Below the pieces are notes generated by a model that was given only the letters and a program-made list of their open reading frames with translations, was not told where the DNA came from and ran no database searches. A stretch of 36,239 nucleotides of DNA from a virus. Position 1 is the stretch's first letter. Every line of letters starts with the position of its first letter. Below are positions 1 through 36,239 of the stretch, one piece after another. The position numbers were made by a program, and so were the translations under genes. The stretch lies in the IMG/VR virus record IMGVR_UViG_3300027834_000018, positions 1 through 36,239 of that record, one strand, 5' to 3'.

Positions 1-1109
1 TTCCCTTGTTTAAGTATGTCTCTTTCCTGACTTGGTAGGGCTTCTAAGCAAGCTACACTATCAAGTCCATTATAGTGCCACTCTGTTTCCCAAGCTCCAC
101 CTATCTTAAACCATTTCTTTCCGTCTTTTTTATAATAAGGAATATCTGTATGCATAGTAGTTATGAAGTCTAATCCTGCGGGGTAGTCAGGATAAAGGAT
201 TTTCTGGTTAATCATAGTATCAACTACATTATGGGTCTTGATTCCAAAGAAGGACAATAGCATGGAGTTATCAAAGCCTATGTTTTGATTACTCTTTGTT
301 ATCTTCTCATCTTCCAAGATTTTTGCAATAAGTTTCCAAACTTCTGCTTCTTGCTCTATGGTGAAATAATCCCCAAAGAAATCAATAAATGGAATTGACA
401 TGGAGAATGTAGGAGAATGAGCAAAACTAAGACACGATAATTCATGATTATATATTTCGATATCAAAATTAATTAACTTTCCTTCTATTCCTTTAATAAA
501 ACATTCATTAAGAAATTCAATTACTTCTATGTAAAGAGGTTTGATTTTAATTTTTCTTGGGATTGTATTAATAGAAGAAGTATAAGATTCTTTCTCGGCT
601 TTAATAAGATCTGAGATTATAAGGCGTTTGTTAAGATATACATTTTTAGGTTGAATGATAGTTGCTGGATTAATAGTAGGAATTACTTTTTTTCCAGGAA
701 GTAATGTAGATTCAATAATAGAACCTCTCCAATTCATAATTCCTCTTCTTGAAGCTAAAGCATAAAGTGCTACATTTCCTATAGCTACAATTACATTAGC
801 AGAACATTTAGAAAGTTCTTCCTTCAACTCCTGAATATATTCTTGGCCATCTTCTGATACAGTTACAGAAGTCTTTCTAAATTTAATATACTGCTCAAGA
901 GGATAATCCAAATCCTTTATGACATTTGTAATATAACATTGAAGTCTCGAAATTTTTGCCGAACTGAGACAGGAATCCAACTCTGTCCCTGCAGGACCTT
1001 TAAAAGGCTTACGATAACGCACCTCCATTCTACCAGGCTGTTCCCCAACTAAGGCAATTTTACAATTAGTATCTCCGCTACTAGGAACTTTTGTTGCTCT
1101 CTTTTTCAT
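1..1109 (-). CDS. Uracil-DNA glycosylase-like domain fused to family A DNA polymerase (partial, 3' end off the window)
   Basis: The 369 residues present show two domains. Residues 15-175 resemble the uracil-DNA glycosylase superfamily: GEQPG at 22-26, KPFKGPAG at 34-41, ITNVIK at 60-65 and a terminal NPAT at 147-150 where the family usually has HPA/HPS. The paired cysteines of Fe-S family 4 enzymes are not obvious. Residues 210-355 are a DnaQ-type 3'-5' exonuclease: Exo I DIE (D216, E218), Exo II NIGFD (276-280), Exo III YNGLD (346-350). This is the proofreading domain that precedes the polymerase domain in family A enzymes; the polymerase part itself lies beyond the left edge and is inferred. 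The role would be phage replication. The start ATG overlaps the stop of the upstream zinc-ribbon gene (ATGA), so the two are translationally coupled. Confidence 0.85.
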   Translation of the reverse strand, partial: MKKRATKVPSSGDTNCKIALVGEQPGRMEVRYRKPFKGPAGTELDSCLSSAKISRLQCYITNVIKDLDYPLEQYIKFRKTSVTVSEDGQEYIQELKEELSKCSANVIVAIGNVALYALASRRGIMNWRGSIIESTLLPGKKVIPTINPATIIQPKNVYLNKRLIISDLIKAEKESYTSSINTIPRKIKIKPLYIEVIEFLNECFIKGIEGKLINFDIEIYNHELSCLSFAHSPTFSMSIPFIDFFGDYFTIEQEAEVWKLIAKILEDEKITKSNQNIGFDNSMLLSFFGIKTHNVVDTMINQKILYPDYPAGLDFITTMHTDIPYYKKDGKKWFKIGGAWETEWHYNGLDSVACLEALPSQERDILKQG

Positions 1110-1231
1110 TTTATTCCCCTTTTAAATTCACATGAGTCACATTCCCAAAATTCATCTTGTTTCGTGATACTTCCACCACAGTCACAGGGGTATCCTTCGT
1201 GCTCATTTTCAGGAATCTCATCAAAAGGCAT
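1106..1231 (-). CDS. Small zinc-ribbon protein (41 aa)
   Basis: A 41-residue frame with an ATG preceded by AAGGAG. It carries CDCGG near residues 16-20 and CDSC near 31-34, that is two CxC/CxxC knuckles 15 residues apart, typical of a small zinc ribbon. Its stop overlaps the start of the DNA polymerase gene by 4 bases, so it is probably translated with it. The function is unknown; binding of nucleic acid or of a replication protein is possible but only inferred from fold type and position. Confidence 0.75.
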   Translation of the reverse strand: MPFDEIPENEHEGYPCDCGGSITKQDEFWECDSCEFKRGIK

Positions 1232-1250
1232 AACTTTTCTCCTTATAATT

Positions 1251-1508
1251 TTAGACCGTCGTCGAGGATGTCAAGGCACCAATACCAAGTATAAATCCAA
1301 AATCATACCATCCTCCATTATTATATACTGCGTATATAGCCGTTGACTCACTAAACAAAGATACAATCCATGCAACTGGAGCTATTATCCCATGCCATAA
1401 TCCATACCAAAACCCTACAGATTGAACAATGCCATGTGCAGGAAGAGAAACGGTCTCCGCACATCCAGATAAAGTAATTACGGCAACACAAACTATTAAA
1501 TATCTCAT
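1251..1508 (-). CDS. Small membrane lipoprotein
   Basis: 85 residues. Residues 1-14 form a short charged start and hydrophobic core ending in a lipobox (LSGC, Cys15), so the product should be exported, cleaved and lipidated. Two further hydrophobic stretches (about 28-50 and 68-80) are rich in Gly, Trp and Tyr (GFWYGLWHG, NNGGWYDFGF). I recognise this pattern from small uncharacterised bacterial lipoproteins; no biochemical role is known to me. The gene is less AT-biased than its replication neighbours, so it may be a host-derived accessory gene. The start is supported by AAAGGAG 4-5 bases upstream. Confidence 0.8.
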   Translation of the reverse strand: MRYLIVCVAVITLSGCAETVSLPAHGIVQSVGFWYGLWHGIIAPVAWIVSLFSESTAIYAVYNNGGWYDFGFILGIGALTSSTTV

Positions 1509-1557
1509 ATTTCTCCTTTATTATTTTAAGATTAATTTCATAGTGGCCCCTTTAGAT

Positions 1558-1806
1558 TTATAACGTCTCAATTTTTTTGAGTGCCCCTGTAACAAACGGT
1601 ATATCGGTTTTATTTTCGCAAATATAAAAATCAAATTCACAAACTACACCATTTGGCGGGACCACTTTGTACCCCGGTTCGCACATTGAAAAATCATTTC
1701 CGCACGGGGCAAGGCCAGATATTTCGCACCCACATTCGGCATCATTATATAGTCCATCAAAACCGTTTAAATCCAAATATTTTTCGATTATTTTTAAGCA
1801 ATTCAT
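1558..1806 (-). CDS. Conserved Cys-rich phage protein of unknown function
   Basis: 82 residues with an opening like that of a recurrent phage/environmental hypothetical family (NCLKIIEKYLDLNGFDGLY followed by a Cys-rich middle). Six cysteines lie between residues 25 and 63, including CGCE, APCG and CEPG, suggesting metal binding. Ribosome binding is good (TTGGAGG before the ATG). GC content is above that of the flanking genes. The family is, to my knowledge, uncharacterised; a function is not assigned. Confidence 0.75.
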   Translation of the reverse strand: MNCLKIIEKYLDLNGFDGLYNDAECGCEISGLAPCGNDFSMCEPGYKVVPPNGVVCEFDFYICENKTDIPFVTGALKKIETL

Positions 1807-1819
1807 TCTGCCTCCAAGT

Positions 1820-1954
1820 CTATGTTATTGGGTCGGGTTCATTTGGTGTTTCTGCCAAGATCCCGATAACCTGTTTCCCTGCTAATGGATTTGGCATTGC
1901 GGCGGCAATACCTACGAATGACATAATCTTTGACATTGTCTTATTTAGGTTCAT
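1820..1954 (-). CDS. Hypothetical small protein (44 aa)
   Basis: A 44-residue frame with a strong ribosome binding site (AAGGAGAAAAC before the ATG) fitting exactly between the upstream 84-aa membrane protein and the downstream Cys-rich gene. Composition is moderately hydrophobic (FVGIAAAMPNPLAG) with an acidic end. It matches no family I know. Supported by tight packing and the ribosome binding site only. Confidence 0.6.
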   Translation of the reverse strand: MNLNKTMSKIMSFVGIAAAMPNPLAGKQVIGILAETPNEPDPIT

Positions 1955-1976
1955 GTTTTCTCCTTGTTAATAGGTC

Positions 1977-2231
1977 TTACTTACAACATTTTGCATGAGC
2001 AAAGAATGAGTTTATAGGTTTCCAAAATTTTAGACACATTGTATCAGCTATTTTCTCAAACTTATCATATCGCCATAACCAATCTAATCTATTTTCAATA
2101 TCCTTTTTTGTTAAAGAGGAAATTATTTTAAGAACTCGCATTTGTTCTTTCTGTATTCTATCAATTCGCCAGTATATGAAGATGGCTAGGTTTATTACTA
2201 TTATACAATAAAAAATTATTATAAGTATCAT
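1977..2231 (-). CDS. Small single-pass membrane protein
   Basis: 84 residues; residues 1-20 are almost entirely hydrophobic (MILIIIFYCIIVINLAIFIY), followed by a basic, helical tail with aromatic residues. This predicts an N-terminal membrane anchor with a cytoplasmic tail. The ATG overlaps the end of the exonuclease gene (4 bases), so translation is coupled. Unknown function; such anchors in phage early arms can be host-takeover proteins, but nothing here shows that. Confidence 0.7.
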   Translation of the reverse strand: MILIIIFYCIIVINLAIFIYWRIDRIQKEQMRVLKIISSLTKKDIENRLDWLWRYDKFEKIADTMCLKFWKPINSFFAHAKCCK

Positions 2232-2800
2232 TTTATTCCCCTATTAATCATCTCATAATAACATCTTCTTGTAGCTTTTATATCACCTAAAGCACTATGA
2301 GCATCAGAAAAATCCTCATTAAACAGAAACTTATGAAGCTCTTGAAGTTTAGGCCATTTATAACTTCTAGGTATTTTTCCAGATAGTTTACATAAACTTG
2401 TTCCTTTAAACATAGTACAATAAGTTTTAAAATTATCTAAAGCCTCAATATCTCCAAAATATCCTATATTATAAAGAGTAGATTTTAAACATCCTATATC
2501 AAAAGTTACATTATGACAAACTAAAGTATCAGCTCTATATGCAAGAGTCATAAAAATAGTTAATATATCACGTTCAGAAAGACCTACCTTTGATATAGTT
2601 TCATCAGAAATATGATGTAGTGCTAAAGCCCCAGGTTGAACTTTTTTATCACAACGAAGAATAAAACATCCCTCATGAAATATTGTTTCAGAATTAGATA
2701 ATATAAAACCAAGTTGAATTACTCTAGGCTGAGAGACTTCTTTATAGGACTTTTTAAAATTATATACATCAGTAGTTTCAGTATCAAAAAATAGTTCCAT
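2228..2800 (-). CDS. DnaQ-like 3'-5' exonuclease (DEDDh family)
   Basis: 190 residues carrying the full DEDDh signature: Exo I FFDTETT (D6, E8), Exo II HNVTFDIGC (D101) and Exo III with H168 and D173. This fold removes nucleotides from 3' ends using two metal ions; known relatives are the epsilon proofreading subunit and RNase T-like enzymes. Since the phage polymerase has its own proofreading domain, this separate enzyme more likely acts in recombination, repair or degradation of host nucleic acid. The start is set by GGGAG six bases before the ATG. It sits 1 base from the DUF1599-like gene. Confidence 0.85.
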   Translation of the reverse strand: MELFFDTETTDVYNFKKSYKEVSQPRVIQLGFILSNSETIFHEGCFILRCDKKVQPGALALHHISDETISKVGLSERDILTIFMTLAYRADTLVCHNVTFDIGCLKSTLYNIGYFGDIEALDNFKTYCTMFKGTSLCKLSGKIPRSYKWPKLQELHKFLFNEDFSDAHSALGDIKATRRCYYEMINRGIK

Positions 2801-2801
2801 A

Positions 2802-3140
2802 TCAATCTCCCTTTGAAATAGATTTTCCTTTACTTATCTCTTCTTCTACAGCTAAAAAATACATAGAATTATATTTCTGTGCTACCCGACGAAGAATTAA
2901 ATATCCTAACAAATCAAGGACTGTATCTTCACCTATTGTTTTACACCCTTTGTACATAATCCTTGATAATTTATCGTCAATCCTGACATTAATTTGTTCG
3001 ATGTTATCAGCTCGGCTAAATATTCGTTTAGGATTAATTGCAGAATCCCCGTATTCTATATTCTTTTTTAGTAACAGAGCTTTTATATCATCGCATTCTT
3101 CTGAGATCATTATTTGAGTATCTTTAAATCTCTTGTTCAT
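2802..3140 (-). CDS. DUF1599-like (nucleotide modification associated domain 1) protein
   Basis: 112 residues. The pattern KNIEYGDSAINP, then a basic segment with VRIDDKLSRI, then EDTVLDLLGYLILRR is that of the DUF1599 / Nmad1 family, found in phages alongside nucleotide-modifying enzymes and distantly like MazG-type all-alpha pyrophosphatases. The Asp/Glu residues in KxxEYGD and IDDK are candidate metal ligands. The start codon lies inside the end of the methyltransferase gene (17-base overlap) with an AGGAGG site. Family assignment is by recognition; activity is unproven. Confidence 0.7.
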   Translation of the reverse strand: MNKRFKDTQIMISEECDDIKALLLKKNIEYGDSAINPKRIFSRADNIEQINVRIDDKLSRIMYKGCKTIGEDTVLDLLGYLILRRVAQKYNSMYFLAVEEEISKGKSISKGD

Positions 3141-4467
3141 TTTCTTCCTCCTCTTTTAAAACATTGGCAACAAAACTATTCTTATATTCCTGAGATAAAT
3201 CATATCCAATAGGAAACATTTTTAATTCATGAGCCGCTTTAAGGGTAACTCCTGAACCAGCAAAAGGAACAATAACTCGTGAACCTTCCCAAGCAAATAT
3301 ACTAAGAAGTTCCTTCATTAATTCTATAGGTCGCTCAGTAATATGAATCTTCTTTTTTGGTGTAACAGGATCAAAAATAAATACATTATTTCTTCCATTT
3401 CGATCTAAATTTATTTTTGCATTTTCTTTGCGAGCATAGAAAAACATTTCGAAACAACTAGCAAGATATATATCAGGATGATGAGTTTGACCATTAGGTT
3501 TAATCCAAATTCCACACTGTCTGCGAGTTTTGAATCCTATGGATGTAAGTAATTGATAGAGAGGTTCAAACCAAGGATCAGGCCCAAACCATAATATTAG
3601 CCAAGAATCATCAATCATTATTCTATAACATTCTCTTAATACATCCTCCATAAATTTAAGATACTGATCTGTCGAAATTTCGTTATACGAACTTTTATAT
3701 GAAGAATCAGAGTTCTTTTTTGTGCCTGTTAAATCAATTGCATAAGGAGGATCAATTTCTATAAGGTTAATACTTTTATTAGGAAGATTTTTAACATACT
3801 TAAGAAAATCTCCTACAATATAAGAGTCTATCAATTTTTTTGAAGAATCTTTTAATAATTCAGAAGCCTTTTCAGAAAGATCAGCTCGAATTACACGTTC
3901 CTCAAACTTGTCAAACATTTTTTTAGCTTCATTCTTATTTTTACATCTATCCCAATCAAGTTGTGGAAAATTATTTATATTTTTAGCAAGGTTTAAATCC
4001 TCAAGAACTCCTTTGTGATCTCTATTAATTAGTTTAGCTGTATCTCTAATACTCCATCCTTCTGCATTAGGAGATGTAGAAATTTTTTCTCCAAAAGTCT
4101 TTACTTGAAGTTCATGAAGTTCATCTACTGCATTACAATCCTCAACAAATGTCAGACTTTTTCGTTTGAGATTTTCCTCTAGTTCAATCTTCTTCATATC
4201 ATATTCTGTAAGTTTTTTAGTGTAAATTCTTACAGGAACTTTTTTAATTTCTGCCTTAGTAATAGCAGTAAGACGTCTACCTCCGGCTAATAATTTATAA
4301 GGTTCATTGTTAGGGCCTTTACATAAATTAACAGCAATAGGTTGAATAATTCCGCAGTCTTTAAATGATTGAACTAATTCATCTATATTTCCTAAATCTA
4401 CTCTAGATCTTTTATCAATCCAGATTTGATCAAGTGAAACAATATCTAAAACCATATCCTTTTCCAA
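3124..4467 (-). CDS. ParB-like domain fused to beta-class DNA amino-methyltransferase
   Basis: 447 residues from the chosen start. Residues 5-95 are a ParB/Srx-like N-terminal domain (core LLAGGRRLTA at 59-68), followed by a helical linker to about 205. The C-terminal half is an S-adenosylmethionine methyltransferase: catalytic DPPY at 239-242 precedes the cofactor motif FAGSG at 402-406, the order of the beta class that makes N6-adenine or N4-cytosine. ParB-methyltransferase fusions are known from phages. The start is a TTG at 4467, six bases after GGGAGGAG and one base after the upstream stop; an in-frame TTG at 4485 and an ATG four codons downstream are less well placed. No partner restriction enzyme is visible, so it is likely a protective or regulatory orphan enzyme. 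Confidence 0.85.
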   Translation of the reverse strand: MEKDMVLDIVSLDQIWIDKRSRVDLGNIDELVQSFKDCGIIQPIAVNLCKGPNNEPYKLLAGGRRLTAITKAEIKKVPVRIYTKKLTEYDMKKIELEENLKRKSLTFVEDCNAVDELHELQVKTFGEKISTSPNAEGWSIRDTAKLINRDHKGVLEDLNLAKNINNFPQLDWDRCKNKNEAKKMFDKFEERVIRADLSEKASELLKDSSKKLIDSYIVGDFLKYVKNLPNKSINLIEIDPPYAIDLTGTKKNSDSSYKSSYNEISTDQYLKFMEDVLRECYRIMIDDSWLILWFGPDPWFEPLYQLLTSIGFKTRRQCGIWIKPNGQTHHPDIYLASCFEMFFYARKENAKINLDRNGRNNVFIFDPVTPKKKIHITERPIELMKELLSIFAWEGSRVIVPFAGSGVTLKAAHELKMFPIGYDLSQEYKNSFVANVLKEEEENEQEI

Positions 4468-4468
4468 T

Positions 4469-4687
4469 TTATTCTCCTCCCTCAAATAATTTAATTAAAG
4501 ATTCTTTATCAATATTAGGTAAACAGGAAATTAAACTATCTATACTTATACTATTTTCCTTTTTCTTTTTTGAAGTTTTTTTAACAGGAGGAGGAAGTCT
4601 TCTTCGTTTTCTAATTTTTGTTATATAATTTAATAAATCATTATGAGACATTTCTGAGACAGATATAGCAAGACTATTTATATTCAT
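4469..4687 (-). CDS. Small highly basic protein, unknown
   Basis: 72 residues with a very basic centre (KIRKRRRLPPPVKKTSKKKKE, residues about 24-44) between two helical ends. The charge suggests nucleic-acid binding. The end of the gene carries the ribosome binding site of the methyltransferase gene, and its start overlaps the end of the upstream 77-aa gene. No family recognised. Confidence 0.65.
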   Translation of the reverse strand: MNINSLAISVSEMSHNDLLNYITKIRKRRRLPPPVKKTSKKKKENSISIDSLISCLPNIDKESLIKLFEGGE

Positions 4688-4907
4688 CTAAGATCTCCTT
4701 AACGTTTGGAAAATCTTGAATTTTGAGACGTCTTGTTAAAACTGCCGCTATAACAATTTCTCCATGTACTGATAAAAGATTTATTACATCGTCTATAATA
4801 GCACTGAAAAATTCTCTCTTAACACCCCAAGGAATTAATTTTCCTAATGCAAAATTTTGATCTTGGGAGATTTCTACTGAAAGTCTAGGTTTATAATCTA
4901 TAGACAT
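4674..4907 (-). CDS. Hypothetical protein (77 aa)
   Basis: The reading frame extends upstream to 5045, but the start chosen is the ATG at 4907, which follows AAAGGAG by 7-8 bases. The longer version would run through the structured element at 4949-5087 and begins without a ribosome binding site. The 77-residue product begins MSIDYKPRLSVEIS and has an amphipathic helix with FFSAIIDDVINLL. No family recognised; it is the third of four tightly packed genes ahead of the methyltransferase. Confidence 0.65.
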   Translation of the reverse strand: MSIDYKPRLSVEISQDQNFALGKLIPWGVKREFFSAIIDDVINLLSVHGEIVIAAVLTRRLKIQDFPNVKEILDEYK

Positions 4908-4916
4908 TAATTTACT

Positions 4917-4941
4917 CCTTTGGGGAAAAATTCCCCATAGA
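4917..4941. repeat. 25-bp palindromic element, copy 1
   Basis: Arms CCTTTGGGGAA and TTCCCCATAGA around a 3-base AAA loop. It lies just before the ribosome binding site of the gene starting at 4907. It is one of about eight related hairpins in this window (consensus arms CCTATGGGGAA / TTCCCCATAGG). There is no T-run, so it is not a standard terminator. Confidence 0.7.
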
Positions 4942-4948
4942 ATACAAA

Positions 4949-5087
4949 AGAAGTGAGACTGGTTCCTACATTTAAGGACTGCGCTCCTAGAGTGAATACC
5001 TTTAAAGCTCGTAGCTTTTTTTAGGTTTATTACTCCATTCTGCATTCTACAGTAGTAGGTACTGCCTCTCAGTTCAGTCTCACTTCT
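4949..5087 (-). ncRNA. Putative structured RNA closed by a 13-bp stem
   Basis: AGAAGTGAGACTG at 4949-4961 is the exact reverse complement of 5075-5087. Inside, 4990-5035 folds as a long hairpin (GAGT/ACTC, AAT/ATT, ACCT/AGGT and AAAGCT/AGCTTT stacked, about 17 pairs, 3-base loop), and 5050-5064 forms CAGTA-GTAGG-TACTG. The loop of the latter (5055-5059) is complementary to CCTAC at 4965-4969, allowing a kissing contact. It lies between two minus-strand genes, so it is drawn on that strand. No known RNA family was recognised. It could be a processed small RNA, a leader for the 4907 gene, or a miniature inverted-repeat element. Confidence 0.6.
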
Positions 5088-5095
5088 AGATTAAA

Positions 5096-5488
5096 TTATT
5101 TAGCAGTTACAAATTTTTTAATATAGTTTTGTTCACCATACTGCTCATTTTCAGACAGACCTAAAATAGCCCAGGCTGTTTTTCCTCCAACAGTATCAAA
5201 ATTAATTTGTTGAGTATAGTCAATATCAAACGCATCAAAAAACATCTTCAAATTCCACTTAATGTTATTGAGTTCCTTTTCAGAAGCATCTTCACGAGGG
5301 AGATACAGGAACTTGGTGAAATCTTTTGAGGTGGGTTGACTAGGAATATCAAAACGTGGGAGGATATAAGGGTAGCCATTTTTATCTTCCCCGGAAGTTA
5401 TTCCTAATAATCGAATTTGGTACTCCTCATTTGCTGGAACTGCTTCAGGTTTTCGTACATCATTTAAATCTATATCTAAAAAACTCAT
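5096..5488 (-). CDS. Putative single-stranded DNA-binding protein (DUF669-like)
   Basis: 130 residues. The layout, a short start (MSFLDIDL), beta-rich core with PRFDIPSQP and FLYLPRE, then a helix with FFDAFDI and a C-terminal WAILGL...YGEQNYIKKFV, resembles phage DUF669-type proteins and OB-fold recombination partners. The neighbouring Sak4-like ATPase strengthens this, because Sak4 ATPases are usually encoded next to a phage SSB. The predicted role is coating of single strands during replication and annealing. Assignment rests on pattern and context, so moderate certainty. Confidence 0.55.
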   Translation of the reverse strand: MSFLDIDLNDVRKPEAVPANEEYQIRLLGITSGEDKNGYPYILPRFDIPSQPTSKDFTKFLYLPREDASEKELNNIKWNLKMFFDAFDIDYTQQINFDTVGGKTAWAILGLSENEQYGEQNYIKKFVTAK

Positions 5489-5492
5489 ATTG

Positions 5493-5825
5493 TTACTCCT
5501 TTTCTTCAGTTAAAGATATTAAACTTTTATCTTCATATTCAGCTTCACTGCCCTGTGTTTCTTCTTCTTCGATTTCATCTTCAGTATCATTTATAACTTT
5601 GTACTTCCGTTTATCTTCATTTGATAAGTACATTATCTCTAACTCATTTAATTTTTCTTTGGAAAGAGTTAGAAAAACTATATGCTTAGATGAAGTTTTA
5701 AGAAGTACTTTAAAATTTTCCTCTCCTTTCTTTTTACTTGCTGTTATTATATCTACCCTTTGTAGATTAATAAAATCTACCTTATTACCCGTTTTAGTAC
5801 TATGCTTAAAGATCACATTTTTCAC
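5493..5825 (-). CDS. Hypothetical protein with acidic tail
   Basis: 110 residues. Residues 1-75 look like a small alpha/beta domain; residues 80-110 are very acidic (DTEDEIEEEETQGSEAEYED). Acidic C-termini are common on single-strand-binding proteins and their partners, and the gene sits between the Sak4-like ATPase and the SSB candidate, 4 bases from the latter. It may be a recombination accessory, but no family was recognised. Confidence 0.65.
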   Translation of the reverse strand: MKNVIFKHSTKTGNKVDFINLQRVDIITASKKKGEENFKVLLKTSSKHIVFLTLSKEKLNELEIMYLSNEDKRKYKVINDTEDEIEEEETQGSEAEYEDKSLISLTEEKE

Positions 5826-5835
5826 CTCCTTTCTT

Positions 5836-6699
5836 TTAATTTTCTTTTAATTCAAATAATGATGGTTTGTCGTCAGTGTTTATTCCTGCCTTTTTAAGAA
5901 TGTTCTTTATATTTGCAGGTTCGTACATACTAAGTTGATCTTTAGTTGATAATCTCGAACGAACTTCATACATTCCGGTTCTTTTAGTAAGAAGTTGATA
6001 TAATGCTCCAGCACTTGTTTCCTTAGTCATTGCGTAATAAATTTCATCGAATAATAACGGGACTCTCGTTCTCAATTTTCCAGTAATCATCAAACTAACA
6101 AACATCTTTCCTGATGCTTCATCCTTTTTAAAATCATCGTGACCGATTAGAATACAGTCACACGGAAGGGAAGTAAAATCTCTCATAGCATTTTCGATTA
6201 CAGTCATTTGAGGAAGCCAATCATTCTCTTGAGGGGCTGTTCCTAGAACTCGTTTCTTTGGAAATGCCGCCACAGCCCTTCTCAAAATATCGTACATAAT
6301 TACCTGTGCCCAAGTAGTTATAGAATCAATGGCATAGGTTCCTATATGGTCGAAGTATCCTAATTTCTTTTTTCTATGAAACTCCTTATCCCACAAACCT
6401 GCAGATGTAGGAGCCATAGGATCCTCTACCTCAAACCTAGAATCTACTATAATATTTCCTTTCTTCATTTCATCAGGATAAAATTCACCATTTAAAATAG
6501 CCTCACCTTGAAGGACTTTGGAACCTCCTGGGTCAAATGAGTCTACATGAAGAGGAAGACGGCAAGTTCTCAGAAGTGAAGTTTTGCCACTTCCTATTCC
6601 TCCGTAAACTATCGCATTAAAGGACTTTGTTCTAGGATCTTCTTCATAAAGTTTCTTTAGTTTCTCTGCTTCCATTTTTATTTCTAAGTTTTTGTCCAT
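5836..6699 (-). CDS. Sak4-like RecA-fold ATPase (AAA_24 type)
   Basis: 287 residues with Walker A GGIGSGKT at 33-40, a Walker B-like strand ending TYAIDSIT near 121-128 and a later CDCILIGHDDF strand typical of the phage nucleotide-binding AAA_24/Sak4 group. These proteins are reduced RecA-like ATPases that promote single-strand annealing with the phage SSB. The gene is next to an SSB candidate and shares the minus-strand operon with the PD-(D/E)XK nuclease, making a plausible recombination set. Start ATG 6699 follows AAAGGAG. Confidence 0.8.
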   Translation of the reverse strand: MDKNLEIKMEAEKLKKLYEEDPRTKSFNAIVYGGIGSGKTSLLRTCRLPLHVDSFDPGGSKVLQGEAILNGEFYPDEMKKGNIIVDSRFEVEDPMAPTSAGLWDKEFHRKKKLGYFDHIGTYAIDSITTWAQVIMYDILRRAVAAFPKKRVLGTAPQENDWLPQMTVIENAMRDFTSLPCDCILIGHDDFKKDEASGKMFVSLMITGKLRTRVPLLFDEIYYAMTKETSAGALYQLLTKRTGMYEVRSRLSTKDQLSMYEPANIKNILKKAGINTDDKPSLFELKEN

Positions 6700-6710
6700 T
6701 TATTTCTCCT

Positions 6711-6956
6711 TTAAATATCATCATTTTCCTTTATATCTTTCAACACTTCTTTCAGGTCTTCCGGACTTACTTTATTAATATATTCTGATATATTACCTCG
6801 TCCCCAAAAAGGTCTTCTTAACCGTATTACTCTTTTAACTTCTGCTAGTTTAATATCTTCCGTACTTATGGCAAAGGGATCAAATACCAATATGTCCTTT
6901 TCTAAATCCATTGATAAGACTTCATAGAAGTTTTTGTAGTCTTTATTCTTTTTCAT
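6711..6956 (-). CDS. Hypothetical protein (81 aa)
   Basis: 81 residues, charged, mixed alpha/beta, with a basic Trp-containing stretch (VIRLRRPFWGRGNIS) and an acidic helical end. Start ATG 6956 follows AAGGAAAATAAG. It lies 11 bases from the Sak4-like gene. No family recognised. Confidence 0.65.
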   Translation of the reverse strand: MKKNKDYKNFYEVLSMDLEKDILVFDPFAISTEDIKLAEVKRVIRLRRPFWGRGNISEYINKVSPEDLKEVLKDIKENDDI

Positions 6957-6970
6957 CTTATTTTCCTTAC

Positions 6971-7135
6971 TTAATCTAGAAATTCAAAAATTAAATTATC
7001 GTCTTCTATTCTCCAATCTAATAAAACCATTATATCATTCTTGTAGTACATATCAGTGGAATCTTTTAGATCTTTTGTCAATGTTCTAAATTCCCCTAAG
7101 GTTAAGGGCTTAGGTTTAAGATTGGGCATATTCAT
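6971..7135 (-). CDS. Small protein, tandem paralogue of the next gene (54 aa)
   Basis: 54 residues beginning MNMPNLKPKPLTLGEFRTLT and ending in an acidic LIFEF tail. Its KPKPLTLGEFR...LTKDLKDSTDMYYKND stretch matches KPKPLTLGKFRKMTEHLDDSVAMFIRND in the neighbouring gene, so the two arose by tandem duplication. AAGGAGAATAAA precedes the ATG at 7135. The function is not known. Confidence 0.7.
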   Translation of the reverse strand: MNMPNLKPKPLTLGEFRTLTKDLKDSTDMYYKNDIMVLLDWRIEDDNLIFEFLD

Positions 7136-7158
7136 TTTATTCTCCTTCTTTAATTTCT

Positions 7159-7338
7159 CTAGACACTTCCATAGTTAAAACATAGTTCATTATCCTCCTC
7201 TTCCCATCCTAAAGGACTCATTTCGAATATTCCATAGGAATCATATCCATCATTTCTAATAAACATAGCAACAGAATCATCTAAATGTTCAGTCATTTTT
7301 CTAAACTTTCCTAGGGTTAAAGGTTTAGGTTTATCCAT
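7159..7338 (-). CDS. Small protein, tandem paralogue (59 aa)
   Basis: Paralogue of the 54-aa neighbour, sharing KPKPLTLG(E/K)FR and the following helix, but with an inserted GYDSYGIFEMSPLGWEEED segment. An ATG at 7347 overlaps the upstream stop (ATGA) but is only 2 bases from AAGGAG; the ATG at 7338, nine bases away, is the better start. The family looks like small phage proteins that carry a short alpha/beta domain; the function is unknown. Confidence 0.7.
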   Translation of the reverse strand: MDKPKPLTLGKFRKMTEHLDDSVAMFIRNDGYDSYGIFEMSPLGWEEEDNELCFNYGSV

Positions 7339-7343
7339 TACTG

Positions 7344-7559
7344 TCATCTCCTTATTTTAGAATCTGTTAATATATGTGCTAAAGCATCTATTGACACTTT
7401 AGAGGCTTCAATAAGATATTCTGACTTACTATACAAATGTATGATACTTTCTAAAGCTCTAATTTTATTATTTAGTATATCAATATCATTTAAAAGGTTA
7501 TCATATTCTTTTTTATACCTATCATTTGACTCTTCTAACATCTTTTTAGTTACTTTCAT
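7344..7559 (-). CDS. Small coiled-coil protein
   Basis: 71 residues dominated by charged heptad-like helices (ESNDRYKKEYDNLLNDIDIL and following), predicted coiled coil. The start at 7559 is within the end of the nuclease gene; an alternative start is the second ATG (residue 7, MLEESND). It is coupled to the gene downstream by an ATGA overlap. No function assigned. Confidence 0.6.
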   Translation of the reverse strand: MKVTKKMLEESNDRYKKEYDNLLNDIDILNNKIRALESIIHLYSKSEYLIEASKVSIDALAHILTDSKIRR

Positions 7560-8496
7560 TTACTAATTCTCCATTTTTTACTTCATGTTTTGCAGACTTT
7601 TCCAGAGGATTCCAAAACTCAACTTTCATCCCTTGAGGAACTTCATCACATCTTTTTAATGGATTAGGCCAAGCGAGACAGAAATCATGATAGGCACAAC
7701 CAAAGTAATTTCCACAACTCTCGGTGTTCATAGGAAATGTCATCATTAGAGGATCACTTTCCTTACATTTATCAAGAAGTTCAATATTCCAGTGAATTTG
7801 ATCTAGCCAATAAAGAGTATTCCATAACCAGACTTGCATACTTTCCTTATTCTTTCTTATTGGAACTCGTTCAAGGGAGAATTTAGTTTTCAAAAACCCC
7901 AGACCATTAATTTTTACTCCAAAAATTTCCTCATCTGGAAACAGACAGTATAAAACATGGGAATAAGTTCCTATCTGAGTCTTTAGAGACCATTGTTCCT
8001 GCCATCTTTTATCTAAAGTTCTTCCTCCTGTTTTATGTTCAAGAGAAAAGATTCCCTCTTGTCCTCTGCAAATAGTATCCTGACGAAAAGCTAGAGCTCT
8101 ATCTTCAGAAAGTGGAACAGTGCCTGCGATTTCAGTATAAAGAACATCGAAATCTGAAGAATCTGATTTGTATTTCTCAGAATACTCCATTAACATTTCT
8201 ATAGTTCTTGCAGGTGTTTTTGCCCCAAAAAGTTCATCTGTAGTTTCTGGAAAATCTTTTCTATATCTATTATTAAATAAATCGAAGGCTTTTGCTACTG
8301 AATCAGTACTATAATCATTATCTAGAAGATATTCCATTGCCAGGTGGATTGCTTCTCCAAAAATTAAATGGTTGTTAGGATATTCTGATTGCCAACCTAG
8401 GATATATCGATAAAAAAATTGCCTAGGACAAGACATAAACTCTTGGATTTTAGATGAGTCATTTATTTTCCATGTTTCATGTTCTTTTAGTATCAT
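7546..8496 (-). CDS. PD-(D/E)XK nuclease, Cas4/AddB-like with Fe-S cysteines
   Basis: 316 residues of the PD-(D/E)XK superfamily. H51 in GEAIH, D140 in RQDT and E153-x-K155 in LEHKTG form the expected active site. C23 (SCPRQFFYRY) with C261, C267 and C273 is the four-cysteine layout that holds a 4Fe-4S cluster in Cas4, AddB and related phage exonucleases. The expected activity is resection of DNA ends to single strands, which would supply the Sak4/SSB pair for annealing. Start ATG 8496 follows GGGGAGG and overlaps the previous gene by 20 bases. No cas genes or arrays are nearby, so a CRISPR role is not indicated. Confidence 0.85.
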   Translation of the reverse strand: MILKEHETWKINDSSKIQEFMSCPRQFFYRYILGWQSEYPNNHLIFGEAIHLAMEYLLDNDYSTDSVAKAFDLFNNRYRKDFPETTDELFGAKTPARTIEMLMEYSEKYKSDSSDFDVLYTEIAGTVPLSEDRALAFRQDTICRGQEGIFSLEHKTGGRTLDKRWQEQWSLKTQIGTYSHVLYCLFPDEEIFGVKINGLGFLKTKFSLERVPIRKNKESMQVWLWNTLYWLDQIHWNIELLDKCKESDPLMMTFPMNTESCGNYFGCAYHDFCLAWPNPLKRCDEVPQGMKVEFWNPLEKSAKHEVKNGELVNESN

Positions 8497-8710
8497 TTTT
8501 TTCCTCCCCTTCTTTTAGACTCACAAAAAGCACTGCTTTTTGTAATTCATTTATAAGTTGAGTTGCTTGTTCAGCAGTGCAGTTAAGTGAAACATCTAGA
8601 TCAGTTCCTCTAATGGACAAACTTCCATCAATGTCTTTATAGGGAATGACTAAAAACTTAAATTGCTTGTCCTCTATTGCATAATAAGTTGTTTGAGTTT
8701 TCTTTCTCAT
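8477..8710 (-). CDS. Hypothetical protein (77 aa)
   Basis: The start chosen is ATG 8710 (MRKKTQTTYYAIED), seven bases after AAAGGAG; an in-frame extension to 8752 lacks a ribosome binding site. The product is a compact beta-rich protein with a helix at EQATQLINELQKAVLF. It immediately precedes the PD-(D/E)XK nuclease and overlaps it. Similar short beta-sheet proteins occur in phage recombination operons, but no family was recognised. Confidence 0.65.
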   Translation of the reverse strand: MRKKTQTTYYAIEDKQFKFLVIPYKDIDGSLSIRGTDLDVSLNCTAEQATQLINELQKAVLFVSLKEGEEKNDTKRT

Positions 8711-8732
8711 TTTATTCTCTCCTTTTAATGTT

Positions 8733-8831
8733 CTATCTTCCATTAGAATCATCTAATATAGTCTTCAAGTCTTTTATTAATTCGATTCCTTTTTCAAACC
8801 CGCCATTAACTATTATTAAATCTTTAAGCAT
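8733..8831 (-). CDS. Very small protein (32 aa)
   Basis: 32 residues starting at ATG 8831 with a near-perfect TGGAGG five bases upstream: MLKDLIIVNGGFEKGIELIK, then an acidic end. The strong ribosome binding site and neat fit between neighbours support expression. An amphipathic helix is likely; no function is assigned. Confidence 0.5.
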   Translation of the reverse strand: MLKDLIIVNGGFEKGIELIKDLKTILDDSNGR

Positions 8832-8869
8832 TGCTACCTCCAGTCCTTTTTTAAAAATTATCTAATATT

Positions 8870-8995
8870 TTATGCCATCTCAGTATATTCAATCCTCTTT
8901 AAGCACTACGGACAAATCCCATGACTACGCCGGAAGTCAAACAGTGGCCGCTTTAGCCCCTGGAACTTTTTACACCACATGCAAATTTTTAGCAT
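8870..8995 (-). pseudogene. Zinc-ribbon gene interrupted by an amber codon
   Basis: From ATG 8995 the frame reads MLKICMWCKKF ... RRSHGICP, meets TAG at 8906-8908, then continues CLKRIEYTEMA to TAA at 8870. The stop falls inside the second CxxC knuckle (C-P-stop-C). A gene at 13669-13815 has the same layout with the knuckle intact (SHGLCKKC). TAG is used as a genuine stop elsewhere (for example before the ribosome binding site at 26977), so recoding is unlikely and this looks like a recent nonsense mutation. A hairpin (9010-9014/9026-9030) lies upstream. GC is raised here. Confidence 0.6.
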
Positions 8996-9048
8996 CTTTC
9001 ACCTTCGCTAGCCGGTTTTTTCGGTCGGCTGGATTTGTTTGGTTAATC

Positions 9049-9342
9049 TTAAATTAAGCATCGAGAGGGGATTCTTGGCCCAGCAGATGAGTCACATTGG
9101 GGCTGCTTGCGCTTTGCCTCCGCTTTTTCTGGATCAATTTTTTCCAATAATTCATCAAGCCTTTTGTCAACATACTGGCTTCGGTGTCCTTCACTTCTAA
9201 TAACATCCTCTAGAGCGAGAAGGATTTCTTGTTGTTTTTGAAAGATTATTTTGATCAGTTGAGCGGAGGGCACACTCATCCCTGATTCATCTAAAATTGC
9301 TTGTACTAATTTTTCACCGCTATTTAACTTTTGTTCTAGCAT
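9049..9342 (-). CDS. Hypothetical protein (97 aa)
   Basis: 97 residues. The first 75 are helical and charged (LVQAILDESGMSV, IKIIFQKQQEILLALEDVI, RLDELLEKIDPEKAEAKR), the tail is polar with two cysteines. Start ATG 9342 follows AAAGGAG. The gene and its flanks are richer in G and C than the rest of the arm and lie beside an integron-like attC, suggesting arrival from elsewhere. No family recognised. Confidence 0.65.
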   Translation of the reverse strand: MLEQKLNSGEKLVQAILDESGMSVPSAQLIKIIFQKQQEILLALEDVIRSEGHRSQYVDKRLDELLEKIDPEKAEAKRKQPQCDSSAGPRIPSRCLI

Positions 9343-9361
9343 AATAAACTCCTTTCTAAAA

Positions 9362-9424
9362 AATTAACGTTAAGCTGAGTGGCGGGCGGTTTTTTGCCCG
9401 TCCATCTCAAGCGACTTGTTAGGT
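9362..9424. other. attC-like recombination site (integron cassette type)
   Basis: Ends fit integron core sites: GTTAGGT at 9418-9424 matches GTTRRRY exactly, and AATTAAC at 9362-9368 matches RYYYAAC at six of seven. Between them the strand folds back: CTGAG/CTC, TGG/CCA and CGGGC/GCCCG pair, with single unpaired bases between the blocks, like the extrahelical bases of attC hairpins. The stop codon and last 17 codons of the gene ending at 9370 lie within it, the usual arrangement in a gene cassette. It could instead be a dispersed intergenic repeat of similar shape; no integrase is visible. Confidence 0.55.
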
Positions 9425-9567
9425 GTTTTTGGTAAATATCCGAATAGTTTCCCAAACAAACTGCACCTGTGAGCTATTGTGCATGTGCTACACGGATATT
9501 TTTCGCAATGCTCAACCATTTCTTCTTTAATACCGTTAATCTCTATAACTTTCTTATTCTTATCCAT
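9370..9567 (-). CDS. Small Cys-rich protein whose tail is encoded by the attC-like site
   Basis: 65 residues from ATG 9567, chosen because AAGGAG lies six bases before it; an upstream in-frame ATG at 9594 overlaps the previous gene and lacks a site. Residues about 22-38 hold four cysteines (HCEKYPCSTCTIAHRC), a likely metal site. The last residues NKSLEMDGQKTARHSA are read through the attC-like sequence; such tails recur on unrelated cassette proteins. Probably an acquired cassette gene; function unknown. Confidence 0.65.
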   Translation of the reverse strand: MDKNKKVIEINGIKEEMVEHCEKYPCSTCTIAHRCSLFGKLFGYLPKTPNKSLEMDGQKTARHSA

Positions 9568-9577
9568 TTTATTCTCC

Positions 9578-9901
9578 TTATAACAACTCATCAATTAAAA
9601 TAGTTCTCTCAATATAATAATTTCTTTTTTCTTTATCCTCTCCAATTTTAAACAGTAATAAATTGAGTCTTCCATGAATTCTAGCAAAAATAGCACATGC
9701 AACAGAACTCATTACACTTAGTCCTGTGATTAGAATGTAATCTTTAGGGGACGAAGTTTTTAAAATCTTTGAGAATTGTCGATACATATTAGAGATAGCG
9801 TATCTATTTATTGACCCTTCGGAAAGATAGATTAACTCTCCAAACCTTTCGGCATCAGAATGATTGTGGCCTCCTTTGTTTACAACATAAACTTTAGACA
9901 T
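9578..9901 (-). CDS. Conserved phage protein of unknown function
   Basis: 107 residues with the pattern VYVVNKGGHNHSDAERFGEL, LSEGSINRY, SPKDYILITGLSVMSSVACAIFA and HGRLNLLLFK, which I recognise from a recurrent hypothetical family in environmental phages. A hydrophobic strand/helix around residues 55-75 suggests a small alpha/beta (Rossmann-like) fold rather than a membrane helix. Ribosome binding: AAAGGAA before ATG 9901. No biochemical role known to me. Confidence 0.75.
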   Translation of the reverse strand: MSKVYVVNKGGHNHSDAERFGELIYLSEGSINRYAISNMYRQFSKILKTSSPKDYILITGLSVMSSVACAIFARIHGRLNLLLFKIGEDKEKRNYYIERTILIDELL

Positions 9902-9936
9902 CTGAGTTCCTTTTTTTAATCTAAGAATTTATACTC

Positions 9937-10005
9937 TTATACAACTCCTGTTAAAATTAATCCTATCATAATAAACCATAAAAGAACTAAAGTAATAGTT
10001 CTCAT
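9937..10005 (-). CDS. 22-aa hydrophobic microprotein coupled to the ligase gene
   Basis: MRTITLVLLWFIMIGLILTG and two more residues: a short basic start followed by a single predicted membrane helix. The ATG at 10005 overlaps the ligase stop (ATGA) and is preceded by AAGGAG, giving clear translational coupling. It is too short for homology. Small hydrophobic peptides like this can act on the host membrane, but no role is shown here. Confidence 0.5.
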   Translation of the reverse strand: MRTITLVLLWFIMIGLILTGVV

Positions 10006-10850
10006 TTAATCTCCTTATTAAGATCAAGAATATCCACGAAAATTGGAAACCTAGGAACACCTTTTCCAGGAGTAATATGTTGATACTGAACGTGACAAAT
10101 TTCTCCTATAAAACTCTCTCTCTCCCTCCAATATTTTTCACGATCTTTATCTGTTAAACCACTGCCAACACTAAATTTAGTTCCTTCATCACTTATACAA
10201 ATAAATGAACCTAATCGTCCTTTAGGATAACCATCTTTACTAATTTCCTCATTAAATCCTATAATTTTATAATAGTCAGATTTTTTAGGCTTAAATTTCA
10301 TTATATAAGTAGAACGTTTACGTAAATAAGGAGCAAAGAAGTGTCGAACTATTATTCCCTCAAAACCAGCATCTAGAATTTCTTCGTAAATATTTAAAAT
10401 TTCCTCCAGTGAATTTGCCAGATGAAAGAAAACTACCTTTAAAGAGTTTTGGGTTTTCCAGTTATCTTTTAGAAGAGTTAATCTTTCTGCTTGATAGTCT
10501 GAACTAACAATATCAAAAATATAATATTTTATATCGGAAAAGTCAGGATGGAGGTTTTTAGTTCTACTTACTCTAGAATGAATTTCCTCAAATGAAAGTC
10601 TGTGGATATATAGTTCACCATCCAATTCTATGGGGATTTTTTCACCATAGGAATTGGTTAAATCTTCTATAATATGAGGAACTGATATAATAGGATTGTT
10701 TTCACTACTGAAAAGAGTCCACTTATCACCGTCAAATACTGCTCGACATCTTTCACCGTCAAGTTTAGGCTGGACTATATAGGGAGGTTTCCATTTTAAG
10801 AGTCTTTTCTCTTCGAAAGGGACACACAGCATTATATTTTTTCTACTCAT
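10002..10850 (-). CDS. ATP-dependent DNA ligase
   Basis: 282 residues with the nucleotidyltransferase motifs in order: motif I QPKLDGERCR (adenylated lysine K29), motif III IELDGEL (about 72-78), motif IV EGIIVR (about 178-183) and motif V IMKFKPKK (about 196-203), followed by an OB-like domain ending near HVQYQHITPGKG. It seals nicks after replication or recombination using ATP. It is a minimal ligase without extra DNA-binding domains, as in many phages. Start ATG 10850 follows AAAGGAAAATAAG; a terminator hairpin lies just upstream. Confidence 0.9.
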   Translation of the reverse strand: MSRKNIMLCVPFEEKRLLKWKPPYIVQPKLDGERCRAVFDGDKWTLFSSENNPIISVPHIIEDLTNSYGEKIPIELDGELYIHRLSFEEIHSRVSRTKNLHPDFSDIKYYIFDIVSSDYQAERLTLLKDNWKTQNSLKVVFFHLANSLEEILNIYEEILDAGFEGIIVRHFFAPYLRKRSTYIMKFKPKKSDYYKIIGFNEEISKDGYPKGRLGSFICISDEGTKFSVGSGLTDKDREKYWRERESFIGEICHVQYQHITPGKGVPRFPIFVDILDLNKEIK

Positions 10851-10887
10851 CTTATTTTCCTTTATAGTCTTTATTATTTTAAAAAAT

Positions 10888-10925
10888 AGAGGAAAGGAAG
10901 ATTAAATTCTCTCTCCCTTTCCTCT
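10888..10925 (-). terminator. Intrinsic terminator after the 114-aa gene
   Basis: A 10-bp perfect stem, AGAGGAAAGG at 10888-10897 with CCTTTCCTCT at 10916-10925. On the minus strand it is followed by ATTTTTT, the usual U-tract; on the plus strand it is followed by TTTTT, so it could act in both directions. It should limit leftward transcription from the promoter at 11375-11404, leaving partial read-through into the ligase operon. Confidence 0.75.
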
Positions 10926-10934
10926 TTTTAAAGA

Positions 10935-11279
10935 TTATCTATTAGACTTCAGTTTCTTCAGAACGTCGGCTCTTTCCTCTTCACTCATGCTTCCCCATTT
11001 ACTCATAAGAACTGCTACAGGATCGATAGTTCTTTCAAGAGTAACTCCGGGCTTCCATCCTGACATCTTTTCGGCAATTGCCTTCTCATCAAGTCCGGAT
11101 TCAAGATACCTTCTCATGACAGACTGAGCAGTTATTTTAAAGCTTCCTCTGGCATTGGTAAATACTACATCTTCGCCGAATTTTTTGATCATTTCAGCAA
11201 TATCTTTACCAAAATCATAGTTAATAACTGCTACCTTAGTTTCGTCTCCAATTTTTTTCTTTGATACTATTTCAATCAT
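10935..11279 (-). CDS. Abundant early protein candidate, unknown function
   Basis: 114 residues, alone between a strong promoter and a terminator, which suggests high independent expression. It has an N-terminal strand region (KVAVINYDFG), FGEDVVFTNARGSFKITAQ, a MRRYLESG helix and WKPGVTLERT, then an acidic helical end (SEEERADVLKKL). I recognise similar hypothetical phage proteins but no function. The organisation resembles the gene at 14727-15101, which also has its own promoter and ends in a similar acidic/helical segment. Confidence 0.75.
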   Translation of the reverse strand: MIEIVSKKKIGDETKVAVINYDFGKDIAEMIKKFGEDVVFTNARGSFKITAQSVMRRYLESGLDEKAIAEKMSGWKPGVTLERTIDPVAVLMSKWGSMSEEERADVLKKLKSNR

Positions 11280-11374
11280 TATTCTTTCTCCTTCTTTAAA
11301 CTAAATTAAATTAACTCTACTTTCCTCACTATTCTTATATTATTAACCTCCTTTCTTATTGATATTATTGATAC

Positions 11375-11404
11375 ATTATACCACTTTTATTTTTAATTTG
11401 TCAA
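11375..11404 (-). promoter_or_regulatory. Strong sigma-70 promoter, leftward
   Basis: TTGACA (11399-11404) and TATAAT (11375-11380), both perfect, separated by 18 bases, on the minus strand in an AT-rich gap. The transcript would start near 11368 and include AGGAGG at about 11345-11350 with no gene behind it, then reach the gene at 11279 after roughly 90 nt. Gene 11412-11738 ends just upstream. Confidence 0.85.
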
Positions 11405-11411
11405 TGTAATA

Positions 11412-11738
11412 TTATGTAATATTTAAAAGCCTATTTCTAAGTTCTATTTTTACATCGTCAGAGAGATGATCTAATAAACTTTGAACTGATTCTTTCTCTT
11501 CTACAACTTTCTTCTCTGGAATTATTTCTATTGTAGCAAGTTCTAGTTGAATATTTCTGAAATCTTTTGTCAACTTATCTAAAATTGATAGATGGGAAAC
11601 TAAACACTCTCTTTCTCCTCTAATCATTTCAGTTAATTCTAAAACTCTCTCATTTATCGTAATTAGTTCTGATCTTTTTTCAATCTTTTCCTCTTCTGTC
11701 AAAACTTTTTCCAATAAATTTTGTTCTTCCTTAGTCAT
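11412..11738 (-). CDS. Coiled-coil protein, unknown
   Basis: 108 residues, almost wholly helical with strongly charged heptads (EEEKIEKRSELITINERVLE and further), then a short DDVKIELRNRLLNIT end resembling a small dimerising helix pair. Its start follows the stop of the next upstream gene by one base, with AAGGAAAATAAG as ribosome binding site. Likely a structural or scaffolding partner; no family recognised. Confidence 0.65.
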   Translation of the reverse strand: MTKEEQNLLEKVLTEEEKIEKRSELITINERVLELTEMIRGERECLVSHLSILDKLTKDFRNIQLELATIEIIPEKKVVEEKESVQSLLDHLSDDVKIELRNRLLNIT

Positions 11739-11739
11739 C

Positions 11740-12138
11740 TTATTTTCCTTCTTCTTCTTTTGGGTTCTTATTTAGTATTTCCTTAATAATTCTTGCTATT
11801 TCCTCTTGATTTATTTCTTTATCTTTAGTAATTTGTTGTTTTCGAGCTTCTGAAGAGACAGATGGAAGTTTAGTTAAATTACAATATAAATTTCTTTTAT
11901 TCCTTCCTGATGGATTAAAATTTCCATTGGTGAATGCATCAACTATTTTTATTGCTTCATCAGTTTGGGTAATGTCACTAACCCCACTTTTCATAATTTG
12001 TTCCTCTAAAACCTCCAAACTCGTTCTTATAAGTTCACTTGTTGATTTTGCTCTTTCTTCTGACTTTTCCAGCCAAATGATTAAGTTGGCTAAAGTAGTT
12101 CTTTTTATATTACTTTGAATAACTGTGTCATTTTTCAT
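11740..12138 (-). CDS. Hypothetical protein (132 aa)
   Basis: 132 residues. An N-terminal helical half (LANLIIWLEKSEERAKST, RTSLEVLEEQIMKSG) is followed by a Gly/Asn/Arg-rich turn (NGNFNPSGRNKRNLYC) and a charged lysine/glutamate-rich tail. Ribosome binding AAAGGAGAAAGG before ATG 12138. The upstream spacer 12139-12176 has three tandem copies of an AAAGGAT-like heptamer. No family recognised. Confidence 0.65.
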   Translation of the reverse strand: MKNDTVIQSNIKRTTLANLIIWLEKSEERAKSTSELIRTSLEVLEEQIMKSGVSDITQTDEAIKIVDAFTNGNFNPSGRNKRNLYCNLTKLPSVSSEARKQQITKDKEINQEEIARIIKEILNKNPKEEEGK

Positions 12139-12176
12139 CCTTTCTCCTTTATTAATTATCCTTTATCCTTTATCCT

Positions 12177-12470
12177 TTATCCAGCCTTAAAAGATGTTAG
12201 TATTACACCTCGCTCCTTTTCTGTTTTACCTAAGAACTCAACTTTTATTTGATCTTTATCTATATAATTTATCCAGTCATTATATCCTTCATAAATATAT
12301 TCTTTATTGTCCTCCGAATAAGTTCCCATCCATTTTTCATTTTTTATATGAGTTACAACCGAAGATGGATGTATTTTCCTTGCATCATCAGGACTTGTTG
12401 CGGCAACTATTGCGGAATCAAAAACATCGAATCCAGTAACTTTTCGTTGAGAAATTAAGTATAAATTCAT
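12177..12470 (-). CDS. Conserved phage protein (MNLYLISQ family), unknown function
   Basis: 97 residues opening MNLYLISQRKVTGFDVFDSA, then VVAATSPDDARKIHP, a Trp-containing middle and an end with VEFLGKT and GVILTSFKAG. I recognise this as a widespread small hypothetical protein in phages and environmental genomes. The fold looks like a small alpha/beta ferredoxin-type domain. Ribosome binding AAAGGAGAAAGG. The role is unknown. Confidence 0.8.
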   Translation of the reverse strand: MNLYLISQRKVTGFDVFDSAIVAATSPDDARKIHPSSVVTHIKNEKWMGTYSEDNKEYIYEGYNDWINYIDKDQIKVEFLGKTEKERGVILTSFKAG

Positions 12471-12481
12471 CCTTTCTCCTT

Positions 12482-12682
12482 TTAACTATATATTTTACCA
12501 CCAGATGACTTAGAAAACTCTTTCCAACTCTTTTTCAGGAGTCTATAATTAACTCCTTTAAACCCCGATCGTAAAAACCATTTCCTGGCCAAAAATTTAC
12601 ATTCTTTCCAAGTCAGATCAGGATTGTCCTCTGACTTGGCCATGAATAGGACAATATTATAATATCTATCCTGTTTGCTCAT
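12482..12682 (-). CDS. Hypothetical protein (66 aa)
   Basis: 66 residues, basic, rich in Trp/Phe and Lys (LTWKECKFLARKWFLRSG). Likely a compact helical protein able to bind nucleic acid. Ribosome binding AAAGGAT before ATG 12682; 3 bases from its upstream neighbour. No family recognised. Confidence 0.65.
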   Translation of the reverse strand: MSKQDRYYNIVLFMAKSEDNPDLTWKECKFLARKWFLRSGFKGVNYRLLKKSWKEFSKSSGGKIYS

Positions 12683-12685
12683 TTT

Positions 12686-12928
12686 TTATCCTTTTTTCTT
12701 TTTATTTATTTTCTTAGTAAAATGCGCTCCTCCTCTTTTTTTCATTTTAATCCCCAACTCAATTAATTTACTTCTAAAACTCATAAAACTAGCTTCATGT
12801 TCGGATAGTCGTTCTAATCCTCTCAGACCTATATCTTGTTCCAAGTATAAATCATTTAGGATTTCTTTGAATGTTATTTCTTTACTAAATTCACTTAGTT
12901 TTAGTTGAACAAGATTCCAATTTATCAT
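12686..12928 (-). CDS. Putative HTH DNA-binding protein (80 aa)
   Basis: 80 residues. The middle and end, LRGLERLSEHEASFMSFRSK then LIELGIKMKKRGGAHF, resemble the recognition-helix layout of small phage HTH proteins in which a helix pair is followed by LGIxxxxRGG. The C-terminus is very basic (KKINKKKKG). A regulator of early or middle genes is plausible but inferred. Start ATG 12928 follows AAAGGAAAATAA. Confidence 0.55.
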   Translation of the reverse strand: MINWNLVQLKLSEFSKEITFKEILNDLYLEQDIGLRGLERLSEHEASFMSFRSKLIELGIKMKKRGGAHFTKKINKKKKG

Positions 12929-12986
12929 TTATTTTCCTTTCTTTTTCTTTTGCCTACAAGATTCTTTTCCTTTTTCCTCCACGGAA

Positions 12987-13667
12987 CTACAATATTTCAT
13001 CCTCAGAAGAGGGAACTAATCCAGATTTCCATAAACTAACAATACTTTGATAAGGATATATTTTCCACTGTGGGATAGTGTGTTGAAATATATATCCCAC
13101 GTAAATCCAAATTGTCCTTTGAATCATAGTCCAAACATTCCCTTGGTTTATACTCCAATGTTTATTTTTCCAAAATGATTTTAAAATCATATTCTGGATT
13201 ACATTAAAAACTATAAATTGAGCTTCATTTTTAACTGTATTTTGAATTATAATTTGAGACTTTCTAAACTTTTCTAAGGTTGACTCTCCGTCTCTTGAAT
13301 ATAATCTATTTGTAATTTCGTTTGGTTTAACCGTAAATAAATTCGTTAAATAGCATACCTCTTCATACCTCCATTTAAAAACATTCGCGGGATTTAATTC
13401 CTCTAAAACCCTCAGTTGTTTAAACCCTATTATAACTCCGTTTTCCTTATAAGGTTTTCCATCAACTAAAAACATCGAACAAGGAATAGTTGTTCTACCT
13501 AAAAATGCTTGCTCAGGGTTTTGAGAAGCATGTAGACAGGTATTAGAACAGAGTTTGAGATTTCCTGTATCTTTCCTACGGACAATTTTTCCTATCTTAT
13601 CCTTGTAGTTAATGGTGTTCCCTGTCCAAAAATCCCAACCATCAGGTCGAGCTAATTTATAGTACAT
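12987..13667 (-). CDS. Conserved phage protein with repetitive C-terminal half
   Basis: 226 residues. The opening MYYKLARPDGWDFWTGNTIN, then LCSNTCLHAS, TIPCSMFLVDGKP and GFKQLRVLEEL, is that of a recurrent phage hypothetical family. After about residue 135 a short-period hydrophobic repeat follows (IIIQNTVKNEAQFIVFNVIQ, then FWKNKHW and VWTMIQRTIWIYVGYIF), a degenerate copy of the V/W-x3-V repeats seen in relatives. Three cysteines and a histidine near 40-63 may bind metal. Coupled to the zinc-ribbon gene upstream. Function unknown. Confidence 0.75.
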   Translation of the reverse strand: MYYKLARPDGWDFWTGNTINYKDKIGKIVRRKDTGNLKLCSNTCLHASQNPEQAFLGRTTIPCSMFLVDGKPYKENGVIIGFKQLRVLEELNPANVFKWRYEEVCYLTNLFTVKPNEITNRLYSRDGESTLEKFRKSQIIIQNTVKNEAQFIVFNVIQNMILKSFWKNKHWSINQGNVWTMIQRTIWIYVGYIFQHTIPQWKIYPYQSIVSLWKSGLVPSSEDEIL

Positions 13668-13668
13668 C

Positions 13669-13815
13669 TTATTTCCTTATTTTTTTCTCTTCATTCCATA
13701 AATAACTTTGGTTCTTACTACACTTTTTGCAAAGTCCATGAGAAATATTTTCACTCTTGTTAAATATACTAAATAAACCTATTGACTTTTTACAGTTCAT
13801 ACAAATCTTTTTCAT
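13669..13815 (-). CDS. Small zinc-ribbon protein (48 aa), intact paralogue of the broken gene at 8870-8995
   Basis: 48 residues: MKKICMNCKK, a short linker, ISHGLCKKCSKN and a charged end. Two CxxC knuckles about 21 residues apart give a zinc ribbon. It is the first gene behind the promoter at 13864-13893; the leader is about 45 nt and has no clear ribosome binding site, so translation may be weak or need another factor. Its stop is one base from the next start. Confidence 0.75.
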   Translation of the reverse strand: MKKICMNCKKSIGLFSIFNKSENISHGLCKKCSKNQSYLWNEEKKIRK

Positions 13816-13863
13816 GAGATATCTTTTAATTCAATTTTGTCATTTTTTTGGGTTTATAAATGT

Positions 13864-13893
13864 ATGATATCATTATTTTAATTGCCATGTCAA
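13864..13893 (-). promoter_or_regulatory. Sigma-70-like promoter, leftward
   Basis: TTGACA at 13888-13893 and TATCAT at 13864-13869 on the minus strand, 18 bases apart. It would transcribe from near 13857 into the zinc-ribbon gene at 13815 and the following operon. The -35 lies in a short inverted repeat (CCATGT/ACATGG, about 13885-13908). Confidence 0.7.
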
Positions 13894-14131
13894 GCATTTT
13901 TTTACATGGTTGATAAATTTTGGATGATTAATATTTAAATCAATTAATATTACCATTAAAAAATCAATTTTAATGTCCATAATGATAATTTAATGGGATC
14001 AAATATATTAATGAACCCAATGGATATGGTCAATGATTTGATGCCATTTAAAGCCAATTTTGAACAAGTTAAATAATCCAATTTATTCATTCAATTTTAT
14101 TCAAATTATTGGATATTCATCGGGATGTTCA

Positions 14132-14156
14132 TCTTTGGGGATTTATTCCCCATAGG
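14132..14156. repeat. 25-bp palindromic element, copy 2
   Basis: Arms TCTTTGGGGAT and TTCCCCATAGG around TTA. It lies in the non-coding region. Same family as 4917-4941. Confidence 0.65.
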
Positions 14157-14245
14157 ATAATCACCTGAACTATTTGTAATTCCCCCTTTGGTGATACATT
14201 ATTTTTCATTCAATGTCATTCAATCATTGATGCTTTGTATCTTTT

Positions 14246-14266
14246 CCAATGGTGTATCCCCATAGG
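14246..14266. repeat. Palindromic element, copy 3 (short variant)
   Basis: Arms CCAATGGTG and CCCCATAGG around TAT, 21 bases; four bases shorter than the consensus because the inner AA/TT pairs are missing. Lies in the left arm of the large inverted repeat. Confidence 0.55.
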
Positions 14267-14371
14267 ACTTAATACTTTAGGGGCTTGGATTCCTACGTGT
14301 AGGGGATTTTTTCTTTTTTCTTTTTTTATTTTTTTTTTTAACTATATAGAAAGACCACACCAAAGAATATC

Positions 14372-14385
14372 ATCCCTATGGGGAT
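14372..14385. repeat. Palindromic element, copy 4 (partial, inverted)
   Basis: ATCCCTATGGGGAT carries the CCCTATGGGG half of the consensus in the opposite sense to copy 3, which it faces across the large inverted repeat. Confidence 0.4.
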
Positions 14386-14484
14386 ATGGATGGATATAAG
14401 ATACAAAGCGCCAATGAATGAATATCATTGAATGACATGGATAATCCATTTAATATCATCCATATCCTTTCTATATCCTTTTTA

Positions 14485-14661
14485 CTATTCTCCGATTCCT
14501 TTAATCTCATTCTTTACCATTTCCTTATATTTCAATGGCAGGGATTGATATTCATTAATCACCTTCCTAGCTCGCATCTCAAATGTTACGATTTGGTGTC
14601 TAATGATTACCTTAGGAATTCCACCTTTAAATCTTTTGACTTCAAAGTTATAGTTTTCCAT
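14485..14661 (-). CDS. Hypothetical small protein (58 aa)
   Basis: 58 residues starting MENYNFEVKRFKGGIPKVII, basic and helical toward the end (VINEYQSLPLKYKEMVKNEI). The ATG at 14661 follows AAAGGAG by about 5 bases. It is downstream of the gene at 14727 and would be co-transcribed with it; the 3' arm of the long-range duplex (14682-14709) lies directly ahead of its ribosome binding site, so it may be under the same structural control. No family recognised. Confidence 0.65.
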   Translation of the reverse strand: MENYNFEVKRFKGGIPKVIIRHQIVTFEMRARKVINEYQSLPLKYKEMVKNEIKGIGE

Positions 14662-14681
14662 TTCATCTCCTTTTCATGTTT

Positions 14682-14709
14682 TGAATCAACCCTCAATAAT
14701 TAGCATCTT
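14682..14709 (-). repeat. 3' arm of a 28-nt long-range inverted repeat
   Basis: Reverse complement of this segment begins AAGATGCTAATTA and matches 15113-15140 at 24 of 28 positions. In minus-strand RNA three of the four differences become G-U pairs. It lies between the stop at 14727 and the ribosome binding site of the gene starting at 14661. Confidence 0.65.
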
Positions 14710-14726
14710 TATTATGTGATATGTAA

Positions 14727-15101
14727 TTATGAGATATTTAACTTGCTCAATGCATTTGTCCGGGCTTCATCGGACAGATTATTAATTGCCTGGATTGCTT
14801 CGTCAATTATTTGTGCTTGTGTTCTAATTCTCTTTCCGCATTCCATTGCTAGGATTGTAATAATCGGGCTTCCTGTTTCCTCGTCCTTAGGAGCAGTTTT
14901 AATCATATCGTCAATTTCTTTCTCAGACATGACTTCCCTGATTCTTTGAAATGCGATCTTTCTTTCGGCATATATCCATTTATTCTTCTGCTCGTCTGAT
15001 ATATTTGTCAGATCTATCTTTAAAACAAACGAATCAGATTTATAATCTTTATCTAACTTGCCACCTTTGATCGTGATTTTCTTTCCATCTGTAATTAACA
15101 T
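14727..15101 (-). CDS. First gene of the leftward operon, unknown function
   Basis: 124 residues: a beta-rich start (MLITDGKKITIKGGKLD), then helices (SDEQKNKWIYAERKIAFQRI), an acidic turn (KTAPKDEETGSP), and a C-terminal helical pair ending LSDEARTNALSKLNI. No enzyme motif is seen. It follows its own promoter and a 28-nt leader segment that can pair with the region behind its stop. Ribosome binding TAGGAG precedes ATG 15101 (eight bases). Position suggests an immediate-early regulator or inhibitor, which is inference only. Confidence 0.75.
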   Translation of the reverse strand: MLITDGKKITIKGGKLDKDYKSDSFVLKIDLTNISDEQKNKWIYAERKIAFQRIREVMSEKEIDDMIKTAPKDEETGSPIITILAMECGKRIRTQAQIIDEAIQAINNLSDEARTNALSKLNIS

Positions 15102-15112
15102 TTTAATCTCCT

Positions 15113-15140
15113 AAGATGCTAATTACTGAAGGCTGATTAA
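15113..15140 (-). repeat. 5' arm of the 28-nt long-range inverted repeat
   Basis: Begins AAGATGCTAATTA on the plus strand and lies directly before the TAGGAG ribosome binding site of the gene at 15101. Its partner is 14682-14709. In the minus-strand transcript 27 of 28 positions can pair, counting three G-U. Confidence 0.65.
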
Positions 15141-15162
15141 TATTTAGTTGTCAAAGAACAAT

Positions 15163-15183
15163 GTAATGATTGATCGTGATTAC
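15163..15183. promoter_or_regulatory. Operator-like imperfect palindrome over the leftward start site
   Basis: GTAAT...ATTAC ends with a GATC near the centre, 21 bases, directly downstream of the -10 at 15184-15189, so a bound protein would block the start of transcription. Related words TTGTAA and TTGTAATCATTG occur at 15219-15240 upstream of the -35. No repressor gene was recognised in the window. Confidence 0.5.
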
Positions 15184-15212
15184 AATATATCATGGTTGAT
15201 TTAGGATGTCAA
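15184..15212 (-). promoter_or_regulatory. Leftward early promoter
   Basis: TTGACA at 15207-15212 and TATATT at 15184-15189 on the minus strand, 17 bases apart; start expected near 15177. It drives the 124-aa gene and probably the 58-aa gene. Confidence 0.75.
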
Positions 15213-15218
15213 GAATTA

Positions 15219-15240
15219 TTGTAACTAGTTGTAATCATTG
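15219..15240. promoter_or_regulatory. Operator-like repeats upstream of the leftward promoter
   Basis: Contains TTGTAACTAG and GTTGTAATCATTG with a palindromic AACTAGTT core, close in sequence to the element at 15163-15183. Together they flank the promoter, as regulator binding sites often do. Confidence 0.4.
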
Positions 15241-15359
15241 AGGTTCTTGATTTAATGGGTCTGACTAAAAAGATGGGACTCAAAGGGGGTTCTCTGTCGG
15301 GGGTTCTTATAGATAAGGAAATCTAAATAATTTTTAGAAAATTCAAATGTACATTTAAA

Positions 15360-15387
15360 CCTAGTATGGTGATATTTTCCCCATAGG
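15360..15387. repeat. Palindromic element, copy 5 (28-bp variant)
   Basis: CCTA, then TATGGTGA paired with TTCCCCATA, then GG. It shares the GGTGA/TTCCCC variant with copy 8. It sits 38 bases upstream of the rightward promoter, within the 15241-15424 stretch where I see no gene. Confidence 0.55.
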
Positions 15388-15424
15388 AGAGAATGAGAGA
15401 AATGATGATTTACATTTTATTAAA

Positions 15425-15453
15425 TTGACACCTTATATAAAGCAAATTATAAT
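15425..15453 (+). promoter_or_regulatory. Perfect-consensus rightward promoter of the late operon
   Basis: TTGACA at 15425-15430 and TATAAT at 15448-15453 with a 17-base spacer. Transcription should begin around 15459-15461, which is the first ATG (15460) of the next gene, so the first message would have essentially no leader. Confidence 0.85.
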
Positions 15454-15459
15454 GAAAAT

Positions 15460-15993
15460 ATGAATAATTCAAGTTGTAATAGAATAAAGTATTTTAACGG
15501 AGATCGAGGGCCTGATTTAAGGACCACACCGCCTGAAATGAGAAGGACTTTTGAAGTCGGCAAAATGTGGGAAGTTCATCATGAGATTGCTAGGCTGATC
15601 TTTCTAGGTTATAAGAACGAGGATATTGCTGAGAGGTTAGGAATTACTCCTGCAACGGTGTCATATACCAGAAATTCAAGGGTTGTCAAGGATAAACTTG
15701 AGTTGATGAAAGGTGCTAGGGATGCCGAGACAATTGATCTGAGTATTGAGATTAGAGAGAAGGCACCTAAGGCCCTGAAACTCCTGGAGGATATTATCAA
15801 CGGAGATGGGTTGATAGGGGAGTATGCTTCTCCTTCTCTCAAAGCTAAAACGGCTGAGAATTGGTTAGATAGAGCAGGATTTCCTGCACAGAAGGTAGGA
15901 AGTAACATGCACCTTCACGCACATTTTAATGCAGGAGAGATAGAGGAGTTGAAGAAGAGGGCTTTAGAAAGTGGAATGGTAGTTGATGTTTAG
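15460..15993 (+). CDS. Terminase small subunit-like HTH protein
   Basis: 177 residues. A helix-turn-helix lies at about 45-75 (EIARLIFLGYKNEDIAERLG, then ITPATVSYTRNS), followed by long helices and a basic/acidic C-terminal part, the usual arrangement of small terminase subunits that bind the packaging start. The order small terminase-like, then structural genes, fits. The ATG at 15460 has no ribosome binding site and coincides with the predicted transcript start; a leaderless start is possible, an internal ATG at 15538 is the alternative. A transcriptional regulator of late genes is the other reading. Confidence 0.65.
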   Translation: MNNSSCNRIKYFNGDRGPDLRTTPPEMRRTFEVGKMWEVHHEIARLIFLGYKNEDIAERLGITPATVSYTRNSRVVKDKLELMKGARDAETIDLSIEIREKAPKALKLLEDIINGDGLIGEYASPSLKAKTAENWLDRAGFPAQKVGSNMHLHAHFNAGEIEELKKRALESGMVVDV

Positions 15994-16004
15994 GAGGGGG
16001 GAAT

Positions 16005-16175
16005 ATGATTGTTAAATTAACTAATTATTTTAGTACTTTAGTAGTCTCTCTTTTTATTAAATTCACCAGGAAAACTAAAGAAGAATTAAACGTCGCTTTT
16101 GCCTTTTATTATTGGATGACTAGAAGTTATATAAAAACATATTGGCTTGTGGCTAATTTACGATATAAGCCTTAG
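16005..16175 (+). CDS. Small hydrophobic-aromatic protein (56 aa)
   Basis: 56 residues: residues 1-22 could be membrane-associated (LTNYFSTLVVSLFIKF), the rest is aromatic and basic (FAFYYWMTRSYIKTYWLV). ATG 16005 follows TAGGAGGGGGG. Its stop is five bases ahead of the next ATG. Function unknown; a membrane-active role such as holin is conceivable but unproven. Confidence 0.55.
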   Translation: MIVKLTNYFSTLVVSLFIKFTRKTKEELNVAFAFYYWMTRSYIKTYWLVANLRYKP

Positions 16176-16179
16176 ACCA

Positions 16180-16518
16180 ATGATATTTAAGAAAAGAACA
16201 TTATCACATACCTTTTTGATCTATGGTTATAGAAGTGAAGGAACTCAGTATTGTTTGAGCTTTATGGGACGGGTGGCTGACGATTCAGTTGAGTTCTTTA
16301 ATCTTATTTCAAGAAAGGTTCTAAATCTTAGAGAATTAAAAGGATTGTTTAATCATGCAGAACAAATCACAAAAGAGATGGGATATGATAAGTGGTTTAT
16401 GGACACGATTCCTGTAAATAAGAAAATAGCGGAAAGGTTTAATCCTATTAAAATAGAGAAGGTAAGTTTGTTAGGATTTGATTTACTACGATTTTATTAT
16501 GGTGTAAATAGAAAGTAA
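16180..16518 (+). CDS. Hypothetical protein with weak GNAT resemblance (112 aa)
   Basis: The start taken is ATG 16180; the frame extends a few codons upstream through the previous gene without a ribosome binding site. The pattern of beta strands (TFLIYGYRSEGTQYCLSFMG), helix (LKGLFNHAEQITKEMGYDKW) and late strand (VSLLGFDLLRFYYGV) is that of small acetyltransferase-like folds, but no acetyl-CoA loop is clear. Possibly related to the GNAT-like protein at 32746. Low certainty. Confidence 0.55.
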   Translation: MIFKKRTLSHTFLIYGYRSEGTQYCLSFMGRVADDSVEFFNLISRKVLNLRELKGLFNHAEQITKEMGYDKWFMDTIPVNKKIAERFNPIKIEKVSLLGFDLLRFYYGVNRK

Positions 16519-16536
16519 TATCAAAGGAGTTCTATA

Positions 16537-16617
16537 ATGGAAATTACAGGAGAAGCGCTAGACTTATTACTTATTATCGCCAATGAACAAGATTTAGAGG
16601 AAGATGAAGAGGAATAA
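16537..16617 (+). CDS. 26-aa MEITG-type leader-like peptide
   Basis: MEITGEALDLLLIIANEQDL followed by acidic residues. It has an AAAGGAG site and is directly followed by the 620-aa gene, whose N-terminus repeats the same motif. The upstream sequence AGTAATATCAAAGGAGT also recurs at the gene starting 18525. It is either a small virion peptide or a truncated remnant of a duplicated gene. Confidence 0.55.
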   Translation: MEITGEALDLLLIIANEQDLEEDEEE

Positions 16618-16621
16618 GTAA

Positions 16622-18484
16622 ATGGAGATTACTGGAAAAGGATTAAAATTATTACAAACTATAGCAGATACATCAGCTAGATCGAAGACAGTTCAAGCTA
16701 GTCAAACGATTCAGGAGGTAATCGATAGATGCTCAGTTGCGGCAGGTAGTTTAAGAACAGGTTTTACAAATCCAGTTGTAGTAAAGGTCCCTACTGGGCA
16801 TGAAACTGAGTTTTATTCCTTGGTACGCAATGCTTCTGATGTTGCGACCGACAAGCGAAATGTGAAGGTTATTTTTGAAGACAATCCAGAGGGAAAATTT
16901 ATTGTCGAGCAAATTAATGATTGTGAAAGCCTTACCGACTGGACGTCAGATGGGACATTGGTTTTAGATGAGGATCATCGATTTACAGGAGACCATTGTA
17001 TAGAAGTTGATAATGTCGATACATTGTTGCTAGTTATGTATAACGATACAGATATAGACCTTACAGGATGCTGCGGTTTTTTGGTTGACATGGAATTCAA
17101 CCCCGACATTATATCATATGTTTATTTTTTTATTAAGGATGTAGATAATAATTATCTTTATTCTCGTACAGTCCAACCAAAATATGGATCAACCAGGGAA
17201 ACTATTTATTTCCCGATTGATTTTTCAACTATGCCGGCCGGGCTTGATATGTCGCAAATCGATAAATATGGGCTGAGGGTTAATGTTGATGCTGGCGAAA
17301 TTGACACATTTTATTTTGATAACATTAGAGCTGTCAAAGCAACTCAAACTAAAGAGGTTATTTTAGAAATCCATTCCGCTCTTAGCCCATTGGTGCTTGG
17401 AAAATTTGAAGAGTATGGCTACAAAGCTAATGTTTTTCAAGTAATTGATTGGATGGGGTCAGGTTCTAATTTATATGAGTATGCAAGGAATCAGATCAAA
17501 ATGGGACACTTAGTAGGCTCTGATTCCGTTTCCCATGCAGACATGACAGATTATACAAGGGAGCAAACCGCATATGAAATTTTTGCCGCTAACAACTGGT
17601 TATATTTTATGGGGGTAAAAAAAGGCTTTGGGTGGTATACTTTCGCCGACTTGCATACTAACAAATACGGAAAAGAGCTTGTTGATCAGCTTGGTGGTGG
17701 GTGCATTGATGCCTACGGTGGGTTCCTTCCTTTGTCTAGCATTATTTTTGATTTGACAGGAGCTTATACTTCGCTTGATAGTTTTATCGAAAGGAGTACT
17801 GGGCGAATTGTAAAAATTACAATGACCGGGCCATATACGGAAGCTAATTTGACTACATTTTTCGATTATATTTCTGAAAATTTTTCCAAGGTATTGTTAT
17901 TTGATGATTTACCAGGCAGATATCCTGATAATTGGCCTGCAAGTTTTCATCCCTCAAAAAACTATGTCCCTTGTTTGAAAAAGAAAACCTTAACTGATGA
18001 CGAAGAAATAGAAATTTGGCAGGGTGGGACGTTTTTGTTTGATCCAGGTGGAGCTGCAAGAGATGTTACCCCGGTTGGTAGTGGCATCCCTTATATCGCC
18101 AACCATGAAGTAAAAATAATCAATGATGCAGATGCCGCCGAAGCATTAACTTTCGATCCGACTTTTACTGCTGTCGGTACTCATGATGGATTAGCCGAAG
18201 CTGATACCTTGACTTACTCTCTTGGAGGTTGGTCGGTTGGCCAATTAGTTGGAAGAACGGTTAACAACACTGCGGACAGCAGTTCCGGGGTAATTACCGC
18301 CAACACAGCAACTACAGTGTCAGCAATTCTTTCCGGTGGCACAAACAACTATTGGAGTATTGGGGATACATTTACAATCACTCCGGCGGGGTTAAATCAG
18401 GCAGTAGGAGAGGATCAGACAGCAACCTTTGTTTATGATGGCGAAGGTTGGGATATAATTAATCTTTATGATAAAAGTCCTTAA
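16622..18484 (+). CDS. Modular virion protein with diverged polysaccharide deacetylase-like domain
   Basis: 620 residues. Residues 1-20 carry the shared MEITGKGLKLL motif. Residues about 95-240 look like a carbohydrate-binding beta-sandwich (DCESLTDWTSDGTL onward). Residues about 245-440 resemble a NodB deacetylase (EEYGYKANVFQVIDW, then GSDSVSHADMT), but the usual TFDDG is absent and the first His of the HxxSH motif is Asp, so catalysis is doubtful. The C-terminal 90 residues match a tail-fibre module (GRTVNNTADSSSGVITANTA, then GDTFTI). From residue about 70 the gene is clearly less AT-rich than its neighbours, suggesting recent domain gain. Likely a fibre or appendage binding or modifying surface glycan. 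Confidence 0.6.
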   Translation: MEITGKGLKLLQTIADTSARSKTVQASQTIQEVIDRCSVAAGSLRTGFTNPVVVKVPTGHETEFYSLVRNASDVATDKRNVKVIFEDNPEGKFIVEQINDCESLTDWTSDGTLVLDEDHRFTGDHCIEVDNVDTLLLVMYNDTDIDLTGCCGFLVDMEFNPDIISYVYFFIKDVDNNYLYSRTVQPKYGSTRETIYFPIDFSTMPAGLDMSQIDKYGLRVNVDAGEIDTFYFDNIRAVKATQTKEVILEIHSALSPLVLGKFEEYGYKANVFQVIDWMGSGSNLYEYARNQIKMGHLVGSDSVSHADMTDYTREQTAYEIFAANNWLYFMGVKKGFGWYTFADLHTNKYGKELVDQLGGGCIDAYGGFLPLSSIIFDLTGAYTSLDSFIERSTGRIVKITMTGPYTEANLTTFFDYISENFSKVLLFDDLPGRYPDNWPASFHPSKNYVPCLKKKTLTDDEEIEIWQGGTFLFDPGGAARDVTPVGSGIPYIANHEVKIINDADAAEALTFDPTFTAVGTHDGLAEADTLTYSLGGWSVGQLVGRTVNNTADSSSGVITANTATTVSAILSGGTNNYWSIGDTFTITPAGLNQAVGEDQTATFVYDGEGWDIINLYDKSP

Positions 18485-18524
18485 TTTTCAAATGATTATA
18501 AAGTAATATCAAAGGAGTCTCACA

Positions 18525-18980
18525 GTGGAAATCACCGGAAAAGCACTAGATAAATTATATGAGATAGCGAATCAAGGTGGGCTAGAAAGAGATACTGTAG
18601 ATGCTGGACTGATAACATCTGGAAGTATAGTGTTTGATGCTGGAGATGATCTAACTACTGAGAAAAAGACAGCTAGTATTTCCATAGAAATTACTCCTCA
18701 TAAAGATAGTCTTTATGCATTGAATATAGATAAACCAGCAGAAGACACTGCCGAGGATTTGACTATTTATATTTATAATGAAAGTAAAGTAGATGGCACA
18801 AATTCTAGGGATTGTTTAGTTCATACACTTCATGTTGCTCAGGAAATAGGAGTGGGGACTTTTAAATCAATTCCTAATCTTTCTGGACTGTTTATTGGAG
18901 AAGGAAATATTAAAATCGGAATGAAATTTGCGGTAGATTCAGGAGCTATTACAGTATATTATAAATTGTATAGGTTATAA
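18525..18980 (+). CDS. MEITG-tagged structural protein (151 aa)
   Basis: GTG start at 18525 after AAAGGAG. Residues 1-22 (MEITGKALDKLYEIANQGGL) repeat the N-terminus of the two preceding genes; the rest is beta-rich (ISIEITPHKDSLYALNI, LTIYIYNE, GNIKIGMKFAVDSGAITVYY), a jelly-roll-like domain. Probably a virion surface protein anchored by the common N-terminus, an inference from the shared tag. Confidence 0.65.
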   Translation: MEITGKALDKLYEIANQGGLERDTVDAGLITSGSIVFDAGDDLTTEKKTASISIEITPHKDSLYALNIDKPAEDTAEDLTIYIYNESKVDGTNSRDCLVHTLHVAQEIGVGTFKSIPNLSGLFIGEGNIKIGMKFAVDSGAITVYYKLYRL

Positions 18981-18981
18981 A

Positions 18982-19407
18982 ATGGACTTTGATTATTATA
19001 ATTATTTTGATAGAAATGAAAACTGGGGTGATCCAGACAGAATGTCGCCGTTAATACTTTCCTCAATAGATATAATTCGACATTTAGTAGGATGGCCTTT
19101 TGTAGTTCATTATGGAACTCAAGGAGAACATTCAGAAGGATCAACTCATTATACTGGATTAGCCATTGATGGACATTTTGTAACTGATGTTCCTTTATAT
19201 TTCCAGGCTTTGAGAGTTATGGAGAAACTTCATTTGGTAGGACTAGATAAAAAAATGGGGATTGGATTATATCCTGATTGGGATAGTCCTGGATTTCATC
19301 TTGATCGAAGAGAAGAGTTGGCAAGATGGGGAAGGATTGGTTTGGATTATGTTTCATGGATATCGGCGCTAGATTATACACATCATGATGCTATCGAGGT
19401 AAAGTAA
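18982..19407 (+). CDS. M15-type peptidase endolysin
   Basis: 141 residues with the M15 zinc site: S54-T-H56-Y-T-G59-L-A-I-D63 and a late GFHLD (H106, D108). These enzymes (VanY/VanX/L-alanyl-D-glutamate peptidase group) cut peptide cross-links of peptidoglycan. There is no signal peptide, so release to the cell wall would need a holin. It starts one base after the previous stop and is directly followed by a lipoprotein gene, consistent with a lysis module. Confidence 0.8.
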   Translation: MDFDYYNYFDRNENWGDPDRMSPLILSSIDIIRHLVGWPFVVHYGTQGEHSEGSTHYTGLAIDGHFVTDVPLYFQALRVMEKLHLVGLDKKMGIGLYPDWDSPGFHLDRREELARWGRIGLDYVSWISALDYTHHDAIEVK

Positions 19408-19408
19408 T

Positions 19409-19651
19409 ATGAAAAAGTTAATTGGAGTTATTTTATTTTTAGTAATGATAGGATGTGCTAGTATTACATTTAATCCAGATACTTGTGAGGTTAAATATCA
19501 ACGAATTGGAGATCAGCATATTCAAGGACTTAAGATCATTCGTACTTCTGATGGTGGAGTAGAACTTACAATGGAAGGTCAACAATCTGAAGCAGAGGCG
19601 TTAACAGAGGCTATTAGAGTAATTGGAATACTCTCAAAAACAGCAAAGTAA
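19409..19651 (+). CDS. Small lipoprotein, possible outer-membrane spanin
   Basis: 80 residues. Residues 1-16 are a lipoprotein signal ending MIGC (Cys16), the remaining 64 are mostly polar with a C-terminal amphipathic helix. Following the endolysin it could be the outer-membrane spanin; a matching inner-membrane spanin was not found directly adjacent, though the membrane/coiled-coil gene at 23556 is a candidate. GAGGTAAAG precedes the ATG. Confidence 0.65.
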   Translation: MKKLIGVILFLVMIGCASITFNPDTCEVKYQRIGDQHIQGLKIIRTSDGGVELTMEGQQSEAEALTEAIRVIGILSKTAK

Positions 19652-19655
19652 ATAA

Positions 19656-19680
19656 CCTATGGGGAATTATTCTCCGAAGG
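19656..19680. repeat. 25-bp palindromic element, copy 6
   Basis: Arms CCTATGGGGAA and TTCTCCGAAGG around TTA; the changes leave a G-U and keep the outer CCT/AGG pairs. It fills the gap before the 416-aa gene and provides AAGG to its ribosome binding site. Confidence 0.65.
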
Positions 19681-19689
19681 AAATAAAGA

Positions 19690-20940
19690 ATGATTAAACT
19701 TCCGCTAATATTACCACCAGTAACTCCTGTTTATGATCCCGATCATTGTAAACTTTGGCTTCCTACATACAATGGGGATTTGAAAGATCTATCTCCTGAA
19801 GGTAATCATGGAACAGTAGAGGGAGAAGAAGGTTCAGTATTGATAGATGAAGACTGCTCTGATATTTCTGATTGGCAGGATTATGATGCAGTAAATGGAG
19901 TATCTGAAGTAGATCCTGCAGGGCAGTTTAGACTTGATGCTAATGTTGCGGCTGTTGCTTGTAAGGCAGGCAGACGTCGAGACTTTAGCACAACTCCAAG
20001 AATGGAGCTAGAGGTAAAACTTTATCATGATTTAATAGGAACAAATTTTGATGGGGATTGTGTACATATTAGGCTTTTTCATTATGTTACTACAGGGGTT
20101 CGTTTAGAGATAGTTTTTGCTTCAGACGGTCTTTTTATTTATGATGGACTTGCTTATAATGAGGTTGGAACTAACTTGGTTAAGCATGGAGGAAGCGCAG
20201 AATGGCAGACTTGGAAGTTTGTAGTAGACTTTTCTATTCCTGCTTCATCTACAGTAGATGTTTATTTAGAGGGAGTTTTACAGGCTTCTGATGTAGATTG
20301 TAGTTGGATTGATGACTCAGCAAATATATTATTTATTTATCAGTTTGGGTATGTTACTGATAATATGCTTACTCATGTAGATCATATAAAAGTAAGATCT
20401 GAGTCCACAGGTAATGCAAATTGGACTAGCTGGTTAGGTGGAATGGCTCCTCATTATACAGGTATAAATTGTGGAAATGATTCAAGTTTGGATGTGAGTG
20501 AATTAACTATTATGGCATTAGTAAAAATTGAGGACTTGACTAAGACGCAGGTAATTGTAGGTTCTCAGACTGTAAGTTTACAAGGTTGGAATCTTGCATT
20601 TAAAGGAAATTTAAATAATCAACTTAGGTTTAATACTTTTGATGGAGCCGCATCAACAGTGGATTCATCTAATAATGTTATAACTAATAGTTCAAAAATA
20701 TATCTTGTAACTGCTACTTTTGATTCTTCTAAGAATGTAAAATTTTATGTTGATGGAGTATATTATGGAGGTGGTGCTGTAAGCTACGACTTATCTCTTC
20801 CAGCGGCTTTGACTGTAGGAGCCTGGAATGTTGATTACGATACTCTTGAAGGAAACATTCCTTTTATAGCTCTTTATGATCGTGTGTTTTCTCCTGATGA
20901 AATAAATCATTGGTGTAATAGATGGAGTTTGTTATTATAA
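19690..20940 (+). CDS. LamG/concanavalin-like tail or surface protein
   Basis: 416 residues. The start DHCKLWLPTYNGDLKDLSPE GNHG and the C-terminal half (LTIMALVKIED, NQLRFNTFDG, VTATFDSSKNVKFYVDG and LPFIALYDRVFS-like end) match the LamG jelly-roll used in phage adhesins. A second sandwich (about 55-240) is inserted in the middle (LEVKLYHDLIG, YVTDNMLTHVDHIKV). Such proteins bind glycans on the cell surface. Between lysis genes and terminase it is most likely a fibre or capsid-surface adhesin. Confidence 0.7.
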   Translation: MIKLPLILPPVTPVYDPDHCKLWLPTYNGDLKDLSPEGNHGTVEGEEGSVLIDEDCSDISDWQDYDAVNGVSEVDPAGQFRLDANVAAVACKAGRRRDFSTTPRMELEVKLYHDLIGTNFDGDCVHIRLFHYVTTGVRLEIVFASDGLFIYDGLAYNEVGTNLVKHGGSAEWQTWKFVVDFSIPASSTVDVYLEGVLQASDVDCSWIDDSANILFIYQFGYVTDNMLTHVDHIKVRSESTGNANWTSWLGGMAPHYTGINCGNDSSLDVSELTIMALVKIEDLTKTQVIVGSQTVSLQGWNLAFKGNLNNQLRFNTFDGAASTVDSSNNVITNSSKIYLVTATFDSSKNVKFYVDGVYYGGGAVSYDLSLPAALTVGAWNVDYDTLEGNIPFIALYDRVFSPDEINHWCNRWSLLL

Positions 20941-20953
20941 AAGGAGGTTTATT

Positions 20954-21061
20954 ATGAGTAGAGGAAAAGGTTCTTGTGGAGGAACAAGACGAAAAGACGG
21001 TTCTGGTGGAGGGACAGGAAATCGAGGAACTATTAGACAACCTAGACCTAAGAAGAAATAA
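20954..21061 (+). CDS. Small Gly/Arg/Lys-rich protein (35 aa)
   Basis: 35 residues, MSRGKGSCGGTRRKDGSGGG then basic end. An exact AAAGGAGGT lies upstream and the stop is two bases before the terminase start. Short GKG-rich peptides of this kind are found next to terminase genes in phages. Its role is not known; disordered and nucleic-acid binding by composition. Confidence 0.6.
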   Translation: MSRGKGSCGGTRRKDGSGGGTGNRGTIRQPRPKKK

Positions 21062-21063
21062 TA

Positions 21064-22599
21064 ATGGAGACTTTAAAAAACGATATTAAGATTCAAAACA
21101 TCATGGAGCAGGCTTACCTAAGCACTCGTTCGATGTGTAAGTTGTATTTTAAGGATACTTTCTCGGCTCCTTTTTCCTCTCTTCACGATAAAATTTTTGA
21201 GTTAATTGATTCTGGAAAACACAAGATAGCGATTGCCGCTCCAAGAGGGATTGGTAAGACTTCGATTGCTAGAGCAGTTGTAAGCAAGGGGATTCTTTAT
21301 CGAGATGTCAACTTTGTAGTATATGTTTCAAATAGTGCTACTCTTGCTGAGATGCAGACAGAGAATATTAAGAGGGAACTTTTATCTAATCAAATTATAA
21401 GGAAGCTTTTTGGAAGTATTAAATCGAGTGATATTGAAGGAATAGATGACACGTTTAGCAAACTCGCATGGGTGGCCTTTGGAAATACCTTTGTCCTTCC
21501 AAGAGGAAGTGGTCAACAAATTAGGGGATTGAACTGGAGTAATCACAGACCTCAACTTTTGGTTATCGATGATTTAGAGGATAAGGAAGAGATAAGAAAT
21601 GAGGATATAAGAAAGAAGCAGAAGGAGTGGTTCTTTAGTGATGTTCTTAAGACAGAGGATAAATACGGGGAACCCTCGACATTTATCTATATCGATACTA
21701 TCAAGCACGAGGATTCATTACTAGAAACACTTATGGAATCTGATGAGTGGACTACATTAAGACTTAGTATTTGTGATGCAAGTTACAACACAGCAGATCC
21801 TAATTACATGACCACTGAAGAGATTAAGGCTGAGGTTGAAGAGCATCGTAAAAAGGGTTTGATGGATTTGTTTTATATGGAGAGGATGAATATTCCTATC
21901 TCCATCGAAGATGCTGTTTTTAAAGAGGAGCATTTTAAGTATTTCGAAGATCAGGGAAGTCAGTTGATTGTGAAAACTGCTGATGTTTCAGGTGCTTTGG
22001 TAGATGAAACTATTCCTACATCCCGTTTGCTACATGTAACAATAGTTGACCCTGCTAAGACTGTTCAATTACACTCTGCCGAGAGTGCTATAGTTACCTT
22101 GGCCGTTGATAGGGAAAGCCATAAGATTTTTGTGAGGGATATTGAAAATAAGAAAGTACGTCCGGACGAGCTTTATGATATAATGTTCGGGCAGGTTATG
22201 AGATTTAACTCTAGGATTTTAGGAGTTGAAGTAACTTCTCTTCACCAGTTTATTAGTCAACCTATTGAAAATGAGATGAGGATTCGAAGTATTTTTCCTA
22301 TGTATTTAGAACTTAAAGCTGTGGGAAAAAAGGAAGAAAGAATTGCTACTCTTGCACCTTTGTATAAATTAGGTTATATTTATCATAACAAGAATAACTG
22401 TGGCCCACTAGAAGCCCAACTTAGATGGTTCCCTCGTGCAAAATACGCTGATGTTATGGATGCTACTGCTTATATAACTAAGATAATGGATGAATTAGAT
22501 TATTATTTTGATCCTCAAGATATGGATAAAGGCGATCCTGAAGATGAGTTTAAAGAACTTACTTATGAAAAACCTGTAGAAAATTGGAGAAGAATTTAA
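21064..22599 (+). CDS. terL: Terminase large subunit
   Basis: 511 residues. ATPase: Walker A APRGIGKTS at 59-67 and Walker B LLVIDD at 165-170 followed by E172, then a C-terminal RNase H-like nuclease with VTIVDPAKT (about 324-332) and further acids. It powers packaging of phage DNA into proheads and cuts the concatemer. The stop overlaps the next start by one base (TAATG). Assignment is secure by motif and context. Confidence 0.95.
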   Translation: METLKNDIKIQNIMEQAYLSTRSMCKLYFKDTFSAPFSSLHDKIFELIDSGKHKIAIAAPRGIGKTSIARAVVSKGILYRDVNFVVYVSNSATLAEMQTENIKRELLSNQIIRKLFGSIKSSDIEGIDDTFSKLAWVAFGNTFVLPRGSGQQIRGLNWSNHRPQLLVIDDLEDKEEIRNEDIRKKQKEWFFSDVLKTEDKYGEPSTFIYIDTIKHEDSLLETLMESDEWTTLRLSICDASYNTADPNYMTTEEIKAEVEEHRKKGLMDLFYMERMNIPISIEDAVFKEEHFKYFEDQGSQLIVKTADVSGALVDETIPTSRLLHVTIVDPAKTVQLHSAESAIVTLAVDRESHKIFVRDIENKKVRPDELYDIMFGQVMRFNSRILGVEVTSLHQFISQPIENEMRIRSIFPMYLELKAVGKKEERIATLAPLYKLGYIYHNKNNCGPLEAQLRWFPRAKYADVMDATAYITKIMDELDYYFDPQDMDKGDPEDEFKELTYEKPVENWRRI

Positions 22600-23543
22600 T
22601 GGCAGAGAAAGAAGTTTGGATAGGTTCAACAGGTCCTTTTATTTTTGATGATACTGAAACTTATGAGGAAGATGGATCAGGGGAAACCTATCGTGGAATT
22701 AGAACTAATAAAATTTACTTGGATGATACTCCTACTGAGGATGGGGAGGTAATTCGATTAGAGGATCTGAATAGAGTTCTTTTAACTCCTTTAGAAGTTA
22801 CCGATATTGATGATCCTTCCACTGAATTAAATGCTATAGAAGGCAGTTTAAGTACTATGCTTTTGGTCTATGAAGTTGAGGCTACTGCTGATGTGTTTAC
22901 TATCTATGTTTGGGATGATACTAATTCAGCAGGTGAAGATGTTCCTTATGTAGTTGATGGCTCAACTGGATATTGGATAGCTATAGGAGGAAAGTATAAT
23001 AATTTTCTAACTGGCGTTGTTTTAGAAACGTTGTTTAATGCTAATACTATCTTAAAGGCCGACTCTGATGATATTCCCTTAGCTTTAACTGTTGGAGCTA
23101 GTACTATTGTTGGTAGGAAGGCGACTGGAAATATAGTTGCTTTGACGAAGACCGAGACATTGGCGATTTTGAATGTAGAAGACGGTGCTGACGTAACTGA
23201 TGAAGATAATGTAGCTGATGCAGGTGCAGTTGTTAATTCAGAAGCTACAGCTACAGCTCATGATTATGCAGGTGGCCATGCTGATTGGGTACTATCTTCT
23301 ACAGAAGGAAATACAAATATTTTAAGGGTTTGGAATAGTGATGCAGCTGTTAATATTATACCTCCTAATGTGGCAAATAAGACCTATATAATATGCAACA
23401 AATGTGGGTATAATGCAGTAGTTAAAAAATCTGGTGGTGTGGGAGTTACGATTGCAACTCTTAGAACTGCTATAGTTCGACGAAGTGGATCTGGTGAAAC
23501 TGATGATTATGCGAGAGTTACTCCTGATGTGGCCTATCTTTAA
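22599..23543 (+). CDS. Fibre-like/baseplate virion protein
   Basis: 314 residues from the ATG overlapping the terminase stop (an upstream in-frame start has no ribosome binding site). The middle holds a recurrent tail-fibre module (STIVGRKATGNIVALT, then LNVEDGADVTDEDNVADAGA) and the C-terminus a beta-rich end (NILRVWNSDAAVNIIPP). No enzyme motif. Likely a fibre or appendage subunit. Confidence 0.65.
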   Translation: MAEKEVWIGSTGPFIFDDTETYEEDGSGETYRGIRTNKIYLDDTPTEDGEVIRLEDLNRVLLTPLEVTDIDDPSTELNAIEGSLSTMLLVYEVEATADVFTIYVWDDTNSAGEDVPYVVDGSTGYWIAIGGKYNNFLTGVVLETLFNANTILKADSDDIPLALTVGASTIVGRKATGNIVALTKTETLAILNVEDGADVTDEDNVADAGAVVNSEATATAHDYAGGHADWVLSSTEGNTNILRVWNSDAAVNIIPPNVANKTYIICNKCGYNAVVKKSGGVGVTIATLRTAIVRRSGSGETDDYARVTPDVAYL

Positions 23544-23555
23544 GCGGAGATATAA

Positions 23556-23849
23556 ATGACTAAAAACCTTAGTGATGATTTTACTTGGAAACATTTAGTA
23601 GCATTAATAGGAATCTTAACTCTTTTTACTTCGACAGGAGTTTCACTTGCTGGATATTTGAGAAGTAAGGCAGATCAAACTGATTTAATAAGGGTTGAAA
23701 AACAAAGTGTTTTAAGAGATACAGTTATTAAGGAAGATTTAAAAGATCATGTTGCAAGAGTAGAAGGTCAAATTAAGGAGATTAGAAAAACTGTAACTAG
23801 TCAAATGGATAAGGGATTTGATAGAATTATAAAAGCAATTAATAAATGA
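23556..23849 (+). CDS. Membrane protein with coiled-coil tail
   Basis: 97 residues. One predicted membrane helix at about 13-36 (LVALIGILTLFTSTGVSLAG) and a long charged helical tail to the end (RVEGQIKEIRKTVTSQMDKG). The arrangement is like inner-membrane spanins or XhlA-type lysis accessory proteins, so it could pair with the lipoprotein at 19409. Alternatively a virion assembly membrane protein. Confidence 0.6.
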   Translation: MTKNLSDDFTWKHLVALIGILTLFTSTGVSLAGYLRSKADQTDLIRVEKQSVLRDTVIKEDLKDHVARVEGQIKEIRKTVTSQMDKGFDRIIKAINK

Positions 23850-23859
23850 GGTAAATTAA

Positions 23860-25791
23860 ATGCCTTCAGTAATACAAGGAAATCCAAATGCTTCAATTGA
23901 TTCTTCTTTTTTAGAGAAGGATTTAGGATATGACTATCCCTATGAATTGAATTTAAAACCAGGATCAAAACTGCATAGTAAGATTAAAGATGAGGTTCTT
24001 AAAAGAGCGAGGGAGAGTAGTGATCTTATTTCTAATAGAATTGAATCATGGAACGAGTCAGAAAGAGTGATGACTGCTTATATAGATCTTTCTGATGAGG
24101 AGAAGAAGATTAAAAGTGCCGATTCTAGAAAGCCAGTTTCTATTGTCTTTCCCTATACTTATGTTATTATAGAAACTATCTTGACCTACTTAACAATGGC
24201 TTTTCTTAATGATCCTATTTTTAGATACAAAGGAAGATCACCTGAGGATACTCTTGGAACTATTATGTTGGAGAAACTTATCCAAAATCAATGTAGCTTT
24301 TTTAAAGTTCCTTTGGCCTTACATACTTTTTTACGAGATTCATTAGTTTATGGAATTGGGGCTGGAGCGCCTGTATGGGAAAAGAAGACAGGGATGGTAG
24401 TTAAGGAAGATAAAACTGGATTTATGAGTTATTTTAAGGGACATGGAAATAAGGTTTATGAAGAGGAGGTTATTTATGAGGGAAATAAATTAGAGAATGT
24501 AGACCCTTATCTATACCTTCCTGATTCAAGAGTTCCTTCTCATAAACTTCAGGATGGTGAATATGTGGGATGGATACATCCTACTTCTAGAATAACTTTG
24601 TTGAGGGATGAGAAGTTAGAAAATGATATTTTCAATGCGAAGTATTTAAAAGGAGTTCAAAGAAAGAGAAATTCTATTTATACTGTTGGAGAGTCTATTA
24701 GGAATAAAAAGACAGGAATGAATAATTATAGATACTTGAATGATTCTGTTAGTAATCCTATTGATGTTATTTATATGTATGTAGATCTGATTCCTAAGGA
24801 ATGGGAATTAGGAAAGAGTGAAAATCCTGAAAAATGGTTGTTTGGATTGGCTAATGATGAGATAGTAATTAAAGCAAAGAAGTTAGGATTGGCTCATGGG
24901 ATGTATCCGATTGTTACGATATCCCCGGATTATGATGGTTATTCTGTTTTACCTTTAGCAAAAACTGAGGTTTTGTATGGTTTACAGGGAGTTTTGGATT
25001 TTTTATTTAATACGCATATAGAAAATGTTAGAAAATCTATTAATGATATGCTAATAGTTGATCCTTATCTAATTAATATTGGTGATCTTAAGGATCCACA
25101 AGCAGGAAAACTTATAAGAATGCGTCGTCCTGCTTGGGGAAAGGGGGTGAAAGATGCTGTTCAACAATTGAGAGTAGATGATATAACTAGATCAAATATT
25201 GCAGATACTTCTACTATCGTCCAGTGGATGCAAAAAGTAGGAGGGGCTGATGAGAGTATGATGGGAGCACTTCGTCAAGGAGGGCCTGAAAGATTAACAG
25301 GACAGGAATTTCAAGGAACAAGATCGGGAGCGATTGGAAGATTAGAGAGACTTGCAAAAGTAATTAGTATGCAAGGGTTCCACGATTTGGGATATATGTT
25401 TGCTAGTCATACTCAACAGTTAGCAAGTCAGGAGACTTATGTAGATACTATTGGAAGATGGCAGGAGGACTTAGAACCTATTTATGGAAGTGCTCCGAGG
25501 ATGAAGGTTACTCCTTGGGATTTGCTGATTAACTTCGATTTGGATATTAAGGATGGAAGTATTCCTGATGGAGATTCTAAAGCATGGATTAGGTTATATG
25601 ATATCCTGGCCAAGAATCCTGCAGTTGGAGGTAAATTTAACATGGTCAAGGTCTTTGAACATATAGCTCAGATTATGGGAGCTAAGAATGTACAGGACTT
25701 TAAAATTAACCCCAAAGCAATACCTGATGAGATGGTTCGAGATGAGGTTCAGAAAGGAAATGTTGTTCCTATGGGGGAATTTTCACCATAG
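23860..25791 (+). CDS. Portal protein
   Basis: 643 residues of the podovirus-type portal: helical start with conserved RKPVSIVFPYTYVIIETIL, LRDSLVYGIGAGAPVWEK, core with GLAHGMYPIVTISPDYDGYS, and a wing region with RLTGQEFQGTRSGAIGRLER. The portal forms the dodecameric ring through which DNA passes. The C-terminal VVPMGEFSP and the TAG stop are encoded by palindrome copy 7, so the repeat replaced the natural tail. It is 18 bases or less from the next gene. Confidence 0.9.
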   Translation: MPSVIQGNPNASIDSSFLEKDLGYDYPYELNLKPGSKLHSKIKDEVLKRARESSDLISNRIESWNESERVMTAYIDLSDEEKKIKSADSRKPVSIVFPYTYVIIETILTYLTMAFLNDPIFRYKGRSPEDTLGTIMLEKLIQNQCSFFKVPLALHTFLRDSLVYGIGAGAPVWEKKTGMVVKEDKTGFMSYFKGHGNKVYEEEVIYEGNKLENVDPYLYLPDSRVPSHKLQDGEYVGWIHPTSRITLLRDEKLENDIFNAKYLKGVQRKRNSIYTVGESIRNKKTGMNNYRYLNDSVSNPIDVIYMYVDLIPKEWELGKSENPEKWLFGLANDEIVIKAKKLGLAHGMYPIVTISPDYDGYSVLPLAKTEVLYGLQGVLDFLFNTHIENVRKSINDMLIVDPYLINIGDLKDPQAGKLIRMRRPAWGKGVKDAVQQLRVDDITRSNIADTSTIVQWMQKVGGADESMMGALRQGGPERLTGQEFQGTRSGAIGRLERLAKVISMQGFHDLGYMFASHTQQLASQETYVDTIGRWQEDLEPIYGSAPRMKVTPWDLLINFDLDIKDGSIPDGDSKAWIRLYDILAKNPAVGGKFNMVKVFEHIAQIMGAKNVQDFKINPKAIPDEMVRDEVQKGNVVPMGEFSP

Positions 25792-25792
25792 A
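25768..25792. repeat. 25-bp palindromic element, copy 7 (inside the portal 3' end)
   Basis: CCTATGGGGGAATTTTCACC then ATAGA: arms pair with one G-A mismatch and one G-U. It overlaps the last codons and stop of the portal gene. Same family as copies 1-6 and 8. Confidence 0.65.
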
Positions 25793-25805
25793 AGAAAGGA
25801 TGGAT

Positions 25806-26060
25806 ATGCTTTATAAAAGTAGTGTAAGAAAGATTGAGGATTTTATTGAAAGTGTTATTTGGAAAGATTTTGAACTTGAGTTACATTTATGGTTAAATGA
25901 TGTAAGGAATAGCTTAGAAGATCCAAAAGGAGAGCTAGATTTATATGAGGTGAAGAAACTTCAGGGATGTGCTGAGGCAATTAGAAATGTTTTAGATCTT
26001 CCTGAAACAATTATTAAAAATATAATTATAGAATTAGAAGAGGAGAAAAAAGATGAGTAA
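25806..26060 (+). CDS. Small helical protein between portal and scaffold
   Basis: 84 residues from ATG 25806 (an ATG at 25800 is too close to the ribosome binding site). All-helical, acidic: IEDFIESVIWKDFELELHLW, CAEAIRNVLDLPETI. Small phage proteins of this build often sit between portal and scaffold and are head-assembly chaperones; this is inference. Overlaps the scaffold gene by 8 bases. Confidence 0.65.
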   Translation: MLYKSSVRKIEDFIESVIWKDFELELHLWLNDVRNSLEDPKGELDLYEVKKLQGCAEAIRNVLDLPETIIKNIIIELEEEKKDE

Positions 26061-26976
26061 GGAAGAAGCATTGTCTAAAGAGATAGATGAAATGCTAGGA
26101 GATATGATTATAGACTCTGAATCAAAACCTCCGTCTGAAGAGGTGCCTGCCTCTGATGAAAAAGAGCTTGAAGAGAAAAAACTTGAAGAGGAAGAGAAAG
26201 AGGAAACTTCTGAGGAAGAGGCTTCTAAAGAAATACCTTTAAAGAAAGAGGATGATGATGAGGAACCTCCTCCAAAGGTAGATGAAGAACCTCTTGCAGA
26301 AGAAGAAACTTTTACTGTAGAAGAACTTCAAGCTAGAATAAAGAAACTTACTGAAAGAGTCGAAGAACTTACACCTAGTCAATTTGAAGAGTTGCCTAAG
26401 CCTAAAAAGGAACCTAAAAAAGATGAACCTAAAAAAGATGAGGATGATCAAGAGGTTTCTGATAAATTAGTTCCTGTTAAAGAATTTGATAAAAATGTTG
26501 ATTTTTTAGGAGAGGCTACAGTAGATGATTTAATTGATGATAGGGAATTGTTCAACGGTGTTTTGAATAGTGTTTTTGCAAACGCTGTGGAAACATCTAA
26601 AAATCTGATTTTTGAGAAAGTTCTTTTATCAATCCCTGAGATTGTTACTGGACATATTAGTAGACAGGCAACTATAGGAAAACTAGTTGGGGATTTTTAT
26701 GATGCTAACAAGGATTTAGTCTCAGTCAAAAGAACTGTGGGCGCTGTAGCAAATAATTTACATGCTGAGAACCCGGACTGGAAAGTTGATGAGGTATTTA
26801 ACAAAGCAGCTGAGAAAACTAGAGAAGTATTAGGTTTGAAAAAACCTGTTGAAAAGATAGAAAATAAAGAATTTAGTGAAGACCCTGCTTTTGTAGGTTC
26901 AAAGAGTGGAAAACCTCCTACACGAAAAAGTTTGGGGACTCTTCAAGATGAGATAGATGATTTTATTAATGAATAG
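26053..26976 (+). CDS. Capsid scaffolding protein
   Basis: 307 residues. Residues 1-150 are disordered and extremely charged (runs of Glu, Lys and Pro), residues 90-108 a coiled-coil stretch (VEELQARIKKLTERVEEL), and the C-terminal half folded helices (FLGEATVDDLIDDRELFNGV, then a basic KPPTRKSLGTL). Acidic, repetitive proteins directly before decoration and capsid genes are typical scaffolds that guide prohead assembly and leave. GAGGAATTAAAAATG-like spacing to the next gene follows its TAG stop. Confidence 0.8.
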   Translation: MSKEEALSKEIDEMLGDMIIDSESKPPSEEVPASDEKELEEKKLEEEEKEETSEEEASKEIPLKKEDDDEEPPPKVDEEPLAEEETFTVEELQARIKKLTERVEELTPSQFEELPKPKKEPKKDEPKKDEDDQEVSDKLVPVKEFDKNVDFLGEATVDDLIDDRELFNGVLNSVFANAVETSKNLIFEKVLLSIPEIVTGHISRQATIGKLVGDFYDANKDLVSVKRTVGAVANNLHAENPDWKVDEVFNKAAEKTREVLGLKKPVEKIENKEFSEDPAFVGSKSGKPPTRKSLGTLQDEIDDFINE

Positions 26977-26988
26977 GAGGAATTAAAA

Positions 26989-27360
26989 ATGAGTCTTGAG
27001 AGACGAGATGTGGGATTAGGGAGTATAGGATTAGGTGATCAACGTTCTAGTGGCACACTGACACAGAATGGAAAAACTGTGTTTGCTACTGAATCCTTTA
27101 GTATGGACATTAATGATCAGGTTGTTAGAGCAGTTACTGGAGCTGTTCTGGATGTTACTGTGACTCTTCCATCTGTTATGGAAGCTGCTGGCAGAATTTT
27201 CTCTATTAGTCTTATTACTGACGGTGGAAAAGATGTAATAATTCAGGATAAAGATGATGATGCCGCTCTTACCGATATTACTTTAGATACCGCTAATGAC
27301 TATGCTATACTCTATTCTGACGGATATGTTTGGCGAGAGTTTGCTAGTGAAAAAGCATAA
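26989..27360 (+). CDS. Putative head decoration protein
   Basis: 123 residues, beta-rich: TLTQNGKTVFATESFSMDIN, VTVTLPSVMEAAGRIFSISL, then GGKDVIIQDKDDDAALTDIT. The pattern of an N-terminal arm and a compact sandwich recalls phage head-decoration or capsid-stabilising proteins. GGAGGAATTAAAA precedes the ATG and the next gene follows after 15 bases. Confidence 0.6.
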   Translation: MSLERRDVGLGSIGLGDQRSSGTLTQNGKTVFATESFSMDINDQVVRAVTGAVLDVTVTLPSVMEAAGRIFSISLITDGGKDVIIQDKDDDAALTDITLDTANDYAILYSDGYVWREFASEKA

Positions 27361-27375
27361 TAGGAGGTAATAATA

Positions 27376-28377
27376 ATGTGGATAGGAGATCTAATAAAAG
27401 CAGGAATAAGTTCTGATGGTAAGAATGTAGATTTTTTTAGAGGTACGCTTACTGTCGCTGGAACTCCTGTGGTTGGTACGGTATTTGGAAATGCGTGGTA
27501 TGTTGACTATAGAAATGGAGTTGATACACATAACGGTAAAACTAGAGATAAAGCCTTTAAAACTTTTAGTGCAGCAATAGCTGCGTGTGCATCTAATAAT
27601 AATGACGTGATTTACATAGATGGTGATTCGACTGTGGTTGAAACTGCTATGGTGGAGTTGACTAAAAATAGAGTTCATGTTATGGGATGTAATGGGCCTT
27701 TAGGTCATTATGGGGCTGGAGCTAAAATTAGTTGTACTCTTGATTCTGGTGCAACTAATATTGCAACGTTTAAGAATACAGGTGTAAGGAATACTTTCAC
27801 AGGTATTAAATTCATAAATGCTAATACTGTTGCAGAGGGTTTGTATAGTGTAGCTGAAGGTGGTGAGTATTCTCGATACTTTGGATGTGAGATGTATAAA
27901 TCAACTGATCTTGATGAAACTGCAGCAGCTGAGCTTTTGCTTAATGGTGATAGTGCAATGTTTTATGGTTGTACTCTTGGTTCATTAGCTAACATCATTG
28001 CTGATAATAAAATTAGGCCAAATGTTTTACTGACACGGGAAACAATTACTGGTAAGGTTTGTCGAGATTCTTACTTTGGAGATTGTTTATTCTTTAGTAA
28101 AGCAGGTGGAACTGAACATGTATCAGTTTATGGTGCTAATGCTAATGATGTCGAGAGATTGTTAATGTTAAAAGATTGTTCATTTATAAATAACCCACTA
28201 TCAGCCGCAACGCCTGCTCATGCTGTAGGATTTGGAGCCGCACAGACTCAGGGAGCCGTCTTTTTGAAAGGCTGTTCTTCGGTAGATCATACTGTTATGG
28301 CTCAGGCAGCAGTTGGAATCTATGTTGATGGAGCAGTTCCAGGATTTGCTACTAGTGGTGTTTCTGTATTATCATAA
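27376..28377 (+). CDS. Right-handed beta-helix structural protein
   Basis: 333 residues. NAWYVDYRNGVDTHNGKTRD then KAFKTFSAAIAACASNNNDV is the entry of a parallel beta-helix (pectate-lyase-like), followed by repeated strands (GVRNTFTGIKFINANT, YFGCEMYKS, AMFYGCTLG, RDSYFGDCLFF, LMLKDCSFIN, AVFLKGCSSVD). Located between decoration and capsid genes, it is likely on the head surface; a depolymerase role cannot be excluded. TAGGAGGTAATAATAATG start. Confidence 0.7.
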   Translation: MWIGDLIKAGISSDGKNVDFFRGTLTVAGTPVVGTVFGNAWYVDYRNGVDTHNGKTRDKAFKTFSAAIAACASNNNDVIYIDGDSTVVETAMVELTKNRVHVMGCNGPLGHYGAGAKISCTLDSGATNIATFKNTGVRNTFTGIKFINANTVAEGLYSVAEGGEYSRYFGCEMYKSTDLDETAAAELLLNGDSAMFYGCTLGSLANIIADNKIRPNVLLTRETITGKVCRDSYFGDCLFFSKAGGTEHVSVYGANANDVERLLMLKDCSFINNPLSAATPAHAVGFGAAQTQGAVFLKGCSSVDHTVMAQAAVGIYVDGAVPGFATSGVSVLS

Positions 28378-28398
28378 ATTATTTAGGAGGTAAATATA

Positions 28399-29697
28399 AT
28401 GGGTGCATTTTTAGGAATGAGAGGATCGGGTGATTGGGCTAGTGATCAACGTCCGAAAAATTGGAGGGAAGCAATACTTTATGAATATCCTAATGGATCA
28501 GCTCCACTGACAGCGATGCTTAGTAAGTTAGGGAGCCAGAGCGTAACAGATCCTGAGTTTAACTGGTGGACTAAAACATTGCCTACTCAAGCAGGAGATG
28601 TTGTAGCAGGCGAAATTTATACAGATGCTCTTATGAGTTCTGCTTATGCAAGTGCAGGTGCCGTAGGGGACATTCTGTATGTGAAAGTTGCTGAGGCTGT
28701 AGCGGATCATTTTAGAGCCGGCCACCAGGCATTGTTGAGGGATGTGAGCGACTATGACGTTGACGTAAATGTTAAAGTTATAGCAGTCCAGAAGAATGGA
28801 GCATCCTCTTGTATTACTGTTAAGCTTCTGGAGGCTGATACAGATACAGCTGATAGTCATAATATAAGTGATGCGGATAGAATTTTGGTAATAGGTAATT
28901 TAAATGCTGAAGGTGCTGCAATGCCTGATGCGATAAGTTATGATCCTACCAAGATTTATAATCGTACTCAGATTTGGAGAACTTCTCTTGAAATTACTAG
29001 GACGGCTAGGTTGACCACACTCAGAACTGGTGATGCCTATAAAGAAATGAAGAGAGAAGCCCTGGAGTTGCATTCTATTGAACAGGAAAAAGCATTCATC
29101 TGGGGTATTATGACGGAGAATACAGGAAGTAATGGGAAACCTGAAAGAACAACTAGAGGATTAGTAAATATTATTAAGACCTATGCCGCTACTAATGTCG
29201 ATGATTTTTCGCTTAATACTGATTATTCAGGTGATACTTGGCTAGTTGGTGGTGAGGAGTGGTTAGATAATGCACTTAGGTTAATGTTCCGATATGGAAG
29301 TGGCGAGAAGATGGTTTTTGCAGGGGATGGTGCACTTCTGGGAATTAATAGACTTGCAAAATCTAGTGGTCAGATGAATCTCACTAGTGAAACTAAAGCT
29401 TACGGGATTCAGGTTACTACTTGGCAAACTCCTTTTGGAAAAATTTATATTAAAACTCATCCGTTGTTTAGTTATGAGGCTGCTAATCAACATTCTATGC
29501 TTATCTTTGAACCATCAGAATTAAAGTTCCGTTATATTACGGATACTAAGTTCTATCCAGATCCTGATAAGCAAAATTCTGGCTGGACTAGGAAGGATGG
29601 AACTACTGAAGAGTTTTTGACTGAGGCTGGATTAGAGTTTCATTTTCCAACAGGTTGGGGATATTTGAATGGTGTAGGAAAGGATAACATAGTGTAA
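28399..29697 (+). CDS. Major capsid protein (DUF5309-like)
   Basis: 432 residues. Opens MGAFLGMRGSGDWASDQRPK with a conserved ILYEYPNGSAPLTAMLSKL and WRTSLEITRTARLTTLRTGD middle, and EEFLTEAGLEFHFPTGWG end. This fits the DUF5309 / SU10-like group with the HK97 fold. It builds the icosahedral shell, in line with the scaffold upstream. TTAGGAGG precedes the ATG; a GC-rich hairpin follows the stop. Confidence 0.85.
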   Translation: MGAFLGMRGSGDWASDQRPKNWREAILYEYPNGSAPLTAMLSKLGSQSVTDPEFNWWTKTLPTQAGDVVAGEIYTDALMSSAYASAGAVGDILYVKVAEAVADHFRAGHQALLRDVSDYDVDVNVKVIAVQKNGASSCITVKLLEADTDTADSHNISDADRILVIGNLNAEGAAMPDAISYDPTKIYNRTQIWRTSLEITRTARLTTLRTGDAYKEMKREALELHSIEQEKAFIWGIMTENTGSNGKPERTTRGLVNIIKTYAATNVDDFSLNTDYSGDTWLVGGEEWLDNALRLMFRYGSGEKMVFAGDGALLGINRLAKSSGQMNLTSETKAYGIQVTTWQTPFGKIYIKTHPLFSYEAANQHSMLIFEPSELKFRYITDTKFYPDPDKQNSGWTRKDGTTEEFLTEAGLEFHFPTGWGYLNGVGKDNIV

Positions 29698-29708
29698 TTT
29701 AACCTCTT

Positions 29709-29734
29709 GGAGGGAGAGTTTTGACTTTCCCTCC
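29709..29734 (+). terminator. Strong hairpin after the capsid gene
   Basis: Arms GGAGGGAGAGT and ACTTTCCCTCC pair over 11 positions (one G-U) around TTTG. No long U-tract follows (TTTAGG), so it may act as a partial terminator or protect the abundant capsid message at its 3' end. Confidence 0.65.
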
Positions 29735-29748
29735 TTTAGGAGAAGAGA

Positions 29749-30033
29749 ATGATATTTAGGGAATCTGAGACACTAGAAAAATACTATCAAAGGAGTTGTG
29801 CAATGGCTATTACAGTAGATGATGTTAAAAAGAATAAGATTACATTAGAGTCTACAATTCTGAAATTGGTCCAGAATTTTGAAAAAGATAATGGAATCTA
29901 TGTTTCCTTTATTAATTTTGATAGAAAGAGAAAAGAGGATAAGGGTGAGGAATCTCAACCAGTTGAATATCATAAGGGAAGAAGCCCTATTAAAAAAATT
30001 ACTGTAAATATGGACTTAGATTTGATTTATTGA
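29749..30033 (+). CDS. Small protein with two in-frame starts
   Basis: 94 residues from ATG 29749 (AGGAG 6 bases upstream) or 76 from ATG 29803, which follows AAAGGAG by seven bases; both ribosome binding sites are good, so two forms are possible. From the second start it reads MAITVDDVKKNKITLESTIL, then VSFINFDRKRK and a polar, basic end. It lies between capsid and adaptor genes. No family recognised. Confidence 0.6.
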   Translation: MIFRESETLEKYYQRSCAMAITVDDVKKNKITLESTILKLVQNFEKDNGIYVSFINFDRKRKEDKGEESQPVEYHKGRSPIKKITVNMDLDLIY

Positions 30034-30043
30034 GGAAAATAAA

Positions 30044-30763
30044 ATGAACCTAGGTGAAATACGAACTTTGTTTATTGAGAGAAGTGGGAGAGAGGATTTA
30101 ATAAACTTAGACGATAGTGACAATGGTGCTAATTTTTTTATTCAATCTGGGCAGAGAACTTTAGATAGAATGTTTGAGGTTGAAAAAAGTTGGGCAAGAT
30201 CTTTTAAAGATTTTCCTGCAGGAAGTTATTATGCTATCTTTAAGGGATGTAGAGCAATTAAAAGAGTATGGATTACTTCTGCTACGGAAAGAGTTAAACT
30301 TGAAAAAGCCACTTTGGAGGAATTACGAGAGCTTTATACAGGTCCTCCAGATGATGTTGATCAAGGAGATTCGTTATATTATTGTCCTATCTCTTTACGC
30401 ACTTATCCAGATGACAGTAATATAATTATAGATTATTTTTATGGCAGTAAAATAGAAGATGTTGCTACTGAGGATTATGAGTATTTAGGAATATTAGTTC
30501 TTCCTCCTCCTGATGTAGCATCTCATTTAGAAGTCTTTGGACTGTTTAGTTCTCCTGAATTATCTGCTGATGGGGATGAGAGTTATTGGACGGTCAAGAA
30601 TCCAGAGATTCTTCTAATGGCTTCATTGTATCATTTAGAAGTAAATTATAGAAACACTGAAGGAGCTAATGATTGGATGGGAGCTATTAAGTTAGAGTTA
30701 ATTAATTTAGAGAAGGACTTAGTTGAGAATGAAATTGCTGAAGTAACTCAGATTTCAGGATAG
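30044..30763 (+). CDS. Head-tail adaptor-like protein
   Basis: 239 residues: NLGEIRTLFIERSGREDLIN, then a middle with GCRAIKRVWI and SNIIIDYFYGS, and a C-terminal helical part (ILLMASLYHLEVNYRNTEGA). Phage adaptors of podoviruses (gp6/gp4-like) have a comparable helical build and sit after the capsid gene. The function is inferred from position and build. Stop TAG is followed by the next ribosome binding site. Confidence 0.6.
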   Translation: MNLGEIRTLFIERSGREDLINLDDSDNGANFFIQSGQRTLDRMFEVEKSWARSFKDFPAGSYYAIFKGCRAIKRVWITSATERVKLEKATLEELRELYTGPPDDVDQGDSLYYCPISLRTYPDDSNIIIDYFYGSKIEDVATEDYEYLGILVLPPPDVASHLEVFGLFSSPELSADGDESYWTVKNPEILLMASLYHLEVNYRNTEGANDWMGAIKLELINLEKDLVENEIAEVTQISG

Positions 30764-30771
30764 GAGTTGGT

Positions 30772-31284
30772 ATGAAAAGAGAACTAACAATCAAAGGAAG
30801 TACTATAGATGAGAAGTTTAAATCTACTGAATTAATTCTCAGGAGAATGGGAAGGAGGATGATAGATAAGGTTGTAGGAATAATGCCTGTATCTTTTGTG
30901 TTTAATTCTATTTATAAACCTACCTCCGAAGGATTGATTCATAAGACAATCTTTCCTGCTTCAGGATTTCTTTCAAAAGGGTATATAAGTTTAGACTCTA
31001 GTGGGCCCGTTGTCTTGACTCTTAAGATAGTAAATAGTAAACTAAAAAAATCATTTCTTCAGGATTATATAGTAAAGAAAGGAGATACTTCTATTGACTT
31101 GAAGCTCAATATAATCTCAGGAGATAAAGTATCTATTTTTGCATTTCCTTCTAAGGAGACTAAGGAAAAAGATAAGGGAGGGGAGTATATTAAGGAGATT
31201 TTATTTGGGGCATTATATGAGATAGATTATAAGAATTTAGATGGAAAAACGTTTCTCATTGATGAAATAGATAAGTTAACTTAG
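30772..31284 (+). CDS. Virion-associated protein, unknown
   Basis: 170 residues. N-terminal helix with basic RRMGRRMIDK, then a beta-rich domain (GFLSKGYISLDSSGPVVLTL and VKKGDTSIDLKLN) of the kind found in collar or tail-tube proteins. In the connector gene cluster; no family recognised. Confidence 0.55.
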   Translation: MKRELTIKGSTIDEKFKSTELILRRMGRRMIDKVVGIMPVSFVFNSIYKPTSEGLIHKTIFPASGFLSKGYISLDSSGPVVLTLKIVNSKLKKSFLQDYIVKKGDTSIDLKLNIISGDKVSIFAFPSKETKEKDKGGEYIKEILFGALYEIDYKNLDGKTFLIDEIDKLT

Positions 31285-31291
31285 GAGTAAA

Positions 31292-32746
31292 ATGAAAGCC
31301 TTTACATATACATTTAAAGAGGGATTATTGAAGGGATTGAGAAGGTTTGCTCTTCATCCTCGGAATGAGCAGACGTTAGTGGAATGTCATAATGCTATGC
31401 CTTGTGAAGAAGGATTAAGACCTCATAAGGTAGTTCATTCTCTTGATTCTGATACGATATTAGGGGATGGAACCTGGGATGTTTTTAGTTGGCCCTTTCC
31501 TCAGGTTAGGTTTCTGGATCAGTATGTTATAGGGTTTGCGAGAAGTGGTACGGATTTGCTTTTATGTGAACTTACTTATGATGGATCCGATATATGGACT
31601 TCTACATCTGTTTATAATCTAGGTTCGGCGTCAAATATAGATCAAATTGAGGTTGCTGACTTAGGACCATTTTATATGATGTCTGTCTCTGGAAAACCTG
31701 TAGATACAGTAATCATCGAATCTTATATAAGGAATCCTACGGCGGTAGGAGATAAGATTACTAAACTTCCTAATGATTACATCCCTAAACATCTTGCAAT
31801 GTGTAACTATAATGGACAGTTCTTAATTGGAGGAATAATTCCTGGAGTTGCTGCCTCATTTGGGGACCTAGATTTACATACTGTAGCATGGAGTCAAATA
31901 GGGAGGATAGAATTTAGGATTGATAATTCTGTTACAAGGACTGCTGGTTATACTAACATGCCTTGGAAAGGACAGGATGTTGGGATAGTTTATAAACTTG
32001 CAAAGTTAGGTAAGTCCGTAATGGTTTATGGGGATGGAGGAAGGTTAGCTCTTATTCCTTATTCTCAACCTGTATCAGGATATGGTCAACAGCTACTTTC
32101 AAGAGGTGGAGTAAGGAGTGGAAATCATGTGGACGGAGATGATCTTATTCATGGATTTATCGATATTAATTATGATTGGTGGACTATTGATGGTAGTTTA
32201 AAAGCTACTAAGTGGGGTTATAGGGAATTTATGAAGGATCTTGTAGAGAATGGTGCAACAAGAGTTTCCTTTGAACCTATTGAAAGAAGGTTTTATATAA
32301 GTAACGGAGTGAAGGGATTTGTGTTTACTGAACAAGGGTTGTATTCTACACATCAATTAGTTTCTTCTATAGGTAATCATCTTGGAATTTTAAGTGGATT
32401 TTTTGAGGACTCAGAAGATACGGAGTATAGGATTGTCAGTGATACTTTGGACTTTGGATTAAGAGGATTGAAAACTGTAGAGACAATGGAAATAGGGATA
32501 GATGCTCCTGATCATGTTTTTGGGGCTGTTGATTATAGGTATGATAAAACAGGGACTTTTACAAGGAGTCCTTGGAATAGAACTAACAAACAGGGAGGAG
32601 TAGGGATTATTAAAACTGCTCCTGAGTTTAGATTGGGGGTAAAGGCTGATGATTATGAAGATGTTAATCTTGACTACATGGATCTCTCAGTTAAGATCTC
32701 TGATAAAAGAATGCTTAGAAGGAAATATAATATAAAGGAAAAATAA
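31292..32746 (+). CDS. Tail/stabilisation structural protein (P22 gp10-like build)
   Basis: 484 residues, beta-rich, with repeated Trp/Gly/Asp strands: FTYTFKEGLLKGLRRFALHP, DTILGDGTWDVFSWPFPQVR, LHTVAWSQIGRIEF, GDGGRLALIPYS, GVKGFVFTEQGLYS. It resembles beta-propeller-type head-to-tail stabilisation/hub proteins of podoviruses. Position after the adaptor gene supports this. The stop overlaps the following start (TAATG). Confidence 0.55.
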   Translation: MKAFTYTFKEGLLKGLRRFALHPRNEQTLVECHNAMPCEEGLRPHKVVHSLDSDTILGDGTWDVFSWPFPQVRFLDQYVIGFARSGTDLLLCELTYDGSDIWTSTSVYNLGSASNIDQIEVADLGPFYMMSVSGKPVDTVIIESYIRNPTAVGDKITKLPNDYIPKHLAMCNYNGQFLIGGIIPGVAASFGDLDLHTVAWSQIGRIEFRIDNSVTRTAGYTNMPWKGQDVGIVYKLAKLGKSVMVYGDGGRLALIPYSQPVSGYGQQLLSRGGVRSGNHVDGDDLIHGFIDINYDWWTIDGSLKATKWGYREFMKDLVENGATRVSFEPIERRFYISNGVKGFVFTEQGLYSTHQLVSSIGNHLGILSGFFEDSEDTEYRIVSDTLDFGLRGLKTVETMEIGIDAPDHVFGAVDYRYDKTGTFTRSPWNRTNKQGGVGIIKTAPEFRLGVKADDYEDVNLDYMDLSVKISDKRMLRRKYNIKEK

Positions 32747-33183
32747 TGCTACAGCAAATAATGCCTGAGCAAGTTCCCTATTATTGGGAAGCTATAAAAG
32801 ATAAAGTAGATGAAACACTGCCTAAGATTCCAGGAGAAAAAAATAAGTTAAATAATATTCTAGCTAGTCTTCTTAATGGTTCTATGCTTTGCTGGATAGG
32901 GTATAGAATGGTAGGAGATAGAAAAAAGTCAAATGCCTTTTTACTTACCTCTTTTGTGGATGATGATTTAGCAGAGGTTAGAGGTCTTCTTATATATTGT
33001 TTGTTTAGTATTGGTAGAATGGATAGATCATTTTGGACAGAGGGTTTTGAGGCCTTGAGAAAGTTTGGACTGTCTAAAGGATGTACTCGACTGATTGCTT
33101 ATTCTAGAGATGATTTTATAATAAGGATGATGAGAGATCTTGGTGGAGAGGTTGTTTATCAATTTGCATCTATTCCAATGTAA
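32746..33183 (+). CDS. GNAT-like acetyltransferase fold protein
   Basis: 145 residues. The strand-helix pattern and the C-terminal FWTEGFEALRKFGLSKGCTR followed by LIAYSRDDFIIRMMRDLGGE are typical of small phage GNAT-fold proteins. The acetyl-CoA loop (Q/R-x-x-G-x-G/A) is not clear, so catalysis is uncertain. Placed inside the virion cluster, coupled to the structural gene by TAATG, it may modify a virion component or have a structural role. Confidence 0.65.
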   Translation: MLQQIMPEQVPYYWEAIKDKVDETLPKIPGEKNKLNNILASLLNGSMLCWIGYRMVGDRKKSNAFLLTSFVDDDLAEVRGLLIYCLFSIGRMDRSFWTEGFEALRKFGLSKGCTRLIAYSRDDFIIRMMRDLGGEVVYQFASIPM

Positions 33184-33208
33184 CCTACGGTGAAAAATTC
33201 CCCATAGG
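33184..33208. repeat. 25-bp palindromic element, copy 8
   Basis: Arms CCTACGGTGAA and TTCCCCATAGG around AAA. It occupies the gap between the GNAT-like gene and the 528-aa ejection protein and abuts the latter's ribosome binding site. Confidence 0.7.
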
Positions 33209-33217
33209 AGATTAATT

Positions 33218-34804
33218 ATGAAGGTTTATACTAAAGTAGTTATAGATATAGAATCTAATGAAGTGGTTTGCGAAGAGAGTTATGAATACTCAGGTAAGGT
33301 TGCACTATGTGGTAGTTCAGGTGGAGGTGGAAGTGGTCGTGTTGATTATCCTGATTACATGAAGGATCAACATGAACTTTGGTTAGATGCTATGGCACTT
33401 GATATAACTGCTGCAAGAACTGGTGGTAGTCCTTTTGCGGCAGAGGCTGCTTATGATCCTGCAGCTAGAATCCTTAACATGGATACTGCAATATCAGGTT
33501 TTAGTACTAGTGTTGGAGCGCTAGATAATACTTTAGATTGGAGTACGGCTTTAGCATATGGACTAACTACATCAGATAATTTACTTCCCCCTTATGAACC
33601 TGCCGCAGTAATCACTGCGATGGAAGCTAATATTGTGCAGATAAATACTTTAATTCTAAGTTTTAAAACTTTAATTGAGACTTTATCTCATGATGTTGAT
33701 TGGAAAACAACTTTGCAATATGCTATAACACAAGTAGATCTTTATCTATCTCCTTATGCTCCTGCAGCAGTAATTGCTGATATGGAAACTTCTATTGCAG
33801 GATTAGATACTGATGTAACATATTTTGAGGATTTAGTTAAAGCTATGGCATTTCAGTCAGATTGGGAAACTGCTGTTGACACTGTTAAGGCTAAGTTAGA
33901 TGCTGTAGTATTTGATGATGCTTATATAACTGCAGATATTGCAGCATTTCAGAATGTATTAGATGATGACATTACGAATAAGATATTACCTGACTTTCAA
34001 TCAGGTTTAAGGGATGTAAATGCAGTTTATACTTCTGCATTTATAATGGGTGAGGCATTGATCAATGCTATGAAAGGTAGAGATGTTGCGAAGTATGGAA
34101 CCGAAGTAAGGATGAAATTCAACCTTCAACGCAACGAGGCAATTAAAACTGCTGCAGAAAGAATAGTTTCAGACTTTCATAAGCAGATTGATTTTCATAG
34201 AGCAGTTATGCTAGCACGAGTAGATAGTCGTAGATTAGAATTAGAAAAATGTAATGCTGAATTAAAACTAAATGAGCAAAGTTTGGAAATGATTAAAATA
34301 GGCGTAGAACGTATGCTTGCGAATCTGGATAAGGAGATGGAATTTCAGAAGTCAATACTTCAGGCACAGATGGATAAACATAAGTTAGAGTTAGAAGTTT
34401 CTAATGCAGAGTTAAAAGTAAATGAGCAAAGTCTTACTATGATTAAGTTAGGTGTAGATCACATGATGAAGAATTTGTTTGAGAAGATTAGACTCTTACA
34501 TGCGTATGTTCAACTTAACTCTGATGCAATGAGGGGTGGTATAACAGCATCAAAAGAGGAGGTAGATCAAGACTTATTAATTTTAGACATGGATGCTAGA
34601 TGGGATATGGATGTTTTTCAATATGGTGCTAATTTACTCGCAGGTATTGGAAGTGGGACAGTTGCATCTGGCAATGCAGGAATGAGTAAAACTCAATCTG
34701 CTTTAAGTGGAGCGATGAGTGGAGCAGCAGCGGGGGCAGGAGGTGGAGGTCCGGGAATGATAGCAGGAGGAATTATAGGAGGAATTGGAGGACTCTTAGG
34801 TTAA
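33218..34804 (+). CDS. Ejection/internal virion protein with repeats and glycine-rich membrane tail
   Basis: 528 residues. Opening MKVYTKVVIDIESNEVVCEE, then ESYEYSGKVALCG and SSGGGGSGRVDYPDYMK is a conserved start of podovirus internal proteins. Two tandem repeats lie at about 115-195 (YGLTTSDNLLPPYEPAAVI / YAITQVDLYLSPYAPAAVI), two coiled-coil repeats with NAELK(L/V)NEQSL(E/T)MIK at about 345-425, and a Gly/Ala-rich hydrophobic end (GAMSGAAAGAGGGGPGMIAG and following). These are the features of proteins ejected into the host envelope to form a DNA conduit; the role is inferred. Confidence 0.7.
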   Translation: MKVYTKVVIDIESNEVVCEESYEYSGKVALCGSSGGGGSGRVDYPDYMKDQHELWLDAMALDITAARTGGSPFAAEAAYDPAARILNMDTAISGFSTSVGALDNTLDWSTALAYGLTTSDNLLPPYEPAAVITAMEANIVQINTLILSFKTLIETLSHDVDWKTTLQYAITQVDLYLSPYAPAAVIADMETSIAGLDTDVTYFEDLVKAMAFQSDWETAVDTVKAKLDAVVFDDAYITADIAAFQNVLDDDITNKILPDFQSGLRDVNAVYTSAFIMGEALINAMKGRDVAKYGTEVRMKFNLQRNEAIKTAAERIVSDFHKQIDFHRAVMLARVDSRRLELEKCNAELKLNEQSLEMIKIGVERMLANLDKEMEFQKSILQAQMDKHKLELEVSNAELKVNEQSLTMIKLGVDHMMKNLFEKIRLLHAYVQLNSDAMRGGITASKEEVDQDLLILDMDARWDMDVFQYGANLLAGIGSGTVASGNAGMSKTQSALSGAMSGAAAGAGGGGPGMIAGGIIGGIGGLLG

Positions 34805-34822
34805 TATTAGGAGGATTAAACT

Positions 34823-35335
34823 ATGTGGGCAGAACTTTTAAGCGGTTTAGGCAACATGGGACAGCAGATTGGAAATCAGGCTATGAACATGGGAAACAAA
34901 GCTATGCAGGTAGGAAGTGATATGATAACTAAAGCTCCAGGAACTGGACAGGCTCAGGATAAGTGGAGTAGAATAGGTAGTGCTCTCGGACAGATGGGTA
35001 GTAGTATTGCTCCTGAAGGAACCTGGCAACATGGTTTAGGGAAGAAAGCCAGTGAATTATCAGTTCAAGATTTGTACGGGAAGAGAATGGGAAAAGTAGA
35101 TGCAGGAAGAACTAAAAGAAGAAGTGGTATTGATGAAGCTATTGCAGGACTAGGTGGAGTCACTCCTAAGGGTATGCCTGGAGTTACAGGGTATGAGATG
35201 GGAAAGGATGGAGATTATACTTTAAAAGGAGATCTTGGAATCCCTGAACTTAAAATGGATCCTACATTAAATAAAACTATTAATTATGGAAATGATTTCA
35301 CTACTGGTTTGCAAGATCAATCAAATTTTCTGTAA
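34823..35335 (+). CDS. Zero-frame product of a frameshifted virion gene (170 aa)
   Basis: 170 residues, mostly Gly/Met/Gln/Asn (GLGNMGQQIGNQAMNMG, GKDGDYTLKGDLG), in the style of ejection proteins. The stop TAA at 35333-35335 comes 3 bases after the heptamer A AAT TTT. Reading one base back at the heptamer continues through the open frame to 36108 with a sensible join (QSN then SVSPGRLTSEDLAGLPPELV). Whether the 170-aa form is real by itself or a frameshift/indel consequence is open. Ribosome binding: TTAGGAGGA. Confidence 0.65.
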   Translation: MWAELLSGLGNMGQQIGNQAMNMGNKAMQVGSDMITKAPGTGQAQDKWSRIGSALGQMGSSIAPEGTWQHGLGKKASELSVQDLYGKRMGKVDAGRTKRRSGIDEAIAGLGGVTPKGMPGVTGYEMGKDGDYTLKGDLGIPELKMDPTLNKTINYGNDFTTGLQDQSNFL

Positions 35336-35373
35336 GCCCTGGTAGATTAACTAGTGAAGATTTAGCAGGGCTT
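35323..35373 (+). promoter_or_regulatory. -1 programmed frameshift signal
   Basis: Slippery heptamer A AAT TTT at 35323-35329 in the correct phase of the upstream frame, spacer CTGT (35330-35333), and a perfect 8-bp stem AAGCCCTG at 35334-35341 with CAGGGCTT at 35366-35373 (24-nt loop, 5 G-C pairs). This is the classical layout X XXY YYZ, spacer, structure. Frame continuity downstream is open for 259 codons. Confidence 0.7.
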
Positions 35374-36108
35374 CCACCGGAGTTAGTTGATAAACTTATA
35401 ACTCAGGAGCTTATGGGTGAACAGGCTGACTTAAAATTACTTCAAACTATGCAAAATCTATATGGGCCTAAAGCAGGGCGAATAGTTGAAGGAGAAAAAG
35501 GAAAGCAGTTGGTCAATCCTATAACTGGAGAAGTTAAAGATTTAGGGATTCCAACATATAGAAAACCTGAATCACCTGATCTTACAAAAGGTGATAAATT
35601 TTATTGGAGGTGGGATCCTAATAAAGGAGAGATGGTTAAATCTAAAGTACCTACTCCAAAAACATCTGATTCAGGTCAAGGAACACTTAAGAAAATGAAG
35701 TTTTGGGGGCCTGACGGAGAGCCTAGATCTAAGTTAGTAGCAGAGAAAGATTGGAATGCTACAGAAGAAAGACTTCAGAAAGAAGGTTATACTGTTGGCG
35801 AAGCTCCTGGACAAGTAAGAGAAAATGAAAAACTTGCTATAAAAGCTAAAACTACAGCTTTCGATCCTAATACTGAAGATTCAAGTAGATTAAATGCTGT
35901 AGGAATTTATAATCAAAATAGTTCTAATAATGCTACAGAATATTTAGAATGGTTTGCCGGACCTTTTACATATGATAGAGTAAAAACTCATAAACTTCCT
36001 GTAAAAGCTAATAAAAAAAGACTTACAATGGGAGAGGTTAGAAAAGTTGCTAAGAAACGTGGAATGTCTATTAATGAGGTATTAGAAGAAATAGGAGTTG
36101 AAAAATGA
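35329..36108 (+). CDS. Minus-one frame extension of the 34823 gene (259 aa; joined product about 428 aa)
   Basis: From the slippery site the frame reads SVSPGRLTSEDLAGLPPELV, KLITQELMGEQADLKLLQTM, then a basic, Gly-rich middle and a helical end (LTMGEVRKVAKKRGMSINEV). The piece beginning at ATG 35413 might also be made alone: AGGAG lies only three bases before it, which is weak. In comparable podoviruses the corresponding ejection protein is one continuous frame, so the joined product is favoured. The stop overlaps the next gene's ATG. Confidence 0.65.
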   Translation, partial: SVSPGRLTSEDLAGLPPELVDKLITQELMGEQADLKLLQTMQNLYGPKAGRIVEGEKGKQLVNPITGEVKDLGIPTYRKPESPDLTKGDKFYWRWDPNKGEMVKSKVPTPKTSDSGQGTLKKMKFWGPDGEPRSKLVAEKDWNATEERLQKEGYTVGEAPGQVRENEKLAIKAKTTAFDPNTEDSSRLNAVGIYNQNSSNNATEYLEWFAGPFTYDRVKTHKLPVKANKKRLTMGEVRKVAKKRGMSINEVLEEIGVEK

Positions 36109-36239
36109 ACTTGCGAGAAGAATTAGGACTGACTACTAAAACTTCTAGTCAAGATATTGAAACAGAAAAACAGGACGTTGAATTAGGAATACGTGAAGAG
36201 TTGGGACTTGCGTCTATTAAAAAAGATCAGAAGAAAAAA
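36105..36239 (+). CDS. Start of a large internal-virion-type gene (partial)
   Basis: 45 residues are present: MNLREELGLTTKTSSQDIE, then VELGIREELGLASIKKDQ, running off the right edge. Two copies of (L/I)REELGL suggest a repetitive, helical N-terminus. ATG overlaps the previous stop (ATGA). From position it is probably another ejection or internal virion protein, but the body lies outside the window. Confidence 0.55.
   Translation, partial: MNLREELGLTTKTSSQDIETEKQDVELGIREELGLASIKKDQKKK

Follow-up and report, generated by a model that had tools for sequence, protein, structure and literature searches.

Conserved frameshifts in phages are described for the tail assembly chaperones of the lambda G/GT type (Xu, Hendrix and Duda 2004, as cited in PMC9965538 and PMC8008677). 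The gene analyzed here, located at the end of the window (the whole stretch of DNA under study, which is a complete IMG/VR record of 36,239 bp), resembles this system in that a -1 slippery heptamer is found near the end of the first frame, with a short and a C-terminally extended predicted product, and in that the signal is conserved across distant phages although the sequence is not. Unlike G/GT, the gene belongs to an apparent ejection module with an SU10-type portal and capsid and adjoins a gene with an SLT domain; it does not lie directly before the tape-measure gene of a long-tailed phage, the position that identifies a tail assembly chaperone, and the fused homologues of this family keep the signal with the polarity reversed.

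Two further phage systems are comparable. In gp10A/10B of T7 and in the major capsid protein (MCP) of kuraviruses (site GGGAAAG; PMC9965538), a -1 frameshift in a podovirus structural gene likewise yields a short and an extended isoform; however, the gene concerned is a different one, and the MCP of the window itself (28399-29697) has no long -1 extension. For gp39/gp40 of Alteromonas phage vB_AspP-H4/4 (MF278336), an internal virion protein, a -1 slippery sequence has been proposed (PMC5658483). What it shares with the window is a -1 shift predicted for a podovirus internal virion protein, with a short form of 161 aa and a long form, but the H4/4 case is a prediction from one genome without comparative support. 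The H4/4 gene encodes an endolysin-domain (gp16-like) protein of a T7-type phage, whereas the window gene corresponds to the one before the SLT gene, so that H4/4 was rejected as a homologue. The fused members of the family described below are more similar to dnaX (tau/gamma), where the zero frame yields the long product and a -1 shift, soon running into a stop, yields the short one, with a Shine-Dalgarno (SD) sequence upstream and a stem downstream; unlike the phage family, in which both polarities of one homologous cassette are found, dnaX is a cellular polymerase gene. The class of mechanism is known; in the open-licence literature, searches found nothing that describes a conserved frameshift for this gene, such depth of conservation in it, or the polarity flip.

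The split gene and its genomic context

The phage represented by the window possesses a major capsid protein, portal and adaptor of the SU10 type, encoded in the order terminase, portal, capsid, adaptor, a stabilisation-type protein, a small acetyltransferase-like protein, P0003, the split gene, and a gene that is cut by the end of the record after 135 bases (Table 1). Relatives show the same gene order, and in these the gene after the split gene is very long, contains an SLT lysozyme (transglycosylase) domain in loci L142 and L112, and in none has a tape-measure family as its main match. In relatives, the split gene adjoins an internal-virion-type gene with an SLT domain, which is the position expected in an ejection module. 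We take this layout to be an ejection module of the gp14, gp15, gp16 type of T7, with the split gene in the middle position. By gene order alone, the product of the split gene would be an ejection protein, and it probably helps phage DNA ejection. The label given to it in the first-pass annotation, "ejection-type" or "virion", is compatible with the neighbouring genes (a P0003-type gene before and, in some relatives, an SLT gene after) but finds no counterpart in a functional family or fold: it derives from position because the split-gene protein matches neither a Pfam family nor a PHROG with an assigned function nor a fold. The structure model of the fused sister from locus L033 (mean pLDDT 65) is of too low quality in its N-terminal half, and no match came from fold searches. 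Elsewhere in the window, an ORF on the minus strand (3124-4485) seems, by eye, to combine an N-terminal domain of ParB type with a DNA N-methyltransferase that has a DPPY motif.

Table 1. Positions of the split gene, its candidate frameshift signal and the adjacent genes in the window
Feature	Position	Strand	Basis or remark
P0003, upstream virion-type gene, 528 aa, glycine-rich C-terminus	33218..34804	+	synteny anchor for homologous junctions
Shine-Dalgarno AGGAGG of ORF1	34809..34814	+	8 nt 5' of ATG 34823; sequence
ORF1, zero frame, 170 aa	34823..35335	+	predicted short isoform and N-terminal part of long isoform
-1 frame open stretch; from the heptamer to TGA 36106-36108, C-terminal part of predicted long isoform	35296..36108	+	matches C-terminal region of relatives with one ORF
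Slippery heptamer A AAT TTT, -1 phase	35323..35329	+	six bases before end of ORF1 TAA
Spacer CTGT, heptamer to stem (4 nt)	35330..35333	+	sequence
Zero-frame stop TAA, overlaps 5' arm of stem	35333..35335	+	sequence
Stem 5' arm AAGCCCTG, 8 bp	35334..35341	+	folding and arm covariation
Conserved motif DLAGL codons, -1 frame	35359..35373	+	motif comparison with relatives
Stem 3' arm CAGGGCTT, overlaps A-G-L codons of D-L-x-G-L motif	35366..35373	+	folding and covariation across relatives
Next gene start, cut by record end	36105..36239	+	ATG overlaps ORF2 stop

ORF1 comprises 170 codons, and its 3' end reads ..TCA AAT TTT CTG TAA. The stem, of 8 bp with a loop of 24 nt, begins 4 nt 3' of the heptamer, and the segment 3' of the heptamer folds with -18.9 kcal/mol (z = -2.95 relative to dinucleotide shuffles). 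Further in-phase XXXYYYZ heptamers occur within ORF1 at 34891, 35089, 35200 and 35221, but only the heptamer at 35323 falls in the overlap of ORF1 and the -1 frame. The positions assigned earlier to ORF1, heptamer, spacer, stem and -1 frame all match the sequence.

The reading that we consider best compatible with these and the following observations, with a probability of roughly 0.87, is that the window carries a programmed -1 ribosomal frameshift that is part of a family cassette keeping both isoforms, with opposite polarity in fused relatives. Most ribosomes would read ORF1 and terminate at the TAA at 35333, giving the protein of 170 aa; the hairpin (35334-35373) would pause a fraction of them while AAT occupies the P site and TTT the A site, and the paused ribosomes would re-pair on AAA TTT and proceed in the -1 frame to 36108. 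The -1 frame counts 261 codons from the heptamer, and the predicted long isoform is about 427 aa in length, with the first 169 residues common to both products.

Slippery site and stem in split relatives

When searched directly, neither half of the protein has a match in viral contigs or phage records, and homologues were reached by synteny only, through the capsid gene and the upstream gene (by an alignment of proteins resembling P0003). In 87 dereplicated loci, we inspected what follows the P0003-like gene: it is one long ORF in 44 and has a second ORF in the -1 frame in 31, and the other 12 are +1-split, open-ended or unclassified. Over their full length, the two ORFs of the window align with the N-terminal and the C-terminal part of single-ORF relatives. 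The second part is in the +1 frame in six loci (L114, L130, L157, L160, L161 and L170), and four loci (L012, L019, L050 and L086) possess two adjacent P0003-like genes, the second copy being diverged; in L012 the heptamer was counted via the later gene pair (19954-20421).

An in-phase X XXY YYZ heptamer is found in the frame overlap of 23 of the 31 split -1 loci, compared with 11 of 298 other overlapping -1 ORF pairs, defined mechanically as controls, in the same loci (Fisher p = 1.2e-20, with the relatedness of the loci ignored). Since the loci are related and include close pairs (e.g., L126/L127, L142/L143 and L097/L098), this and the other p-values overstate independence. The heptamer is C CCT TTY in 18 loci, A AAT TTT in three (the window, L107 and L129, at a homologous place) and A AAC CCT in two. 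Given the amino acids, the codon choices of C CCT TTY have a probability of about 1e-20 over the 18 loci, and the residue before this heptamer varies (S, N, T, I, V, P, A) with the third base always C. In L087, L128 and L136, a -1-frame stop is located immediately 5' of the heptamer, so that the open -1 frame begins with the heptamer itself and a shift is possible only there or later.

The pattern is not universal in the family, in view of the six +1 splits and of eight split -1 loci that lack an XXXYYYZ heptamer, at least three of which (L019, L059 and L110) have a TAATG start on the stop. The same overlapping start is present in Microcystis phage Mel-JY34 (L174, 19627-20958), whose two genes are annotated in the -1 relation about 280 nt apart. 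For the second gene, the start annotated at 19909 is probably placed too far 3': the second frame extends up to an ATG overlapping the previous stop (TAATG), with the SD-like sequence GGGAGAAGG before it. Mel-JY34 was therefore rejected as an isolated frameshift phage, and the TAATG overlap is, by its sequence, a third way to two proteins from the homologous gene in some members. No isolated phage with the split frameshift form is found among the records reached by the capsid and upstream-gene searches; in these, the gene is fused, restarted or otherwise arranged. In Desulfofustis phage LS06-2018-MD01, the closest relative with a name, it is fused, without an in-phase heptamer. In the split -1 locus L070, the ORF1 stop at 17596 is associated with an imperfect heptamer, G GAT TTT, followed by a context nearly identical to that of the window, TTTTCGGTAAGCCCTGGTGG.

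The overlapping starts in L019, L059, L110 and Mel-JY34 are also what lends some plausibility to the idea that the window contains two separate genes, with ORF2 translated either from the ATG at 35413, preceded at a distance of 3 nt by AGGAG, or through re-initiation once ORF1 has terminated, and with the heptamer being incidental. We regard this as very unlikely. A start at 35413 drops the conserved DLAGL region; in 12 of the 23 loci with a heptamer, the window and 11 others, the -1 frame lacks ATG, GTG and TTG before the D-L-x-G-L motif, which argues against independent initiation; and separate genes leave both the heptamer and the covarying stem unexplained.

A hairpin begins a few nucleotides 3' of the heptamer in most loci, with z mostly between -2 and -5.8, and in many its 3' arm covers the D-L-(A/R/T)-G-L codons. 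The stem partners vary between loci at wobble positions (e.g., GCCCTG/CAGGGC vs GCCAG/CTGGC), although such pairs are canonical by construction because they were taken from folding each sequence. Covariation was assessed independently, with the 3' arm set from the protein motif alone and the arms swapped between loci in 5000 permutations: the own-arm pairing score is 576.5 vs 375.7 +/- 18.7 for swapped arms, a value reached in 0 of 5000 permutations, and the result is again 0/5000 in split-only loci and in fused-only loci. The first-pass annotation had proposed a programmed -1 frameshift and had pointed to the slippery site and the stem as the elements to look for in relatives. Both turn out to be conserved across related loci, and together with the covariation of the stem and the conserved product sizes (see below) they strongly support that proposal.

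Upstream of the heptamer, a match to the anti-SD sequence that ranks in the top tenth of the respective ORF1 is present at 14 of the 23 sites, all of them C CCT TTY, although glycine codons in the conserved region could add to such matches. The A AAT TTT and A AAC CCT sites have no top-tenth match, the window included, where the anti-SD pairing 6-18 nt upstream of the heptamer amounts to -2.7 kcal/mol (rank 0.90 in its own ORF1); on this rank, an upstream SD was rejected as part of the window signal. These position-specific elements, the downstream stems and upstream SDs, are stimulators of ribosomal frameshifting and speak against the suggestion that the frame is changed by transcriptional slippage rather than by the ribosome. 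The heptamer does contain short homopolymer runs, but these are only A3, T3-T4 and C3, and slippage of bacterial RNA polymerase is known on runs far longer than these, so that we give this explanation almost no credence.

Fused relatives and the polarity of the cassette

The first-pass annotation had set against a programmed frameshift the prospect of homologues that form one continuous frame without a slippery heptamer, which is too simple a criterion. Continuous-frame homologues do exist and include the sister locus L033, but most of those that keep the motif also retain heptamer and stem, in the opposite sense. Among 20 single-ORF loci with the motif, 15 contain an in-phase heptamer 6-20 codons before it, where 7% would be expected from the heptamer density of the same fused genes (p = 5e-14). 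A scan of fused genes gives 18 of 44 vs 34 of 573 control ORFs (p = 5e-10), with thresholds set after seeing examples; regular-expression motif calls, as used here, miss divergent members. In 15 fused loci with heptamer and stem that were analyzed in detail, a -1 slip would lead to a stop 2-20 nt past the heptamer. This stop lies within 8 nt in 12 of the 15, compared with 37% expected (p = 9e-4), a closeness that is only modestly unusual, given how frequent stops in the -1 frame are in these genes.

The short product that a -1 slip would give in the fused loci is predicted to be 120-186 aa long and the default long product 365-496 aa; the corresponding predictions for split loci are 126-195 aa for the short product and 356-528 aa for the long one where complete. 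At the level of sequence, split and fused loci encode the same two sizes with opposite polarity. In split loci, the frameshift would give the long form, and in fused loci, where the long form is the default, the same cassette of heptamer, spacer and hairpin built on the DLxGL codons would give the short one, such that both isoforms would be maintained across the family. In the commonest layouts, the two polarities are set apart by one base in the spacer, the commonest distance from heptamer to motif being 38 nt in split and 39 nt in fused loci.

Sister or near pairs of split and fused loci illustrate this one-base difference: the window and fused L033 both have A AAT TTT at a homologous place, and split L134 and fused L125 or L149 all have A AAC CCT; split L165 and fused L148 form another such pair. 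Mapped on a quickly built tree of the P0003-like protein, the frameshift label requires 14 changes, of which well-supported branches force at least nine, and the fused label requires 23; the split and fused states interleave. With somewhat better than even confidence, we propose that a single ancestral cassette fixes a short/long pair of ejection proteins across a large clade, and that one-base indels in the spacer have repeatedly switched the default isoform, with compensating changes of slippery sequence, SD and stem.

The fused state of the nearest relatives of the window (L033, L147 and L034 are single ORFs) also implies that a one-base indel error would look alike in the window, and the split there could in principle be an artefact of assembly or sequencing, the true run being T5 and the frame continuous. 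The split site is covered by only one contig: a second assembly, L003 (IMGVR_UViG_3300002225_000018), is 99.96% identical to the window over 19988-34844 and ends 22 bases inside ORF1. It is, however, gap-free relative to the window over these 14,857 bp, and the window shows the split-type distance of 38 nt from heptamer to motif that is seen in other split loci. Furthermore, 22 other contigs are split at the homologous site in different sequence, with a conserved heptamer and stem. Altogether, an indel appears improbable, if less so than separate genes, and even with T5 the A AAT TTT heptamer and the stem would persist, making the window a fused-type two-product locus of the other polarity.

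The evidence for the programmed frameshift is comparative throughout: sequence establishes the cassette and its conservation, the covarying stem, the two product sizes and the opposite polarities, and we infer from these that the cassette works in cells and that it sets an isoform ratio. The gene family would belong to the module for DNA ejection in podovirus-like phages whose capsid and portal are of the SU10 type; both isoforms may be virion or ejection proteins, with their ratio mattering for assembly.

Among phage frameshifts, conservation of this depth is known for tail assembly chaperones and for a few capsid genes. If the ejection module contained a second such class, a fixed ratio between the two isoforms would matter for the delivery of DNA, which is a poorly understood step. 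Gene callers would mis-annotate these loci in opposite ways, missing the long form where the gene is split and the short form where it is fused, and the polarity flip represents a natural experiment on what selection preserves.
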